Assembly: GCA_020049465.1 (NCBI GenBank) | Contig: JAIFKS010000028.1 | Span: forward strand, 1 to 64,000 | Length of the DNA: 64,000 bases | Direction of reading: 5' to 3' | From: a bacterium | GTDB taxonomy: Bacteria > Krumholzibacteriota > Krumholzibacteriia > LZORAL124-64-63 | Part shown: positions 1 through 64,000 of the stretch, in pieces | Numbering within the stretch: the stretch's first letter is position 1 | How the letters are laid out: each line of letters begins with the position of its first letter | Notes under the pieces: generated by a model | Told to the model about the DNA's origin: nothing | Databases searched by the model: none | The model's input: the letters and a program-made list of their open reading frames with translations, nothing else | Position numbers and translations under genes: made by a program

Positions 1-1
1 G

Positions 2-199
2 CTGGCGCGCCGGGAACACCACTGCACCGGCTGCGGCGCCTGCGACCGCGCCTGCCCGCAGGACCTGAATGTCTCGACGGTGCGCGAAGTGTCTTCGGGC
101 GAGTGCACGCTGTGCCTCGAGTGCACGTCGGCCTGCCCCACGCCGCAGGCGCTGGAACTGACCTGGTCGGGCGTTGGGTCAAGACGGGCCCGGCCATGA
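2..199 (+). CDS. 4Fe-4S polyferredoxin-type protein, C-terminal fragment
   Basis: The window opens inside this gene; about 65 C-terminal residues are visible, read from base 2 to a TGA at 197-199. Two cysteine sets are seen, CTGCGACDRACP and CTLCLECTSACP, each C-x2-C-x2-C-x3-C-P. This is the classical pattern for ligating two [4Fe-4S] clusters, so the role is electron transfer. The missing N-terminus may carry membrane helices, as in NapH/CcoG-type polyferredoxins, but that cannot be seen. The stop overlaps the next gene's start as ATGA, implying translational coupling and a shared function with the two HMA-like proteins downstream. The 2x[4Fe-4S] assignment is firm; the parent enzyme is unknown. 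Confidence 0.75.
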   Translation: MARREHHCTGCGACDRACPQDLNVSTVREVSSGECTLCLECTSACPTPQALELTWSGVGSRRARP

Positions 200-603
200 G
201 GGCGCCGGCCTGGATCATCCCGCTGCTGGTGGTCCTCTGCACGGCGGCGGGCGTGGGCGGCTCGAAACTGCTGGTCGCGCCGAGTCTGGCGCGCGCCTAT
301 GCCGACGCCGTCCCCGGCAGCGACCCGCGCACGTCGGTGTTCGTGGTCGAGGGCGTCAAGTGCGTCGACACCGCCGAGCGCGCCGCGCGCCAGCTCGAAG
401 GTGTGCCCGGCGTGCTGAGCCTCGAGGCCTTCGCCTCGCGCGCGCGCGTGGAAGTGTCCTATGACCCGGCGCTCACGGGCGCCGAAGCGATCCGCGACGC
501 TTTCGAAGGTCCGGTGTTCGAACCGGCCACCGGCGAATACCTGTTCGGCCTGTACACGGTCATCGAGATGGACGGACTGAAGATCGAACCCGAAGAAGAG
601 TAG
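196..603 (+). CDS. Membrane-anchored HMA-like domain protein
   Basis: A 135-residue protein with one N-terminal hydrophobic segment (about residues 5-25) followed by a domain resembling the heavy-metal-associated ferredoxin-like fold: a VFVVEGVKC strand and loop, a helix, then a GVPGVLSLEA and ARVEVSYDP beta pair. Genuine HMA domains bind Cu, Zn or Hg through CxxC, but here only the single Cys of GVKC remains. The ATG at 196 was chosen over an in-frame upstream ATG at 103 because it overlaps the ferredoxin stop as ATGA. The domain probably faces the periplasm. The neighbour at 633 has a similar strand pattern, suggesting a small redox or metal-handling operon. The fold is inferred from pattern only. 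Confidence 0.7.
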   Translation: MRAPAWIIPLLVVLCTAAGVGGSKLLVAPSLARAYADAVPGSDPRTSVFVVEGVKCVDTAERAARQLEGVPGVLSLEAFASRARVEVSYDPALTGAEAIRDAFEGPVFEPATGEYLFGLYTVIEMDGLKIEPEEE

Positions 604-632
604 AACCACCACACGTTCGAAGGAGATCCCTC

Positions 633-1019
633 ATGCGCAACCGTATCGTCACCATCACCACGCTGTTGATCGCCGCCGTGGCGCTGACCGCGGCCCTGCC
701 CGTCCTGGCCGACGAAAAGCCGGCCGAGACCGCCGTCTACGCCGTGCCCCACCTGACCGAAGGCTCCACGGTGAAGGACCTGGCCGGCGCCCTGGCCGGC
801 ATCAAGGGCGTCGTCGCCGCCAAGCCCGACTCGGCCGGCACGAAGTTCCTGGTCACGTTCAGCCCCGACAAGACGGCCCCCGACGCGTTGACCGCGGCCG
901 TGACCAAGGTTTCGCCTGAGGCGAAGTTCGAAGGCGTGAAGGCTGCCGACGGCAAGGCTGCGGACCAGAGCGCGTGCGGCAAGTGCCCGAGCAAGGCTAC
1001 GTGCGGGGCGAAGAAGTAG
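633..1019 (+). CDS. Secreted HMA-like protein with Cys-rich C-terminus
   Basis: A 128-residue protein that begins with a clear Sec signal peptide (hydrophobic about residues 7-26, cleavage near ADE). The mature part has an HMA-like strand pattern (LAGALAGIKGVVAAKPD, then KFLVTFSPDKTAP) without the CxxC metal loop. The tail instead carries CGKCPSKATCGAKK, three cysteines that could bind a metal or form disulfides. A strong ribosome site (AAGGAG) lies 6-7 bases before the ATG. It follows the membrane HMA-like gene by 29 bases and is probably in the same operon. The function is unknown; a periplasmic metal-binding or redox partner of the upstream ferredoxin is an inference. Confidence 0.75.
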   Translation: MRNRIVTITTLLIAAVALTAALPVLADEKPAETAVYAVPHLTEGSTVKDLAGALAGIKGVVAAKPDSAGTKFLVTFSPDKTAPDALTAAVTKVSPEAKFEGVKAADGKAADQSACGKCPSKATCGAKK

Positions 1020-1030
1020 GAAGCCGCCGG

Positions 1031-1080
1031 TTGCGCCGGCGCAAGTGTTGCGGCGGCGGGATACTTGTGCCGGCGCAAGT
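1031..1080. repeat. Dispersed palindromic repeat, copy 1 (two units)
   Basis: TTGCGCCGGCGCAAGT at 1031-1046 and ACTTGTGCCGGCGCAAGT at 1063-1080 are two units of the palindrome ACTTGCGCCGGCGCAAGT, which is also found exactly at 22651 and 24791. They lie in the intergenic space between convergent genes, just before the terminator hairpin. Confidence 0.75.
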
Positions 1081-1113
1081 GATGTTGGCACAAGTTGCGG
1101 GATGCGGAATCAA

Positions 1114-1140
1114 ACGGGGCGGCAGGGTCGGCCGCCCCGT
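1114..1140. terminator. Strong hairpin between convergent genes
   Basis: ACGGGGCGGC (1114-1123) pairs with GCCGCCCCGT (1131-1140) around a 7-base loop. It sits between the stop of the 633 gene and the stop of the giant minus-strand gene, so it probably serves both. There is no clear T-run. Confidence 0.65.
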
Positions 1141-1177
1141 CGTTCGTGATGCACGGTCCCTCAGCGTGCAGGCGACG

Positions 1178-4100
1178 TCACTTCACCAGGGTCAGTCGCC
1201 GCGTTTCCCGGTGGGCGTCGGCGGTCAGCCGGCAGAAGTACAGACCAGAAGCCAGCCGCCCCCCGTCCTGCGCCCGCCCATCCCAGACCACCTCATGCCG
1301 GCCAACCGCGACCGTCCCATCCACCAGCACGCGCACGAGACGACCCGCCACGTCGAACACCTCGACTTTGACGGCCATCGCCCGCGGCACGTCGAAGCGG
1401 ATCGTCGTGCGGGGATTGAACGGGTTGGGTTGCGCGGGATGCAGCCGCAGCGCGGTGACCTGCGCGTCGACCACCCCGCTCGCCGTACCGACGAAGAGCG
1501 AACCGGCCTGCGCGGCCGCGTAGCCGTTCGACGAACCGTCGAGGTCGCCGTACACCCACATCCCGTTGGAGTACGCGAAGCGGAAGCAGTAGTCGTACGT
1601 TCCGGGCATCGCCAACGCGAACTGCGCCACGTATTCGTCGTTCTCGCCGGCGTCGGCGCTGAACGCGGCCGGCGTCCATTCCCATGAGCCTCCTGCCGCC
1701 GACGGGTCGCTGCCGTCAGGACCGAATCCCAGTTCAGCGACCAGGCCTGGCGTCGCGCCGGCCAGTCCAGTCAGACCAGTCAGCCGCACCTGCCCGTACA
1801 CGGCCGCGGTCGTTGCCCCGGACGCTACGGTGAGCGTCGCCGGCGACTGCAAGCCGGCCCAGTCGATGGTCAGGTTCGAGCGTTCAGGCGCGAAGGCGCC
1901 GCCGTCCAGCCCCGCGCCGATGGCCTGCACGCTCCAGTAGTACGTCGTGACCCCCGCCGGCAGACGCAGGAACCATGTCGCCGGCTGGAGATCGCCGCGT
2001 GCGGCGACACGCCGCCATCCACTTGCCGCATTCGCCGGGCAGGCGGCGAGATTCGCCGCGCCCGGTGCCGTCCCGACACGCACGCTGTACGACAAACCCG
2101 CCGTGGGCGTCGACCCGCTGGTCGGTGCATCCCAAGCCAGGGTCAACACCTGCGCTCCGGGAGCACCCGCCACGCTGTCCCGCAGATTGGCCGGCGCCGC
2201 CGGTGGCGAGGCAGGGACGGTGCCGTCGTTTCGGTAGATCGTCGAGATGCGCCCGCCGCCCGACTTTGCGCCGGTCAACGCCAGGTCGAGGTCGCCGTCA
2301 CCGTCATAGTCGCCCCAGGCGACGGCAGAGGCATTGACGCCCTCGATCGTGGCCAACACGTCGGTAAAGGCGGGCGAGTCGCCGCCGTTGTTCCGGAGTA
2401 CCTTCGCCAGCGAGCCCATCGCGGCGTCCCAGCCCGCCAGAAGGATATCGGGATCGCCATCGTTGTCATAGTCGCCCCAGCCCAGCGAACCGAACCACAT
2501 ACCGGGCAGCGCCACCCCGGCGTCGGCGAACGTCGGCGCGGCCCCGCCGCTGTTGCGGTAGATCCTCGTCGCAATCACGCCGCCGGACGCATAGCCGGAG
2601 ACCAGGAGGTCGAGGTCGCCATCGCTGTCGTAGTCGCCCCAGGCGCCTGAACTCAACTGCACGCCGTCCAGCGGCGCACCGATATTCGTGAAGGCCGGAG
2701 TGGCGCCGCCGCCGTTGCGATAGACCCGGGCGACAGAGGTGGATGTGCCGCTGGCGCCGGTCACGAGCAGGTCCAGGTCGCCGTCGTTGTCGTAGTCGCC
2801 CCACGCCGTCGCGCCGGACTGGACGCCGACCAGATCCGCGCCCGCGTCGGTGAACGTCGGGTTGGCGCCACCGCTGTTGCGGTAGACCTTGCCGATGCGC
2901 GAACTGGGCGTGTCGGAGCCGGTCAGCGCCAGGTCGAGATCGCCGTCGTTGTCGTAATCGCCCCAGGCCACACCCGCGGCGGTGACCGGCGTCAGGCCCG
3001 CCCCGATGTCCGTGAAGCTCGGCGTTGCACCGCCGCTGTTGCGGAAGATCGAGGCCAGCCTCACAGTCGCAGTGCCGCCGGACACGAACAGATCGAGGTC
3101 GCCGTCGTTGTCGTAGTCGCCCCACGCCAGGGCCGCGGCGGTCACGCCGGGCAACCCGGCCGCCACCTCCGTGAATGTCGGCGCGGTGCCGCCACCGTTG
3201 CGGTACAACTTCGTGACGCGCGCGCCAACCACGTCGGTCCCGGCCAGCACCAGGTCGAGATCCCCGTCGTTGTCGTAGTCACCCCAGGCTGTGGCCGAAG
3301 TGTAGACCCCCGTGAGGCCGGCACCGATGTCCACGAACCGCTGTATGTTGATGGTCATCGACTGCTCGGCTGCGAACGCGGAACCGCGGTAGGCGGCGTC
3401 GATTGCCTGCACGCTCCAGTAGAAGGTGCCGCTCCAGGGCAGGTTCACCGACCACGACACGCGGTGGTCGACGTTGCCCCGGGCAGCGACACGGCGCCAG
3501 CCCGTTGCCGCGCCGGCCAAGCCCGGGACGATGTCGTCGGCACCGGGCGTCGTCCCGATCCGCAGGTTGTAGGTGAGTCCCGCCGTCGGCGTGCGGTCGT
3601 CGGTCGCCGGGCTCCAACTGAAGTCCACCCGCGACAGGCCGGGATCCGGTTGGGTCGCTGCCAGGCCGGCAGGCGCCCCCGGCGCCAGGTTCACCGTACT
3701 CACGGGATTCTGGAACACGCGCGCGATGGCGGTGGTCCCCGCCAGCCCGGTCAGGGCCAGATCGAGGTCGCCGTCGTTGTCGAGATCACCCCAGGCCGCG
3801 GCGCAGTACTGCGCGCCAGGCAGCCCGGGCACCTCCTCGGTGAAGGCGGGGTTCGTGCCGCCGCCGTTGGCAAAGATCGCGGTGATGTCCTCGCCGGCCT
3901 CGGTGCGGCCGCCCAGGCGGATGTCCAAGTCGCCGTCGCCGTCACGATCTCCCCACGCCACCGAGCAGTTGGCAACACCCGGCAGCGCGATCCCGGCATC
4001 AGTGAAGACCGGGTTGGCACCGCCGCCGTTCCGATAAACCTTCGTCGTGCAGGTCGACGATCCGGTACGACCGGCCAGCAGGATGTCCAGGTTGCTGTCG

Positions 4101-7100
4101 TTGTCGTAGTCGCCCCAGGCGGCCGACGAATACGAAACGCCAAGCAAGGCCGCGCCGATGTCCGTGAAGTCGGCACTGCCGTCGCCGGGATTGCGGTAGA
4201 TGCGCGTTACGTACGAGCCCGCCGTACCGCCCGCGCCGGTCAGCAGCAGGTCCAGGTCGCCGTCCCTGTCGTAGTCGCCCCAGTCCGCCGAGCCGCAGCC
4301 CAGCCCGGGCAGGTTCGCGCCGACCATCTCCACGAAACCGGGTGACGTCCCGCCGGTGTTGCGGTAGAGCCTGGTCGAGGGAAGCACCACGCCGCCGGCC
4401 AGCAACAGGTCGGGATCGCCGTCGTTGTCGTAGTCTCCCCAGGCGGCGATCGCATGGTCGGTCTGTGCCAGGGCGACGCCGCTGTCGGTGAACACGGGAC
4501 TGGAGCCACCGCCGTTGCGGTAGAGCCTGGTGAACTTGGACCCCACGGCATCGGTGCCGGCCAGCAGCAGGTCGAGGTCTCCATCGCGATCGTAATCCGC
4601 CCAGGCGGCAGTCGCGTTGCCAACGCCCGTGAACGCCGCCCCCGCATCGATAAACGTCGGTACGGCGCCGCCGCTGCTGCGGTACAGCTTCGCGACACGC
4701 GAACCGTTGTCCATGGTCCCAGCGACGAACAGGTCGAGGTCTCCGTCGCTGTCGTAGTCGGCCCACGACGTGCTGCCACCGCTCAGTCCCGGCATCGTGG
4801 TGGCAATCTCGTCGAACGTCGAGACGCGGAACACCTGCTCCGTCGCGAAGGCCGAACCGGCCAGCGCCCCGTCGATCGCCTGTACGCTCCAGTAGTACGT
4901 GTGCAGGTGCGCGGGCAGTTGCAGCCGCCAGCCGGTCAGGCTCCGGGCGTTGCCTCCGTCGGCCACGCGGCGCGCGCCGTCGGCGCCGGCCTGGGCCGAG
5001 ACGATCTCGCTGCCACCGGGCGTGGTCCCCACGCGAAGGTTGTAGTGGAGCTCGCCGGCCGGCGTCTGGGCATCGGCGGCGGCGCCCCAGGCCAGCGATA
5101 CCTCGCCGTCGCCCGGCGTGGCGCCCAATCCCACCGGCGCCGAGGGCACCGTGTTCGCGACAGTCCCGTGGGCGTGGTAGACCGCTGCGCGGCGCAGATC
5201 GCCCACCGATCCCGCCAGCGCGACATCCAGGCGTCCATCGCGGTCGTAGTCCCCCCACGCCGCGGTGCCGCGCTGGACGCCCGGCAGCCCGGCCCCGATG
5301 TCGCGGTACCCGCCGCTGCCGTCGGGGGCCATGACCATCGTCTCGCACGACAGTCCGGTGTTGCCGGTCAGCAGCAGGTCGCTGCCGCCGTCGTTGTCGT
5401 AGTCCCCCCAGGCCGCCGAACTGTCGTACAGCCCCAACAGGTCCGCCTCGATTGTGAAATTGCCAGAGACCTGCCGGTAGACGCGCGTCATCGCCCCGCC
5501 CACGGACAGACCGGTCAGGACAAGGCGTTCGCCGTCCGGATGCCAGGCCACCGCGCCGCACGAAAGGCCCGGCAGGCCCGCGTTCGCGTCGACCAGCGCC
5601 CCCAGCGTGTTGCGGTACATGCGCGTGATGTAGCCGGTGCCGGTGTCGCCGGCCAGCAGCAGGTCGAGGTCGCCGTCGTGGTCGTAGTCGCCCCAGGCCG
5701 CCGAACCGCGGCGCACGCCCGGCAGGACGGCGCCGGCGTCGGCGAACGTCCCGGAGGTGTTGCGGTAGACGCGTGTCAGGCTGGCCGACCCCGTCCAGCC
5801 CGCGAGCAGCAGGTCGAGGTCACCGTCGTTGTCGTAGTCGCCCCAGGCCACGGCGCTGTCGTACACGCCGGGCAATCCGGCGTTGCCGTCGGTGAGCATA
5901 CCGGCGTTGTTGCGCAGGATCCTCGTGGTCGCCGCTGCGGTCCCGAAGCCGGTCAGGGCGAGATCGAGGTCGCCGTCGTTGTCACAGTCGCCCCAGGCCA
6001 CGGCGCCGTTCTCCACGGCCGGCAGGCCGGCGCCCGCATTCGTGAACGTACCCGCGTCGTTCCTGTACAGCCGGGTCAACGAGCCGCCGGACGTGGCGCC
6101 GGTCAGCAGCAGATCGAGATCGCCATCGCCGTCATAGTCGCCCCATGCCAGCGCCGCATGCGCAACGCCGGCCAGCCCTCCGCCGATGTCCGTGTAGACG
6201 TCCGCAAGCGTGCCGGCCACGAACGACTGTTCGGACGTGAATGCCGAACCCGCGAACGCGCCATCGATCGCCTGCACGCGCCAGTAATAGCGTCCGAGCG
6301 CCGAGGGCAGGTCCACGGCCCACGTCGTCAACTGGCCCGCGCCGTCCCAGCGGGGTAGCAGGCGCCGGCTGTAGAGGTCGCCCGCGATGATCGTCTGCGG
6401 CGAAACGACCTCGCAGCCGCCGGGCGTAGTGCCGACGCACAGGCTGTAGGAGAGTCCGGGCGAGGGCGTCTGGGCATCGTACGGGGCCTCCCAGGTGAAC
6501 ACCGCACGGCTGCCCGTGACGGTCACGACGGGCTGGCGCGGCACATAGGGGCGGGCATTGGGCCCCACGCCACCGCCGGTGGCGCGATACAGCGCCGACA
6601 CGTAGCCGGCCCCGGTGTCGCCCGTCACCAGGAAGTCGAGCAGACCGTCGCCGTCGGTGTCCGTCCAGGTCACCGAGCCGTGGGCAGCGGCCGGCAGCGA
6701 GATGCCCGCGTTGCCGAAGACGCCGTCCGCGTTGCGGTATACCGCCGAGAACGGGCCGTCGATCCTGTAGCCCGCCAGCAGCAGGTCCAGGTCCCCGTCG
6801 TTGTCGGCGTCGCCCCAGGCCACGCTGCCATTGGCCACGCCGGTCAAAGGCGCGCCGATATCCGTGAAGGCCCCGCCGTCGTTGCGGTAGATCCGCGTCG
6901 TCGGCGCAGTGCCGGTGTGCCCGCACAGGACGAGATCCTGGTCACCGTCGGCATCGTAGTCGCCCCACGCGGCCTCGGTGTAGCGCAAGCCCGGCAGGCC
7001 GGCGCCGATGTCCGCGAAGGCACCGCCGTCGTTGCGGTAGATGCGCGAGAATGTGGCGGCCCCGGGGTAGCCCGCCAACAGCAGATCGAGGTCGCCGTCA

Positions 7101-9457
7101 TTGTCGTAGTCGGCCCAGGCCGCGACACCGTCGCCGATGCCGGTCAGTCCATGGGGCACGCTCGTGAACGTCGCCCCGTCGTTGCGGTACAGGCGCGCCA
7201 CATAGCCCGCAATGGCGTAACCGCTGTAGCCGGACACCAGCAGGTCGAGGTCGCCGTCGTTGTCGTAGTCACCCCAGGCGGCGGTGCTCTTCTCGAGGTT
7301 CTGCAACGTGACCGCCGCTTGGACGAACGCACCATTGTCGTTCCGGTAGATGCGGGTAGACAGGCTGCCCGTCAGCACGAGGTCAAGGTCGCCGTCCCGG
7401 TCGTAGTCGCCCCAGGCCACGGCCCCGTCTGACACGCCGGGCAGCCCGGCGCCGGCATCGACGAGCGCTCCGGCGTCGTTGCGGAACAGCTTGGCACCGA
7501 TCGATCCCGCCAGCACCAGGTCGAAGTCCCCGTCCCGGTCGTAGTCGCCCCAGGCCGCGGCGCTGTCGTTCGAACCGGGCAAGCCGGCCCCCGCGTCGGC
7601 ATAGGTGACCGGCGGCGACTGCAGCGGCACGAGGAAGTTGCCGAGGGAGGCGTCAGCAGCCACCTCGACCCCGTCGCGGATGGCGCGCAGGCGCACGCGA
7701 GCTGCCTGTGAACCCGCGTTCGGCGGAACCGGCAGCACGACCTGGTTCCGCTCGTTCGGCAGCACGGGTCCGGTGCCGATGTTGGTCCACTGACGCCCGG
7801 CGTCGAGCGAGAAGTCGACCTGCATCGCGTAGTAGCCGGGGTTGCCGACGATGTCGTAGCTGACCTGGACGGTCTCGCCAGTCCCGTAGTCGACAGGCAC
7901 GCCGCAGCCGTAGTTGTTGGCGTCGGCGTTGCCGAGCGGTTCGACCAGCGCGATGCCGGTGGCCGGGTTGTCCGCCGGTCGCACGCCGTCACCTGAAGAG
8001 TAGTCGGTCAGTCCGCCTTCGCAACTGGCCACCTCGCTGTTCGGCCCGTCGGCCCAGGTGTTGAAGCAGAAGAATTCGGAGCTTTCGGCGTGGTAGCCCA
8101 CGACCGTCACCGAATGTCCGTTGCCGTCCGCACCCGGGTAGAAGTCGAGCCCCCAGACGAACGGGTGCCCCGCATCGATCTCGGCCATGCCGTCGGCGAA
8201 GTGCCAGTCCAGGTAGTAGCCGACGAAATCGATCCCGTCCTGCCAGCCGACGTTCCGCGAGTCCATGAAGTCGCGCAGCCCGGGAATGATGTCCCCGATA
8301 TAGGTCCCGCCGCCATCGTCGGTGCCCATGAACCGGCGCAAGTCCGGCGAGCAGTCCGGGACGCGACAGACCCAGTTGCCGTAGACGGGATCGGTCCACT
8401 GGGCGTAGTAGCGGACCAGCGGCAGGCCGTGCCGTTGGTTGTGGTAGAACGTCATGCACATCGCGGCCGCCGTCGGCGTGCAACCGCCCCACCAAACGAG
8501 CGGCTGGAAGACGTCGTAGTCCGCCAGCCAAGTCCCTTGGTCGGCCGGCGCGAGTCCCGCCTCGAACGCAGCCGCCCGCGCCCGGTGGTCGTCGCGCGCC
8601 TTCGCCAGCGCCGACAGCGACACCTTGCCCTGGATCGCGGCCCGGCCCGCGGCAAGTGACGCGCGGCGCGGCGCGAGCCAATGCTCCGCATCGTAGTATC
8701 CGTACGGTTCGTGACCCTCGACCACGTAGCGCCGGCCTCCGGCCTCGAACAGGTAGGCGCGCGCCCACGTGCCGACCAGGTACGCGCGCAGCAGTGCCGG
8801 CGCCGGCGCGCCCGTCCGCTGCGCCAGCGCATCGCGGAGGCGCTGCGCCAGCGCGTAATAGTTCGACACGCCGGGCCCGGCCGCGCGCACGGGGGGAGCG
8901 TCATAGGTCGCAGCGACGGTGACGCGCCAGTAATCGTCGGCATGCGGGCCGGAAAAGGCTCCCGCCAGGGTCCGCCGCTTCGCCGGGTCACTCTCGCGGA
9001 CACGCCCCGCGAGGTACTCCTGCCAGTCGGCGACCACCGTCGCCGCGTCGACCGGTCCCGCCAGTGCGAAGTCCATGTCGTAGGCGACCAGGCGGTCGTC
9101 GGCATCGAACAGCGGCAGCACGCCCAACGGCGCGAAGACTGCGTGGCCCACATCGCTGGCGGCCCGGCCCCTGGCGATGCGAACGGCAGCGTCGGCGTCG
9201 ATGTCGACGGCGGCGGCGATGAAACCCGACGGCGCGTAGGGCAGCGACGCATAGCCGTCCTTCAGCGTCGCGGAGGGATCGAGATGGCCCAGCGGCTTCA
9301 CCGGCTCCGTCACCGGCGGGAACATCCCCTTGGTGCTCGCCGAGGCGGCGAGGGGCGGGATCAACGCGCTGAAGCCGATCACGAAGGTAATGAGCCACCG
9401 TGTGCACCACGATGTGCTCACGATCGGGTGCAACGTCGGGCGGAAGGAGCAATTCAT
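1178..9457 (-). CDS. Giant secreted FG-GAP propeller protein with C39-like peptidase and sorting tail
   Basis: A 2759-residue exported protein. The N-terminal signal segment is hydrophobic around residues 20-40. A papain-like C39-type domain (about 310-480) has WWGGCTPTAAAM (Cys326), GNGHSVTVVGY (His448) and FNTWADG (Asn466), a complete predicted triad. It is followed by 28 FG-GAP/VCBS units of the WGDYDNDGDLDLLLAG type (DxDxDG calcium loops) in four blocks of seven, at about 630-935, 1100-1410, 1560-1890 and 2050-2385. Each block is followed by an Fn3-like domain (GTTPGG and YYWSVQAIDG motifs). One unit (VAWHPDGERLVLTG) has lost its calcium loop. The last 80 residues form the PNPFNP sorting-type domain shared with six other proteins here. 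Likely a calcium-stabilised surface protein; the substrate is unknown. The start is the first Met before the signal peptide. Confidence 0.9.
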   Translation of the reverse strand: MNCSFRPTLHPIVSTSWCTRWLITFVIGFSALIPPLAASASTKGMFPPVTEPVKPLGHLDPSATLKDGYASLPYAPSGFIAAAVDIDADAAVRIARGRAASDVGHAVFAPLGVLPLFDADDRLVAYDMDFALAGPVDAATVVADWQEYLAGRVRESDPAKRRTLAGAFSGPHADDYWRVTVAATYDAPPVRAAGPGVSNYYALAQRLRDALAQRTGAPAPALLRAYLVGTWARAYLFEAGGRRYVVEGHEPYGYYDAEHWLAPRRASLAAGRAAIQGKVSLSALAKARDDHRARAAAFEAGLAPADQGTWLADYDVFQPLVWWGGCTPTAAAMCMTFYHNQRHGLPLVRYYAQWTDPVYGNWVCRVPDCSPDLRRFMGTDDGGGTYIGDIIPGLRDFMDSRNVGWQDGIDFVGYYLDWHFADGMAEIDAGHPFVWGLDFYPGADGNGHSVTVVGYHAESSEFFCFNTWADGPNSEVASCEGGLTDYSSGDGVRPADNPATGIALVEPLGNADANNYGCGVPVDYGTGETVQVSYDIVGNPGYYAMQVDFSLDAGRQWTNIGTGPVLPNERNQVVLPVPPNAGSQAARVRLRAIRDGVEVAADASLGNFLVPLQSPPVTYADAGAGLPGSNDSAAAWGDYDRDGDFDLVLAGSIGAKLFRNDAGALVDAGAGLPGVSDGAVAWGDYDRDGDLDLVLTGSLSTRIYRNDNGAFVQAAVTLQNLEKSTAAWGDYDNDGDLDLLVSGYSGYAIAGYVARLYRNDGATFTSVPHGLTGIGDGVAAWADYDNDGDLDLLLAGYPGAATFSRIYRNDGGAFADIGAGLPGLRYTEAAWGDYDADGDQDLVLCGHTGTAPTTRIYRNDGGAFTDIGAPLTGVANGSVAWGDADNDGDLDLLLAGYRIDGPFSAVYRNADGVFGNAGISLPAAAHGSVTWTDTDGDGLLDFLVTGDTGAGYVSALYRATGGGVGPNARPYVPRQPVVTVTGSRAVFTWEAPYDAQTPSPGLSYSLCVGTTPGGCEVVSPQTIIAGDLYSRRLLPRWDGAGQLTTWAVDLPSALGRYYWRVQAIDGAFAGSAFTSEQSFVAGTLADVYTDIGGGLAGVAHAALAWGDYDGDGDLDLLLTGATSGGSLTRLYRNDAGTFTNAGAGLPAVENGAVAWGDCDNDGDLDLALTGFGTAAATTRILRNNAGMLTDGNAGLPGVYDSAVAWGDYDNDGDLDLLLAGWTGSASLTRVYRNTSGTFADAGAVLPGVRRGSAAWGDYDHDGDLDLLLAGDTGTGYITRMYRNTLGALVDANAGLPGLSCGAVAWHPDGERLVLTGLSVGGAMTRVYRQVSGNFTIEADLLGLYDSSAAWGDYDNDGGSDLLLTGNTGLSCETMVMAPDGSGGYRDIGAGLPGVQRGTAAWGDYDRDGRLDVALAGSVGDLRRAAVYHAHGTVANTVPSAPVGLGATPGDGEVSLAWGAAADAQTPAGELHYNLRVGTTPGGSEIVSAQAGADGARRVADGGNARSLTGWRLQLPAHLHTYYWSVQAIDGALAGSAFATEQVFRVSTFDEIATTMPGLSGGSTSWADYDSDGDLDLFVAGTMDNGSRVAKLYRSSGGAVPTFIDAGAAFTGVGNATAAWADYDRDGDLDLLLAGTDAVGSKFTRLYRNGGGSSPVFTDSGVALAQTDHAIAAWGDYDNDGDPDLLLAGGVVLPSTRLYRNTGGTSPGFVEMVGANLPGLGCGSADWGDYDRDGDLDLLLTGAGGTAGSYVTRIYRNPGDGSADFTDIGAALLGVSYSSAAWGDYDNDSNLDILLAGRTGSSTCTTKVYRNGGGANPVFTDAGIALPGVANCSVAWGDRDGDGDLDIRLGGRTEAGEDITAIFANGGGTNPAFTEEVPGLPGAQYCAAAWGDLDNDGDLDLALTGLAGTTAIARVFQNPVSTVNLAPGAPAGLAATQPDPGLSRVDFSWSPATDDRTPTAGLTYNLRIGTTPGADDIVPGLAGAATGWRRVAARGNVDHRVSWSVNLPWSGTFYWSVQAIDAAYRGSAFAAEQSMTINIQRFVDIGAGLTGVYTSATAWGDYDNDGDLDLVLAGTDVVGARVTKLYRNGGGTAPTFTEVAAGLPGVTAAALAWGDYDNDGDLDLFVSGGTATVRLASIFRNSGGATPSFTDIGAGLTPVTAAGVAWGDYDNDGDLDLALTGSDTPSSRIGKVYRNSGGANPTFTDAGADLVGVQSGATAWGDYDNDGDLDLLVTGASGTSTSVARVYRNGGGATPAFTNIGAPLDGVQLSSGAWGDYDSDGDLDLLVSGYASGGVIATRIYRNSGGAAPTFADAGVALPGMWFGSLGWGDYDNDGDPDILLAGWDAAMGSLAKVLRNNGGDSPAFTDVLATIEGVNASAVAWGDYDGDGDLDLALTGAKSGGGRISTIYRNDGTVPASPPAAPANLRDSVAGAPGAQVLTLAWDAPTSGSTPTAGLSYSVRVGTAPGAANLAACPANAASGWRRVAARGDLQPATWFLRLPAGVTTYYWSVQAIGAGLDGGAFAPERSNLTIDWAGLQSPATLTVASGATTAAVYGQVRLTGLTGLAGATPGLVAELGFGPDGSDPSAAGGSWEWTPAAFSADAGENDEYVAQFALAMPGTYDYCFRFAYSNGMWVYGDLDGSSNGYAAAQAGSLFVGTASGVVDAQVTALRLHPAQPNPFNPRTTIRFDVPRAMAVKVEVFDVAGRLVRVLVDGTVAVGRHEVVWDGRAQDGGRLASGLYFCRLTADAHRETRRLTLVK

Positions 9458-9836
9458 GGTGACTCCCCTCCGGGCTCGGGAATGCTTCGCTGCCCCGGAA
9501 ACAGGTCACATCGGTGCCGATTACCGGGAGACGGGAAAACACAGCCGGGCGAGGGATGAATCGTAGCAGATCCACAAGGCGCCGGGCGGGTTTCTCTCGA
9601 TCGACACGGCACCACCGTTAGGCGACCATTTCACTCTGTAATGTGATTGCCGCCGCCCCCGGCTTCGGCCACGCGGCCCGAAGTGAGACCGCGCCGGACG
9701 CAAGTCCCCCGCCCCACCGCAACCGCCCACAAAACAAAAAGTGGGCACCAGTACAGCGCCCACCCAACATTCTCTCGCCCGTTTCGACCCAGCGGGCCCG
9801 GCTCCCCGAGCCCACTCGATCCCTAGTTGATGCAGC
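9458..9836. other. Intergenic region, giant gene to helicase
   Basis: Holds the 5' leader of the giant gene and the helicase terminator at 9731-9763. No conserved small gene, tRNA or convincing promoter pair was seen. Confidence 0.5.
9731..9763 (-). terminator. Rho-independent terminator of the helicase gene
   Basis: Read on the minus strand: GTGGGC, an 11-base loop, GCCCAC, then TTTTTGTTTT. This is a stem plus T-run about 75 bases past the helicase stop. A third GTGGGC beyond the T-run (9725-9730) is an extra repeat of the arm. Confidence 0.7.
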
Positions 9837-11090
9837 TCACCGCGCCCACTTCGACCCCGACCCGCGCATCGTCCCCGCCTTGGCCCGATGACGCGCGGCG
9901 CGCTCGGAAGCGGCCAGGCAGGCCATCACGTCGGTCGAATGCCAGCGGTGGTCGTCGCGGACGGTCAGCGGCTCCTTCAGCAGGCGCTCGATGCCGCGCA
10001 GCTGGGGCACGTCCTCGATGCCGCACAGGGCGATCGCCACGCCGGCCCGGCCGGCGCGCGCGGTGCGGCCGATGCGGTGGACGTAGTTCTCGGCCAGTTC
10101 GGGCAGCTCGAAGTTGATCACGTGCGTGATGTCCTCGACGTCGATGCCGCGGGCCACGATATCGGTGGCCACCAGCACGTCGACCTTGCGCTGCACGAAG
10201 GCATCGAGGGCGGACTGGCGCTGGCTCTGCGACTTGTTCGAGTGGATGGCGCCCACGCGCAGGCCGCGCAGTTCGAGCTGACGCGCCACCATCATCGCCG
10301 CCACCTTGGTCGCGGTGAAGACCAGGGTGCGGTTGTCCTTGTCCTCGCGCAGCAGATCGACCAGCAGGTCCATCTTGTGCTCGCGGGCCACGAACATGAC
10401 CTGCTGCTCGATGTTCTCGGCCACCGCCGCCGGCGGCGCCACCGAGACGACGCGGGCATTGACCTGCATCGTCGAGGCCAGGCTCTTCACGCCGGCCGAG
10501 ACCGTCGCCGAGAACAGCAGCGTCTGGCGCGGCTTCGGCACATGGTCGGCGATCCAGCGCACGTCGTGCACGAAGCCCAGATCCAGCATGCGGTCGGCTT
10601 CGTCCAGGATCAGGAATTCGACGTCTTCCAGCGACACGGCGCCCTGCTTCATCAGGTCGATCAGGCGGCCCGGCGTGGCGATGACGACGTCCACGCCTTT
10701 GCGCAGACGGTCGATCTGCGGGCCGGAATTGACGCCGCCCAGCAGCACGGCCGTGCGGATGCCGACATGCTTGCCGTAGGCCTGCACGTTCTGGTCGATC
10801 TGCAGCGCCAGCTCGCGCGTCGGGGCCAGCACCAGGGCCAGCGGCGTGTCGCCGGCATAGCAGGGGCGCGTGGCGATGTCGTCGATGACCGGGAGCATGA
10901 ACGCCGCCGTCTTGCCGGTGCCCGTCTGCGCGGTGGCCAGCACGTCAAAGTGCGCGCTCACGAGCGGGATGGCGGCCAGCTGGATCGGGGTGGGTTCGCG
11001 GTAGCCGCAGTCCCAGAGGGCGCGCAGGATGGGTTCGCTCAGGCCGAGGTCATCAAAGGTCTTGGGTTTCGTGGAGGATTTCGGGGTCAT
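9837..11090 (-). CDS. DEAD-box ATP-dependent RNA helicase (RhlE-like)
   Basis: A 417-residue cytoplasmic RNA helicase. Motifs in order: Q-motif region (GYREPTPIQ), Walker A AQTGTGKT (Lys60), PTRELALQ, TPGRL, DEAD box (LILDEADRML), SAT, then the second RecA lobe with ATDIVARGID and HRIGRTARAGR. The C-terminus is short, without a DbpA-type RNA-binding domain, which fits RhlE/CsdA-like core helicases acting in ribosome assembly or RNA decay. The start is the ATG at 11090 with an AGGA site; an in-frame upstream Met would add 48 residues without family resemblance. A good promoter at 11304-11332 predicts a 5' leader of about 200 bases, as often seen in cold-regulated helicase genes. It is single-gene, with its own terminator. 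Confidence 0.93.
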   Translation of the reverse strand: MTPKSSTKPKTFDDLGLSEPILRALWDCGYREPTPIQLAAIPLVSAHFDVLATAQTGTGKTAAFMLPVIDDIATRPCYAGDTPLALVLAPTRELALQIDQNVQAYGKHVGIRTAVLLGGVNSGPQIDRLRKGVDVVIATPGRLIDLMKQGAVSLEDVEFLILDEADRMLDLGFVHDVRWIADHVPKPRQTLLFSATVSAGVKSLASTMQVNARVVSVAPPAAVAENIEQQVMFVAREHKMDLLVDLLREDKDNRTLVFTATKVAAMMVARQLELRGLRVGAIHSNKSQSQRQSALDAFVQRKVDVLVATDIVARGIDVEDITHVINFELPELAENYVHRIGRTARAGRAGVAIALCGIEDVPQLRGIERLLKEPLTVRDDHRWHSTDVMACLAASERAARHRAKAGTMRGSGSKWAR

Positions 11091-11787
11091 GAGGTCCTGT
11101 CTCGTTGCTCCGGGATCCACAGCGGCTTGGTCTCGGAAAGAGCTCAGGAGGACCTGGAGCCGAGAAGCAGACTGGAAATCGCGGCGGTTCGGCAGCGGCC
11201 CATTTCGCGGGTCGCCCTTGTCTTCAGCTTGCACGGGTCTTCAGCGAGAATGAATCGTCAGCATGAAGAGCACTCATCATGAGAATGCAAGCTCTGGGCC
11301 ATTAGTATAGCCTTTGCGCCCTTCTGCGGCAACCCTGGTCTGGCGCGCGGCAGTCCGCCCGGGCGCTGGGACCCGCGTTGGGCCCTGCCTCCGGCGCGCT
11401 ATCTTACGATATGGCAAAATGTTACATTCGATGTCAGTTACCACGCGCGCCGCAGCATGGCAGGCACGCGTTGCGGCTTGTACCAGTGCGGCTTGTGCAT
11501 GTCTGGTCTACCCCGCCGAGGCCCTTGAACGGGCGGCACTTCGCTGGACATTTGGAGTGTATTTATCCGATTTAGGTGGGTATTCTGGGAAAACGTGTGT
11601 ATGATGGCCCGGCTGGTCGGGGGGACTTGAATTCCATCCAGTTCTCCGGAAATCGTGATATACTGACCAGTGATTCTCAGAGGTAGGAACAGCGGCGGGC
11701 AGTCGTGTGTGGAGATTCCACCGCCCCGTCTTTCGCCCAGGCAAGGCGACCGCCGCACATCCGACCTCCGACCGTGGGGGTATGAAC
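11091..11787. other. Long intergenic region with divergent promoters
   Basis: About 700 bases without a supported gene. It includes the helicase leader and its promoter. The 11400-11700 part is visibly richer in A/T than its surroundings. A TATACT at 11659-11664 could be the -10 for the secreted protein at 11788, but no good -35 was found. Short open frames here have no ribosome sites or recognisable sequence. Confidence 0.5.
11304..11332 (-). promoter_or_regulatory. Sigma-70-type promoter for the helicase
   Basis: On the minus strand, TTGCCG (11332-11327), a 17-base spacer and TATACT (11309-11304): 4/6 and 5/6 matches to consensus at ideal spacing. It implies a transcript start near 11297 and a leader of about 200 bases. 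Confidence 0.6.
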
Positions 11788-12489
11788 ATGAAGCAATGGC
11801 TCACGATGGCGGCTCTGATCACGCTGATCCTGCTGCCCGTTCTGGCGCAGGCGGATCCTGTCACGGGCACCTTCACCTCGACCGACCTGGGCGGCCAGAT
11901 CCTGACCGGCCGCGCCTCGACCTGGCGCTCGGGCGTCAACAGCGGTCTGCCCCACGTCCTGCACGCCCAGTCGTGGGACGGCGCAAACCTCGGCACGCAG
12001 TGGGACCTCAGCTGCGCGACCGAGACCAGCGCCTTCAGCGTGGTCGACAACCGCGTGGCCGGCAACGGCACGATCGTCTACACGTCGACGTTCAACGGCG
12101 GCACGTTCAACTTCTACGCCGGCGGCTTCCCCTGGGGCGACGGCACCGGCACCCTGGCCACCACGACCATGATCACGACTGTTCAGTACATGATGATCGG
12201 CAGCGTCAGCACGCCGGTCGCCTCGGTGATCAACGGCAACACGTCCGGCGAGTTCTCCAACGGCTGCCTGCTGTCGTTCGCCATCGCCAACGGCAACGGC
12301 GTCGGCGAGACCCCGTTCGCCAGCATCCCGGCCACCTACCCTGTGTTCCTGGACGGCACCTGCGGCCCGGCCTCGCCGAGCGCGCAGTTCGGCGCCTGGG
12401 GCAACGTCATCACCATCACGATGCACATCAACTGCACCGTGGCGGACGAGACGACGTCGTGGGGCGCGATCAAGAGCCTCTACCGGTAA
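11788..12489 (+). CDS. Secreted protein of unknown function
   Basis: A 233-residue protein with a typical signal peptide (MKQWLTMAALITLILLPVLAQA). The mature part is rich in Thr, Ser, Gly and Asn with short beta-like strands. It has four cysteines that could form disulfides (LSCATET, NGCLLSF, DGTCGPAS, HINCTV). No family is recognised; a beta-rich extracellular or periplasmic domain is likely. The ATG at 11788 lies 7 bases after a GGGGG ribosome site; the ATG at 11782 is an alternative adding two residues. There is no sorting tail. It stands alone, followed by a strong hairpin. Confidence 0.75.
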   Translation: MKQWLTMAALITLILLPVLAQADPVTGTFTSTDLGGQILTGRASTWRSGVNSGLPHVLHAQSWDGANLGTQWDLSCATETSAFSVVDNRVAGNGTIVYTSTFNGGTFNFYAGGFPWGDGTGTLATTTMITTVQYMMIGSVSTPVASVINGNTSGEFSNGCLLSFAIANGNGVGETPFASIPATYPVFLDGTCGPASPSAQFGAWGNVITITMHINCTVADETTSWGAIKSLYR

Positions 12490-12518
12490 CGCTCCCGCGA
12501 CAACCGGCAGTGACGATC

Positions 12519-12542
12519 AGGGCCGCCCTTCGGGGCGGCCCT
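12519..12542 (+). terminator. Hairpin terminator after the secreted protein
   Basis: AGGGCCGCC (12519-12527), a CTTCGG loop, then GGCGGCCCT (12534-12542): a 9-bp GC-rich stem 30 bases past the stop. Only a weak T tract follows. Confidence 0.7.
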
Positions 12543-12748
12543 TCGCGTGGCAATCCGAATCTGCTGGTGGCCGACGGATCATCTGCTATCATGGGGGGAG
12601 TATATGATTTCCGGGTGCGTCATCCCATGGCGGGGCGTCGCAGGACTTTTCAGGGTGGTCGGGCCGCCATCCAGAGCACGCGACACGCGTCCAGGGGACG
12701 CTGTGTCAAGTGCCTGCCCCGTGGAAACACGGGCACCCGGAGGTGGCC

Positions 12749-13099
12749 ATGTCCAGCAACCAGCGTCAGCGCGCCCAGGACTCTCCTGACCAACCCATCG
12801 GCTGTCTTCCTGCGATCCTGCGGACCTTCTGGATGGCGATCGGCAATCTCGGCCTGTTCTTCTGCGGCATGTTCGCGGCCCGGCAACCGGCGCCGTCAGC
12901 GCTCGACTTCGTCTATGTAGGGATCGTCATCACCCTGATCGTGGTGCGGTACCTGGACATCACCCGATTCCAGGGACAGACGGCCGACGGCGATCCTGCC
13001 ACCATCGCGCACTGGCGACGCTATGTGATCGGCCTGATCCCCACCGCAGCCGCGCTGTGGGTCTTCACGCGCTTCGCACGGGCCCAGGGCTGGATGTAG
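12749..13099 (+). CDS. Small integral membrane protein
   Basis: A 116-residue protein with three predicted hydrophobic helices (about residues 20-43, 52-72 and 90-108), a basic hydrophilic N-terminus and short loops. No family is recognised. The start at 12749 is set by a strong GGAGGT 4 bases upstream; an in-frame ATG 39 bases earlier lacks a ribosome site. A TATCAT at 12587-12592 preceded by TG could be an extended -10 element. It is a single gene ending in a clear terminator at 13116. Confidence 0.75.
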   Translation: MSSNQRQRAQDSPDQPIGCLPAILRTFWMAIGNLGLFFCGMFAARQPAPSALDFVYVGIVITLIVVRYLDITRFQGQTADGDPATIAHWRRYVIGLIPTAAALWVFTRFARAQGWM

Positions 13100-13115
13100 C
13101 AGCGCACGGCCAACA

Positions 13116-13145
13116 GAAAGGGCGCCGTCAATCCGGCGCCCTTTC
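13116..13145. terminator. Terminator between convergent genes
   Basis: GAAAGGGCGCC (13116-13126), an 8-base loop, then GGCGCCCTTTC (13135-13145): an 11-bp stem flanked by A and T residues. It serves the small membrane protein and possibly the convergent oxidoreductase. Confidence 0.8.
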
Positions 13146-13187
13146 TCGCTTCTGACGGCCTGACGGTTCAACCGGCGTCGCCGCCGA

Positions 13188-14555
13188 TCAGGCCGGCAGC
13201 TTCGCCAGTTCTTCCTTCAGCAGCACGGCGCCGCCGGCCAGGAAGTCGTCGCGCTTCAGTTCACCCTTGGCCAGTCGGGCCAACAGCGCCCGCTGCGCGC
13301 GGTAGTCGCGACTGTCCACGCCGGCCCGGCTCTGCAGCAGACGCCACGCCTTGCGGCGCTCCACGCACAGCAGCACCATCTGCCGCGACAGCGCGTACAG
13401 GCCCGCCTTGCCCTCGTTGTTCTCGGCCTTGATGTAGACGCCGAAGTCGGGAACAAAGACCGGGCTCTTCGGGTCGAACACGCGCCGGTGCACGACATCG
13501 TCCTGGGTCAGCAGGATCAGCATGTCGTCCAGGGCGACCATCGACTCCGTCTTCGCCGCGTCGACCTTCTTCACGTGCTGCCGGAAACGGGCCTCGGTCA
13601 CGGCGTAGTGCGCCACGGTGTAGTGCACCTTGTCGCCGGTCGACTTGAGGGTCGTCTCCCACCAGTCGTCCTTGTGCGCGGGGTTGCCCTTCATCTCGAT
13701 CGCTTCGGGGTAGGTCTCGCCCCGCGACGGGTTGAAGGTGAACTCGGGGATCAGGCGGCAGTCGCGCGCGCGCTGCGACTGCGTGGTCGATCCGTCGTCA
13801 CCCACCCCGTGCTCGGGCATGCAGGGCGTGAAACTCTGGATGAACGCGGTGCCACGGTACTCCAGAGCGTCGAGCAGCGACTTGTACAGCTTCGGCGCGT
13901 TGGCCATCGACACCTGGGCGATGTACGGCGAACCGTGCCCGGCGGTGAAGATCTCGGCCAGGCTCTTCTTCTCGGTCAGCTTGCCCTGCGTGGCGGCGCC
14001 GATCTGGTTCATGTCGAAACCGCCGGTGATCACCGAGGAATCTGAGTTCTGGCCACCGGTGTTCGAATAGACCTGCGTGTCCAGCATCAGCAGCTTCACG
14101 TTCGGGCGGCCCTGCAGCACCGCCTTCGACACGTTCTGGAAGCCGATGTCGCCCATGCCGCCGTCGCCGCCGATGCCCCAGGCCTTCGGCAGTTCGGCCA
14201 CTTCGCTGTCGGTCATCAGCACGTCGGAGAAGTGGGACAGTTCGAAGTACTCCGCCGGCGTCATCACCGCTTCGTCGCGGTCCAGGAGCGCGTCGGTCAG
14301 GCGCTCGGGGATCACCGAACGGCGCGCGTGGTCCTGGATGAACGCCTCGCCGAACAGCCAGGCCACGGTGGCGCCGTCCTGGAACAGCGAGTTCATCCAC
14401 GGGTACGGATGCGGATTGTTCGGGGGCGTCGAACCGAAGACGCTGTTGCAGCCGGTGTGGGCGCCCATCGCCATGACCGACATGCCGTTGGCCAGCCGGC
14501 CGTCCACGGCCTGGATGTCGCGGTGCGTCGACCACTTCGCGGTCCGCAATCGCAC
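13188..14555 (-). CDS. Pyruvate:ferredoxin oxidoreductase, C-terminal part (after a frameshift)
   Basis: About 455 residues in the -1/+2 frame relative to the upstream part. It holds most of the thiamine diphosphate domain: MGAHTGCNSVFG, then GDGGMGDIGFQN and MLDTQVYSNTGGQNS, which match the PFOR TPP/Mg2+ motif (GDG..., then TEVYSNTGGQ). An HGSPYIAQVSMAN pyrophosphate-side segment follows, then a C-terminal helical region. On its own it would lack the CxGCGE start of the TPP domain, so it is the tail of the gene starting at 17790. The apparent GTG start near 14555 has no convincing ribosome site. Total span 13188-17790 is 4603 bases (3n+1), consistent with one inserted base or two lost. Confidence 0.8.
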   Translation of the reverse strand: MRLRTAKWSTHRDIQAVDGRLANGMSVMAMGAHTGCNSVFGSTPPNNPHPYPWMNSLFQDGATVAWLFGEAFIQDHARRSVIPERLTDALLDRDEAVMTPAEYFELSHFSDVLMTDSEVAELPKAWGIGGDGGMGDIGFQNVSKAVLQGRPNVKLLMLDTQVYSNTGGQNSDSSVITGGFDMNQIGAATQGKLTEKKSLAEIFTAGHGSPYIAQVSMANAPKLYKSLLDALEYRGTAFIQSFTPCMPEHGVGDDGSTTQSQRARDCRLIPEFTFNPSRGETYPEAIEMKGNPAHKDDWWETTLKSTGDKVHYTVAHYAVTEARFRQHVKKVDAAKTESMVALDDMLILLTQDDVVHRRVFDPKSPVFVPDFGVYIKAENNEGKAGLYALSRQMVLLCVERRKAWRLLQSRAGVDSRDYRAQRALLARLAKGELKRDDFLAGGAVLLKEELAKLPA

Positions 14556-17500
14556 CGTGAGCGGCCAGGCGCTCGTCGGTGTCGCCGTCGGTCTCGCCGC
14601 CCAGACCCATCAGCAGATGGGCCACCGACCTGACGTACAGCGCGTACGCGGTCGGGTCCTTCGCCTTCAGGGCGGCCAGCCGGGCCGGCCCGGTCTCGGC
14701 CATCAGCGCGGCCTTGGCCGTCAGGCGCTCGGCCTTGCGGCGGTACATCGGGCGCATGTAGGCCTCGGTCACGCTGGCCACCGACCGCAGCACGGTCTTT
14801 TCGCCGCACCCGGCGCAGGCGCCGTCGCCCGAGACGATGGCGTCGTAGCTCGAGCGCACCATCAGGTGGTTGCGCAGCGCCGCCTCGCGCGAATCATGCG
14901 GCTGGTCCGGGTCGTACAGGCCCAGGAACTTCCGCGGCGTGTCCGGCAGCAGGTTCAGGAAGTTGATCGCCGTGGTGTGGCGGGCGTTCAGGTCCTCGGT
15001 CTCGTCGACCATCTTCAGGGCCTGGTGTTCGCCGCATTCGGTGACGCACTCGCCGCAGCCCTTGCAGAGGTCCGACACGAAGATCGAGAAGATGCCGCCG
15101 GCGCCGGGGTTCTTCTTCTCGGCGTTCTGGAAGATGGCGTTGACCTTGTTGTAGGCGATGGGCAGCGTGTCGACGATGCCCAGGAACTGGTCCTTGCCTT
15201 CGCTCGAGACGCCGGCCAGCGGATCGACCGCCTGCTTCAGCAGCACGGCGACCGGCGTGCCGGTCTTGGCCATCTGGCTGGCGACCATGCCGACGCGCAC
15301 CTGCTTCTCGACCGCCGGCAGCGCGGCCAGCAGGGCCTCGCGGTCCTCCTTCGCCGGCACGTAGGCGCGCACGGCCGTCGACAGCACCGTCAGCAGGTCC
15401 TGCGCCGTGTTGGGCAGCGCGGTGTCCGGGCACGACGCGATGCAGGCCATGCACTGCGTGCAGTTCTCGGCGATGAAAACAGGCGTCTGGCGACGCGCCA
15501 CGTACTTCGAGGCCGCGGAACCGGTCCCCGCCGCACCGACACCCGCGGCCGAAAGCACCGACGCCGGCTGGTGGTAGCCCAGACCCGCGCGGAATTCGCG
15601 CTCGAAGGTCTCGCGGCGGAAGATGGGCGCCCGCTCCGGCTGGAAGTCCGGCTTGGGAACCTGCAGGCAGAAGGTGCCGCAACCGGCCATCGGCAGCAGC
15701 GAATCGCCGCGCATGCTTGAACGGTCCGGCGCGTCCACGGCGCCGTAGACGATCTCGGTCACCTGCGAGAAGCCCTGCAGCATGACCTCCATGTTCGAGG
15801 CCACCACGGCGGCGCCCAGGCGGCCGAACTTCTTGCGGTACTGCGCCTCGACCTGCTCATGGAAGTGCTCGCGCTTGATGCCGAAGTCGTCCAGGAACGG
15901 CGACACGGCGAAGAACGCGCCCAGGAAGGCGTTCCCCTGCATGCGCAGCTGCAGCTCCGGCCGGTCGGTCGCCTTGCGGGCGATCGCGAACCCGGGCAGG
16001 ACGTAGAAGCGGATCTTCCGCTCGAGGATCGTCTGCCGGTACTTGCGCGGGATGCGCTGCCACGCCGCCTCGACGCCCTCTTCGGACTCCCAGACGAACG
16101 CCCCGCCGTCGGCCATGCCGTCCAGCGGGTTGGTGTGCATGAACGCCTTCGGGTCGCAGCACAACACCACGTTCACGTGCCGCAGGTCGCAATTCGTGCG
16201 GATGCGTTCGGGCGCCGCGACCAGGAAGTATTCCGTCGGCGCGCCCTTCTTCTCCGAGCCGTACTTCGGATTGGCGCTGATGTGGACGACTTCCTTCCGG
16301 CGGCCGTACTCGTCGACGGCGCCGTCGCGTTCGGCCACATGGTCGCCCAGCTCGCCGATGATCTCGCCGAGGTTCTTGCCGGTGGTGATCATGCCCCAGC
16401 CGCCGATCGAGTGCAGACGCACGGCGATGGCGCCCTCGGGCAGCAGCGAAGGCCGCTCGTCCGACTTCACCGCGTACTCGTGGTCGATGCCGACCACGAA
16501 CAGCGTCGTGCCGTCGGCGGCGGTGTGACCGTCCTGGCGCGCCAGCGAGCCGGTCACGAAGCCGTAGGCGCCGAGGATACCCTCGGGCCGGAAATCGCGC
16601 GAGCCCAGCCCGTAGATGCCGGAGAAGAACCTCGGCACCTGCGCCGCCGTGATCGTCCCGGCCTGCACGGCCTTGGTGAAGGCGGTGCGGATGTCGCGCG
16701 CCAGCGGATTGTCGCCGGCCAGCGGCTGGTCGGTGCGCTCCATGATGATGACGTTCTTCCGGCCGGCCAGCGCCGCGATGTAGGCGGCCTCCGGCACCGG
16801 GCGCAGCACGTTGGCGTGGATCGAGCCGACGCTCTCGCCCTTGTTGCGCAGGTAGTCGACCGCGGCCTCGATATTCTCGGCCGCCGAGCCCAGCGACACG
16901 AACACGGTGTCCGCGTCGTCGACCCGGTACTTCGACAGCAGCCCGTAGTGGCGGCCCGTCAGCGCGCCGAACTCGTCATAGGCCGCCTCGAGCATGGGCA
17001 GGATGGATTCGTAGAACGCCGTGCGGTGCGCCACGACGCCGTTCATGTAGTGTTCCTGGTTCTGCACCGGGCCCAGCAGCAGCGGGTTCTCGAGGTCGAT
17101 CATGCGCGGCACGCGGCGGCGCTTCGCCCCGAACAGCGTGCGCTGCGCCTCGGTCGGGCAGTCGATCAGCTCGTCCGGCGCGCCCAGGTACTCGCGCATC
17201 AGCCCGGACTCGTGACGCAGGAACGTGCGCTCGAGGTGCGAGGTGAGGAACCCGTCCTGGATATTGATGCCCGGCGTCAACGACAGCTCGGCCACCTTGC
17301 GGATGATCAGCGCCTGGTCGGCCGCCTGCTGCGAGTCCTTGCCGAACAGCATCATCCAGCCGGTGTCCATCACCGCGTAGATGTCGTCGTGCCCGCAGTG
17401 GACGTTCAGCGCGTGCTTGGTCAGCGCGCGGGCCGACACCTCGAGGATCATCGTCGAGAACTTGCCGGGCGCGTGGTAGTACTGCTCGGCGCCGTAGACG

Positions 17501-17790
17501 ATGCCCTGGCCCGAGGTGAAATTGACGGTCCGCTTGCCGCAGACCGAGAACGCGATGGCCCCGCCCTGCGCCGAATGTTCGCCCTCGGTCTCGATCGCCA
17601 GCTTGGCGGCGCCGAAGACGTTCAGCTTTCCTTCGGCGTATGAGAGCTGGTAGTTCTCGCCCATCTCGGTCGAGGGCGTGATCGGGTAGAAGACGCCGCC
17701 GTCCGTGATCCGGGCTTCGGTGTGGTAGGAGACGAGCTGGTTGCCGTTCGTGGTGACCCGAATGCCGGGATACCGGGGCGCGTTCTTCAT
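13798..17790 (-). CDS. nifJ: Pyruvate:ferredoxin (flavodoxin) oxidoreductase, N-terminal part
   Basis: Oxidises pyruvate or another 2-oxoacid to acyl-CoA and CO2, reducing ferredoxin. The protein starts at MKNAPRYPGIRV (ATG at 17790 after AAGGAG). Domains: pyrimidine-binding TPP domain (YPITPSTEMGE), transketolase-C-like domain, gamma domain (SIGGWGMITTGKNL), ferredoxin domain (CTQCMACIASCP and CKGCGECVTECG), then the TPP domain start GACAGCGEKTVLR. Authentic sequence continues to about 14,550. Beyond this the frame stays open by chance to 13798 but is arginine- and glycine-rich shadow sequence, while homology resumes in another frame (13188-14555). Without the shift the enzyme would be about 1530 residues, far longer than the usual ~1180. 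Either sequencing error or a broken gene. It suggests anaerobic or microaerobic metabolism. Confidence 0.85.
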   Translation of the reverse strand: MKNAPRYPGIRVTTNGNQLVSYHTEARITDGGVFYPITPSTEMGENYQLSYAEGKLNVFGAAKLAIETEGEHSAQGGAIAFSVCGKRTVNFTSGQGIVYGAEQYYHAPGKFSTMILEVSARALTKHALNVHCGHDDIYAVMDTGWMMLFGKDSQQAADQALIIRKVAELSLTPGINIQDGFLTSHLERTFLRHESGLMREYLGAPDELIDCPTEAQRTLFGAKRRRVPRMIDLENPLLLGPVQNQEHYMNGVVAHRTAFYESILPMLEAAYDEFGALTGRHYGLLSKYRVDDADTVFVSLGSAAENIEAAVDYLRNKGESVGSIHANVLRPVPEAAYIAALAGRKNVIIMERTDQPLAGDNPLARDIRTAFTKAVQAGTITAAQVPRFFSGIYGLGSRDFRPEGILGAYGFVTGSLARQDGHTAADGTTLFVVGIDHEYAVKSDERPSLLPEGAIAVRLHSIGGWGMITTGKNLGEIIGELGDHVAERDGAVDEYGRRKEVVHISANPKYGSEKKGAPTEYFLVAAPERIRTNCDLRHVNVVLCCDPKAFMHTNPLDGMADGGAFVWESEEGVEAAWQRIPRKYRQTILERKIRFYVLPGFAIARKATDRPELQLRMQGNAFLGAFFAVSPFLDDFGIKREHFHEQVEAQYRKKFGRLGAAVVASNMEVMLQGFSQVTEIVYGAVDAPDRSSMRGDSLLPMAGCGTFCLQVPKPDFQPERAPIFRRETFEREFRAGLGYHQPASVLSAAGVGAAGTGSAASKYVARRQTPVFIAENCTQCMACIASCPDTALPNTAQDLLTVLSTAVRAYVPAKEDREALLAALPAVEKQVRVGMVASQMAKTGTPVAVLLKQAVDPLAGVSSEGKDQFLGIVDTLPIAYNKVNAIFQNAEKKNPGAGGIFSIFVSDLCKGCGECVTECGEHQALKMVDETEDLNARHTTAINFLNLLPDTPRKFLGLYDPDQPHDSREAALRNHLMVRSSYDAIVSGDGACAGCGEKTVLRSVASVTEAYMRPMYRRKAERLTAKAALMAETGPARLAALKAKDPTAYALYVRSVAHLLMGLGGETDGDTDERLAAHGAIADREVVDAPRHPGRGRPAGQRHVGHGDGRPHRLQQRLRFDAPEQSASVPVDELAVPGRRHRGLAVRRGVHPGPRAPFGDPRAPDRRAPGPRRSGDDAGGVLRTVPLLRRADDRQRSGRTAEGLGHRRRRRHGRHRLPERVEGGAAGPPEREAADAGHAGLFEHRWPELRFLGDHRRFRHEPDRRRHAGQADREEEPGRDLHRRARFAVHRPGVDGQRAEAVQVAARRSGVPWHRVHPEFHALHARARGG

Positions 17791-17964
17791 CGTGGAGGCT
17801 CCTTCTGGCTCTGCGGCGGTCCTGATCACGGCCCGGCAATGCGGGCGCCGGCTCCTGCCGCGGGAGCCGTTCAAGTTCGCGCGCAACGATAACAGATTCA
17901 CGCCGCCGAAACAGGAGCAATTGGTCCATCTTTGGGCCGTCGCACGCAGATCCGGCAAACGCCG

Positions 17965-17992
17965 GGGAGCCGGCCCACCAGGACCGGCTCCC
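17965..17992 (-). terminator. Terminator of the caspase-like gene
   Basis: GGGAGCCGG (17965-17973), a 10-base loop, then CCGGCTCCC (17984-17992). It lies 35 bases past the caspase-like gene's stop on the minus strand, upstream of the oxidoreductase leader. Confidence 0.7.
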
Positions 17993-18026
17993 GCTCTTGA
18001 AAATGGCTGTCAACTGACGACCACGA

Positions 18027-18866
18027 TCAGTAATCGAGGCTCCCCGTGTAGGCGTCGATGTAGTACGGCGCCACCTTGACGCGCGCCGTCAAGGCCCACG
18101 CCTTCATCTGCGCGACGGCGTAGGCGTCGTCGTCCTCGGCGAAGACATACCCGACCTGATCGAAGCCCAGCATCTGGTAGTAGGTGAACACGCCGTTGGC
18201 CATCGCCGCGGTGCCGTCGTAGCTGTACTTCTTCGTGTCGGAAGCCAGGGCGATCACGCGGCCGGCCTTGTTCAGCGCCGTGCCGAAGGCACCGATCTGA
18301 CAGGCGTCGAAGTTGAACGACATCTTCGTGCTGCCCGTCGAGGCGAACATGCCGCCGAACCAGGCGCTGCTGAGGTAGTAGAGGTCGGTCGAAATCATGT
18401 TGCCCCGCGAGCCGTGGCCCGAGTAGGCGAACGCGATCTCGTTGCCGGCGATGCTCTGCGACACCAGGGCGGCCACGGCCGACTCGATGGCCGCCTTCGT
18501 CGCCGCCAGATTCGTCAACGTGGTCACGGTGTAGCCCTGGCCCTGCAGGTAGTCGCGCCAGTCGATGGCGTCATCGTCGCAGTAGGTCAGGTCGTTGGCG
18601 GTCCCTGCGTAGTCGGAGATACCGACCACCAGGGCATACTTCGCGCCGAGCTTGTCCGGCGACATCGGCGTGACGGCGAACACGTCCGCGTCGGTCAGGG
18701 TGAACTGCTGTTGCACGGCTTCGGGCCGCTCGTCGATGAACTCAGGGCGCTGGAACAGGTTGCCGTCGATGGTGGCCGTGTCGGCGGGCGCGGTCGGCTG
18801 ATCGGTGCTGCAACCGACCAGCGTGACGGCCAGCAGCAGACCCAGGACGAGGCTGAACTTCCTCAT
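18027..18866 (-). CDS. Caspase-like (peptidase C14) lipoprotein
   Basis: A 279-residue protein with a lipoprotein signal (LLAVTLVGC, lipobox Cys19), so it is membrane-anchored in the envelope. From about residue 75 it has the caspase/metacaspase fold: YALVVGISDYAG, DLTYCDDDAIDW, the catalytic His in FAYSGHGSRG (His151) and the catalytic Cys in NFDACQIGAFG (Cys189). The order and spacing fit clan CD peptidases. The start at ATG 18866 follows GAGAGG; an in-frame Met 8 residues upstream is less likely. Target unknown. A second clan CD protease is encoded at 53723. It is a single gene with a terminator just downstream. Confidence 0.88.
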   Translation of the reverse strand: MRKFSLVLGLLLAVTLVGCSTDQPTAPADTATIDGNLFQRPEFIDERPEAVQQQFTLTDADVFAVTPMSPDKLGAKYALVVGISDYAGTANDLTYCDDDAIDWRDYLQGQGYTVTTLTNLAATKAAIESAVAALVSQSIAGNEIAFAYSGHGSRGNMISTDLYYLSSAWFGGMFASTGSTKMSFNFDACQIGAFGTALNKAGRVIALASDTKKYSYDGTAAMANGVFTYYQMLGFDQVGYVFAEDDDAYAVAQMKAWALTARVKVAPYYIDAYTGSLDY

Positions 18867-19347
18867 GGGGTTGTCCTCTCTCAATGCCATTGGGGGTGGT
18901 TGAATCCGTGCCGCGAAGGTTTCCCCTCCACTCGCTGCCCAGGGCCAGCACCCGAACTTGATTATCCACGATCAGGACGCGCGCGAAAAGCAAAAGCGCG
19001 CGGACTTCCGTATCAGAGGGCGAAGAACGCATAGTTGCACGGTCTGTGATCTGCAGGGCGCCGGCGCCGACGAAGGTGTTCGTTCGACTGGAGTCGGACG
19101 TATTCATCTGCGAAGGCGACGGAGCGGACTCCGGCACCGGCGGCTGGCCTGCGGAGCCGGGCTGCACACCCCCGGATCTTCGCCGTGAGGGATGCGCGCG
19201 GTCAGGGGTTGGCGCGCATTTCTCACATTTTCATTAATTCGGACAAAAATTGTGTTAAAATCAGCGCCGCAATTCATGTTTGCCCCAAACCGGCGACCGG
19301 TGGCGCAGCACGGCGGCGACCACCACGAACCAGGGAGCAGCCAATTC
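18867..19347. other. Divergent intergenic region
   Basis: About 480 bases between divergent genes. An A/T-rich patch near 19225-19261 ends in TAAAAT (19256-19261), a candidate -10 for the DUF4242 gene; its -35 is poor. No RNA gene or supported ORF was seen. Confidence 0.45.
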
Positions 19348-19620
19348 ATGCCCAAATACATCATCGAGCGCGAGATCCCCGGCGCGGGGAACCTGTCCGC
19401 GGCCGACCTGCAGGCCATCTCGCAGAAGTCCTGCGCCGTCATCAGGGACCTCGGCCCCACGCTCCAGTGGGTCCAGAGCTTCGTCACCGACAACAAGGTC
19501 TATTGCGTCTACCTCGCGCCGAACGAGGAGATGGTGCGCGAACATGCGCGCCAGGGCGGGTTCCCGGCCAACGCCGTCGCGCGCGTGCGGACGGTGATCG
19601 ACCCGACGACCGCCGAATGA
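19348..19620 (+). CDS. DUF4242-type small protein
   Basis: A 90-residue cytoplasmic protein beginning MPKYIIEREIPGAG. It has the pattern of DUF4242 / SCO4226-like small ferredoxin-fold proteins: a first strand with an acidic-basic ER(E)IPG turn, an LQWVQSFVTDNKVYCVYLAP centre and a PANAVARVRTVIDPTTAE C-terminus. Some members bind nickel, but function in this group is not established. The start ATG at 19348 is preceded by GGGAG; the longer upstream frame lacks support. It is followed 65 bases later by the delta-60 protein. Confidence 0.8.
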   Translation: MPKYIIEREIPGAGNLSAADLQAISQKSCAVIRDLGPTLQWVQSFVTDNKVYCVYLAPNEEMVREHARQGGFPANAVARVRTVIDPTTAE

Positions 19621-19685
19621 GCGGGGCCGGCTCCAGGGCGCCGGCAAATGATCAGAACCATGTATCCGAACGGGGAGATCGACCC

Positions 19686-22577
19686 TTGAACAACACCCTT
19701 TGTTGCCGCAATGCAGCCGGCGCCCTCACGGCCGTCGCGCTGGTGGCCGCCCTGCTCCTGTCGGCCCCGCGGGCCGGCGCCTTCTCCGGGCAGCCGGACG
19801 CAACCTTCGGCCAGGGCGGAGGCGCGCGGCTCGGCTTCCCCGGAGGCTTCAACGCGGCCAATGCCGCCGCCCTGCAGGCCGACGGTCGGATGGTCGTGGC
19901 CGGAACCGGCAGGAACGGCGGGTGGGCCGCCGGTCCACTGATGCTGGCCCGCTACAACGCCGACGCTTCGACCGATACGTCGTTCGGCGACGGCGGCGTC
20001 GCCTGGCACTATTCCCATGCCGACTCCACGTTCGAGGCCAGGGCCGTGTCGGTCCTGGCGGACGGCAGGATCGTCGTCATCGGCAACGCCACCGACGGCG
20101 ATTTCTTCAACTTCCGGACGCGGCTGTTCGTGGCCCGTTTCGAGGCGAATGGCGCGCCGGATCCCACCTTTGGAAGCGGCGGCCTCGTCTTCCCGACCCT
20201 GTGGGGTTCCAATTTCTGGGGCCGCGCGCTGTTCATCCAGGCCGATGGGCGCCTCGTGATCGCCGGGAGCGCCGGCAACAGCACAACGCATCTGGCGATC
20301 GCCCGGCTCAACAGCAACGGCACGCCGGATCCGACTTTCAATGGAAGCGGTTACAAAGTCACGCCCGTCATGGACCGGAGCGGGGCGATCGCCGTCGGGC
20401 TCCTGAACGGCAAATATGTCGTCACAGGCGTCGGCTATGAAGTGAACTACGATTCGGCCATCCTGGTCGCGCAGTTCAACGACAACGGGACGCTGGACAC
20501 CGCGTTCGGCGGGGACGGCGTCGTGACGACGTGGGTGGGGTCCGAGGCCGTCGGGTTGGCTCTGTCATTCCAGATCAGCACGACGCAGCCGACGAGGATC
20601 GTCGTGGCCGGCGAAGCCAACAACGGCACCAGCCGCAGCCAGTTCGTCGTCCTCCGTTACCTGCCCGACGGCTCGCTGGACACGACGTTCGACAGTGACG
20701 GGTACGCCGTCATCGGCGTGTCCGACTTCGACAGCGGGGCCAACGCGGTCCGCGTCCTCTACGCGGGCGGCATCGCCACGCGCATCGTGGCCTCGGGCTA
20801 CAGCCAGACCGGCTACGGGCAGGAATCCAAACAGTTCGCCGTGGTCAAACTCAACCTCGCCGGCTCGCGGGACGCGACGTTCGACGGCGACGGGATCGCC
20901 CGGACCACGCTCGGCATCGCCGGCGCGACGCCCAACGCCATGTGGGTGAGCGGAAGCCGGGTCACGTTGATCGGGACGGCCAGCGGTTCCGCCAACGACG
21001 TCGACGTCGCCATGGCCCGCTACCTGTACACGGACGGCTCGCTCGACACCGCCTTCGACGGCGACGGCATGCGGGTCGATGACCGGGGCCTGACCTTGAG
21101 CCGGGCCCGCGACGTGGCCGTGCAGGCCGATGGCGGCATCGTCGCGGCCGGCTATTCCCGCCACGGGGGAAGCCACGGGTTCACGGCAGTCCGCTTCCTG
21201 CCCGACGGCACGCTGGACGCGAGCTTCGACGGGGACGGCCGCCTGGAACTCAACTTCGGTACCTATGAAAACGAGGTGGCCGCGGTGCTCGTCGAGCCCG
21301 ACGGCCGGATCGTCCTCGGCGGTTACGGAGTGCCGGCGAACAGCGCCAGCCTCAGGGCCGAGTTCCTCCTGACGCGGCGAATGCCCGACGGCAGCGCGGA
21401 CCCCGCCTTCGGCACCAACGGCGTGGTCTACGCCAAGGACCTCAGTGGTGGCAAAGCCACCGCGCTGCTCCGTCAACCCGACGGCAAGCTGGTCGCCGCC
21501 GGCTGGGTGGCCGATTCCGAATACTACTGCTTCGCGGCCGCGCGCTTCGAGACGGACGGACGGCTCGACACGACCTTCGGGCCGAACGGCAATGGATTCT
21601 GGTGGACCTGGAACAATTCCAACACCAGCGGAGTGTTCTCCGAACCCGCCGCCGTGCTCCAGCCCGACGGCTGCATCATCCTCGCCGGCGACACGGCGGG
21701 CGTTTCCCAGGACCGGGATGTCCGCCTCGTCCGGCTGACTCCCGACGGACTCAAGGACCCGACCTTCGGCACGAGCGGCATCGTCCGGACCTCCATCGGC
21801 TCCGGAGCGGCCGTTGCCCGCGGCGTGGCCGTGCGGCCGGACGGCCGGATCGTCGTCGCCGGCTGGACCGAGACGGGCGCCGTCACCAAGGCCTTCGTGA
21901 TGCGCTACCTGCCCGACGGGACCGTTGATCCCGCGTTCGGCGTCGGCGGCCACGTCATCCTCGATCTCGGCGACCTCTCCTCCGCCGGCGCGGCGATGGA
22001 CCTCGAACTGCAGTCCGACGGAGCCATCGTCATCGCCGGCGACGGCGCGCAGGGCGGCAACACCAACTTCGCCATCGCGCGCCTGACGCCCGATGGCGCC
22101 GTCGACATGAGCTTCGGCAGCGCCGGGCAGACGCTCTTCGATTTTCCCGGCGCCGGCGAGGACAAGGCCGTTGCCCTCGCTTTCGACGCGCAGGGCAACG
22201 CGATCCTCGCTGGGAGTTCGCTCCTGAACTTCGCGGTGGCGCGGATCCTGATCGACCCGGTGGCCTCCGCCGTCCCCGAAACGTCGCCGGGCATCGCGGG
22301 ACTCTTCCTGTCGGCGCCCAGCCCCAACCCCACGTCGCGCGGCGCGGCGCTGGCGCTGGAACTGAAGGCAGGTACGCGGACGTCGGCGTCGGTCTACGAT
22401 GTCGCCGGCCGCGTCGTGCGCCGCCTGTTCGGCGATCGCTCCCTGGAAGCGGGCCGACACACCCTGGCCTGGGACGGACGGGATGACGCCGGACGGCAGG
22501 TCGCGGCCGGCGTCTACTACCTGCGCCTGGCTACGCCGGGGGGCGACGAGACGCGCAAGGTCGTTGTCGTGCGGTGA
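19686..22577 (+). CDS. Secreted delta-60 repeat protein with sorting tail
   Basis: A 963-residue protein starting at a TTG (19686) 8 bases after GGGGAG; no in-frame ATG lies suitably upstream. The signal peptide is hydrophobic about residues 12-30. The body is 14 delta-60 repeats (TIGR02608-like) of about 55 residues, each with an LDTTFGxxG motif, a long linker and a DGRIVVAGxx strand pair, which is consistent with two seven-bladed propellers. The last 80 residues are the sorting-type domain (SAPSPNPTSRG, then VYDVAGRVVRRL and AGVYYLRL). A surface or secreted binding protein; ligand unknown. It probably has its own promoter, although the DUF4242 gene is close upstream. Confidence 0.88.
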   Translation: MNNTLCCRNAAGALTAVALVAALLLSAPRAGAFSGQPDATFGQGGGARLGFPGGFNAANAAALQADGRMVVAGTGRNGGWAAGPLMLARYNADASTDTSFGDGGVAWHYSHADSTFEARAVSVLADGRIVVIGNATDGDFFNFRTRLFVARFEANGAPDPTFGSGGLVFPTLWGSNFWGRALFIQADGRLVIAGSAGNSTTHLAIARLNSNGTPDPTFNGSGYKVTPVMDRSGAIAVGLLNGKYVVTGVGYEVNYDSAILVAQFNDNGTLDTAFGGDGVVTTWVGSEAVGLALSFQISTTQPTRIVVAGEANNGTSRSQFVVLRYLPDGSLDTTFDSDGYAVIGVSDFDSGANAVRVLYAGGIATRIVASGYSQTGYGQESKQFAVVKLNLAGSRDATFDGDGIARTTLGIAGATPNAMWVSGSRVTLIGTASGSANDVDVAMARYLYTDGSLDTAFDGDGMRVDDRGLTLSRARDVAVQADGGIVAAGYSRHGGSHGFTAVRFLPDGTLDASFDGDGRLELNFGTYENEVAAVLVEPDGRIVLGGYGVPANSASLRAEFLLTRRMPDGSADPAFGTNGVVYAKDLSGGKATALLRQPDGKLVAAGWVADSEYYCFAAARFETDGRLDTTFGPNGNGFWWTWNNSNTSGVFSEPAAVLQPDGCIILAGDTAGVSQDRDVRLVRLTPDGLKDPTFGTSGIVRTSIGSGAAVARGVAVRPDGRIVVAGWTETGAVTKAFVMRYLPDGTVDPAFGVGGHVILDLGDLSSAGAAMDLELQSDGAIVIAGDGAQGGNTNFAIARLTPDGAVDMSFGSAGQTLFDFPGAGEDKAVALAFDAQGNAILAGSSLLNFAVARILIDPVASAVPETSPGIAGLFLSAPSPNPTSRGAALALELKAGTRTSASVYDVAGRVVRRLFGDRSLEAGRHTLAWDGRDDAGRQVAAGVYYLRLATPGGDETRKVVVVR

Positions 22578-22650
22578 TTTTGTTGCGAACCGGAAATCGA
22601 GAGTCTCCTGACCGAACACCCGGTTCGTCACTGTGTCGGCAGGCGACGGC

Positions 22651-22707
22651 ACTTGCGCCGGCGCAAGTGGCGGGTGCAAGTGGCGGGCGCAAGTGGCGGG
22701 CGCAAAT
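22651..22707. repeat. Dispersed palindrome copy 2 plus tandem 13-mers
   Basis: The perfect 18-bp palindrome ACTTGCGCCGGCGCAAGT (22651-22668) is followed by three 13-base tandem units, GGCGGGTGCAAGT, GGCGGGCGCAAGT and GGCGGGCGCAAAT (22669-22707), each ending like the palindrome arm. It lies between convergent genes. Confidence 0.85.
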
Positions 22708-22763
22708 GTCGGACCATCACGAATTTCACACCCGCGACTGACCCGCATCAGCGTTCAGACAGC

Positions 22764-22790
22764 GACGGCCCCGCCGATGGCGGGGCCGTC
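22764..22790. terminator. Bidirectional terminator hairpin
   Basis: GACGGCCCCGCC (22764-22775), loop GAT, then GGCGGGGCCGTC (22779-22790). A perfect 12-bp stem between the convergent delta-60 and alcohol dehydrogenase genes. Confidence 0.8.
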
Positions 22791-22818
22791 GATCCATCAA
22801 CTTCGTACCAGCCCCGCC

Positions 22819-23865
22819 TCAACCCTTCAGCGAAGCCATGTCGATCACGAAACGGTATTTCACGTCGCTCTTGAGCATGCGCTCGTAGGCCTCGTTGATC
22901 TGCTGCATGCGAATGATCTCGATGTCGCAGACGAGGTCGTGCTTGCCGCAGAAATCGAGCATTTCCTGGGTCTCGGCGATGCCGCCGATGAGCGACCCGG
23001 CGAGGTTGCGGCGCGGCATGAGCAGGCTGAAGACGCTCACCGGCTGGGGCGTGGGCGGCGCCCCCACGACGACCATGCTCGCGTCGAGCTTGAGCAGCGC
23101 GAGGTAGGCATTGAAGTCGTGGTCGGCCGAGACCGTGTCGAGGATCAGGTCGAAGCTGCCGGCGTGCTGCGCCATGGCGTGGGCGTTCTTCGAGATGACG
23201 ACTTCGTCGGCCCCGAGGCGCTTGCCGTCGGCGACCTTGCCCTCCGAGGTGGTGAACAGGACGGTGCGGGCGCCCAGGGCGTGGGCGAACTTGACGCCCA
23301 TGTGGCCGAGGCCGCCCAGACCGACGATGCCCACCTTTTTGCCCTTGCCGGCTCCCCACTTGCGCAGCGGCGAGTAGGTGGTGATGCCGGCGCAGAGCAG
23401 GGGCGCGGCGGCGGCCGGATCGAGGTTGGACGGCACCTTCAGCGTGAAGGCCTCGTCGCAGACGATCTTCTCCGAGTAGCCCCCGTGGGTCTGGCCGCCC
23501 GAGTGCTTGTCGGGGCCGCCGTACGAGAACACGGGGCCATTGAGGCAGAACTGCTCGAGATCACTCTCGCAGCTGGAGCAGGTGCGGCACGAGTCGACGA
23601 GGCAGCCGACGGCGGCGGTGTCGCCGACCTTGAACTTCGTGACCTTGGCGCCGACGCGGGTGACGCGGCCGAGGATCTCGTGCCCGGGCACGATCGGGAA
23701 CGTGGTCATGCCCCACTCGTTGCGCGCGTAGTGCAGGTCGGAGTGGCAGACCCCGCAGTAGAGGATCTCGATCTCGACGTCGGTTGCGAGCGGCTCGCGC
23801 CGGGTGATGGTCAGCGGTCCCAGCGGTTCGGTGGCGGACGGGGCGGCGTAGGCTCTGGTCGACAT
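22819..23865 (-). CDS. Zinc-dependent NAD(P) alcohol dehydrogenase (YahK/CAD-type)
   Basis: A 348-residue medium-chain dehydrogenase that interconverts alcohols and aldehydes, probably with NADPH. Catalytic zinc ligands are seen in CGVCHSDLH (Cys40) and GHEILGRV (His62). The structural zinc set is Cys93, 96, 99 and 107 (CRTCSSCESDLEQFC), and the Rossmann motif is GLGGLGHMG (182-190). The family resembles cinnamyl-alcohol and YahK-type aldehyde reductases. The start ATG at 23865 is preceded by GAGAGG; the frame extends upstream but without homology. All key residues are present, so it should be active. Single gene. Confidence 0.93.
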   Translation of the reverse strand: MSTRAYAAPSATEPLGPLTITRREPLATDVEIEILYCGVCHSDLHYARNEWGMTTFPIVPGHEILGRVTRVGAKVTKFKVGDTAAVGCLVDSCRTCSSCESDLEQFCLNGPVFSYGGPDKHSGGQTHGGYSEKIVCDEAFTLKVPSNLDPAAAAPLLCAGITTYSPLRKWGAGKGKKVGIVGLGGLGHMGVKFAHALGARTVLFTTSEGKVADGKRLGADEVVISKNAHAMAQHAGSFDLILDTVSADHDFNAYLALLKLDASMVVVGAPPTPQPVSVFSLLMPRRNLAGSLIGGIAETQEMLDFCGKHDLVCDIEIIRMQQINEAYERMLKSDVKYRFVIDMASLKG

Positions 23866-24006
23866 GGGCAACCTCTCGAAAGGGGGTCGGGGGCGATGCT
23901 CAGTAAAGGGTAGATGGTCGCACCAACCGGTCTTTCCCGCCACTGCGGCCGCGCCCGGCCGCACGGCAAGGCAGCCGGTGTCCGCAATCGACGGGCGGAT
24001 CTCCCG

Positions 24007-24705
24007 TCAGCCCCCGCCGGACGAATACGCCGCGGCGAAGAGGCCGAGGGCCGCGGCCGCCGCCAGGGAAATGAGGATCCCGGACTTGCCGCCGGCCTTT
24101 GCGCCCAGCCAGTAGTTCGTGATGTTGTCGCTGGCCGCGGGCACGACGCCTTCGGTGCAGCCGCTGTAGCCGGCGCAGCCGCCGTCTTCGAAAAAGTCGA
24201 CCGGCAACGACTCGGCGCTCGCCACGAGGCTGAAGGACTCGCTCAACCCCAGTTCCACTTCCGCGAGGTACCCGGGCAGGTCGATGCGGGACAGCGGGGG
24301 ACCGCCCATCTCCTTGTCGATGGCCACGATATAGACGCCGGCGGCCGCCTGGAGGAAAGTGCGCCCCGAACCGAGGGGCATGCGCCAGTGGATCCGGGGC
24401 GCGAATCGCGGGCCGCCGTCGTCGCTGAAGGCCGCATGAAGACCCAGGCCCCACGCGCGTCGACTGGGTTGCCGCCTGGACCACGCCAGGTCGAGGCTCA
24501 CCAGCACTTCGCCGGTATCTTCCTGGAACCGCTCGCCGCCGGCGCGATGGGCCGCGCCGATCTGGAACTTCCAGGCCGCAGCAGGTGGCGCGGCATCCGT
24601 TGCGGCGATCTCGAGGGCAGAATTCGAGGCGCCCGGATCAGGAGCAGCGGCGGACAGGACCGGGCGCGCAGCGATGAGCGCGATGAGGATCAGCGAAGCC
24701 CTCAT
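24007..24705 (-). CDS. Exported envelope protein, unknown function
   Basis: A 232-residue protein with a signal peptide (MRASLILIALIAARPVLS). The middle part has alternating strands (FQIGAAHRAGG, VLVSLDLAWS, GLGLHAAFSD, LQAAAGVYIVAID), as in small outer-membrane barrels or porin-like envelope proteins. Near the C-terminus a hydrophobic stretch (GILISLAAAAALGLFAAAY) precedes SSGGG, which could be a membrane anchor. A strong GGGAGG lies 5 bases before the ATG. No family is recognised. It stands alone between the dehydrogenase and the acetyltransferase remnant. Confidence 0.7.
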   Translation of the reverse strand: MRASLILIALIAARPVLSAAAPDPGASNSALEIAATDAAPPAAAWKFQIGAAHRAGGERFQEDTGEVLVSLDLAWSRRQPSRRAWGLGLHAAFSDDGGPRFAPRIHWRMPLGSGRTFLQAAAGVYIVAIDKEMGGPPLSRIDLPGYLAEVELGLSESFSLVASAESLPVDFFEDGGCAGYSGCTEGVVPAASDNITNYWLGAKAGGKSGILISLAAAAALGLFAAAYSSGGG

Positions 24706-24790
24706 GCAGCCTCCCTTTGTGACGGGACGCGCTGCCGCCGGCGCGGCAGCAGAAGGTCGGGTCCGACGCAGGGTACCACGAACCGGCGGG

Positions 24791-24841
24791 ACTTGCGCCG
24801 GCGCAAGTCGGACCGCTACCTCAATAGTCGGACCGCTACCT
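24791..24841. repeat. Dispersed palindrome copy 3 plus 16-bp direct repeat
   Basis: ACTTGCGCCGGCGCAAGT (24791-24808) overlaps the first of two exact AGTCGGACCGCTACCT repeats (24806-24821 and 24826-24841, 20-base period). The second repeat contains the downstream stop of the acetyltransferase remnant. GTCGGACC also follows copy 2 near 22707. Confidence 0.85.
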
Positions 24842-25189
24842 GACCCTCCGCCGGAACAGGTACGACGCCTTCACCCGCTCACACCCCGCCCGCAGTTAGA
24901 ACCCGTGCGCCCGCTCGCGGATCACGTTGGACCGGAGCTGCACCAGCGCCACGACCTCGACGAAGTCGTCGCTCTCCAGTTGCCGGCGCGCGGTCGCGTG
25001 CAGCCAGCCGACGGCGCGGTCGTCGGCGGCCACGGCGACAAGCACCAAGTGCGACACGTCCCCCAGCAGCGGCGCCAGGCGTTGCCCGAGTTCTTCGGCA
25101 GTGGAAGGGTAGCCCAGTTCGCCGGCCAGGGTGGCCAGTTCGGGCGCGTCGTGAAGAACAGCCGGGCGGAGGGCGATCCGGTCGGTCAT
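24836..25189 (-). pseudogene. GNAT acetyltransferase remnant (internal deletion and nonsense codon)
   Basis: The intact N-terminal half reads as a GNAT acetyltransferase (IALRPAVLHDAPELATLA, then AVGWLHATARRQLE and VEVVALV). It then jumps straight to RSNVIRERAHGF, omitting the roughly 33 residues that carry the acetyl-CoA loop (RGxGxG/A). A TAA at 24896-24898 stands where family members have the Tyr of HxFYERLGY. Reading through it, the frame continues as LRAGCERVKASYLFRRRVR to a TAG at 24836, matching a normal GNAT C-terminus. So the gene has both an in-frame deletion and a stop, and cannot bind acetyl-CoA normally. The 97-residue open frame (24896-25189) is what remains translatable. Confidence 0.75.
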
Positions 25190-25259
25190 CGGAGCATCCC
25201 GTCAAGAAATGGCCGGGCGGGCCGCGCGCCGGGAACGCGGGCCCGCCCGTGGGTGTTTC

Positions 25260-28200
25260 CTACTGTTTGAGCAGCTCCCGCACGGCCGCCTCGAGCTGCT
25301 GGTCGCGGCCCGCGGTCAGGATCCGGGGCTCGTTGCGCACCAGCACATCGGGCTCCAGCTGCGTGTTCTCGCACCACTTCCCGTCCATCCCGCGCCAGCC
25401 GCCCATGGGGATGCCGAAGCGGATCGTCTGGTCGATCTGGCGTTCCCACCAGACGAAGGTGCCGGTGCCGGGCACGGGCATGCCCAGCGTCCGGCCGACG
25501 CCCTTGACCTTGTAGGCCACCGGGAACAGGTGCGCGTCCGAGTAGTTGCTCTCGCCCATCACCACGATCGACGGCTTCGTCCACTTGTCGCCCGACTCGA
25601 CGCCCACGTGCTGGCCGTGCGGGATGACATCGAAATAGGCTTCGCCATCCAGGAAATCCGACAGCTGTTCATGGATGTTGCCGCCGCCGTTGAAGCGCGT
25701 GTCGACGATCAGCGCCTGCGTCCCCATGTTGCGGCCGAGCGCCTCCTCGTACACGACGCGCATGCTCGCGTCGTTCATGGCGCGCACGTGCACGTAGCCG
25801 ATCTTCCCGTCCGAGAGCCGCGCCACCTCGTCGCGCCGGTTGCGGACCCAGCGCTTGTACAGCAGCTCGTTCTCGTCGCCGGGCGAAACCGGCTTGGCCT
25901 CCTCGTCCCAGCGGTCGCCCTTCGCGGGGTCGAGCACCGACAGCAGCACGCGCTGCCCCACTCGGCGGTTCAGCAGCCGCCCGTAGTCGCCGGCCGCGCT
26001 GACGGACTGGCCGTCGATTTTCTCGATGACGTGCCCGGCGCGCAGGCGCGACGTCGCCTTGTCGAGCGGCCCGCCGGCAATGACCTCAGCGACCTTCAAC
26101 CCGTCGCCGTTGAAGGCGTCGTCATAGAACAGGCCCAGCGAGCCGGTCACGTCCGTGTGGGGCGTGTTGGGCCGGTAGGAGGCGCCCGTGTGGGAGGCGT
26201 TCAGCTCGCCGAGCATCTCGCTCAACATCTCGGCGAAATCGTGGTTGTTGTTGATGTGGGGCAGGAAGCGGCGGTACTGCTCGTGGTACCAGTCCCAGTC
26301 GACGCCGTGCAGGTCCTGCACGTAGAACTTCCGCTTCAACTGGCGCCAGGAGTGGTCAAACATGTAGGCGCGCTCGTCGGCCTGCTTCAGAACCATCTCG
26401 CCGCCGGTCTTGAGCGACTCCAGCTTGCCTTTGTCCGTGTCGACCTTCTTCGGCTTGCCGTCGGCCAGGAAGACCAGGAAATCCCCGTCCGCCGACATGG
26501 CGAAGCTGGAGATGCGCGAGCCGACCTTGGCCAGAAGCTCCGTGTCGCCCGTCCGCGTCCCGGTCTTCCAGATGTCGCTGCCCTTCTCGAAGCCGGTCAC
26601 GTAGAAGAGCGTCTCGCCGTCCTTCGACAGCACCCAGTCGTCGGCCGGCGACGTGTGCGTCGTCAGCTTCACGCGGCGTTCGGTGAGGTTGTCGCGCTCG
26701 ATGACGATGTCGGCCGGCGGCGCCTTGTCATCCTTCTTGCCGTCGGTCTTCTTCGCCTTGTCGCCCTTGCCCTTCTTGCCCTCTTCCTTGTCGCCGTCGT
26801 CCTTCTTGTCCTCCGCCTCCTTGACGAGCGCGAAGTCCTCTTCCGACAGCCGGAAGCGGTCGTAGGCCTCGCGGGTGAAGAACAGCCCGTGGACATCCCA
26901 GGTGTTGGCGCCGCTGCCCTGGCCCAGGGCGCCGTCGCGGTTGGTGCCCCAGATCATCGCCTTGCCGTCGAGCACCCACTTGGGCATGACGTCTTCGTAG
27001 CCGCTGAGGGTCAGGTTGGTGATCCCGCCCTTGCCGTCGGCCGCGACCAGGCCGACCTCGGACGACATGACGCGCTCGGGCAGACCGAACTGCACCAGCA
27101 GCCACTTGCTGTCGGGCGACCACCGGTAGTACTGGTCGCCGTCGGCGTAGGAATAGTTGTGCTCGGCCGGCATGACCATCCGACTCTGCTTCGTCGCCAG
27201 GTTGACGACCTTCAGCGCGACCCGGTTCTCCAGGTAGGCGATCTCCTTGCCGTCGGGCGAGAACGCGGGCTGGAACTCCTCGGCTTCGGTGGCCACCACC
27301 GGCTCGGTCTTCAGCACGGTCGAGGCGTAGAAGTACGGCTCCTCGTCGCGAACGATGGCCATCGTGTACACGTTCCAGCTCTGGTCCATCTCGGCGGCGA
27401 AGGCCAGGGTGCGCCCGTCGGGGCTCCAGCTCAGGCTGCGCTCCTGCCACGGCGTGTCGGTCAGGCGCTTGGTGACGCCGCCCTCGACGCTGCTGACGAA
27501 GATCTCGCCGCGGAAGACGTAGGCGAACTCCTTGCCGCTCGGCGCCAGGGCCAGTTCGGTGAACTCGTCGTTCACCGGCACCACGCGGTCCAGGGTGGCC
27601 AGGCCGTCGATGGCGATCCCCACCGCCAGCTTCGCCGGCTGGCCGCCCTGCTTCAGCGTATAGATGTCGCCGTCGAACGAGAAGCACAGCGTGCCGTCGT
27701 TCGCGCGGGTGAGGAAGCGCACGGGGTGCTTCGCGAAGTTCGTCAGGGCGGTCGCCTTCGCGGGATCGGCCAGCGAACCCTGGTAGACGTTGAACGAGCC
27801 GTCGCGCTCGCTCAGCCAGTAGTAGTCGTCGGCCCCGGCGCCGAACACGGGGTCGCGGTCCTCGGCCGGGTTCGTGGTCAGCTGGCGGTAGGTCTTGGCA
27901 GCCGTGTCGTAGACCCAGATGTCGCGGGTCACCGACGAGGTGTGGTGCTTGCGCCAGGAGTTCTCGGTGCCCTTGTAGTCGTGGTAGAGCAGGCGGGTGC
28001 CCGCGGCGTCGACGCTCACGTCGTGCGCGGGGACCGGCAGCACCTGGCTCACGCGGCCGCCGGCCGCGGGCACACGGTACAGTTCGCTCATGCCCCACTG
28101 CGGGAACTGTGCGTTGCTGGCCGGGTCCTGCCGCGTGGCGGAAAAGAGCACCGCCGCATCATCGGCGGTGAACGAGGCCGGCGTCTCAGCCGCGGAATGG

Positions 28201-28517
28201 AAGGTCAGCCGCCGCCCCTCGCCGCCACCGACCGGCATCACGAAGATGTCGAAGTTGCCGTAGCGGTCCGAGGCGAAGGCCAGGCTGCGGCCGTCATGGC
28301 TCCAGACCGGGGCGTACTCGTAGGACTCGCTGACGGTCAGCGGACGGGCCGCGCCGCCGGCGGCCGGGACAGTCCAAATGTCGCCCTTGTAGCTGAAGAC
28401 GACGGTCTGCCCGTCCGGGGAGATGGCTGGGTAGCGCAGCCACTGGGGCGGGTCCTGCGCGAGGGCGCCCGAGGCCAGGCCCAGGCTCATCAGAATCAGG
28501 AGTGACAACAATTTCAT
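25260..28517 (-). CDS. Tricorn-type S41 protease
   Basis: A 1085-residue exported protease (signal peptide about 1-20, cleavage after ALA). N-terminal PD40/WD40-like propeller repeats (ISPDGQTVVFSYKGDIW, WSHDGRSLAFASDRYG, WSPDGRTLAFAAE) resemble the two propellers that gate tricorn. Then come a low-complexity Lys/Asp/Glu insert, a core domain, a PDZ domain (GLKVAEVIAGGPLDK, then LRAGHVIEKIDG) and the S41 catalytic domain: DTRFNGGGNIHEQL and GESNYSDAHLFP with Ser993 the likely nucleophile. The family degrades peptides downstream of larger proteases; here the signal peptide places it in the periplasm. Start ATG at 28517. Divergent from the aminotransferase at 28750. Confidence 0.92.
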   Translation of the reverse strand: MKLLSLLILMSLGLASGALAQDPPQWLRYPAISPDGQTVVFSYKGDIWTVPAAGGAARPLTVSESYEYAPVWSHDGRSLAFASDRYGNFDIFVMPVGGGEGRRLTFHSAAETPASFTADDAAVLFSATRQDPASNAQFPQWGMSELYRVPAAGGRVSQVLPVPAHDVSVDAAGTRLLYHDYKGTENSWRKHHTSSVTRDIWVYDTAAKTYRQLTTNPAEDRDPVFGAGADDYYWLSERDGSFNVYQGSLADPAKATALTNFAKHPVRFLTRANDGTLCFSFDGDIYTLKQGGQPAKLAVGIAIDGLATLDRVVPVNDEFTELALAPSGKEFAYVFRGEIFVSSVEGGVTKRLTDTPWQERSLSWSPDGRTLAFAAEMDQSWNVYTMAIVRDEEPYFYASTVLKTEPVVATEAEEFQPAFSPDGKEIAYLENRVALKVVNLATKQSRMVMPAEHNYSYADGDQYYRWSPDSKWLLVQFGLPERVMSSEVGLVAADGKGGITNLTLSGYEDVMPKWVLDGKAMIWGTNRDGALGQGSGANTWDVHGLFFTREAYDRFRLSEEDFALVKEAEDKKDDGDKEEGKKGKGDKAKKTDGKKDDKAPPADIVIERDNLTERRVKLTTHTSPADDWVLSKDGETLFYVTGFEKGSDIWKTGTRTGDTELLAKVGSRISSFAMSADGDFLVFLADGKPKKVDTDKGKLESLKTGGEMVLKQADERAYMFDHSWRQLKRKFYVQDLHGVDWDWYHEQYRRFLPHINNNHDFAEMLSEMLGELNASHTGASYRPNTPHTDVTGSLGLFYDDAFNGDGLKVAEVIAGGPLDKATSRLRAGHVIEKIDGQSVSAAGDYGRLLNRRVGQRVLLSVLDPAKGDRWDEEAKPVSPGDENELLYKRWVRNRRDEVARLSDGKIGYVHVRAMNDASMRVVYEEALGRNMGTQALIVDTRFNGGGNIHEQLSDFLDGEAYFDVIPHGQHVGVESGDKWTKPSIVVMGESNYSDAHLFPVAYKVKGVGRTLGMPVPGTGTFVWWERQIDQTIRFGIPMGGWRGMDGKWCENTQLEPDVLVRNEPRILTAGRDQQLEAAVRELLKQ

Positions 28518-28749
28518 GGGGTGGACTCCTCGGAGGCTGGGAAGGCGACGGGGTTGCGGACAATAACAAAGGGTGAGTCTACACAAGCGGTCGGCAATTG
28601 CCAGCCTGACGGCCGCGTCCACCGGATACGTGGAATCAGAACCGCGCGTTGCATCCTGACCGGAGGGAAGCGTACGATGGGCCCGTCGGCCGGCAAACCG
28701 GCCCCCGAACAATGCGTGAGTTCAGCCAGAACCAACAGGGAAGCCGACC

Positions 28750-30000
28750 ATGACCGCCAGGACCGACAACGCCGGAAGAGCCCCCTGTCCCGATGTGGAC
28801 GCACTGCGCCGAGCCTTCCCCGCCCTGGCCTCCGGCGTCGTCTTCCTGGAGAACGCCGGCGGCTCGCAAGTGCCGGCCTGCGTGGCCGACGCCATGCACC
28901 GGTACCTGCGCGAGACCTATGTGCAACTGGGTGCGGGACACCCGCTTTCGCGCCGGTGCACGGCCACCGTCGACGCGGCGCACGCTTTCGCGCGGACGTT
29001 CGTCCATGCGCGGCGCGGCCACGCCATCCTCGGTTCGTCGACGACGGTGCTGCTGAACATGCTGGCTTCCTGCTATGCGCAGGTGCTGAAGCCCGGGCAG
29101 GAGATCGTGCTGGCCGAAACCGGCCACGAAGCCAATCTGGGGCCCTGGAAACGGCTGGAGCGGATCGGTGTGAAGGTGCGCTGGTGGCGCGTGGACCCGG
29201 CCACGTTCACCTGCCCGCTGGACGGCCTTCGCGAACTGCTGAACGAAAAGACGGCCCTGGTGGCGCTGCCGCACGTGTCGAACCTGCTGGGCGGCATCGT
29301 CGACCTGCCGGCGATCGTGGCCCTGGCCCACGCGGCCGGCGCCCGCGTGGTGGCCGACGGCGTGGCGTTCGCGCCCCACCGGGCCATCGACGTCGAGGCC
29401 TGGGACGTCGACTGGTACGTCTACTCGACCTACAAGGTCTTCGGGCCGCACATGGCCGTGCTCTACGGCCGCGAAGACGCCCTGGCCGAACTGCCCGGCC
29501 CCAACCACGATTTCATCCCGCGCAACGACCTGCCCTACCAGTTCGAGCCCGGCGGCGCCAACCACGAGGGCTGCGCGGGCCTGCTCGCGCTGGGCGACTA
29601 TTTGAAGCTGCTGGCCGGTGCCGGGCCTGACGCAGCCGTCGACCGTCCGCTCGTCGAAACGGCGTTCGCCCACGCGACGGCGCTCGAGCAGCCGCTGACC
29701 GCGCGCCTGCTGGACTATCTCGGCTCGAAGCCCGGCGTGCGGGTGATCGGCTCGCCGGTCGCCGACGACCAGCGGGTGGGTACCGTCAGCTTCACGCACG
29801 AGCGCCTGTCGTCGCGCGAGATCGTCGCGGCGGTGGACAGGACCGAGATCGCCATCCGCAACGGGCACATGTACGCGTACCGGCTGTGCGGGGAGCTGGG
29901 GATTCCTGTCGAGGACGGCGTGGTCCGCGCCAGCTTCGTGCACACCAACACGATGCGGGAGATCGAGCGCCTCCTCGAGGTGCTGGACGGGATCCTGTGA
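28750..30000 (+). CDS. PLP-dependent class V aminotransferase (cysteine desulfurase-like)
   Basis: A 416-residue cytoplasmic fold-type I PLP enzyme of the class V group. Seen: an ENAGGSQVP N-terminal substrate loop, the VLAETGHEANLGPW region, VVADGVAFAPHRAID (Asp holding the pyridine N, then His) and the Schiff-base lysine in YSTYKVFGPH (Lys229). Relatives include cysteine desulfurases and isopenicillin-N-epimerase-like enzymes; the NHEG motif and the lack of a flexible catalytic Cys loop argue against a canonical IscS/SufS. The substrate is not predictable. The ATG at 28750 follows AGGGAAG. Its TGA overlaps the next gene's GTG (GTGA), so the two are coupled. Confidence 0.88.
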   Translation: MTARTDNAGRAPCPDVDALRRAFPALASGVVFLENAGGSQVPACVADAMHRYLRETYVQLGAGHPLSRRCTATVDAAHAFARTFVHARRGHAILGSSTTVLLNMLASCYAQVLKPGQEIVLAETGHEANLGPWKRLERIGVKVRWWRVDPATFTCPLDGLRELLNEKTALVALPHVSNLLGGIVDLPAIVALAHAAGARVVADGVAFAPHRAIDVEAWDVDWYVYSTYKVFGPHMAVLYGREDALAELPGPNHDFIPRNDLPYQFEPGGANHEGCAGLLALGDYLKLLAGAGPDAAVDRPLVETAFAHATALEQPLTARLLDYLGSKPGVRVIGSPVADDQRVGTVSFTHERLSSREIVAAVDRTEIAIRNGHMYAYRLCGELGIPVEDGVVRASFVHTNTMREIERLLEVLDGIL

Positions 30001-30476
30001 CGGGCGCCGGCGTGACCCTTCGCCCGGCCACCCCCGCGGACCGCCCCTTCCTGCTGCGTGTCTATATGGACGCGCGCGCGGCCGAGCTCGCCCCCACAGG
30101 CTGGACCCCGGAACAGAAGGCCGCGTTCTGCGCAAGCCAGTTCGCCGGCCAGGACGCCCATTACCGCCAATACTACCCCGACTGCGCGTTCCTGGTCATC
30201 GAGCGGGAGGGCAGGCCCATCGGACGGCTGTACCGCGACCGCCGCGCGAACGAGATCCGCGTCGTGGACATCGCCCTGCTGGAGTCCGAGCGCGGAAAGG
30301 GCGTGGGCGGGCGGCTCCTGCAGGCGGTCCTGGACGAAGCGGCCGCCGCGGGTTTGCCCGTGCGCATGCACGTCGAGCGGTTCAACCCGGCGCGCCGGCT
30401 TTATGAACGGCTCGGTTTCCGGGTGGAAGCGGCGGGCGAAGTCCACGACCTGCTTTTGTGGCAGAAAGTCATTTAA
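29997..30476 (+). CDS. GNAT N-acetyltransferase
   Basis: A 159-residue GNAT protein transferring acetyl groups from acetyl-CoA to an unknown amine. It starts at a GTG overlapping the aminotransferase stop (GTGA), giving VTLRPATPADRPFLLR at the N-terminus. The acetyl-CoA loop is seen in SERGKGVGGRLLQAVLDEA, and the family end RRLYERLGFRVEAA is intact. The coupling suggests it modifies the same pathway as the class V enzyme. Unlike the remnant at 24836, it is complete. Confidence 0.88.
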   Translation: MTGAGVTLRPATPADRPFLLRVYMDARAAELAPTGWTPEQKAAFCASQFAGQDAHYRQYYPDCAFLVIEREGRPIGRLYRDRRANEIRVVDIALLESERGKGVGGRLLQAVLDEAAAAGLPVRMHVERFNPARRLYERLGFRVEAAGEVHDLLLWQKVI

Positions 30477-30494
30477 ACGGGACTAAATTTGTTC

Positions 30495-30500
30495 TATAAT
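30495..30500 (+). promoter_or_regulatory. Candidate -10 box for the tail-collar cluster
   Basis: A perfect TATAAT at 30495-30500 in an A/T-rich patch right after the acetyltransferase stop. TTTAAA at 30472-30477 is a weak -35 at 17-base spacing. It would drive the genes from 30571. Confidence 0.5.
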
Positions 30501-30570
30501 GAAGCAGCGCCCGTCGAGCGGCCGGCGCCGCTGTTCCGTCCCCCTGCCATCCCCAGCGAAGGGACCCGCC

Positions 30571-31101
30571 ATGTCGGACCCGTTCATCGGTGAAATCAGG
30601 ATCGTCCCCTTCAACTTCGCGCCCCAGGGCTGGGCCGACTGCAACGGCCAATTGCTGCCGATCGCCCAGAACTCGGCGCTGTTCTCGCTGATCGGCACGT
30701 ACTACGGCGGCAACGGCGTGACCACGTTCGCCCTGCCGGATCTGCGGGGCCGCTTTCCGACGCACGAAGGCACCGGACCCGGCCTGTCGCCCCGCGTTCT
30801 CGGCGAGAAGGCGGGCGCCGAGTACCACACCCTCCTGACCACGCAGATGCCGGCCCACAGCCACACCGCCACCATCCTGGCGCAGGGCGGCGAGGGCGAC
30901 CGCTCGGACCCGACCGGCGCCTACCCCGCGCGGGCCGAGGAACCGCTGCAGCCGTACGCCGGAAGCACTTCGACGTCCATGGGCGCCAACGGCGTCCAGG
31001 TGGGACCCGCCGGCAACAGCCAGCCGGTTGGTCATATGCCGCCGTACCTCTGCCTGCGTTTCATCATTGCCTTGCAGGGCATCTTCCCGTCGCGGAGCTG
31101 A
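30571..31101 (+). CDS. Phage-tail-collar domain protein (MdpB-like)
   Basis: A 176-residue protein of the microcystin-dependent-protein/tail-collar group: MSDPFIGEIRIVPFNFAPQG, the conserved GWADCNGQLLPI, then ALFSLIGTYYGGNGVTTFALPDLRGR and the C-terminal PVGHMPPYLCLRFIIALQGIFPSR. The collar fold forms trimers at the tips of phage-tail-like fibres. In bacterial genomes such genes are often not in prophages, and none is seen here. There is no signal peptide. The ATG at 30571 follows GAAGGGA. It is followed by a Tat-signal protein and a secreted propeller in the same direction, a probable operon. Confidence 0.88.
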   Translation: MSDPFIGEIRIVPFNFAPQGWADCNGQLLPIAQNSALFSLIGTYYGGNGVTTFALPDLRGRFPTHEGTGPGLSPRVLGEKAGAEYHTLLTTQMPAHSHTATILAQGGEGDRSDPTGAYPARAEEPLQPYAGSTSTSMGANGVQVGPAGNSQPVGHMPPYLCLRFIIALQGIFPSRS

Positions 31102-31115
31102 GAGGAGAGCGAACG

Positions 31116-31520
31116 ATGATGACCCGCCGAACTTTCCTGGGCGTCGCCGCGACGGTAACCGCTGCCGGTGGGCTGGGCCTGGGCGGTACGCTCATGCAGC
31201 GCCGCCGCCTGGCCCTGGCCGAACTCGCGGCGGCGAAAGGACTGCCTTCTCCGGGCACGGCCGTGGTCCTGCGAGGGCCGGACGGACTCAAACTGCGCGC
31301 GGTCGTCGCGAGCGTGCGCACCGCGGTGCATCCGGCCCGGCCGGGTGCCACGGGCACCGAGCAGACCTCGCTGCTGCTGAAAGTCGAAGACCGCGAAGCG
31401 CCGGGCGGTGCCTACCGGCTCGAGAGCGACGAGGTCTGCGTCGACGAACTGTACTTCTCGCCCGTGAACCGGCCCGGACGCGACCGGCGTCTCGAGGCCG
31501 TCATCACCCGCATCGCGTGA
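31116..31520 (+). CDS. Tat-signal small protein (possibly DUF6916)
   Basis: A 134-residue protein beginning MMTRRTFLGVAATVTAAGG, a twin-arginine signal, so it is probably exported folded. The C-terminal domain has YRLESDEVCVDELYFSPVNRPG and RRLEAVITRIA, a pattern like DUF6916 proteins that accompany tail-collar genes. This match is from memory and only moderate. An AGGAGAG site precedes the ATG; it lies 14 bases after the collar gene, so it is cotranscribed. It may be a partner or chaperone of the collar protein. Confidence 0.75.
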   Translation: MMTRRTFLGVAATVTAAGGLGLGGTLMQRRRLALAELAAAKGLPSPGTAVVLRGPDGLKLRAVVASVRTAVHPARPGATGTEQTSLLLKVEDREAPGGAYRLESDEVCVDELYFSPVNRPGRDRRLEAVITRIA

Positions 31521-31546
31521 TGCGCCAGCGAACCGGGAGCCCGCCC

Positions 31547-33244
31547 ATGCGCGCCTTGATCGTATCCCGACTGCTCGTCGCCGCGCTGGCCCTCGGCGGC
31601 GCCGGCGCGGCTTTCGCCGCGAATCTCGGCCCCGACGACCGCCAGGTGAGCTTCACCGGGCCGATCGGCAGCACCGAAAGCGACGCCGTGACCCCGGCCC
31701 TGGCGTTCGACCCCATCCACCAGCGCCACCTGCTGGTCTGGTCGGCCGACGAGGACGACGGCAGCTTCCGGATCCATGGCCGCCTCCTGAGCGGCACGGG
31801 GGCCGCCGACGTCAGCCCCGTGTTCACGATCAGCACGCCGGGCCCCGGGAACACCGACGCGCGCCAGCCCACGGTGGCTTTCGCGCCCGAGCTCGGCCAT
31901 TACCTCGTGGTCTGGTCCGGCGACTCCCAGCATGCCGGCGCGTATGAAATCATGGGCCAGGTCGTGAGCGCCGACGGCGTGCTGCTCGGATCCGAACAGC
32001 GCTACAGCGACATGGGCAGCAACGACCTCGACCCGGCCTTCGACGCCGTCACTCCCGATGTGGCCTGGCATCCGGTCCTGGGCGCATTCGTCGTGGTCTG
32101 GGCCGCCGACGACGATCTGGGCGACCTGAACGATGGTCGTTTCGAGGTGTACGGGCAGCTGGTGGACGGGGCCACTGGCTTCGACACCGGCGCCAACGAT
32201 TTCCGGATCACCTATTCGTTGGCCGATCCGGCTGGCAACGACGTGCTCGAGCCTTCGGTGGCCGTGATTCCCGGCGCCGACCGCTGGTTCGTGGCCTTCG
32301 AGGCCGATGTCGACGACAACGGCGTGCACGATCCGGAGATCTGGATGTACGGCGTGACGGGCGATGACCCGGACCCCTCGGCCGTCAACCTGAGCGTGAT
32401 GGGCGGCGGCATCTTCGACGATGTCGGTGCCCGCCATCCCGACCTGGCCTGGGTGCCGAGCAGCGGCGAACTGGTCTGCGTGTGGGATGGCGAAGACGGG
32501 GCTTTGCTGGCGCCGGCCATCTTCGGCCAGCGGTTGCTTTCCAACGGAATCCTGCTCGGCGGGAGGTTCCCGGTGTCCGGCGGCGCAGGCACACCCTACG
32601 GCGACCTGCGCGAGGCCTCGCATCCGGTGATCATGGTCGACCCGGTCACCGACAAGTGGTTCGTGGCCTGGCGCGGCGACCTGAACGACGGCGTCACGCA
32701 CCACGATACCGAAGTCTGGGCGCGGCGCTTCGACGACAGCGGCGCTCCGATCGACCCGGCCGCCTTCATGTTGAGCGGCATGGACCCTCTGCTGGGCCCG
32801 GTGGCCGGCGCCGGCGCCCCGGCCGTGTCCATCAACACGGTCCACGGGTACAAGCTGGTCGCCTGGTCGGGCGACCAGGCCGCCACGAGCGGCGACGAAC
32901 ACGAGATCTTCGTGCAGGGCTGGTCCGACGACGGCATCACCGCCGTCGAGGGTCCGCCGGCTCCGGCCTTCGCGCTGCACGGCGCGGCGCCGAATCCGTT
33001 CAACCCGACGACCACGATCGCTTTCGACCTGCCCACCGCGGCACCCGTTTCCCTGCGCATCTTCGATGCGTCCGGACGCCTGGTGCGCGCATTGCTGACC
33101 GAAAGTCCTTCGGTGGCCGGGCGCAACGAAGCGACCTGGGACGGACGTGACGGCACCGGACGGCAGGTGGCCTCGGGCCTCTACCTGTACCGGCTGCAGA
33201 CACCGGGCCACGAAGCGATGGGACGGATAACGCTGATGAAGTAA
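31547..33244 (+). CDS. Secreted seven-repeat propeller protein with sorting tail
   Basis: A 565-residue protein with a signal peptide (about 1-23). Seven repeats of about 65 residues each contain a P(S/T)VAxxPxxxxxLVVWSGD strand pair and a YEIxGQxxSxDG edge (DAVTPALAF, DARQPTVAF, DAVTPDVAW, VLEPSVAVI, GARHPDLAW, EASHPVIMV, GAPAVSINT). This is consistent with one seven-bladed propeller; no named family is assigned. The last 80 residues are the sorting-type tail (GAAPNPFNPTTTIAFDLP, then RLVRALL and ASGLYLYRL). The start at 31547 follows GGGAG; an ATG at 31520 overlapping the previous stop is possible. Last gene of the collar cluster. Confidence 0.85.
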   Translation: MRALIVSRLLVAALALGGAGAAFAANLGPDDRQVSFTGPIGSTESDAVTPALAFDPIHQRHLLVWSADEDDGSFRIHGRLLSGTGAADVSPVFTISTPGPGNTDARQPTVAFAPELGHYLVVWSGDSQHAGAYEIMGQVVSADGVLLGSEQRYSDMGSNDLDPAFDAVTPDVAWHPVLGAFVVVWAADDDLGDLNDGRFEVYGQLVDGATGFDTGANDFRITYSLADPAGNDVLEPSVAVIPGADRWFVAFEADVDDNGVHDPEIWMYGVTGDDPDPSAVNLSVMGGGIFDDVGARHPDLAWVPSSGELVCVWDGEDGALLAPAIFGQRLLSNGILLGGRFPVSGGAGTPYGDLREASHPVIMVDPVTDKWFVAWRGDLNDGVTHHDTEVWARRFDDSGAPIDPAAFMLSGMDPLLGPVAGAGAPAVSINTVHGYKLVAWSGDQAATSGDEHEIFVQGWSDDGITAVEGPPAPAFALHGAAPNPFNPTTTIAFDLPTAAPVSLRIFDASGRLVRALLTESPSVAGRNEATWDGRDGTGRQVASGLYLYRLQTPGHEAMGRITLMK

Positions 33245-33248
33245 GCGT

Positions 33249-33995
33249 CTAGTCCGGCATTTCCATCGAACCGCGCAGCTTCACCGGATCCTTGCCCCGC
33301 GCGCGGATCTTCAGGTTGAGCATCTCGACGAAGACCGAGAAGCCCATCGCGAAGTAGATGTAGCCCTTCGAGATGTGCTGGCCAAAGCCGTCGGCCACCA
33401 GCGACATGCCGACCAGCAGCAGGAACGACAGCGCCAGCATTTTCACCGTCGGATGACCCTCGACGAAGCGGCTGATCGAACCGGCCGCCAGCATCATCAC
33501 GATCACCGCGATGACGACGGCCGCGATCATCACCGGCAGATGGTCGGCCATGCCGATCGCCGTGATGACCGAGTCCAGCGAGAACACCACGTCCAGCACC
33601 ATGATCTGCGCGATCACGGCCCCGAACGAGGCCACCTTCTTCGCGGTGCCGTGTTCCTCTTCACCTTCGAGATTGTGGTGGATCTCGAACGTCGCCTTGG
33701 CCAGCAGGAACAGGCCGCCGGCGACCAGGACCAGGTCGCGCGCAGTGACCTCGTGCCCGGCCACCTCGAACAGGGCCTTCGTCAGGTGCGCGAGCCAGGC
33801 CAGCGACGCCAGCAGCAGGATGCGCGTGACCATGGCGGCGCCCAGCCCGAGCGTGCGCGCGCGGGCGCGCTGCGCCTCGGGCAGCCGCCCGGACAGGATC
33901 GAGATGAAGATGATGTTGTCGATGCCCAGGACGATCTCGAGGCTCGTCAGGGTCAGCAGCGCGATCCAGGCCTGGGGATTCGAAATCCATTCCAT
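33249..33995 (-). CDS. TerC-family integral membrane protein
   Basis: A 248-residue polytopic protein with about seven hydrophobic helices. TerC family motifs are visible: SLEIVLGIDNIIFISIL near the N-terminus and VFSLDSVITAIGMA in the middle, with the paired acidic residues (E, D, D) inside helices thought to bind metal. The YIYFAMGFSVFVEMLNL C-terminal helix is also typical. The family is linked to tellurite resistance and to Mn2+ export or metalation of exported proteins. The start ATG at 33995 was chosen because MEWISNPQAW begins the conserved region. It is convergent with the propeller gene, 4 bases apart. Confidence 0.9.
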   Translation of the reverse strand: MEWISNPQAWIALLTLTSLEIVLGIDNIIFISILSGRLPEAQRARARTLGLGAAMVTRILLLASLAWLAHLTKALFEVAGHEVTARDLVLVAGGLFLLAKATFEIHHNLEGEEEHGTAKKVASFGAVIAQIMVLDVVFSLDSVITAIGMADHLPVMIAAVVIAVIVMMLAAGSISRFVEGHPTVKMLALSFLLLVGMSLVADGFGQHISKGYIYFAMGFSVFVEMLNLKIRARGKDPVKLRGSMEMPD

Positions 33996-34083
33996 CGGGG
34001 GCGTCTTTCGTCTGGTCAGCAGCGCCGGCCAGTGTAGCACGCGCGACGCCGGATGCCAAAACCGGGCGCCGGACCGGATGACC

Positions 34084-34923
34084 TCACCTCGCCAACATGA
34101 ACCCGATCCCCGCCCGGCTCACCTTGCGGTCGTAGTCCAGCAGGCTCTCGCCGTAGCCGTGCGACAGGGTGACCACGAGCCAGGCGCGCTGCTCGTGGGG
34201 AAGCGGCTGGCTCAGGTTCAGGCTGGCATAGCCGCGCCCGGTCCCCGGGTTGCCGCGCACCAGCAGATGGATCTGCCGTTCGTTGTGCCAGCGATAGTAC
34301 AGGTGGAGATCCGCGGAGCCCAAGTAGTCGGTGATGTCCGGATTGTCGTCGCCCTTCGCCGACAGCGGCGTTTCCTTCGCCTTCTCCGGAATCCGCCACC
34401 GCAGCTTCAGCCTCAGAAGGAGGCGGTCGCGCTGGTAATGGGGGGCGGCGTAGATCTGGTTCCAGGAGCGGGACAGCAGTTCACGCTGGCCGTTCGACTC
34501 GTGTTCGAATCCGGCGTCGGCGCCGACCTGGCCGCCACGGAAAGGGCGGGCCGGCGTCCGGTAGAAGGCCGCGGGCCGGTAGTTCGTGTCCCGGAACGGG
34601 GCCGAACCGTCGGCGTTGTAGGCCTGCCAGTACGAGATCTGCGTGTAGGCGAAGTAGAAATGCGATCCGGCCAGCGCCTGCTTGGCGCTGATCTGGAAAA
34701 CGACCTCGGTGTTCCGGCCGTGGTAGCGGTCGGCGTGCGTGAACGGCAGGATGAGCCACTCATCGTGAAGCGTCAGGCCCGAGCCCTGATGGACGATCTG
34801 GAAGCCCTCGACCGGCGTCAGGTCCTGCGCGCGGGCGCCGGCGCCGGCGCCGGCCAACCAGACCACGACCAGCACGGCACCGGCCACACCCGGCCGGGCA
34901 CCTGGAAACGACCATCGTCTCAT
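34084..34923 (-). CDS. pldA: Outer-membrane phospholipase A (OMPLA)
   Basis: A 279-residue barrel enzyme hydrolysing phospholipids that have reached the outer leaflet. The signal peptide covers about 1-32. The OMPLA active-site motif is intact: FEHESNGQRELLSRSWNQIY gives His141, Ser143 and Asn155, the same H-x-S spacing and 14-residue distance to Asn as in the E. coli enzyme. Strands follow (LLLRLKLRWRIP, SADLHLYYRW, GYASLNLSQPL, GIGFML). The activation loop with dimer and Ca2+ contacts cannot be judged. AGGGGGG precedes the ATG. It is 28 bases after the RND permease stop and may be the last gene of that operon. Confidence 0.9.
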   Translation of the reverse strand: MRRWSFPGARPGVAGAVLVVVWLAGAGAGARAQDLTPVEGFQIVHQGSGLTLHDEWLILPFTHADRYHGRNTEVVFQISAKQALAGSHFYFAYTQISYWQAYNADGSAPFRDTNYRPAAFYRTPARPFRGGQVGADAGFEHESNGQRELLSRSWNQIYAAPHYQRDRLLLRLKLRWRIPEKAKETPLSAKGDDNPDITDYLGSADLHLYYRWHNERQIHLLVRGNPGTGRGYASLNLSQPLPHEQRAWLVVTLSHGYGESLLDYDRKVSRAGIGFMLAR

Positions 34924-34951
34924 GATGTCCCCCCCTCGCTTCAGGCAGACC

Positions 34952-37900
34952 TCAGGCTACCGCACGGGAGCTCGCCGCCGCCCGCTCGCGCCGACCCGCC
35001 AGCGTCAGACGATCGAACAGCACATAGACCACCGGCACTACATATAGCGTGAACACGGTCGAGACCAGCACGCCGCCGATCTGCACCACCGCCATCGGCG
35101 TCCGGAATTCCGCACCGGCCCCGCCCATGGCCTGCGGCACCATGCCGATGATGATCGCCAGGTTGGCCATGATAATCGGTCGCAGCTTCGTCGGACAAGC
35201 CTCCAGAAGCGCCTCGCCGATGCCCATCCCCCGGGTCCGCAGCTGGGCCGTATGGTCGAGCAGCAGGATGGCGTTGTTGACGACGATGCCCACCATCATC
35301 ACGAGCGCCATCAGCGACATGATGTTGATCGTGGCCCCGCTGAAGAACAGCGCCAGCGCCATGCCGATCAGGCCCAGCGGGAGCGTCACCATCACCGTCA
35401 GAGGGTGGATGAAACTCTCGAGCATGCCCGCCATCACGATGTAGATCAGGACCACGGCCATGAGCAGCGCGCCGAGGATCGAAGCGAAGGCATCGTCCTG
35501 GATCTCGGCCGTGCCGGCATACTGCACGAGCACGCCGACGGGAAGGTCCAGACCGGCCAGACCGGCGTCGATCAGGGCGCGCTTCTGCGACAGCGTGCCG
35601 TCGGCGATGCTGGCGGTGATGTCCACCTTGCGCTGCTTGTCCGCGTGCAGGATGGTCGCTTCTCCCACGCCGGCGCTCACGTCGGCCAGATCGGCCAGGG
35701 GCACGGTGGCGCCCGTGGGCGTCGTGACCGGCAGATCCCGCAGGTACGCGGGATCGGCGCGGCTGGCCTGGTCGTAGGCCACGACGACGTCGTACTCCTC
35801 GCCGTCCTGCCGGAACACGCCGGCCTCGGCGCCCTCGTACGCCGCGCGCAGGATGCCGCCCACCGTCGCCGCAGTCAGGCCCTGTTGGGCCAGCGGCAGG
35901 CGGCGCGGCACGACATTCAGTTCGGGCTTGCCCGGCTGATCGCTCGTCTGCACCTCGACCAGACCCGGGACGGCACGAACCACCTCGTAGACCTGGGCGG
36001 CGGCGGCGCGCAACTGGGCGGCGTCGTCGGCCAGGATCTCGATCTCCAGGTCGGCATCGCCGGCGCGCCCTTCGCCGATCGCGTTCACCGACACGCGGGC
36101 ATCGGGAATGCCGGCCAGTTCCGGCCGCAGCACGTTCATGAACGCCGTCACGTCCAGGTCACGCTCGGTCGCCGGCATCAGCCGGACCAGCACCGCGGCA
36201 TCCTCGACGCCGCGGGTTTCGCCGCCCACCTTCACCATCACGCCGACCACTTCCGGATGCGCCCGGGCGATGTCCGCCACGCGCTGCGCCAGTTCGCCGG
36301 TGCGCTCGAGGCTGGTGCCCTCGGGCAGTTCCAGCAGCACCTGGCAGATGCCCTGGTCGGTGGTGGGGATGAATTCGCCGCCCACGAACCGGAACAGCAT
36401 CAGGCTGCCGACCAGCACCGCGCCGGTCACCGTCAGCGGCACCCACTTGTGGCGCAGCATCCAGTCCAGCGACACGCGGTAGCTGACCGCCAGCCGACCG
36501 TAGCCGTCGTTCCACGCGCGCGCCAGACGGGCGACGACGCCCGGTCCATGGCCGACTCCGCGACCGGGCCGCACCATGCGCGCGGCAAGCATGGGCACCA
36601 TCGTGAAGCTGATCACCAGCGAGAAGATGGTGGCGTAGACCACCGTCAGGCCGAATTGCAGGAAGATGCGCCCCATGATGCCGCTCATGAACGCCACCGG
36701 CGTGAACACGACGATGTTCGTCAGCGTCGAGGCGAGCACGGCGATAGCCACTTCGGCCGTGCCGCGCTCGGCGGCCTCGAACGGCTCGACACCTTCCTCG
36801 ACCAGGCGACCGATGTTCTCCAGGACCACGATGGAGTTGGTCACCAGCGTGCCCACCGAGATGCCCAGCGCCATCAGCGACATCACGTTCAGCGTGAAGC
36901 CGGACGACTGCATCAGCATGAACGTGGCCACGACCGAGATCGGCATCGCCAGCGCGGCGATCAGCGTCTGGCGCCAGTCGTGCAGGAAAACGAACAGCAA
37001 CAGGCCGGCCAGCAGGATGCCCAGGCCGAGGTTCGACAGCACGTCCTTCACCGAATCGCGCACGAACTGGGCGTTCTCCGAGACCTGCTCGATCCGGTAA
37101 TCGGCGGGCAGATCGGCGCGCAACTGTTCGAGCGCCCTATTCACCCCGGCCACGACCTTCACCGTGTTGCCGTCGGTGCGCTTCTGCACGCCGATGCCGA
37201 TCACCGGCCGGCCCTGCCACGTCGCCTGCTCGCGCAACTCCGCCGTGGCGTCGCGCACCGTCGCCACTTCCGAAAGCGGGATGGACTGGCCGCCGGCCAG
37301 GGGCAGACGGAACTCGGCCAGCTCGGCCGGATCACGCACTTCACCGCGCATGCGCACGTTGATCTCGTCGGCGCCGCGGCTGATGTGCCCGGCCGGGACG
37401 TTGAGGTTGGCCGCCGACATCAACCGGACAACGTCCAGCAGCGTGAGCCCGTAGGCCCGCAGCCGTTCGGGATCGACATCCACGCGGATCTCGCGCTCGC
37501 GCGCGCCCGTGACGACGATCTCGGCCACCCCATCGACGCGGCTGAGGCGCTCCCTGATGACCTGATCGACGGTGCGGTAGACCTCTTCCAGCGGGCGATC
37601 GGCGGCGACGGCCAGATTGATGACCGGTTCGCCGCCGATCTCGAACTTGGCGATGACCGGGTCGTCCGCGTCCTCGGGCAGCAGGGACCGGATGCGGTCG
37701 ATCTTGTCCTTCACGTCGATGGCGGCCTGGTCCTGGCTCACCTCGAGGGCGAACTGGATCACCACCTGCGACACGCTCTCGCGCGACGTGGATTCGAGTT
37801 CCTCGATGTTGGCCAGGGTCGCCACCTGGTCCTCGATGCGCTTGGTGATCTGGGACTCGATCTCGCCGGGCGCGGCGCCAGGATAGACGGTGGTGACCAC

Positions 37901-38035
37901 GATCACGGGGAAGTCGATGCGCGGCATCAGTTCGAGATTGAGCGCGCGGTAGCCGTTGTAGCCCAGGTAGAGCATGGTGACCACGAGCATGGTGGTCAGC
38001 ACGGGCCGCCGCACGAAGACACGCAGAAGGTTCAT
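34952..38035 (-). CDS. RND efflux permease (HAE1-like) with altered TM4
   Basis: A 1027-residue inner-membrane transporter: N-terminal helix MNLLRVFVRRPVLTTML, two large periplasmic loops and twelve helices in two repeats. TM4 reads LVTNSIVVLEN: Thr399-Asn400 replace the Asp-Asp proton-relay pair of AcrB. TM10 has VVNNAILLLDH (Asn920) instead of the Lys. These variants occur in a subset of RND pumps of FCB bacteria, so the protein is probably functional but energised differently. It exports an unknown substrate through the adaptor and TolC encoded just upstream. It starts 1 base after the adaptor stop (TGACATG). Some key proton residues are missing; otherwise full length. Confidence 0.93.
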   Translation of the reverse strand: MNLLRVFVRRPVLTTMLVVTMLYLGYNGYRALNLELMPRIDFPVIVVTTVYPGAAPGEIESQITKRIEDQVATLANIEELESTSRESVSQVVIQFALEVSQDQAAIDVKDKIDRIRSLLPEDADDPVIAKFEIGGEPVINLAVAADRPLEEVYRTVDQVIRERLSRVDGVAEIVVTGAREREIRVDVDPERLRAYGLTLLDVVRLMSAANLNVPAGHISRGADEINVRMRGEVRDPAELAEFRLPLAGGQSIPLSEVATVRDATAELREQATWQGRPVIGIGVQKRTDGNTVKVVAGVNRALEQLRADLPADYRIEQVSENAQFVRDSVKDVLSNLGLGILLAGLLLFVFLHDWRQTLIAALAMPISVVATFMLMQSSGFTLNVMSLMALGISVGTLVTNSIVVLENIGRLVEEGVEPFEAAERGTAEVAIAVLASTLTNIVVFTPVAFMSGIMGRIFLQFGLTVVYATIFSLVISFTMVPMLAARMVRPGRGVGHGPGVVARLARAWNDGYGRLAVSYRVSLDWMLRHKWVPLTVTGAVLVGSLMLFRFVGGEFIPTTDQGICQVLLELPEGTSLERTGELAQRVADIARAHPEVVGVMVKVGGETRGVEDAAVLVRLMPATERDLDVTAFMNVLRPELAGIPDARVSVNAIGEGRAGDADLEIEILADDAAQLRAAAAQVYEVVRAVPGLVEVQTSDQPGKPELNVVPRRLPLAQQGLTAATVGGILRAAYEGAEAGVFRQDGEEYDVVVAYDQASRADPAYLRDLPVTTPTGATVPLADLADVSAGVGEATILHADKQRKVDITASIADGTLSQKRALIDAGLAGLDLPVGVLVQYAGTAEIQDDAFASILGALLMAVVLIYIVMAGMLESFIHPLTVMVTLPLGLIGMALALFFSGATINIMSLMALVMMVGIVVNNAILLLDHTAQLRTRGMGIGEALLEACPTKLRPIIMANLAIIIGMVPQAMGGAGAEFRTPMAVVQIGGVLVSTVFTLYVVPVVYVLFDRLTLAGRRERAAASSRAVA

Positions 38036-38036
38036 G

Positions 38037-39101
38037 TCAGTTCTCCACCGTACGGACGCGATCGCCGTCGGCCAGACGGCTCTGCCCGAAGCGCACCACG
38101 CGTTCGCCGGCGTCCAGACCGGAGGTGATCTCCACGACATCGGTCGTCCGCGCTCCCACCGTCACCGGCCGCTTGCGGGCCAGACCGTCCTGGCCGACGA
38201 CGAAGACCGCTGACCCGTCCACCAGCGTCGGCGCGGGCATGAGCAGGACATCGCGACGCACGTCGGTGAGGATGCGGATCGACACCAGCAGACCCGGGAC
38301 CAGACGACCGTCCTGGTTGGCGAACAAGGCCTCTCCGGCCAGCAGGTGGGTCTTCGGATCCGCGCGCAGGTCCAACCGCGAGACGACGCCCTCGCGCGCG
38401 ACGCCGTCGGGCCCGCTCCAGGCGACCGGTTGCCCGGTGGCCAGTTCGAGCGCCTGCCGGCTGCCGGCGGTGAAGCACACCTTCACCTCGTCGGAACGGG
38501 CGATCCAGACCAGGGGCTTGCCCGCTTCGGCGGTATCGCCCGGGTTGACGACGATGGCCGCAACCACACCGCTCTTCGTCGCGACCAGCGATGTGCTGCC
38601 TTCGACGTCCTGCAGATCGGCCGCCGCCACCCGCAGACGGGTTTCGGCCTGATCCAGAGCCTGGTCGCTGATGGCGCCCTGCGCGTGGAGCGCGCGCAGC
38701 CTCTGGACCTCCTTCAGCAGGTTGTCGTGCGTGGCGGTGGCGCGACCGTAGCTGTGGACCATGGGCGTCGGCGCTTCCCGCGCCAACCGCACGATCACGT
38801 CGCCGGCCCGCACCGTGTCGCCCTCGTGCACCGGGATGGCCGCGATGCGCAGGGCGTTGGTCGAGGTCACCGCGTACTGCACGACGCCTTCGACGGTGCC
38901 GGCCAGCGTGACCCAGCGCTCGAGATCGCCGCGTTCGACGGCGACCACCTCCACCGGCTTGCCCTGCTCGGCCTGCACCGACTCGAGGCTGGCCGACGTC
39001 GTCGAACGGCCAAGCGCCTGGAAACGGACGGCGAAGGCCGCCACGGCCACGACCACCAGCGCGGCCAGAATGGTGCGGGTCCGCGTGAAACGGAGCTTCA
39101 T
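38037..39101 (-). CDS. RND periplasmic adaptor (membrane fusion protein)
   Basis: A 354-residue adaptor linking the RND pump to the outer-membrane channel. An N-terminal membrane anchor (TRTILAALVVVAVAAFAVRF) is followed by a lipoyl-like half (GTVEGVVQYAVTSTNALRIAAI, then VHEGDTVRAGDVIVRL), an alpha-hairpin coiled coil (about 115-160), the second lipoyl half (SGVVAAIVVNPGDTAEAGKPL), and beta-barrel and membrane-proximal domains ending with SGLDAGERVVRFGQSRLADGDRV. Its ATG overlaps the TolC stop (ATGA). Cotranscribed with TetR, TolC and the permease. Confidence 0.92.
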   Translation of the reverse strand: MKLRFTRTRTILAALVVVAVAAFAVRFQALGRSTTSASLESVQAEQGKPVEVVAVERGDLERWVTLAGTVEGVVQYAVTSTNALRIAAIPVHEGDTVRAGDVIVRLAREAPTPMVHSYGRATATHDNLLKEVQRLRALHAQGAISDQALDQAETRLRVAAADLQDVEGSTSLVATKSGVVAAIVVNPGDTAEAGKPLVWIARSDEVKVCFTAGSRQALELATGQPVAWSGPDGVAREGVVSRLDLRADPKTHLLAGEALFANQDGRLVPGLLVSIRILTDVRRDVLLMPAPTLVDGSAVFVVGQDGLARKRPVTVGARTTDVVEITSGLDAGERVVRFGQSRLADGDRVRTVEN

Positions 39102-40438
39102 GATGCCGATCCTCCGGGCCCGACCGCCAGTTCCAGGGCGGCGCGGGCCAGATGTGAGGCGTGGAGGGCGGTGGCCAGATGGGCCCGCGCCGTGGATAGA
39201 GCCAGCTCGGCGTCGAGCCGCTCGAGCGGCGTGCCGACACCGCTTTCGAGCCGCACGACCGCCAGGCGATAGGTTTCCTGCGCCAGGCGCACGTTCTGTT
39301 GCGCCCCATCCAGCGCAGCCAGCGCGTTCTCGAGCGAAAGCGCCGCCTGGCGCACCGCCAGTTCCTGGTCGCGCAGCGCACGCGCGAGTTCCAGACGGGC
39401 ACTCTGCAGTTCCGCGCGCGCGGCGCCGATGTCGGCACGGGCGCGCCCGCCGTCGAAGATCGGGAACTGTATCGCCAGGGCGGCCTGGCTGCTGGCGGCG
39501 GTTTCGTCCGTGCCGGGCAGCAGGTCGTCGTCCCACTGGCCCTGCAGCGCGTAATTGGCGGACAGCTGCACAACCGGACCCCGTGCCGCGCCGGCCAGTC
39601 GGACCTGCTGCTCGCGCGCGTTCACGACCGCGGACAGCGCCTTCAACTCGGGACTGCCCTCGCGCATGCGCGCCACCAGCGATTCGATGTCGCCGGGCCC
39701 CGCCGCCGCATCCAGCGAATCGGCCGGAGCCACTTCCGCGCCGCAGACCCGCGCCAGCGCCAGACGCGACAGATCCCGGCGATTGCGCGCCTGGACCAGT
39801 CGCGGCCTGTGGTTGGCCAGTTCGACCTCGGCGCGCAGGCTGTCGAAACGGCTGATGGTGCCCTGCGCCAGTCCCAACTGCGCCAACCGCGCCGCCTCGC
39901 CGGTCTCGGCCAGCGCGAGTTCGGCGTTGGCCAGTTCGGCTTCCGCCAGCAGGACGTCGTAATAGGCCGAAGTGGCGGCGTACCGCACGTAATCGCGCAC
40001 CGCCTGCTCCCGGAAGCGCGATGCGTCGAGCCAGCCGCGTGCCGCGCCCGCGGACGACGACAGACGGCCGGCCGTCCAGAGATTGATCCGCGCGGTGAGC
40101 GCGCCGAGCAGTTCGAAGTCGCCGCCCATTTCCAGCTTGGTGGCACCCCCGAACGCAACGGCCATATCTGCCGGCAGGAACATCACCGGCTTCTTCAGGT
40201 TCGCCGTGTACTCGGCTCCCAGATCCAGGGTCGGCATCCTGCCCGACCGTGCGGCGGCGACCTGCGCCTCGGCGGCGGCCACGCCCTGGCTCGCCTGCTG
40301 GACGGTCTCGTCGCTGGCCAGGGCCAGCCTCACGGCTTCGGCGAGCGTGACCGGCGTCGGCACCGAGGCGGCTGCGGCCCAACTCGTCGCCGTGGTCCAG
40401 CACAGGACCGCGGCACACCACATCGCGCGTTTCATCAT
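39098..40438 (-). CDS. TolC-type outer-membrane efflux protein
   Basis: A 446-residue OEP-family channel protein with a signal peptide (about 1-22). Two homologous halves each hold long amphipathic helices rich in Ala, Arg and Glu (ARNRRDLSRLALARVCG, ARALRDQELAVRQAALSLE) and beta segments (TLDLGAEYTANL, VVQLSANYALQG). This is the usual trimeric channel architecture. The first ATG (40438) overlaps the regulator's TGA as ATGATGA, and its own stop overlaps the adaptor start. It forms the exit duct of the RND pump. Confidence 0.9.
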   Translation of the reverse strand: MMKRAMWCAAVLCWTTATSWAAAASVPTPVTLAEAVRLALASDETVQQASQGVAAAEAQVAAARSGRMPTLDLGAEYTANLKKPVMFLPADMAVAFGGATKLEMGGDFELLGALTARINLWTAGRLSSSAGAARGWLDASRFREQAVRDYVRYAATSAYYDVLLAEAELANAELALAETGEAARLAQLGLAQGTISRFDSLRAEVELANHRPRLVQARNRRDLSRLALARVCGAEVAPADSLDAAAGPGDIESLVARMREGSPELKALSAVVNAREQQVRLAGAARGPVVQLSANYALQGQWDDDLLPGTDETAASSQAALAIQFPIFDGGRARADIGAARAELQSARLELARALRDQELAVRQAALSLENALAALDGAQQNVRLAQETYRLAVVRLESGVGTPLERLDAELALSTARAHLATALHASHLARAALELAVGPGGSAS

Positions 40439-41037
40439 GGCTCCTCCCGCCGCACCTGGTGCGGCCGGATCATCAGGTCCATGATGCGTTCGGGGATCTC
40501 GGCATAGGGGTCGAGGTCTTCGTTCGCGGCCAGACGGTCCACCAGGGCGCTGCCGGCGCCGACGATCATGGTCGACAGCAGTTCGGTGTCCAGCGGCCGC
40601 AACTGCCCGGCGACGATCGCCCGATCGAGCACTTCCCGCGTGTGATCACGGAACATGTCGGTGATCGACTGCGCGGCGTCCTGCGGGCGCCCGAGCCTTT
40701 CGAGCACCTGGATCCGGATGATGTCGCGCTTGCCGAAGGCGAAATCGAACGCGGTCTTCAGCGTGGCGAGCAGGATCTCGAGCGGTTGCGCGTCGCTGGC
40801 GGTCCCGGACTCGAAGACGGCGCGCAGTTCGTGCATCCCCCGTTCCTGGAGGCAGCGGAACAGGTCGTCCTTGGAAGGAAAGAGCTTGTAGATCTTGCCG
40901 ACGGAGAACGAGGCCTTGTCGGCGATCTGCTGCATGCTCGTCCCGTGGTAGCCCTGGGCGACGAACAGGGCGAGCGCGGCGTCGAGAACCTCGTTCTCGT
41001 CTTCGCGCCGGCGGCGCTCTTCGCGGCTTTCCTGCAT
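40435..41037 (-). CDS. TetR-family regulator of the efflux operon
   Basis: A 200-residue repressor. An N-terminal helix-turn-helix (ALALFVAQGYHGTSMQQIA, then KASFSVGKIYKLFPSKDDLF) is typical of TetR/AcrR, followed by a helical ligand-binding domain. GGGAGG precedes the ATG. As first gene of a four-gene operon it probably represses its own transcription; a palindrome at 41091-41106, 54 bases before the start, is the candidate operator. The inducing ligand is unknown but likely a pump substrate. Confidence 0.9.
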   Translation of the reverse strand: MQESREERRRREDENEVLDAALALFVAQGYHGTSMQQIADKASFSVGKIYKLFPSKDDLFRCLQERGMHELRAVFESGTASDAQPLEILLATLKTAFDFAFGKRDIIRIQVLERLGRPQDAAQSITDMFRDHTREVLDRAIVAGQLRPLDTELLSTMIVGAGSALVDRLAANEDLDPYAEIPERIMDLMIRPHQVRREEP

Positions 41038-41410
41038 GGCGGCCTCCCTGAGAGAATTCTAATGTCAGCGAACGAATTGATCGTCATTATGTGAATAATA
41101 ATTCACGATCAACATCAAGCGCAAGCCTCAATTTTTAGAAAAGCGTCTACTTGAACCTTGTTGATTGTCTTATATGGAGTTAAGCGACACCTGAAGCCGG
41201 CGGACACAGGCGCAATGACCCGAAAGAATCGCGCCAAACAGCCGATCACAACGGGCCAGCCTATTGTAATGCGCAGCGGAGTCCTCGACGCGCGGCCGGC
41301 GGCGGCATAGATTCCGTTCGCGGACGGCGCCGGTGGCGGCGGGGCACGGGACGAGATGGTGCTCAGATCCCGGGACAACGACACCAGCGAACCGAAGAGG
41401 CGCCCTGGGC
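41038..41410. other. Divergent regulatory region
   Basis: About 370 bases between the TetR operon and the lipoprotein gene. The first 130 bases (41050-41180) are A/T-rich and carry the operator palindrome. TTGAAC near 41153 and TATATG near 41172 are weak promoter-like hexamers toward the lipoprotein gene. Nothing else is supported. Confidence 0.5.
41091..41106. promoter_or_regulatory. Candidate TetR operator palindrome
   Basis: GTGAAT (41091-41096), AATA, then ATTCAC (41101-41106). It is nested in a wider imperfect symmetry, with GATCGT near 41080 and ACGATC at 41105-41110. It lies 54 bases upstream of the regulator gene, where an autoregulatory operator is expected. Confidence 0.6.
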
Positions 41411-43747
41411 ATGATCGCCCCCACGCACTTCCGCCCCCCGGGAATCGCCGCGACGACGGTCGCCTTCCTGGCCTTCTGCCTGGCGCTGTCCGGCTGCCGG
41501 GCCTTCGATCCCGAAGCGGCCACGGTCAACAAGGCCCCCGAGACCTTCATCATGGGCGCCCCGACCGAACACGGCGGCGGGTACTACCGCTTCCATGTCT
41601 ACTGGTACGGCCGGGACGAAGATGGTCGCGTCGAACGCTTCGTCTGGGCCCTGACCAACTCCACGACCCAGGATCCGGACACCGACGACGACGAAGAGGA
41701 CACCCGCTTCAACCCGGGCCTCAACGCCTCGACGCTCACGCTCGGCCGCTGGACCACCCGCACCGACTCGGTCTTCAACTTCACGATCAACGCCGGTGAC
41801 AGCCCGTCGGCGGACAGGACCCTGCATCTGGTGGCCGTGGATGATCGCGGCGCGTTCGACCGCACGCCCGCTCGCCTGCATTTCTTCGCCAACAGCCTGG
41901 GCACTCCCGATCTGCGCTTTTTCCGCGTCGACGGCGCCGACACCGTGGCCTTGTCGACGAGCCGGCCCGACACTCTCGGTTTCGGACGACCCTACCGCCT
42001 CCTGTGGCGAAGCCGATCGCTCAACGTGCGCGGCTACGGCGCCGAAACGCTGGCCCGGATCGACACGATCGCCCCCGCCGACGACGGGGTGCTCGGCTAC
42101 AAGTGGATGGTGGGCGGCTTCGTGGGCCAGGAATGCGACCCCACGCGCGAGGACTGCTGGCATCCGCGCCGGTTCAACGAGAGCACGGGCGACAGCTTCT
42201 CGGTGTTCGGTCCAGACTCGTCGCTGTACTTCTTTAATGACGGTGCCGACGAAAGTCTCGCTCGCCGGCGGCTTCCGAGCGGGACGCTGGAACTGTCGGT
42301 CAACGCCATCGATATCGCCGGCGTCGAAGTGGCCGAGGGTCGGCGCAAGTTCAAGTTCGTGGTCAACTACGACCCGCAGACGCTCATCCTGAACGGCGAG
42401 CGCGACTGGGCGCACCCGGAAGACCCGGAAACGTATCCGTATTACATCGAACTGGACGATCCGGCGCGGACGCGCCATCCGTTCCGGGCCGGCGAACGCA
42501 TCCCCGACCGCACCTATGTGGTGGTGAAGGCCCTGGCGCGCGACGATCCGCGCGATCTGCGCCTGGACCCGAACCGCAGGATCGGCGTTTCCGGCTTTCT
42601 CCAGTGCGCGCGGCAGAACTACTCGGGCGGCGTGTTCAACTTCGCCTCCGAAACCAGCGTCATCAACGGCAACCCGGCGTGGGACGCCGGTGTCGGCGGT
42701 TGGTACGGCGACACGCTCGGCTTCCTGACGGCGCCGAGCACCGCGTTCACGGTGAACATGCTCTCGATCGATGAACTGGACCGCCGCGACGGCACGCCCG
42801 CCACCCTCTCATTCCAGGTCGGCTTTCCGCCGTGTATCCAGTGCATCGAACTGTTGCCGAAGCCGGGCCTGACCGATTCCGCCTTCGACCGGACGGTCCC
42901 CTGCGTCGAGAATGCCGCGGATGTCGCGACGCACCCCTGCCTGGCGGGCGTGACCGAACTGCGCGTGACCCTGGCCGGCGAGGGTCCGAACGACCTGCAG
43001 TACTACCGGAACACGACCATGCTGGTGAACAGGGATACCGGATTCCTGAAGGTGACCGACTCGGCGACCACGGGCGAATTGGCGGCCAACTTCGTGTTGC
43101 CCGCGCGGCTGTACAAGATGGGCCTGCTGCTCCACGGCCAAGACGACCCTCGTGATGCCTGGGCGGATCCGCTGAACCGCATCGGAGGCTGGCGCTACGA
43201 AGTCGCCAACACCTGCGATCCGTTCAACGTCATCCAGGACGGGGGCGGCAACGACGACATCCGACTGCCCACCTGGGGTCCGCCCAGGCCCCAGACGATC
43301 AGCGCCACGACCGGCGTCTGGAAACTGGAGATCGACGTGGCCGTGCCCACCCTGCTGCTGCAACTGGGACCGGCGGGATTCCGCGCATACCTCAGTAGCG
43401 CCCTGGCTGTGGGTGATCAGACGATCGTCGAGATGATCTATGCGGCCGTGACCCAGCAGTTCGGCGACGGCTGGATCGACGCCGTGGCCCTGGACCAGAC
43501 GGTCTGCGGTCTGGACCCGAACCGGCCGGCCCGCTTCAATTTCTTCCGCAAGGTGCGTCCGCCGGCGGGACTGCCGAGCGGCGTTTCCTGGCGCGACTGC
43601 AATCTGGACGGGTATTTCGGCATCCAGATCAAGGAGCGCCTGCCGCTGTCGCTGGGAGCGATGTCCAGCCTCGAAGGGCAGCCGGTCAGGAAGCGGTTCC
43701 GGCTGACGCTGGTGACCGCGGCCGGCGAGATCGTCTGCGAAGAGTAG
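41411..43747 (+). CDS. Large lipoprotein of unknown function
   Basis: A 778-residue protein starting MIAPTHFRPPGIAATT with a lipobox LALSGC (Cys29), so it is anchored in the envelope. The N-terminal third looks like Ig/Fn3-type beta domains (YYRFHVYWYGRDEDGRVERFVWAL, TLHLVAVDDRGAFDRTP, LELSVNAIDIAGVEV), often seen in proteins displaying sugar or protein-binding modules. Four CxxxxC or CxxC pairs (QECDPTREDCW, PPCIQCIE, VPCVENAADVATHPC) suggest disulfides. The C-terminal half has no recognised family. There is no sorting tail. Start 41411 was chosen because it directly precedes the lipoprotein signal. Confidence 0.8.
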   Translation: MIAPTHFRPPGIAATTVAFLAFCLALSGCRAFDPEAATVNKAPETFIMGAPTEHGGGYYRFHVYWYGRDEDGRVERFVWALTNSTTQDPDTDDDEEDTRFNPGLNASTLTLGRWTTRTDSVFNFTINAGDSPSADRTLHLVAVDDRGAFDRTPARLHFFANSLGTPDLRFFRVDGADTVALSTSRPDTLGFGRPYRLLWRSRSLNVRGYGAETLARIDTIAPADDGVLGYKWMVGGFVGQECDPTREDCWHPRRFNESTGDSFSVFGPDSSLYFFNDGADESLARRRLPSGTLELSVNAIDIAGVEVAEGRRKFKFVVNYDPQTLILNGERDWAHPEDPETYPYYIELDDPARTRHPFRAGERIPDRTYVVVKALARDDPRDLRLDPNRRIGVSGFLQCARQNYSGGVFNFASETSVINGNPAWDAGVGGWYGDTLGFLTAPSTAFTVNMLSIDELDRRDGTPATLSFQVGFPPCIQCIELLPKPGLTDSAFDRTVPCVENAADVATHPCLAGVTELRVTLAGEGPNDLQYYRNTTMLVNRDTGFLKVTDSATTGELAANFVLPARLYKMGLLLHGQDDPRDAWADPLNRIGGWRYEVANTCDPFNVIQDGGGNDDIRLPTWGPPRPQTISATTGVWKLEIDVAVPTLLLQLGPAGFRAYLSSALAVGDQTIVEMIYAAVTQQFGDGWIDAVALDQTVCGLDPNRPARFNFFRKVRPPAGLPSGVSWRDCNLDGYFGIQIKERLPLSLGAMSSLEGQPVRKRFRLTLVTAAGEIVCEE

Positions 43748-43790
43748 CCGCGCGGCGAGCCACGACCGACCCGCGGCGGCAGGAGGCGAG

Positions 43791-44819
43791 CTACCGCGAT
43801 TCGAACTCCGGCAACGCGGGTTGATAGAGCAGTCCCCTGCGCCAGTGGTCGGGCCAGCCTCCGACGCCCGACGCCGCGCCCAGCAGCGCCCCCACCACCG
43901 CGCCGCGGTGGCAGTTGTCGCCACCGACCATCGTGTTGGCCACCAGGCCATCGACGGGCCGGTCCGCGTACTTGCGCGCCAGGTGCAGCGACGCGGGCAC
44001 CGAGTCCTCCACGTAGCACGCCGTCGAGACCAGGCGGCCGACCACTTCGAGATCGTCGAGCTTTTCCCAGCGCGCGAAATCGCGGGCGAAGAGGGGATTG
44101 CGACCCCGACGACGCGCCTCGTCGATGGTCTCGCGCAGCGGTGCGCCGGCCAGAACGGGCAGCAGCACGTCGGCGACGGCGTCCAGCGCCGACGCCATGG
44201 CCGGCCCCTTGTGCGTCAGCTCCAGGTGCAGGTGGGCCAGCGCGCGGGCGCGCTCCGGTTCGCGGTGGAGGCGGATCAGCAGAACCAACGGACCGGCCAG
44301 CCCGCCGATGTGCTTCTCGACCACGCCGCAGTCGCGCAGCTTCACGCCGCGGGCGCGGCGCTCGAAGAATCCGCGCGCCCATTCCTCGACGTAGGTGTCG
44401 CGGTGGCTGTCCGGATCGCGCAGGAAGGCGATCATGCGCTCCAGCCAGAGATCGGGATCGTAGTCGCTCCGCTCGTCCAGCATGGCCAGCAGCCGTTGCG
44501 CCAACAGGAGGTTGAGCGTGTTCCCGCCGGCGGCCAGATGCTGGTGGTAGTGGATGCCGGCCTGGCCCCAGTACCGCGCCTGGTCGTGCAGGATGTCGGC
44601 ATCCGCATCGAGGGGCGTGTAGCGCGAACGGTGCAGGATGCTGCCGGGGTGCGGATTCCGCGGAGCCAGCAGATCGCGCACTTCGCCGTAATCGCGCCGC
44701 AGGGCGTCGCGGTCGTAGTACCAGTGCACCGGCATGGCCAGCGCATCGCCGAGGAACAGGCCCCAGAGGGCGCCGAGCGCGCGGTCGTGCGCGGCCTGGG
44801 CGTCGGGCTGTCCGTTCAA
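43791..44819 (-). CDS. ADP-ribosylglycohydrolase-family protein, divergent
   Basis: A 342-residue all-helical DraG/ARH-like protein. Family landmarks are LGALWGLFLGDALAMPVHWYY at the N-terminus and MVGGDNCHRGAVVGALLGAASG at the C-terminus. Classical members have a TDDT motif and GGDTDT, whose Thr/Asp residues hold two Mg2+ ions. Here the first motif is not seen and the second reads GGDNCH, so the metal site differs and ADP-ribose hydrolysis is uncertain. It starts at a TTG overlapping the stop of the BamA-like gene (TTTTGA), leaving no room for a longer N-terminus. Cotranslated with the barrel protein. Confidence 0.83.
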   Translation of the reverse strand: MNGQPDAQAAHDRALGALWGLFLGDALAMPVHWYYDRDALRRDYGEVRDLLAPRNPHPGSILHRSRYTPLDADADILHDQARYWGQAGIHYHQHLAAGGNTLNLLLAQRLLAMLDERSDYDPDLWLERMIAFLRDPDSHRDTYVEEWARGFFERRARGVKLRDCGVVEKHIGGLAGPLVLLIRLHREPERARALAHLHLELTHKGPAMASALDAVADVLLPVLAGAPLRETIDEARRRGRNPLFARDFARWEKLDDLEVVGRLVSTACYVEDSVPASLHLARKYADRPVDGLVANTMVGGDNCHRGAVVGALLGAASGVGGWPDHWRRGLLYQPALPEFESR

Positions 44820-45913
44820 AACGCTTCGGTCGCCGTGAAGTACATCCCCGACGAGTCCTTGCCGACGCCGTAGTCCAGCCGGAAGTTGATCCCCTCGCTT
44901 ACGCTGAGCTGGTAGCGCAGACCGACACCGGCGCCGACGCGCGCCCGCGCCAGCGAGAGTCCGTCGATGTCGCGCGCCACCGTGCCGGCGGCGGCGAAAG
45001 CCGTCGCGCCGAAACGACCGCCGAGCGGACGCCGGTACTCGGCCTGGAATGCGGCGAGCTGGCGATCGCGGTCACGGCCCTCGTAGTAGCCGCGCAATAC
45101 GTTCTGGCCGCCCAGCAGCGCCAGTTGCGTGAACGGAGGTTCGCCACCGTTGGCCAGCAGCAGCGCCTGCAGCGCCACGGTGTGCCGCGGACCCAGCGGA
45201 AGGTAGCGGCGCAGATCGAGCTTCCAGCGGGTCCAGGTGTCGTCGCCGCCGAATGCGGTCACCGACGCCTCGTGCATATGACCCCGCGTGGGGAAGAAGA
45301 CGTTGTCGCGCGTGTCCCACTGCACGACCAGGCCGGCGCCCGGCGAGTTTCCGCCCTCGCTGCCGGGCACGCCACCGGACGCCAACAGCCCGCCCGCTTC
45401 GACGGCGGACAGCCGCAGCCTCTGGAACTCGAGGCTCGGGCCGACGCGCAGGCCCGGCCGCAGGCGCAGCAGCGCCTGCCCCTGCAGGGACAACGTCCGC
45501 GGCGTGTAGTCCTCTTCGTTCGTCTCCGGCGTTTGCGCGCCGATGCCGTAGAACTTCGTCGGGAAGTAGCTCCAGGACGCCTGCCCCAGCCAGCGCTGCG
45601 CCTCGCCGCGGCGGTACAGATCGGCCGCGAGAATGAGCGTCGCCTGCTTCTCGACCGTTCCGATCAGCCCGACGGTGAGGCTCGATGGCCGCGCATCGTC
45701 TTCGGCCCCGGCGGGCCGGAAGGTGCGGATGGCGAAAGCGCCGGCGCCGAGACGCGTTTCCGGCGAATAGAACAGGGCCGGGATCAGGGACAGACTGCTG
45801 CGCGGCTTCGCCGTGGCATCGGCCGGTGCGTCGGCGGCATGGACCGGGGCCGCGAGCAGCAGAAGGGCCGGCAACAGGAAAGGCCAGCGGTTGTGGCGGA
45901 GAAGTGGAATCAT
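44816..45913 (-). CDS. BamA/TamA-type outer-membrane barrel protein (no POTRA)
   Basis: A 365-residue protein with a signal peptide (about 1-26), then directly a 16-strand-type barrel of the surface-antigen D15 family. Seen: SLIPALFYSPETRLGAGAF, GPSLEFQRLRLS, VQWDTRDNVFFPTRG (the family's DTRDxxxxPxxG), GGQNVLRGYYEGRDRD (the RGY/RGF motif of the lid loop) and a C-terminal Phe recognised by the Bam machinery. There is no POTRA domain, so it is not BamA itself but a barrel-only relative, as in patatin-fused or transporter-like members. Its stop overlaps the ADP-ribosylglycohydrolase start. Confidence 0.87.
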   Translation of the reverse strand: MIPLLRHNRWPFLLPALLLLAAPVHAADAPADATAKPRSSLSLIPALFYSPETRLGAGAFAIRTFRPAGAEDDARPSSLTVGLIGTVEKQATLILAADLYRRGEAQRWLGQASWSYFPTKFYGIGAQTPETNEEDYTPRTLSLQGQALLRLRPGLRVGPSLEFQRLRLSAVEAGGLLASGGVPGSEGGNSPGAGLVVQWDTRDNVFFPTRGHMHEASVTAFGGDDTWTRWKLDLRRYLPLGPRHTVALQALLLANGGEPPFTQLALLGGQNVLRGYYEGRDRDRQLAAFQAEYRRPLGGRFGATAFAAAGTVARDIDGLSLARARVGAGVGLRYQLSVSEGINFRLDYGVGKDSSGMYFTATEAF

Positions 45914-46030
45914 GAGGTGCCCTGACGACGAGGGAGTTCAGACTGCACGAGATGCCGATCCTTGATAATCGAGGACGCCCATTGCTGCCAGTTCGAAGAA
46001 GCGTCCCGCGCGCCGCGCGCGGCGGCGCGA

Positions 46031-47083
46031 TCACCTGATCAGCAGCGCTCGCTGCACGGCGACCTGGCCGGCCGCCTCCATCCGCAGACGATACTGTCCC
46101 CCTGCAACCGCTTTGCCGGCAGCGTCGCAGCCGTTCCAGACGATCGCGTGGCGCCCTTCGTCCATGGTCACGCCGTCCAGCAGCACCGTGACCAGCCGAC
46201 CGGCGGCATCAAGCACCCGCAACCGGACGGGCGCCCGCACCGGCAACTCGAAGACCAGCGTGATGCGCGGATGGAACGGGCTGGGCGCCGGAGGCCGCAG
46301 CGCCAGACGGAGACGAGCGGGGAACGGACCGACCGGCGAAGGCTCCTCGGAACACAGCGGGAACTGATCGCCGCCCGTGAACTCCCGGCCCGGAATCACG
46401 TACAGGCCGGCGACGGTCAGTGTCTGTCCGTTCTCATCCGTCACGCGGACGGAGAAAGGGTTGCCGATCGGCAACGGTACGCCGAGGTTTCCGTCGATGA
46501 TGAAGTGGTTGTCGTTCCGGCGTGGCGCCGCCAAATAGCCGCCTGGTCCATGGTATTCCAGCGCAGCGACGCCGTAGCGGTGGTCACGCACCTGAAGCGC
46601 CACCCAATGCGCGTTGCTGCCAGGGCTGACATGGATCGTGACCGGAGCGATTCCGGGGCCGGCGACGGTTTCCCAGGTGACAGGGACACGGCCCGACCGC
46701 AGGTCGCCGATCAGCGCGAACGCGGCTTCGTTCAGGTCCAGATCGCCGGCGGGGCACGAGGGACACGAATCGACGATGCGCACCGTGACGGCGCCGAGCG
46801 GACCGGTGACGCGCAGCCAGCGGCCGCACATCGACGAACCGTCGTAGTCCTCACTGCTGATCGCGGCCACCAGCGGTTCGCCGTCATCTCCGGCCAGACC
46901 GCAGGCGCCGCCGCCGGGCGGATAGGCGTACCAGGTGGCCTGGCCCGCGCCGGAGACCGCGCCGACGCAGGGTGCCCCTGCGGCGGCGGTTCTCACGGCC
47001 GGCACGGACAACAGGAGCCCGGCGACCAGGACCGGCAACGCGCGGAGCGGGCCGTGAAGTCGGCTCTGGCGACGGAACTGCAT
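46031..47083 (-). CDS. Bacterial expansin with C-terminal sorting tail
   Basis: A 350-residue exported protein (signal about 1-35). Residues 45-140 form an expansin D1 double-psi barrel: GQATWYAYPPGGGACG, then SMCGRWLRVTGP, VRIVDSCPSCPAGDLDLNEA and GDLRSGRVPVTWE, with Asp105 and Asp116 matching the two essential acids of bacterial EXLX1. Residues 147-225 match the D2/CBM63 domain (HWVALQVRDHRYGVAALEYHG, DNHFIIDGNLG). One of the two adjacent Trp of the cellulose platform is His159 here and the third aromatic seems replaced, so binding may differ. The last 80 residues are the sorting-type domain. Expansins loosen plant or microbial cellulose networks without hydrolysis. Start ATG at 47083. Confidence 0.85.
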   Translation of the reverse strand: MQFRRQSRLHGPLRALPVLVAGLLLSVPAVRTAAAGAPCVGAVSGAGQATWYAYPPGGGACGLAGDDGEPLVAAISSEDYDGSSMCGRWLRVTGPLGAVTVRIVDSCPSCPAGDLDLNEAAFALIGDLRSGRVPVTWETVAGPGIAPVTIHVSPGSNAHWVALQVRDHRYGVAALEYHGPGGYLAAPRRNDNHFIIDGNLGVPLPIGNPFSVRVTDENGQTLTVAGLYVIPGREFTGGDQFPLCSEEPSPVGPFPARLRLALRPPAPSPFHPRITLVFELPVRAPVRLRVLDAAGRLVTVLLDGVTMDEGRHAIVWNGCDAAGKAVAGGQYRLRMEAAGQVAVQRALLIR

Positions 47084-47232
47084 CGGCTCGCTCCCGGGGA
47101 AGGCCCGTGGTCGGGGCCGGAGGCGGATCCCCGCGGTGGATTCATGATGGACGGTGGATCGTATCCGATTCGACCGGTGACGACAAGAAGGCCGGCGGGC
47201 GGAGGATCGCGGGCCCGCGCGGCATGTCGGGA

Positions 47233-50109
47233 TCAACCCCCTGCGCGCAGGGCCGCAAGTCGTCGCCGCGCCTCGGCGACCTGCGGGAAACCGGGATCGG
47301 CGTGCTCCCAGGCCGCGAGGAACTTCTCGTATTCGGCGGCGGCCGCGGCGCCTTGCCCCATATCATCGCGGATCCGGGCCAGTTCGTAGCGGGCGATGAA
47401 GTGGGATCCGTAACGTTCGAGGAGACGCTCCATCGTCGCGGCCGCCTCGGGCAGGCGACCCAGGGCACGGCAGGCGCGTGCGCGCGTCCTCAGTTCGCCG
47501 GCGGACAGGCGCGTGATCCGTTCCAGTTTCGCCAGCGCGACGAGGGCGCTGTCCGGACGACCCTCGGCCAGCGAGAGCGCCGCTTCGGTGATGAGTGGGC
47601 CGTGACGGGACTGGACCGGATTCAGATCCGGCTGCGCGAGCCAGGCCGACCGCGCCGCACGCGCCGCGGCGAGCGAATCCGCCTGCGCGAGCGCATGCAC
47701 GCGCACCGACCCGAGCCACAACTGTGTCCACCTCGCAAGTTGCGACACGTCGATCCCGCGGAGGATCTCCAGGGCCTCCAGCGGCCGGTCCGCGACGAGC
47801 AGGAACCCGGCCTGGGCCACCCTCGGATCCGGCCCGCCCAGCAGCGATGCCTCGTCCAGCCATTGGCGCGCCGCCCGCAAACGTCCGGTGCCGGCGCAGA
47901 TCGTCGCCAGCCCCGGGAATTCGTTGTGTCCGGCCATGGCGACCCGACGTTGCACGGCGGACAGATCGGACTCCGCGAGCAGGCGTTCGAAGATCGCCTC
48001 GGCTTCGGCGGCGTCACCGCGCACGTTGGCGCAACGGGCCAGATCCAGTTGCCGGTCCCATTCGTCCGGTTCCAGGCGTCGCGCCTGCAGGAAGGCCACC
48101 GCCGCACTGTCCGGCTCGCCGGCGGCCAGATGCGCCTCGCCCAGAAGATCCCACCCGCGGGCCTTGCCGGGATGGCGCCGCAGGAAATCGGCGATGGCCG
48201 CGTAGGCTTCGGCTTCGCTGCCGCGGTAGATCAGGGCAAGGCATCGCAGCCGACCCAGGTGTTCGTCGTCAGGGAAGCGGCCAAGGCCCTGCTCGGCGAT
48301 CGCCTGCGTCTCGGGCCACATCCAGTACCAGAAGACGGCCTGGCAGTAGGTCTGCAGGATCAACCGGTCGTCCGGCCAGCGCGCCAGCATCTCCCGATAG
48401 ACGTCCAGCGCGGCCGGCAGGTCGCGGTCCATCTCCAGTCGACGCGATTCGAGCATCATGCGGTCCTTGATGCCCAGGTGTGACCGCAGACGCCAGGCGC
48501 GATCGGCGCAATCTTTGGCGGACGGCCCCATGCCGTTCAACCAGTGGATGGTCGCGATCCGCATCCAGGCGAGCGCGAAGGTCGAATCGATCCCGACCGC
48601 CGCCTGGAACCGCGGCAGGGCGTTGCGGAACTTCACTTCCCGAAAGGCCGCTTCACCCGCCACGAATTCCCGATAGGCCTCCGTCGAAGCCGTCGTGATC
48701 TCCCCCACCGATCCCGTTTCGTCCGGCGTGGCCGCCCGCCTGTCGCCGGCGATGAACGGCAGGACCTGGGCGATGATGCCGTCCGCCAGGCCGAACAAAT
48801 CCGCCGCGACGACGCGCTGCCCCCCCACGCCGCGTCCGCTCCCGGTCTCCACGAGTCGCCACACCGCGAACGTCGACCCGTCCCGCCGGCCGATCTGACC
48901 CAGCAACAGCAGTGACGCCCCCGCTTTGCGTGCCACTTCCAGAGCCTGATCCGCCCTGATGTCCCCCCGCTCACCCGTGAACAGCCGGCGACGCAGGTCC
49001 TGCAGGTATTCGGGACTCACCACGCGGATGGGACTGCGCTCGATCAGGCCGATCTGCAGCAACCCCTCGAGCCCCGCGACCGCCAGTGAATCCGGCACGC
49101 CGCCGAGATCAGCGAAGTCCACGACGGCCAGGGCGGCATCGCCTGACGACGGAGTCCGTCCCGGTCGCAGCAGCGCCCAGGCGCCCGCGGCGACCACGGC
49201 GAGCAGCGCCAGCAGCAGGGCCGCGGTCCGGATGCGCAGCGTGCGCCCGCGCACAGGCGGACGGACCACCGCGACCGTCACCGTCCGCGTCGCCTCCGGA
49301 TCCGCCCGCAATCGACGCAGATCCACCGCCAGTTCGTCCGCGTGCTGGTACCGCTGGCCGGCCTCTTTCGCCAGGCATTTGCCGACGATCCTCTCCAGTT
49401 CCAGCGGCACGCCCGTGCGCACGGCGGTCAGGGGTTCCGGTTCGCAGAACAGCAGGTTGTGCAGCAGGGCGGCGTCGTGATCGCCCGCGAACGGCCGCCG
49501 GCCACACACCATTTCGTACAGGACCACGCCCAGCGACCAGAGATCGGACCGGCCATCGGACTCCTCCCCGCGCGCCTGTTCGGGCGAGAGATAGGCCGCG
49601 GTCCCCATCGTCGAACCGCTGCGCGTCAGTTGCGACGCCCCCGCGACCCGCGCCAGCCCGAAGTCCATCACCTTCACCTGGCCCCGCGGGGTCAGCATGA
49701 TGTTGGCCGGCTTGATGTCGCGATGGACAACGCCCTTGCCGTGCGCTTCGTGCAGCGCCTCGGCGACCTGCAGCGCGATGGCCGCCGCTTCCGGAATCGG
49801 CAACGGTCCGTCCGCGATGCGGTCCCTCAGCGTTCGACCTTCGAGAAGGGACATGACGATGTAGGGCCGGCCATCGGCCTCGCCGGCTTCGTACACCGTG
49901 CAGATGCCGCTGTGGTCCAGGGCGGCGGCGGCCTTTGCTTCGTGGACGAAGCGGCGACGGGCCTCGGGGTCGGGATCCAGTCGCGGCGAGAGGAATTTGA
50001 CGGCCACCTGGCGGCCCAGCGCGAGGTCTTCGGCGCGGTAAACCACGCCCATGGCGCCGGAACCGAGTTCCGAGAGAATGCGGTAGTGGGCAACGGTGCG
50101 ACCGATCAT
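47233..50109 (-). CDS. Transmembrane Ser/Thr protein kinase with periplasmic TPR region
   Basis: A 958-residue Hanks-type kinase. Cytosolic kinase domain (10-270): GSGAMGVVYRA loop, VAVKFL (Lys38), HRDIKPAN (Asp131), DFG (Asp149) and YLSPEQARG activation segment. A membrane helix lies at about 293-314. Outside is a TolB/FlgO-like nucleotide-fold segment (ALAVVDFADLGGVPDSLAVAG, about 325-460), then roughly ten TPR-like helix pairs (ALPRFQAAVGIDSTFALAWM and others) to the C-terminus. All catalytic residues are present. It senses an envelope signal and phosphorylates unknown targets; such kinases are common in FCB and Acidobacteria. Start ATG at 50109, after GGGGG. The gene order gives no clear partner. 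Confidence 0.92.
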   Translation of the reverse strand: MIGRTVAHYRILSELGSGAMGVVYRAEDLALGRQVAVKFLSPRLDPDPEARRRFVHEAKAAAALDHSGICTVYEAGEADGRPYIVMSLLEGRTLRDRIADGPLPIPEAAAIALQVAEALHEAHGKGVVHRDIKPANIMLTPRGQVKVMDFGLARVAGASQLTRSGSTMGTAAYLSPEQARGEESDGRSDLWSLGVVLYEMVCGRRPFAGDHDAALLHNLLFCEPEPLTAVRTGVPLELERIVGKCLAKEAGQRYQHADELAVDLRRLRADPEATRTVTVAVVRPPVRGRTLRIRTAALLLALLAVVAAGAWALLRPGRTPSSGDAALAVVDFADLGGVPDSLAVAGLEGLLQIGLIERSPIRVVSPEYLQDLRRRLFTGERGDIRADQALEVARKAGASLLLLGQIGRRDGSTFAVWRLVETGSGRGVGGQRVVAADLFGLADGIIAQVLPFIAGDRRAATPDETGSVGEITTASTEAYREFVAGEAAFREVKFRNALPRFQAAVGIDSTFALAWMRIATIHWLNGMGPSAKDCADRAWRLRSHLGIKDRMMLESRRLEMDRDLPAALDVYREMLARWPDDRLILQTYCQAVFWYWMWPETQAIAEQGLGRFPDDEHLGRLRCLALIYRGSEAEAYAAIADFLRRHPGKARGWDLLGEAHLAAGEPDSAAVAFLQARRLEPDEWDRQLDLARCANVRGDAAEAEAIFERLLAESDLSAVQRRVAMAGHNEFPGLATICAGTGRLRAARQWLDEASLLGGPDPRVAQAGFLLVADRPLEALEILRGIDVSQLARWTQLWLGSVRVHALAQADSLAAARAARSAWLAQPDLNPVQSRHGPLITEAALSLAEGRPDSALVALAKLERITRLSAGELRTRARACRALGRLPEAAATMERLLERYGSHFIARYELARIRDDMGQGAAAAAEYEKFLAAWEHADPGFPQVAEARRRLAALRAGG

Positions 50110-50448
50110 GCGGAGCCCCCTGCGACACAGACGACGCAGACAGCGATGGACCGGGCGAATGATAATCAGCGTACCAACGCGGGCGAAGCGCCGCCAATGA
50201 AAACGGAATTGACATCGATTTTGAGATTCAGCGGCTTCGGCGGCGGCATCCGGCGCGGCAGGGCACCGATTCGACGGCAATGCGGATTGCGCGTGGTCCC
50301 CTGTCGGAACGGCAGGGCTGTCCGCTGCGATCGGGGACGCTCCCCGGATGCTTGATACGCCGGCCCATATATGGTTGATTGCATGACAATGGAATCGGGA
50401 ACCACGCGCCGGGATGTCGCGCGTCGCCGCCACTTGTTACGGGGAATC
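50110..50448. other. Divergent intergenic region
   Basis: About 340 bases between the kinase and UnbV genes. A TTGACA at 50209-50214 is a perfect -35 toward the UnbV gene, but no -10 stands at the right spacing. Otherwise nothing was seen. Confidence 0.45.
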
Positions 50449-52197
50449 ATGAATCGATCGCACCGCGCCGTCTTAGCCTGCCTTCTCGGCCTCTGGCTGC
50501 TGCCCGTCGGCGGCGCGGCGCAGACGCCGCTCGACAGCCGCCACCAACTCGGGCTGTTCCAGGATGTCCTGGGCGACACGGTCACGCAGCGGGCAGGCAC
50601 CTTTCGCGTCGAAGCCCGCCACCTGAAGCTGGTCCGCGATGTCGACGCCATGCCCGGCGATACGGGCGGCAACAACGGCGCGCTCGTCGTTCTGGACGCC
50701 GACGGCGACGGCGACCCCGATCTCCTGATCGCCAAGAGCCCGACTTATCCGGGATGTTCGGCACTGCTGCTGAACGACGGTACCGGGATCTTCACGACCT
50801 TTCACGGGACCGGACTTCCGGTTTACATCCAGGCGGCCGGGCGCGCCGACCTGGACAATGACGGACGGTGTGACCTGGTGCTGGTGGCCAGCGACGAGAC
50901 GGTTCGGCAAGAGCCGCCGAGCACGGCGCTGACCGACATCCGCGGCGACTTCGGGACCGTGCCGCTGCATGAAATCCGGGCGTTCCGCTCCATCGGCAAC
51001 GGCACCTTCGCGCCCGTGGCCGTGGTCGGTCCGGCTGCCGGGAACCCGGATGCCGGCGCGTGGCCGGCCGGCGGACGCTCCGCGTGGCACCATGTGGATC
51101 TGGCCGACATCGACCGGGACGGTCGCGTCGATCTGGTGGCCCGCGAACAGGTCGGCGTGCGCGGCGCCACCGACATGACGCGCGAACGGTTCTGGCTCCT
51201 GATCAACCGCGGCGACCGCCTCGAGGCGGTCCAGATGGTCGAAACGCGCGGCGACGGTTCGATCCTGATGGGCACGGCGGCCGCCACCTGCTTCGACGCT
51301 GACGGCGACGGCTGGACCGATCTGACGGTGGTGTCCGAAACCGGCTTTTTCGTGTTCGACGCGCCGGTGTTGGTGCACGCCAACCGGGGCGGACGATTCG
51401 CCGCCCGGCCCGACACGCTGGACGCCGACCGCGGCCCGAAGTCCATGGCTCCCCTCTGGTACGATGCCGACGCCGACGGTGACTTCGACCTGCTGGCCCT
51501 GCAGGCCGACGCCCAGGGCGGGCAGCACAGCATCTATCTGAACAACGGCGGCGGCAGTTGGCGTTCTTTGGGCGCGGCGTCCGGCCTGTGGAGCGCCTAT
51601 TCGCTGATGAGCGGCGCCGCCTGGGGCGATCTGGACCAGGACGGCCTGCAGGACCTGATTCCCTGCCTGAACGGCGCCGCGGTCTCGCCGATCGACATTC
51701 CGGTGCGGCGGAACCTGGGCCAGGGCCGATTCGGCACCGTGTGGACGGCGCTGACGCCTCCGTACCGCGCCGCCCTGTTCTACGCCGTCTGCGTCGATGT
51801 CGACGGGGACCTGGATCTGGATTTCATCGGCGCGCCGCTCACCCACTACGCCGAGAACGCACCGGCCGCCGACAACCCGGTCGCCCTGTACCGCAACACC
51901 TCGACTGTCGGCAGGGCCATCATGCTGAGTCTGGTCGGCACGCGCTCGAACCGCTCGGCCATCGGCGCGCGCGTCGAGGTGCGGTCGGGCGGCCGTCGGC
52001 AGGCCCTGATTGTCGGCGGCGGCGGCAGCACCGGTTCGATGCAGCCTCCGCTGGACCTGCACTGCGGACTGGGCGAGGCCGCCGCCGCCGAGCGCGTGAC
52101 GGTCAACTGGCCTTCGGGGCTGGTCGAATGGTGGGCCCAACTGGCGGCAGGGCGGCGCTGGGTGCTTACCGAGGGGACAGGGACAGCCGCGAACTGA
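50449..52197 (+). CDS. FG-GAP/VCBS protein with ASPIC/UnbV domain
   Basis: A 582-residue exported protein (signal about 1-24). Seven FG-GAP units with DxDxDG calcium loops (LDADGDGDPDLLI, ADLDNDGRCDLVL, ADIDRDGRVDLVA, CFDADGDGWTDLTV, YDADADGDFDLLA, GDLDQDGLQDLIP, VDVDGDLDLDFIG) fit a seven-bladed propeller. The C-terminal 120 residues match the ASPIC/UnbV (CRTAC1) module: AIMLSLVGTRSNRSAIGARVEVRSG, then GLGEAAAAERVTVNWPSG. It has no PNPFNP tail. Start 50449 with GGGGAA upstream. Its 3' end overlaps the convergent anti-sigma gene by 32 bases. Role unknown; possibly extracellular recognition. Confidence 0.87.
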   Translation: MNRSHRAVLACLLGLWLLPVGGAAQTPLDSRHQLGLFQDVLGDTVTQRAGTFRVEARHLKLVRDVDAMPGDTGGNNGALVVLDADGDGDPDLLIAKSPTYPGCSALLLNDGTGIFTTFHGTGLPVYIQAAGRADLDNDGRCDLVLVASDETVRQEPPSTALTDIRGDFGTVPLHEIRAFRSIGNGTFAPVAVVGPAAGNPDAGAWPAGGRSAWHHVDLADIDRDGRVDLVAREQVGVRGATDMTRERFWLLINRGDRLEAVQMVETRGDGSILMGTAAATCFDADGDGWTDLTVVSETGFFVFDAPVLVHANRGGRFAARPDTLDADRGPKSMAPLWYDADADGDFDLLALQADAQGGQHSIYLNNGGGSWRSLGAASGLWSAYSLMSGAAWGDLDQDGLQDLIPCLNGAAVSPIDIPVRRNLGQGRFGTVWTALTPPYRAALFYAVCVDVDGDLDLDFIGAPLTHYAENAPAADNPVALYRNTSTVGRAIMLSLVGTRSNRSAIGARVEVRSGGRRQALIVGGGGSTGSMQPPLDLHCGLGEAAAAERVTVNWPSGLVEWWAQLAAGRRWVLTEGTGTAAN

Positions 52198-52993
52198 ACG
52201 CCGTGGCGCCTTCGGGGCCGGCGATGGTGAGCGTTTTCGCGCCGGAACCGAGCGCCGCGGTCGGCGCCAGGAACGAGATCGCACGGCCGCCGGCGTCCCA
52301 GGCCGCGCCGATGGTGGTGGCCAGCCGCCACACTTCCCGGCCGGAGGACGCATCCTGGACGCGGATCAGCAGCGGCGTTTCGGCGGTGGCTCCCGGCAAT
52401 TGCCAGGGATCCCACATCACGACGAACGGGAGCGCGGGCGCCGCGGCGGGCACGGCGAAGGCGGGCAAGCCGTCGTCACGCAGATTTCCGGCCAGACGCA
52501 CCACCGGGACCGGCCCTTCCCAGGCCGCGGTTCCGGCCTCGGGACCGAAGGCGCGTTGCACCAGCATGCCCAGCGCCAGACCGGCCGCCAGCGAGGCGCC
52601 CAGAGTGGTCCAGCCGCCGAACCGGCGACCGCCGCCGGCCGGCTCCGCCTGGGGCGTCTCGATCAGTTCGGCGTGCACGCGGCGCACGGTCTGCAGTTCC
52701 CCGAAACACCCCGCGCAGCGGGCGATGTGGGCCGCCACCGCCTCGCGCTCGACGGGTTCGAGGTCTGCGGAAGCGCCGACGGCATAGGCCACCAGCGCGT
52801 CGGCAGCCGGATGCTCGGCCAGGAGCTTTCCGCGGTGGCGCCGCAGATCAGCGTCCAGCTGCTCCAGGAAGCGCAGCGTGTCGGCGCACTCCGGATGAGC
52901 GGCCACGTGGTCGGCCACGGCCTGGCGCTGTTCGGCGCTCATGCCGCCCTTGACGTACTCCACGAGCAGCTGGCTGGCTTCGCGATGGTCCAT
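52166..52993 (-). CDS. Membrane anti-sigma factor with zinc-finger modules
   Basis: A 275-residue protein. The N-terminal part carries HC2-type zinc-finger signatures: DHVAAHPECADTLRFLEQL and a clearer AHIARCAGCFGELQTV (H-x3-C-x2-C), typical of anti-sigma factors that clamp an ECF sigma. A single membrane helix lies near residues 127-147 (LGASLAAGLALGMLV), and the C-terminal 125 residues, beta-rich (PLLIRVQDASSGREVWRLA), should lie in the periplasm. It is divergent from the ECF sigma gene at 53112, 118 bases apart, which supports pairing. Its 3' end overlaps the UnbV gene. Probable role: hold the sigma factor until an envelope signal arrives. Confidence 0.85.
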   Translation of the reverse strand: MDHREASQLLVEYVKGGMSAEQRQAVADHVAAHPECADTLRFLEQLDADLRRHRGKLLAEHPAADALVAYAVGASADLEPVEREAVAAHIARCAGCFGELQTVRRVHAELIETPQAEPAGGGRRFGGWTTLGASLAAGLALGMLVQRAFGPEAGTAAWEGPVPVVRLAGNLRDDGLPAFAVPAAAPALPFVVMWDPWQLPGATAETPLLIRVQDASSGREVWRLATTIGAAWDAGGRAISFLAPTAALGSGAKTLTIAGPEGATAFSSRLSLSPR

Positions 52994-53111
52994 CTTCGTC
53001 CTTGGTCCGGGGATGAGCGTTGATATGTCGCACGACTTCCCCTAATGTTCAACTTTGATTGCGGTTCGCCTCGTTCCGGAGGCCCGCCCGATAGCCAACG
53101 ATCGCCGTGCC

Positions 53112-53687
53112 ATGACGATACGCAGACGCGCCCATGATCAGAACACCTCGCCCGGGGACGTCGATGACGTCACCTTTCTCCTGCTGTTTCGCCAGGGTGA
53201 CACCGCCGCCTGCCGGCGCGTGGAGTCCCAGATGCGCGCCGCGGTTCTTTCCGCCGGCCACCTGCCGGCCGACGATCTGCAGGATCTGCTGCAGGAGGCC
53301 TCGGTCCAGTTGTGGCGGTACGTGAGCGCCGACGGGTTCGTCCTGCGCGGCTCGTTCCGCAGCCTGGCCGTGCGCATTGCGCTGGCCCGCCGCATCGACC
53401 GCCACCGCCGGCAGCGCTTCCTGGTCGAACTGGACGAGGACCTGAAGGACGACGGCCGCAACGCCCTGGATCTGCTCCAGGAAAAGGACCGACTGACCCG
53501 GCTGCACCGGGCCCTGGGGGACATCCGCGAGCTCTGCCGCATCCTGGTGCGCGGACGATTCCTGGAAGACCGTTCCTACGAGGATCTGGGCACCGAACTG
53601 GGCCGCGCCCCCGAGACCCTGCGCGTGCACGTGCACCGCTGCCTGCGGGTGTTGCGCGGGATGATCGAAATCGGCGATAATCGATAG
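53112..53687 (+). CDS. ECF RNA polymerase sigma factor
   Basis: A 191-residue sigma-70 family protein of ECF size. Region 2: ADDLQDLLQEASVQLWRYV, then SFRSLAVRIALARRIDRHRRQR. Region 4: FLEDRSYEDLGTELGRAPETLRVHVHRCLRVLRG, which contains the DNA-binding helix-turn-helix. The start is uncertain: ATG 53112 (MTIRRRAHDQ) fits the family length, and an in-frame ATG at 53055 would add 19 residues; neither has a good ribosome site. It reads into the CHAT protease gene 35 bases downstream, a probable operon, and is divergent from its likely anti-sigma. Confidence 0.88.
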   Translation: MTIRRRAHDQNTSPGDVDDVTFLLLFRQGDTAACRRVESQMRAAVLSAGHLPADDLQDLLQEASVQLWRYVSADGFVLRGSFRSLAVRIALARRIDRHRRQRFLVELDEDLKDDGRNALDLLQEKDRLTRLHRALGDIRELCRILVRGRFLEDRSYEDLGTELGRAPETLRVHVHRCLRVLRGMIEIGDNR

Positions 53688-53722
53688 CATCCTGATGTGA
53701 TCGGAAGGAACGGCGGCATCTG

Positions 53723-56227
53723 ATGATCATGGGCCGGCGGATGTTTCTCGCGCTCGTGCTGGGCGCGGCCCTGGCCGCGTCGGCCCCGCCGTGCGCCGGG
53801 GCCTCGACCGTCAGGGCCGAGGATCTGTTCCGCGCCGGCGATTACGTCGCGGCCGCCGAACGCTTCGCCGCCTCCCTGTCCGCGCCGGCCGCCGCGGAGG
53901 GGCTCGCCACCGGACGCCTCCACTTCGACCTGGGTGTGTGCCGCCTGCGGCTGGGCCAGCTGGCCGAAGCCGAATACCAGATGAGGCGCGCACTGATCCT
54001 CATCGACGCCGACGCAGGCCCCGTCAGCACCGAAGGCGCCGCCGCCCGCGAGGGCCTGGCCACCGTCCTGATCAACCAGGGCAACATGATCGAGGCCGAA
54101 GAAGTCCTCAACGAAGCCCTGGCCACGCGCCGGAGACTGTGGGGCCCAGGCCACCCCCAGACGCTGCGGACCCTCGACCTGCTGGCGTCGGTGCACTGGC
54201 TCGACGGCGAACCGCAGAAGGCACTCGATCTCTACGTCCAGGTGATGTCCGGGCTGCGCGCCATCCACGGCAACGTGCACCCGCTGACCGCCACCACCGC
54301 CCAGAACATCGGCGCGGTGCAGATGGAGATCAACACCGACTTCGCGGCCGAAATCATGTTCCGGCAGGCCGTCTTCATCACCGAAGCCCTGTACGGTTCC
54401 GGCCATCCCGAGATGGTGGCGCCGTTGTGCGGCATGGGCGACATCATGGCGCGCGCCGGCATCCTGGACCGCGCGGTCCACTACTACGAGCGGGCGCTGA
54501 CGGCGATCGCCACCGGGAACCTGTCGTCGTTCGACGCCACCCAGGAGCGCGTGCGGGCGCTGATGGGCCTGGCCCGCGTGCGCGTCGCGCAGGACCGGCC
54601 CGCGGCGGCGCTTCCGCTGCTGACCGAAGCGGTGGCGCGGCACGACGAGTTGCGCGCCGTCGCCGGCGGCGACATGGAGGCGGCCACGATCGGCGGCTCG
54701 CCCCGGTCGTTGTTGGCCCACACGCTGCTGCTGCTGAACCGTCCCGAAGAAGGCTGGCAGGCGCTCGAAGGCGGCCGCGGGCGGCTGGGCGCGGCCTGGC
54801 GCGCGTCGCGGGGCGACAGCCTGAAGCTGCGGCTGCTCGAACTCGAATCCGCCCTGGCCACGGCCACCGACCCCGGTCTGAGGCAGCGACTGCAGGAGCA
54901 ATGGAACGAATGCGACGCCGCCGGCTCCGTGTTGACGGCCGCCGGCGGCACCGCGGGAGCCGCCACGGCGCGGGAAAGCGTGCAACAGCTGCTCGTCCGC
55001 GGCGACGTGCTGATCGGGTGGCTCGACGTGTCGCTGGCCCGCGGTCAGCGCGGCTCCTGGATCTACATCATGGAGCCGGGCCGCCCGGTGGCCTGGCGGC
55101 GTTTGCCCGACGCGCCGTGGGAAGAGACCACCCGCCTGCTGCACCGCTACCGCGAGGCCGTGGCCGAAGCATCGCCCTGGAACGAACGGTGGCCGGCGCT
55201 CGCCGACTCGGTGTGGACACTGCGTCTGGCCGCTGCGGCGACCGAACTGGCCGGCGCGCAGAGGCTGCTGGTGGTGACCGCGGCGCCCATGGGGGGCGTG
55301 CCGCTGGCGCCGCTGGGCCCCCGCGGCGGAACGGCGCTGCTCGAACGCTGCGAGATCCTCGCGGCGCCTTCAGCCCTGGACTTCACGCGGACCGGAGCCT
55401 CGCCCACACGCCTGCATCTGCGCCCAGCGCTGGTGGTGGCCGACCCTCCGTACGGCGGCCGTGCGACGATGCTGGCCTCGCGCCGGTCCGTCGGCGCGGA
55501 TTCGCTGGAGGTCGCGACGGCGGACACGTCCGCCGCGATGCCCGCCCTTACCGTGCTGCGCAGTGCGCTGGGACACAACCGCGGCGCGCTGGGCAGCCTG
55601 CCCCGCCTGACGGCCTCGAGAGACGAAGCGGCGTCCATCCGCACCGCGTTTCCGCTGGGGCCTTCGCTGCTGGGAGCCGAGGCCAGCGAATCCGGACTGA
55701 CGACCATGGCCCGCCGCGGCGCGCTGAAGGAGATGGGCCTCATCCACCTGGCGACGCACGCGCTGGTCGACTGCCGCGCGCCCGACCGTTCGGCGCTGGT
55801 GCTGGCCGACCGCGACGACGCCTCCGGGACCGGCAGTGACGGCCTGCTCACCGCGCGCGAAGTGCGCCTGGGCTGGGTTCTGGACGCGGATCTGGTGACG
55901 CTCTCCGCCTGCGAGACCGGCCTGGGCCGCCAGACATTCGACGACGGCATGTTGAGCCTGACCTCGGCCTTTTTCGCCGCCGGCGCCCGCAACGTCGTCA
56001 GCAGCCTGTGGAAGGTCGAAGACCAGGCCACGGCGAAGCTGATGTCGTATTTCTACGAGGAACTGGGCCGCAGCGATCCCCACGGGCGGCCCGTGACCGT
56101 GGCCGGAGCGCTGCGGGCGGCGCAGCTGCGGTTGCGGGGGTTCACGACCGTCGGCGGGACGCAGCCGTATGCGGGGGCCTGGGCCTGGGGCGGGTTTGTG
56201 GCCTACGGCGGCGCGGCGCGGCGCTGA
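53723..56227 (+). CDS. Secreted TPR-CHAT protease
   Basis: An 834-residue protein with a signal peptide (about 7-27). Residues about 30-280 are TPR repeats (AEYQMRRALILIDADAGP, AEEVLNEALATRRRLWGPGH, ALDLYVQVMSGLRAIHG, AVHYYERALTAIATG). The C-terminal third is a CHAT (caspase HetF-associated with TPRs) domain with the catalytic pair His679 (HLATHALVD) and Cys730 (LSACETGLGR). Other hallmarks are FFAAGARNVVSSLWKVED, where activity loops normally lie, and GGFVAYG at the end. It is predicted to be an active clan CD cysteine protease in the periplasm, with TPRs sensing a partner. It follows the ECF sigma gene by 35 bases, so the sigma probably controls it. Confidence 0.9.
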   Translation: MIMGRRMFLALVLGAALAASAPPCAGASTVRAEDLFRAGDYVAAAERFAASLSAPAAAEGLATGRLHFDLGVCRLRLGQLAEAEYQMRRALILIDADAGPVSTEGAAAREGLATVLINQGNMIEAEEVLNEALATRRRLWGPGHPQTLRTLDLLASVHWLDGEPQKALDLYVQVMSGLRAIHGNVHPLTATTAQNIGAVQMEINTDFAAEIMFRQAVFITEALYGSGHPEMVAPLCGMGDIMARAGILDRAVHYYERALTAIATGNLSSFDATQERVRALMGLARVRVAQDRPAAALPLLTEAVARHDELRAVAGGDMEAATIGGSPRSLLAHTLLLLNRPEEGWQALEGGRGRLGAAWRASRGDSLKLRLLELESALATATDPGLRQRLQEQWNECDAAGSVLTAAGGTAGAATARESVQQLLVRGDVLIGWLDVSLARGQRGSWIYIMEPGRPVAWRRLPDAPWEETTRLLHRYREAVAEASPWNERWPALADSVWTLRLAAAATELAGAQRLLVVTAAPMGGVPLAPLGPRGGTALLERCEILAAPSALDFTRTGASPTRLHLRPALVVADPPYGGRATMLASRRSVGADSLEVATADTSAAMPALTVLRSALGHNRGALGSLPRLTASRDEAASIRTAFPLGPSLLGAEASESGLTTMARRGALKEMGLIHLATHALVDCRAPDRSALVLADRDDASGTGSDGLLTAREVRLGWVLDADLVTLSACETGLGRQTFDDGMLSLTSAFFAAGARNVVSSLWKVEDQATAKLMSYFYEELGRSDPHGRPVTVAGALRAAQLRLRGFTTVGGTQPYAGAWAWGGFVAYGGAARR

Positions 56228-56256
56228 AGAATCCCTGAAAACTTCGCGTTGAGGGC

Positions 56257-57492
56257 CTACCGCACCAGCGTCACCCGACGCGCTGTGATGACCCCGTCGT
56301 ATTCCAGACGGGCCAGATAGACGCCGCTGGCCAGGTCCCCCGCGGAAAACGGCATCGCGTGGGAACCGGCTTCCAGGTGACCGTCGTGGAGCAAGGCCAG
56401 GCGACGCCCCGCCAGATCGTGGACCGACAGCCGCGCCGGACCCGACTGCGGAAGGGTGAACAGCAGCGTGGTGCGGGGATTGAACGGATTCGGCGCGACG
56501 TCGAGCCGGACCACGTCGCCCGGTTCCGGGACGGGTGCGGCCGGGGCGAAGACCTCCACGACCTCGAGCCCGCTGCCGCCGCAGGTGATGGCCACATGGC
56601 GGCCCATAACGCTCAACTGGATCGAGCTGCCCCCGGTGGCATACTCCGTCAGGATGACCGGCGCGGCGGGATCGGCCAGCGAAACCGCCAACAGACCCTG
56701 CATGCCCACCGCCACCAGCGCGACATCGCCGACCAGCGTGACTTCCGTGGCCAGGCCCACCGTCGGCACCGTGGCCAACAGCGAAGGCGCGGTGGGGACG
56801 CGGACGTCCAGCACCACCAGTCCACCGCCGCTATCGGCGACCACGCACAACCCGTTCGCCACGGCCAGACCGTTCGCTTCGCCCGCGGTGTTGAACGATC
56901 CCACTTCAGCCGGCAGGGCGGGGTTGCTGATGTCGATGATCCGGACGCCGGACGCGAAGTCGGCCACATAGGCCAACGATCCGGCCACGACCACATCGCT
57001 GGCCAGATCGGGCGTGTCCACCGCGCCCACGATGACGGGCGCCGCGGGATTGCCGATGTCGATCACCTGCAGGCCGAATCCCTTGTCGGCCACATAGGCG
57101 TACGAGCCGGCGACATCGACGCTCAACGCCAGACCCGGCGTGTCGACGGCGCCCGTCTCGCTCAGGGCCGAGGGCGTGGCCAGATCGATGACGCGCAGTC
57201 CGGAAGTCCGGTCGACCACGTAGGCCAGCGAGCCCACGATGACCGCGTTGCGGGCGAAGGCGGGCGTGTCCAGGCTGTCGAGGATCACGGGAGATTCGGG
57301 GATCGTCAGGTCGATCAGCATGACACCGGCATCATGCTGGCACACCAGGGCCAGATTCCCGGCAATGGCGACGCCGTACGCCTGCCCGCCGGTCGCGACC
57401 ACCGACGCCGGCAGGGGCGGGTCCAGCACCTGGGACCGGGTGGCGCCGGGCGCCAGGATCAGGGCAACGGCGGCGGCGGCGATGAGCTTCAT
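56257..57492 (-). CDS. Secreted LVIVD-repeat propeller with sorting tail
   Basis: A 411-residue protein with a signal peptide (MKLIAAAAVALILAPGATRS). Seven LVIVD repeats of about 42 residues (for example ALSVDVAGSYAYVADKGF, then GLQVIDIGNPAAP) make one likely seven-bladed propeller. The last 80 residues are the sorting-type domain (VAPNPFNPRTTLLFTLP, then SVHDLAGRRLALL and ASGVYLARLEYDG). LVIVD proteins are usually cell-surface or choice-of-anchor proteins. Start ATG 57492 with GGGAAG upstream. Convergent with the CHAT gene, 29 bases apart. Confidence 0.9.
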   Translation of the reverse strand: MKLIAAAAVALILAPGATRSQVLDPPLPASVVATGGQAYGVAIAGNLALVCQHDAGVMLIDLTIPESPVILDSLDTPAFARNAVIVGSLAYVVDRTSGLRVIDLATPSALSETGAVDTPGLALSVDVAGSYAYVADKGFGLQVIDIGNPAAPVIVGAVDTPDLASDVVVAGSLAYVADFASGVRIIDISNPALPAEVGSFNTAGEANGLAVANGLCVVADSGGGLVVLDVRVPTAPSLLATVPTVGLATEVTLVGDVALVAVGMQGLLAVSLADPAAPVILTEYATGGSSIQLSVMGRHVAITCGGSGLEVVEVFAPAAPVPEPGDVVRLDVAPNPFNPRTTLLFTLPQSGPARLSVHDLAGRRLALLHDGHLEAGSHAMPFSAGDLASGVYLARLEYDGVITARRVTLVR

Positions 57493-57653
57493 GAGCTTCC
57501 CGTTTCCTGGCACGAGGCGGCGTGGGATTGGAGAGCGCTCACGATAGGTAGAGGATGCGCGGGCCGCCAGGCGGCCCCCACCCGACGGCCAGTCCCGGAT
57601 CCCGCGCACCCGTCCGTGCACTGTTCATCCACGCGGCATCGTTCGCGGCGCGC

Positions 57654-59762
57654 TCAGCGCCCGCCGACCACCATCTTGCCGACAGCGACCCCGCCGCGAT
57701 TCTCGAGCCGGAGGAAATAGACGCCGAGCGGCGCGCGGGCCCCGCTCCGGTCGCGGCCATCCCATTCGAGACGATGCACCCCGGCAGCGGCCTGGCCATT
57801 GCCCAACGGCGTCACCAGACGGCCCCGCACATCGTAGATCCGCAGCGAGTATTCGCCTGCCTCGGGCAGCGCGTACTCGATCAACGCCCCGGACACACCG
57901 GCGCCGGCAAGAGCCCGGACCGCGAGCACCGTGGGGACGACGACCTGCGCGCCGTCGGACCCGGGATCGCCGGTCTCCAGAGTAACGGCGTCGTCCGCTG
58001 TGATCTCCAGATGCCCGACGCCCCAGAATTCGGTCCCGTTCGTCAACACTCCCGACACGACCGGCTCGAACGCGCCGGACTGCCCGGCAAGAGCGGTGCA
58101 GATCGGCGCACGCTTGAACTTGAAACTGCGCTCGGGCAGCCCGTCCACACCAACGCTGCCGACTTCGCTCAGCTTCGGGTTGGCCGGCACATTCACGCCG
58201 CCGACGCTCAGAATCGTGGCCGGCACCTGGATGTTGTTCACGGAATAGGGCGCCGGGAAGCCCACGAAGGCGGTCAGGACGCCGCCCGCGCTTTCCAGGT
58301 CGAGCTTTTCCGGCTGCAAGCGGACGGTCGCGTCGATCTTGATCGAGAAGTCCACCGACGAGGAGGACGTGTTGCCCGCCTTGTCCTCGGCCGTCAACAC
58401 GAGTGTGTGGAAACCGGCCAGGAGCGCCATGTCGAAGGTCTGGCCATCGGCGACCGGTTGCCCGTCGAGCGTGGCGGTGAAGCCGTAGAGGCCGGAAGGC
58501 TCATCGTCGGCTTCGTAATCGACCGTCAAGACACCCGACGACAGGTAGTGGCCGTCCGGCACAGGCGAGAGGATCGACAGAACCGGCGGCGTGCGGTCGA
58601 TCTTGACCATCTGCTGGTGCAGTTCCTCCTCGTTCCCGAACCGGTCCAGCGACTGGTAGCTGAAGTAGGTGATGCCCTCGTGGTCGATCAGCACCGGCTC
58701 CGTGTAGAGCACCGATGCGTACTGGTAACCGCCGTGTCGGGTCTCGTGGACGCCGGTGTAGTTGTCGTCCGCCGTCAGGTTCATGACGACGTTCCCCGGC
58801 CGCCAGCCCTCGTGCACCGAATCGGGGCCGGCGATCACCAGATGGGTCTCGGGCGGCACCGGGTCGATGGAGTCGCTCCACACCTCGTACAGACGCGCGG
58901 TGGCCGACACGGCGTAGGACGCGCACTTGTAGGCGATGTTCGAGAGCTTGCCGTCAACATCGGTGTCATTCTCGTCGCAGTCCACGAGATCATCCCTGGT
59001 ACGTGGCCTCGAAGGCCACCCGGTGTAGTCCACCCAGCCGTACCGCGTGTCCAGATTCCCGTCGTCGCCATCGGACGCGAAGTAGTCCGCCCGCTGGTTG
59101 GCCGTGTACATCAGGTAGTACAGCGGCGGCAACAGGTCGATCGGTCCGGGGCTGACGCCGCCCCAGGCGTCCATGATCTGCTGGATGATCTCGTCGGTGA
59201 TCGGCGGCACCGGCCCGTAAAGGTTGGCCACACCGGCGCTGACGTGGTAATGCCAACTCGCCATCCAGTTCTCGTAGGCATCGTCGGAGTGCTCGTCGTA
59301 GTGGGCGTGGGCCGGAACCGTCATGTCCGCGAGCAGGTGGCAGACATGGCCCAGGTAGTGGTAGGCCTCGAAGTGATTTCCGGCCAGATAGAAGTCGCGC
59401 GACCGGACGATCATGATCCGCGCCTTCATCCAGGCGTTCTCGTAGCCGTAGGCGCCCCACCAGTTGATCTGCTCGTCGCCTTCGTCGGCGATCCAGAAAT
59501 GGGGCAGCGTGATCCATTCCCCGCTCGTGTCGTAGACGTGGTCCGTTTCGTCTTCACACCAAGCGCCGAAAACGACAATGGGGAGATTGTCCATCAGATC
59601 AGGAAAAGCGAAGATCTCCGTGGCGGTGTTGACCAGGTGCTGGTGGGTCGCGTCGTTGTCGTAGGCGCGGACCGGCGGCGGCAGGACGAGCAGGACAGCC
59701 ACCACAATCAGGGGAAGAACGAATTGAGCCTGGGGAACACTGGCAAGTCGGGCGCGTGGCAT
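57654..59762 (-). CDS. Zinc-dependent phospholipase C-like exported protein with sorting tail
   Basis: A 702-residue protein with a signal peptide (about 13-33). Residues 34-290 fit the PLC/S1-P1 nuclease fold with a cluster of zinc-ligand candidates: THQHLVN (His40, His42), LPHFWIADEG (His88), and YHYLGHVCHLLADMTVPAHAH (His135, 139, 142, Asp146, His152, 154). In this family such residues bind three Zn2+ and hydrolyse phosphodiesters. Then come Ig-like domains (PPVLSILSPVPDGHYLSSG, ATLDGQPVADGQTFDM) and the sorting-type tail (IEYALPEAGEYSLRIYDVRG, then PLGVYFLRLENRG). Start ATG 59762 follows GGAGGT. Likely a secreted or surface phospholipase; substrate not established. Confidence 0.83.
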   Translation of the reverse strand: MPRARLASVPQAQFVLPLIVVAVLLVLPPPVRAYDNDATHQHLVNTATEIFAFPDLMDNLPIVVFGAWCEDETDHVYDTSGEWITLPHFWIADEGDEQINWWGAYGYENAWMKARIMIVRSRDFYLAGNHFEAYHYLGHVCHLLADMTVPAHAHYDEHSDDAYENWMASWHYHVSAGVANLYGPVPPITDEIIQQIMDAWGGVSPGPIDLLPPLYYLMYTANQRADYFASDGDDGNLDTRYGWVDYTGWPSRPRTRDDLVDCDENDTDVDGKLSNIAYKCASYAVSATARLYEVWSDSIDPVPPETHLVIAGPDSVHEGWRPGNVVMNLTADDNYTGVHETRHGGYQYASVLYTEPVLIDHEGITYFSYQSLDRFGNEEELHQQMVKIDRTPPVLSILSPVPDGHYLSSGVLTVDYEADDEPSGLYGFTATLDGQPVADGQTFDMALLAGFHTLVLTAEDKAGNTSSSSVDFSIKIDATVRLQPEKLDLESAGGVLTAFVGFPAPYSVNNIQVPATILSVGGVNVPANPKLSEVGSVGVDGLPERSFKFKRAPICTALAGQSGAFEPVVSGVLTNGTEFWGVGHLEITADDAVTLETGDPGSDGAQVVVPTVLAVRALAGAGVSGALIEYALPEAGEYSLRIYDVRGRLVTPLGNGQAAAGVHRLEWDGRDRSGARAPLGVYFLRLENRGGVAVGKMVVGGR

Positions 59763-59977
59763 GACGACCTCCAGGGAACGAGGGAGATCATCCCGTGCAG
59801 GCCCCCGGGGCGAATGGGACGATCGATTCCTCCGCGGAACAGTTCCTTCCTCATGGACGGTGGGGCCACAGCGGGACGAAGCGTACCACGAGCGTGCGCA
59901 GCGCAGCGGAAAATTTGTTGCAAAAAGAGAACAATTCCAGGAATCCAATGTCATTCAACGAGTTGCCAAACCCGCCG

Positions 59978-61120
59978 TCAGGGCGCCCACCTCACGGGCC
60001 GGAATCCGTAGTTGGCCGTCGAGTCCCCCGGGAAATAGAAGTACCGGTAGGCCGACCGGCAATAACGCGCGTCGATGTTCCAGCGCCCCCCGCGGAACAC
60101 CCTGTAGGAACCCGTTCCGGCGTCGTGCACCGGATCGACCGGATCCAGGTTCTGGTAATCCGTCCGGTAGGCGTCCCACACCCACTCCAGCATGTTGCCG
60201 TGCATGTCGCGCAGGCCCCAGTCGTTCGCCGGGAAGGATCCGACCACCGTGCGGGCGTTGCGGAAGATGCCGATCGCGCAGCCCGTCAGCTGCAGTTCGC
60301 TGCCCTTGTAGTTGGCCTCGGTGTCCGACGACAGGCAGTTCGTGTCGTTATGGAACGCCATCGTGGCGGTGGCCCGGCAGGCGTATTCCCACTCGGCCTC
60401 GGTCGGCAGGCGGTAGCCGTCGGCGCTCTGGTTCCAGGTCACGTTGTTGACGCCGGTTCCGATCGTGTACGCCGGTGTCAGGCCTTCCTGGATCGAGAGC
60501 GTGTTGCAGTACAGCACGGCGAGATCCCAGCTGACGTAGTTCTTCGGGATCTGCAGCGACGACGGCGTGCCGCCCATGACCTGGTACCACCGCTGTTCGG
60601 TCACTTCGGTCTGCGAGATGAAGAAGCCCCGCGTCAGGGTCACTTCGTGCCTGGTTTCGTTGGTGGCGCGACCGGGCTCGCCGACGGGGCTTCCCATCAG
60701 GAACACGCCGGGCGCGATGTAGGCGAAGCCGGGAGGCGGCGTCGGATTCCCCAGCTGGTCGTCGGCCAGCACCCGCAGGCGGACGTTGGTCCCGACGAGA
60801 CCCGGCTGATCCGCCGCGGCATTCCACTCGATGTGCCGCGAAAGACCGGGCAGGACCTCGTCGCCGACGGCACCCGTGACCGTCGTGCAGGACAACGGAA
60901 ACGTGGCTCCGCCATCGGTCGACAGCAGCAGCGAAACCGTGACCGCCATGTCGCCGACCGTCTGCAGGTCATAGGTGATGTCGAACAGCGCCGTGAATGG
61001 ACGCTGCGCCACCTGGACGTTGCTGACCACCAGTTCGGTCCCCTGGGCAGCGGCCGTCGCCGCGCCGAGCAGGAACAGAAGGATGAAGAGGACCGAAGGT
61101 GAACGCCCGGATGGATGCAT
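59978..61120 (-). CDS. Exported sulfatase-modifying-factor-like protein
   Basis: A 380-residue exported protein: signal about 8-26, an Ig-like domain (VQVAQRPFTALFDITYDL, about 30-125), then an FGE/SUMF1-type fold: PGVFLMGSPVGEPGR, YRLPTEAEWEYACRA, GLRDMHGNMLEWVWD and FRGGRWNIDARYCRSAYR. True formylglycine-generating enzymes need two neighbouring Cys in this last segment; only one is present, so it is probably a structural or ligand-binding relative. ATG 61120 was chosen for the signal peptide; an in-frame ATG at 61180 overlaps the preceding gene's stop (ATGA) and cannot be excluded. Probably cotranscribed with the 61177 gene. Confidence 0.85.
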   Translation of the reverse strand: MHPSGRSPSVLFILLFLLGAATAAAQGTELVVSNVQVAQRPFTALFDITYDLQTVGDMAVTVSLLLSTDGGATFPLSCTTVTGAVGDEVLPGLSRHIEWNAAADQPGLVGTNVRLRVLADDQLGNPTPPPGFAYIAPGVFLMGSPVGEPGRATNETRHEVTLTRGFFISQTEVTEQRWYQVMGGTPSSLQIPKNYVSWDLAVLYCNTLSIQEGLTPAYTIGTGVNNVTWNQSADGYRLPTEAEWEYACRATATMAFHNDTNCLSSDTEANYKGSELQLTGCAIGIFRNARTVVGSFPANDWGLRDMHGNMLEWVWDAYRTDYQNLDPVDPVHDAGTGSYRVFRGGRWNIDARYCRSAYRYFYFPGDSTANYGFRPVRWAP

Positions 61121-61176
61121 GTCGGCTGAACCTCGATTGAACGGGCCGCGGGCCGCAGGCGTGTGTTGCTGACGTC

Positions 61177-61608
61177 TCATCTGGCCAGCAGGAGCTTCAT
61201 GGTCTGCTCCTGCCCTCTGCAGACCAGGCGACAGATGTAGGCCCCCGACGGCACGATCCGGCCCTGCCGGTCCAGTCCGTTCCAGTTCGCCCGGTAGCTC
61301 CCGGCCGTACCCGATCCGGAGACGAGCATCTTCACCAGTCGGCCGCGCAGATCGAAGATCGCCAATTCAAGTTGTCCGTCGGCGGCCAGTTCGAAGGCGA
61401 TGGTCGTGCTGGGGTTGAACGGATTGGGCTGGATCGCGGCCAGACGCGTCATGGCGGGCAGACGGCCCGTCGGATCGTCCACACCCGTGATCGTGTCGAG
61501 CAAAAAGACATCGGAGTCGGCGTAGGCGACGGTCGCCCGGGCCGTGGCGGCGCCCAGCAGCACCACGACCGCGGCCAGGAACGGAACGAACCATGTGCGT
61601 ATGGGCAT
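61177..61608 (-). CDS. Orphan sorting-tail protein
   Basis: A 143-residue protein with a signal peptide (about 1-25), a linker of about 30 residues and then the same sorting-type domain as in the large surface proteins (AIQPNPFNPSTTIAFELA, then FDLRGRLVKMLV and PSGAYICRLVCRG). There is no cargo domain. A GGGGATAG site precedes the ATG. Its TGA overlaps an in-frame ATG of the next gene (ATGA). Either the stub of a larger protein or a free tail with its own role. It is about 20% of the usual length for proteins carrying this tail. Confidence 0.8.
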   Translation of the reverse strand: MPIRTWFVPFLAAVVVLLGAATARATVAYADSDVFLLDTITGVDDPTGRLPAMTRLAAIQPNPFNPSTTIAFELAADGQLELAIFDLRGRLVKMLVSGSGTAGSYRANWNGLDRQGRIVPSGAYICRLVCRGQEQTMKLLLAR

Positions 61609-61899
61609 GCCTATCCCCTGGCTTCGCGGTCACCGGAAAATTAAGGCGCGGAGCAGCGCCGGCCGATTCGCGGTCCCCTCCCCCCGGGGGGAACGCGCGG
61701 AAAGATGATGTCATGATATCATAATGTGCCAAGCCGATTCAATCCCAACGCCATAGGCACGCAACCCCGGCATCGCGGCCAGGCGCGGATCCGCCGGCGC
61801 GGGCCGAGGCTCTTTCCCCGAGGTTGCTCCGCGGACGCCTGTCATGGATATTGGAGACAGCATTACTCTTCTTGCTGCGCCCATGCCTCGGGGAGGCCG
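61609..61899. other. Divergent intergenic region
   Basis: About 290 bases. It contains the palindrome ATGATATCAT (61713-61722) in an A/T-rich patch, a possible regulatory site. No RNA gene was seen. Confidence 0.45.
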
Positions 61900-62337
61900 A
61901 TGACCGTGACCGTCTCCAAGCGAACCCTGAACATTCTGGCTGGCGTGGTGTGGTACGCGGGCGGGGTGGCACTTCTGCGGAAGGCCGTGAGCCTGCTGCT
62001 CGAAGCCCACGCGCTCAGGCCCGACCAGGAAGGGCCGGCCGTGGTCGTGGCGGTCGGGATGCTGCTCGGCGCCGCCAAAGCCAGGTTCCTATTCAACCGC
62101 AGTTGCCGAAGGAATCTGGCCCGCATCGCCGAACTCGTCGATCCGAAGGTGTGGCAGTTCTTCAAACCCGGATTCTTCATCGCCCTGGCGGTGATGATCC
62201 TGAGCGGGGCGCTATTGTCGCGGTTGGCGCAGGTGAATTATCCGCTGTTGTGCGCCGTGGCCGCCCTCGACCTGACGATCGCCGTGGCGCTGCTCAGTTC
62301 CAGCTATGTTTTCTGGCAGCGACGGGCGTTCTGGTAG
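61900..62337 (+). CDS. Small integral membrane protein
   Basis: A 145-residue protein with four predicted membrane helices (about 10-32, 45-62, 88-108, 112-133): LNILAGVVWYAGGVALL, VVVAVGMLLGAAKARFL, FFIALAVMILSGALLSRL and LCAVAALDLTIAVALLSSSYVFW. No family is recognised. A strong GGGGAGG precedes the ATG at 61900. The frame extends upstream, but without a comparable ribosome site. Single gene. Confidence 0.78.
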   Translation: MTVTVSKRTLNILAGVVWYAGGVALLRKAVSLLLEAHALRPDQEGPAVVVAVGMLLGAAKARFLFNRSCRRNLARIAELVDPKVWQFFKPGFFIALAVMILSGALLSRLAQVNYPLLCAVAALDLTIAVALLSSSYVFWQRRAFW

Positions 62338-62371
62338 GAGCCCCGGCGCGCGCGGCCGGATTGCGGCATGG

Positions 62372-63010
62372 CTAGCCGGGATAGTAGAAGTCCAGACACG
62401 CGGTGCACAGCGCATGGCTCGTGTCGTCCAGCGGGCTGGACACCAGGTCCGGGACCCAATCCCATTGATCGACGCTTCCGATGCGCTTCGTCTTGCGGCA
62501 GTGCGAACACTGGTGAACGAACCCGTGTTCGTCGCGGTAGGCGGCATACCCCAGCGCCGGGAAGGCCGGTCCGTACTGTTCATAGGGGCGGCTGACGATC
62601 CGCGCATGGACGACCAGCAGCCCCGCGCGGTCCGGCAAAGGGTAGGCAGTCAGCCGATGCAGACGGTAACGCCCGGGGCTCGAGCACTCGTAATCGTGCT
62701 CCCACACCCGGCCCAGCCGGATGGCCGTGGAGTAGGCGTCCTCGAAAAAGCTCCGCAGGATGGGGGGGCAGGCCTCCAGCACACATCTTCCCAGACCCCA
62801 GTCTCGGGCAATGGCCGGCGAACCTCCGTTCGCATCGGCGAACGCGAACCACTCGCGGTTCAGGAAAGCCAGGCGCAGTTCGGCGTCCAAGGCGAATACG
62901 GTGTCCGCCTGGGCATCGAGCGCAGGCAGGTCAAAGGGCGCCAGACACCGGATGAACCCGGGCGCGATGCTGTATTCGGGAGAGGGCGCATTGTTCGCCG
63001 CGGGTGACAT
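62372..63010 (-). CDS. PAS-domain protein with C-terminal zinc ribbon
   Basis: A 212-residue cytoplasmic protein. Residues 35-135 resemble a PAS fold (VFALDAELRLAFLNREWFAFA, then CVLEACPPILRSFFEDAYSTA). The C-terminus holds QCSHCRKTKRIG and HALCTACLDFYYPG, two CxxC pairs that could form a zinc ribbon. No kinase, HTH or GGDEF domain is attached, so it may be a one-piece sensor or bind a partner. GGAGG lies upstream of the ATG at 63010. Single gene between the membrane protein and the RRM gene. Confidence 0.8.
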   Translation of the reverse strand: MSPAANNAPSPEYSIAPGFIRCLAPFDLPALDAQADTVFALDAELRLAFLNREWFAFADANGGSPAIARDWGLGRCVLEACPPILRSFFEDAYSTAIRLGRVWEHDYECSSPGRYRLHRLTAYPLPDRAGLLVVHARIVSRPYEQYGPAFPALGYAAYRDEHGFVHQCSHCRKTKRIGSVDQWDWVPDLVSSPLDDTSHALCTACLDFYYPG

Positions 63011-63101
63011 CGTCGATCCTCCGGGTATTGCCTGGAGCCTGATGTTAGCAGAAATCCCACGGATCCGATACAGCCGGCGGCGCCGCCCCCCTGAAAATGC
63101 A

Positions 63102-63133
63102 GAAGCCCCGCCACCTTTCGGGAGCGGGGCTTC
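63102..63133 (-). terminator. Terminator of the RNA-binding protein gene
   Basis: GAAGCCCCG (63102-63110) pairs with CGGGGCTTC (63125-63133) around a 14-base loop, 36 bases past the RRM gene stop on the minus strand. Confidence 0.7.
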
Positions 63134-63168
63134 GCGAGTATCAACCCGCAGGCTGATCCTGCCTCAGA

Positions 63169-63501
63169 CTACCAACGGCTGCCGCCGCCACCGCCGCCGC
63201 CGCTACGACCACCGCCGTAACCGCCGCCGCCGCCGCCGCCACTGCCGCCGCCGGTGCGGGGACGATCCTGGGCCTCGTTCACGCGAAGCGCGCGACCGCC
63301 CAGATCCTTCCCGTCCAGCGCCTGGATCATCGTCTGCACCGCGTCGTCATCCACTTCCACGAAGCCGAAGCCCCGGGGGCGGCCCGTCTCACGGTCGTTG
63401 ATCAGCGCCACCGAGTGAACGGTGCCGTGCTGGCCGAACATCTGCGAGATCTGGTCGTCGGTCGCGGTGAAGGGCAGGTTGCCCACGTACAGTTTCTTCA
63501 A
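63169..63501 (-). CDS. RRM RNA-binding protein with Gly-rich tail
   Basis: A roughly 110-residue cold-shock-type RNA-binding protein with one RRM domain: RNP2 KLYVGNLPF and RNP1 RGFGFVEV. A glycine/arginine-rich tail (GGGSGGGGGGGYGGGRSGGG) ends in SRW. The start is taken as TTG at 63501, 8 bases after GGAG, which gives (M)KKLYVGNLPF, the usual family start. A GTG at 63510 overlaps the site and is less likely. Such proteins bind single-stranded RNA and act as chaperones. It has its own terminator. Confidence 0.9.
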   Translation of the reverse strand: MKKLYVGNLPFTATDDQISQMFGQHGTVHSVALINDRETGRPRGFGFVEVDDDAVQTMIQALDGKDLGGRALRVNEAQDRPRTGGGSGGGGGGGYGGGRSGGGGGGGSRW

Positions 63502-63885
63502 GGTCTTCACTCCAAGTGCGGGCAGTCCCGCTTAACCAAGCGTTCGGGATCGCCAGATAATTACGGCGGATCCGTTGCGCTCCAGAATGGCCCGGCCGCC
63601 TGTTCGGCGTCCCGGCCTCATCCCCCGACGATCGAGGGAATCCGTCATGACCTGCAGATCTGAATTTCAGAACGGTGGGTACATTGACCCTGATATTAAG
63701 CGCCTCGCTGCCGCCGGGCGCCAGTGATTCGTTGGCGGCTCCAGGCCCTCGTTGGCGGGAAGGATCTGGGAAGACAGGTGCGGCGACGGCGCACGGATGT
63801 GGCAACACATTGATTAAAAATCACTTAACCACAATGAAGGCGCTCCCCGAACGCGACTATTTGAACGAAATTATGTCTTTTGGTT
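63502..63885. other. Divergent intergenic region
   Basis: About 380 bases between the RRM gene and the last partial gene. The final 90 bases (63790-63885) are strikingly A/T-rich, as for a promoter region. No other gene was seen. Confidence 0.45.
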
Positions 63886-64000
63886 ATGAAAAATAAAGGA
63901 ACGAATGCGTTCACCCGCCCGCTGGCAACCCGCGCGCCGCCCCACGAAGCCCCGACCGTCAGCGGCCTGATCGGCGAATCCTCGGCCGTGCCGGCGCGGC
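63886..64000 (+). CDS. Possible sigma-54-dependent activator, N-terminal fragment
   Basis: An open frame from ATG 63886 running off the window (38 codons visible): MKNKGTNAFTRPLAT, then HEAPTVSGLIGESSAVPAR. LIGES followed by a small residue is the start of the AAA+ domain of sigma-54 activators (LIGESPAM-like). It would lack a receiver domain. No strong ribosome site is visible, and only 38 residues support the call. Confidence 0.45.
   Translation, partial: MKNKGTNAFTRPLATRAPPHEAPTVSGLIGESSAVPAR

Follow-up and report, generated by a model that had tools for sequence, protein, structure and literature searches.

Exported TPR-CHAT Proteins Encoded Beside ECF Sigma Factors and Membrane Anti-Sigma Factors: Candidate First-Site Proteases

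What role would an exported, caspase-like CHAT protease play when it is encoded beside an ECF sigma factor and a membrane anti-sigma factor? This question is raised by a locus in the window (the whole 64,000-nucleotide stretch of Krumholzibacteriota contig JAIFKS010000028.1 that was analyzed), for which a preliminary description had proposed that the TPRs of the protease sense damage, that CHAT cuts the anti-sigma factor, and that the released sigma factor makes more CHAT.

Composition of the Locus

All three open reading frames of the trio were recovered at the positions given in Table 1, the spacing of 35 bp between the sigma factor and CHAT genes was confirmed, and the anti-sigma factor gene is divergent from both. 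The locus content as first described holds for the trio but missed a fourth, syntenic gene (FG-GAP/UnbV_ASPIC), and the first zinc-finger-like unit of the anti-sigma factor (H29..C36) is degenerate and is not conserved among relatives. A membrane Ser/Thr kinase with TPRs (47233-50109, minus strand) adjoins the cluster and is not kept near the trio in relatives.

Table 1. Features of the locus, with positions numbered from the first letter of the window.
Feature	Position	Strand	Remarks
Exported FG-GAP/UnbV_ASPIC gene, fourth syntenic	50449-52197	+	Convergent with anti-sigma factor gene; 32-bp 3' overlap
Membrane anti-sigma factor gene	52166-52993	-	275 aa; helical N-terminal region that binds zinc, a single membrane helix, Ig-like domain in the periplasm
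Candidate cleavage segment LAGNLR/DDG of anti-sigma factor, R172	52469-52495	-	Inferred; ~23 residues outside membrane
Anti-sigma factor membrane helix, residues 131-149	52547-52603	-	Model helix and hydropathy
Anti-sigma factor zinc motif H89-x3-C93-x2-C96	52706-52729	-	Invariant in 12 aligned relatives
TTGATA-17-TAATGT element between divergent genes	53019-53048	+	Genus-conserved; resembles a housekeeping-type promoter for sigma-CHAT
ECF sigma factor gene	53112-53687	+	191 aa; alternative TTG start 53055
Exported TPR-CHAT protease gene	53723-56227	+	834 aa
CHAT protein signal peptide, residues 1-27, AxA site before S28	53723-53803	+	Sequence and rule-based test
CHAT peptidase domain, Pfam PF12770	55211-56209	+	Pfam match
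Catalytic His679 of CHAT	55757-55759	+	Alignments
Catalytic Cys730 of CHAT	55910-55912	+	Alignments

The sigma factor, which has sigma2 and sigma4 only, was assigned to the ECF type by TIGR02937 (58.7 bits versus a cut-off of 42.9); its Pfam sigma-region matches fall below their own cut-offs. ATG 53112 is the most likely start, in preference to TTG 53055, since orthologs in the same genus begin at the same MTIR. The anti-sigma factor matched zf-HC2 in Pfam (32.5 bits versus a cut-off of 22.2) and contains HxxxCxxC (H89/C93/C96), and its best family relatives are ChrR-type anti-sigma factors, to which it scores below the cut-offs of those families. The AlphaFold2 model of this protein (mean pLDDT 75) comprises helices at residues 3-111, a helix at 131-149 at the same place as the hydrophobic span that aligns with the membrane helix of relatives, and an Ig-like beta domain at 165-274, which agrees with the earlier claim of a membrane-anchored protein with a periplasmic domain. 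A fold search with the anti-sigma factor returned generic Ig-like matches only, and none under an E-value of 0.001.

In the CHAT protein, a signal peptide is followed by a series of TPR helices and by the CHAT domain (Pfam CHAT, 165 bits versus a cut-off of 24; TPR_12, 106 bits), and its structure is predicted with confidence (mean pLDDT 85, pTM 0.85). Export, as earlier claimed, is borne out by the signal peptide (MIMGRRMFLALVLGAALAASAPPCAGA, ending in AGA before S at an AxA site). The proposed His679 and Cys730 also stand: both are invariant in 24 diverse aligned CHATs, the dyad is kept in nearly all ECF-linked CHATs, and the two residues align with the catalytic H615/C658 of Csx29.

CHAT-ECF Linkage Across Bacteria

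GTDB species genomes were scanned with the CHAT alignment, and the hits together with the relatives amounted to 116 non-duplicate CHAT loci, at which the gene layout was taken from a six-frame ORF scan. An ECF sigma factor was encoded within 2 kb of CHAT at 45 of the 116 loci, whereas approximately 5% of genes would be expected to have an ECF within 2 kb by chance, based on the 26 ECF per 3.9 Mb in the window genome. Among the remaining loci, the ECF was at 2-4.5 kb in two, was further away in two, and was absent from the available stretch in 67. CHAT-ECF linkage is far above chance. Linked loci belong to the phylum of the window, Eiseniibacteriota, Bacteroidota, Gemmatimonadota, Acidobacteriota, Armatimonadota, and, in one case, Pseudomonadota, and the trio recurs in at least seven phyla; Roseomonas-type and cyanobacterial CHATs show no ECF linkage. 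Culturable species with the trio include Belliella aquatica and Chthonomonas calidirosea. The trio is thus conserved, the signal peptide of its CHAT holds, and its anti-sigma factor has a membrane helix, the three properties on which the preliminary description had staked its model.

The gene order is variable, with CHAT before, after, or divergent from the sigma factor gene and on either strand, and mapping the ECF-link label onto the CHAT tree takes no fewer than 11 forced changes. An anti-sigma-like protein of ~200-300 aa with one membrane helix is encoded beside or between the two genes in nearly all linked loci. Many of these proteins contain HxxxCxxC, whereas most of those from Bacteroidota are without it and have a TPR-like periplasmic part. 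Mirror-tree comparison of CHAT and sigma factor yielded a correlation of 0.38 over all loci (0 of 2000 permutations as high); inside the phylum, the correlation of CHAT and sigma factor distances was weak (0.167; 136 of 2000 permutations as high). Additional arrangements include a second trio in the genome of the window (contig C104; L070, 3-2382), which is truncated by the contig end and has the order CHAT-sigma-anti-sigma, a zinc anti-sigma factor, and a CHAT with a C-terminal membrane helix, and a single sigma/anti-sigma pair that is flanked by two CHAT genes (L092, 6743-15724).

By a simple rule, 33 of 46 ECF-linked CHATs carry a signal peptide, compared with one of 46 sigma factor controls, and several of the ECF-linked CHATs that fail the rule carry a C-terminal membrane helix. 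The Chthonomonas CHAT has neither feature, and the partner at one Armatimonadota locus (L119) is soluble, without a membrane helix, and has the zinc-like motif HISSGCNEC. Because exported CHATs pair with membrane partners and the Chthonomonas CHAT without a signal pairs with a soluble partner, CHAT and the anti-sigma factor seem to occupy the same compartment, a co-variation of topology that represents one clade and one evolutionary event.

The arrangement of the window was also identified within its genus in two species (G002, G003), within its family in two further genera (G024, G013), and in one other family (G046), with a common order in which CHAT directly follows the sigma factor gene, the anti-sigma factor gene is divergent, and the fourth gene is convergent with the latter. 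This FG-GAP/UnbV_ASPIC gene shares 4-32 bp with the 3' end of the anti-sigma factor gene, and all window-type loci have this convergent overlap. Pfam and alignment confirmed the gene in the window and at L036, L039, and L040, and alignment confirmed it at L037; it was also identified in G046 (contig L168) and is syntenic in every window-type locus whose contig reaches far enough. The subtype is patchy, since profile searches detected the window-type anti-sigma factor in few of 80 genomes of the phylum. At L167 (G042, 8168-13525) and L170 (G040, 8820-13603), window-type sigma/anti-sigma pairs adjoin CHATs of distant lineages, as though one protease had been swapped for another. Exported proteins of the phylum often end in a W-G-x-[VLIM]-K-x-L-[YF]-[RK]-like signature (TWGDLKALYR), e.g., at L036 (4652-5146 and 11726-12448), L043 (5763-6398), and others, which is perhaps a sorting tail.

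Relationship to DdvA, Craspase, and Other Known Systems

A Foldseek search with the CHAT model recovered the Craspase TPR-CHAT first (E-value 5.4e-13), followed by the cryo-EM structure of DdvA (8rot; E-value 2.9e-12) and separase. DdvA is the anti-sigma factor of the ECF sigma factor DdvS in Myxococcus xanthus, and the signal that inactivates it is unknown (PMC4374960). At the sequence level, the CHAT-domain profile matched the DdvA chain (E-value 1.5e-7), in which His and Cys are retained, and a profile of the anti-sigma factors from the wider trio set matched the N-terminal anti-sigma domain of DdvA, the structure of which was solved separately (8rlz; E-value 1.4e-4). The DdvS-DdvA system (PDB 8rot, 8rw5, 8rlz; PMC4374960) is therefore alike in placing an ECF sigma factor under a transmembrane anti-sigma factor with homologous zinc and TPR-CHAT domains. 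However, DdvA is one fused polypeptide, whereas the locus described here has separate protease and anti-sigma factor genes, an anti-sigma factor with its own Ig-like periplasmic domain, and an attached ASPIC gene; no fusion of a zinc domain to CHAT was detected among the CHAT ORFs collected. DdvA joins in one chain partners that are separate here, which points to a joint function of CHAT and the anti-sigma factor and speaks against CHAT as a mere product of the sigma factor.

Craspase provides a cytosolic TPR-CHAT precedent, in which Csx29 cleaves the ECF sigma factor inhibitor Csx30 (PMC10028731). This type III-E CRISPR system (Csx29, Csx30, CASP-sigma; PMC10028731, PMC9729208) shares with the locus the TPR-CHAT fold, the aligned dyad, an ECF sigma factor, and a sigma factor inhibitor that is cut by the protease, the cut being only proposed here. 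Conversely, Craspase is cytosolic and is activated by crRNA-bound Cas7-11, and Csx30 is not a zinc membrane anti-sigma factor. The family model of Csx29 scored 24.2 bits against the window CHAT (cut-off 300), Pfam detected no cas-like genes among the eight genes at 47233-61180, and PADLOC returned no defense-system match for the four core proteins. The locus is homologous in parts to DdvA and Csx29, yet it is neither the fused protein nor the CRISPR-bound one.

Two further systems are similar in organization. As in RseA/DegS/RseP, the anti-sigma factor has a single span and a presumed first cut in a short periplasmic linker, and the site-2 protease RseP is encoded in the genome (G000:C39; 277 bits with its neighboring match); however, the first cut, made by a PDZ serine protease in that system, would fall here to a TPR-bearing cysteine protease of the caspase fold. 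The ECF54 group likewise has CHAT, subtilase, or carboxypeptidase genes near the ECF, with proteolytic control proposed, but it is described without an anti-sigma factor (PMC8999054), which is present here. The earlier statement that such a topology had not been described was too strong, as DdvA is a transmembrane anti-sigma factor with CHAT and the TPR-CHAT of Craspase cuts an ECF sigma factor inhibitor (PMC10028731). No description of the form with separate genes and an exported CHAT was found in the literature searched, the coverage of which was partial.

An Arginine Motif in the Anti-Sigma Linker and Possible Modes of Action

Past the membrane helix, the anti-sigma factors of the trios have in common an Arg with Gly, Ser, Ala, or Asp as the next residue, irrespective of whether an Ig-like or a TPR-like domain comes after it, and R172 is invariant in the window-type family. 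Since R[GSADTN] is expected often by chance, a raw count of it past the membrane helix was dropped and a motif search against shuffled sequences was used. A Gibbs-type search of 38 CHAT-linked anti-sigma factors, with no preset sites, yielded 170 nats versus 141 ± 8 for shuffled sequences (maximum of 156 among 25), with the consensus xVLR[G/S] (LR[G/S]-like) and a dominant Arg column. The controls were 20 neighbors of CHAT-less ECFs, not all of them likely to be anti-sigma factors; for these the search yielded 77 nats versus 71 ± 9 for shuffled sequences, the shared motif being absent from control anti-sigma factors. With sites assigned by eye, the Arg lies a median of 22 residues (9-31) from the end of the membrane helix.

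Leave-one-out motif scores separated trio from control anti-sigma factors only moderately (AUC 0.70). The top-scoring control, L200, reached 11.3 bits and the next 7.4 bits; more DNA from L200 showed that a CHAT gene lies divergent from the sigma factor gene there and encodes an exported protein with a membrane helix at its C-terminus, and the motif had therefore flagged an unseen trio. In the three soluble Chthonomonas partners, the shuffle test for the motif was not significant. On the enzyme side, the S1 Asp of separase (D2151) reads the P1 Arg (PMC9729208), and its position, counted from the catalytic Cys, falls at A771 of the window CHAT with no acidic residue aligned there; the enzyme therefore gives no confirmation of Arg specificity. 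D767 was rejected as evidence of such specificity: it is invariant but is also present in CHATs without an ECF, and it is A771 to which the separase Asp counts. The motif could be a structural element or a binding site.

The recurrence of the trio in at least seven phyla and the shared arginine motif on the brake (i.e., the anti-sigma factor) suggest that the protease cuts the brake to switch the sigma factor on. The best explanation, in which we place moderate confidence, is that CHAT cuts the anti-sigma factor at the linker Arg and that RseP frees the sigma factor; we infer the cut, its site, the cue, and the release. The mode of action of the trio most likely resembles regulated proteolysis of the RseA type, with a caspase-fold enzyme making the first cut. 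In such a scheme, the cytoplasmic zinc domain of the anti-sigma factor would hold the ECF sigma factor inactive until a periplasmic cue, acting through the TPR part, activates the exported protease. CHAT would then cut in the short periplasmic linker at the conserved R172, removing the periplasmic domain and leaving a stub of ~23 residues that RseP would process to free the sigma factor. The FG-GAP/ASPIC protein of the window-type subfamily probably serves as a cue, as a target, or as an accessory of the sensor. The earlier proposal that CHAT may cut the anti-sigma factor gains comparative support from the DdvA fusion, the shared Arg motif, and the catalytic dyad. The proposal that the TPRs sense damage is not supported, as nothing was found for or against it.

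It is rather improbable that CHAT is instead a non- or partly proteolytic sensor that binds the periplasmic domain of the anti-sigma factor and alters its state, with the Arg motif as a docking site. Such a role would be in keeping with the binding of peptides by TPR parts, with the DdvA fusion, which equally fits a sensor domain in cis, and with the position of the motif at the start of the folded periplasmic domain in the model. However, a pure scaffold would have no need of the catalytic His and Cys, which do not vary among 24 diverse CHATs and which nearly all ECF-linked CHATs retain.

We regard as somewhat less probable still that CHAT is an output of the sigma factor, i.e., an exported stress protease with other targets that is kept beside its regulator. 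Genes regulated by an ECF often neighbor it, and the sigma factor and CHAT genes are 35 bp apart or overlapping within the genus and are therefore co-transcribed. This reading is difficult to reconcile with the persistence of the association in different phyla whatever the gene order and the strand of CHAT, with the fusion of CHAT to the anti-sigma factor in DdvA, and with an anti-sigma motif that tracks CHAT. The promoter of the operon also argues against it, being neither of a distinct ECF type nor present in copies elsewhere. The genus keeps a block with TTGATA-17-TAATGT in the divergent intergenic region, and promoter-like sequences precede the sigma factor gene at L040 (TTGACC-17-TACGCT) and L052 (TTGAAC-17-TACTGT); these sigma-CHAT promoters look like the housekeeping type rather than a distinct ECF type. 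The block occurs once per genome, with no second copy within 3 mismatches in the genomes of the genus, for which reason autoregulation via this element was set aside, and no sigma factor regulon was found. Given the housekeeping-like promoters and the single copy of the block, the positive feedback that had been proposed, in which the sigma factor makes more CHAT, is unsupported.

It is very unlikely that the periplasmic domain of the anti-sigma factor restrains CHAT (cf. securin/separase) and that the true substrate is another exported protein such as the FG-GAP/ASPIC neighbor: the synteny of the ASPIC gene at window-type loci and the restraint of separase, a eukaryotic relative, by an inhibitor (PMC9729208) would fit, but other trio types are without an ASPIC gene and their anti-sigma factors still have the motif.

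If cleavage of the anti-sigma factor by CHAT is extended beyond this subfamily, TPR-CHATs might be general, overlooked first-site proteases for ECF signaling in at least seven phyla, encoded as separate genes or fused (DdvA), that cut the anti-sigma factor after an LR[G/S]-like Arg ~22 residues outside the membrane, with the sigma factor pathway of Craspase as a cytosolic offshoot; we advance this generalization tentatively. If true, a caspase-fold enzyme would be added to the short list of mechanisms known to switch ECF sigma factors, a function would be provided for a large set of uncharacterized exported CHAT proteins in environmental bacteria, and the sigma factor branch of Craspase would have a plausible ancestor. 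Activation of DdvA would also be directly testable, as the positions to mutate are given by the conserved catalytic dyad and the linker motif. Finally, CHAT-less ECF genes at L188, L189, L192, L198, L204, L205, L209, and L210 adjoin genes for long TPR proteins of other kinds, which match the TPR part of the CHAT profile.
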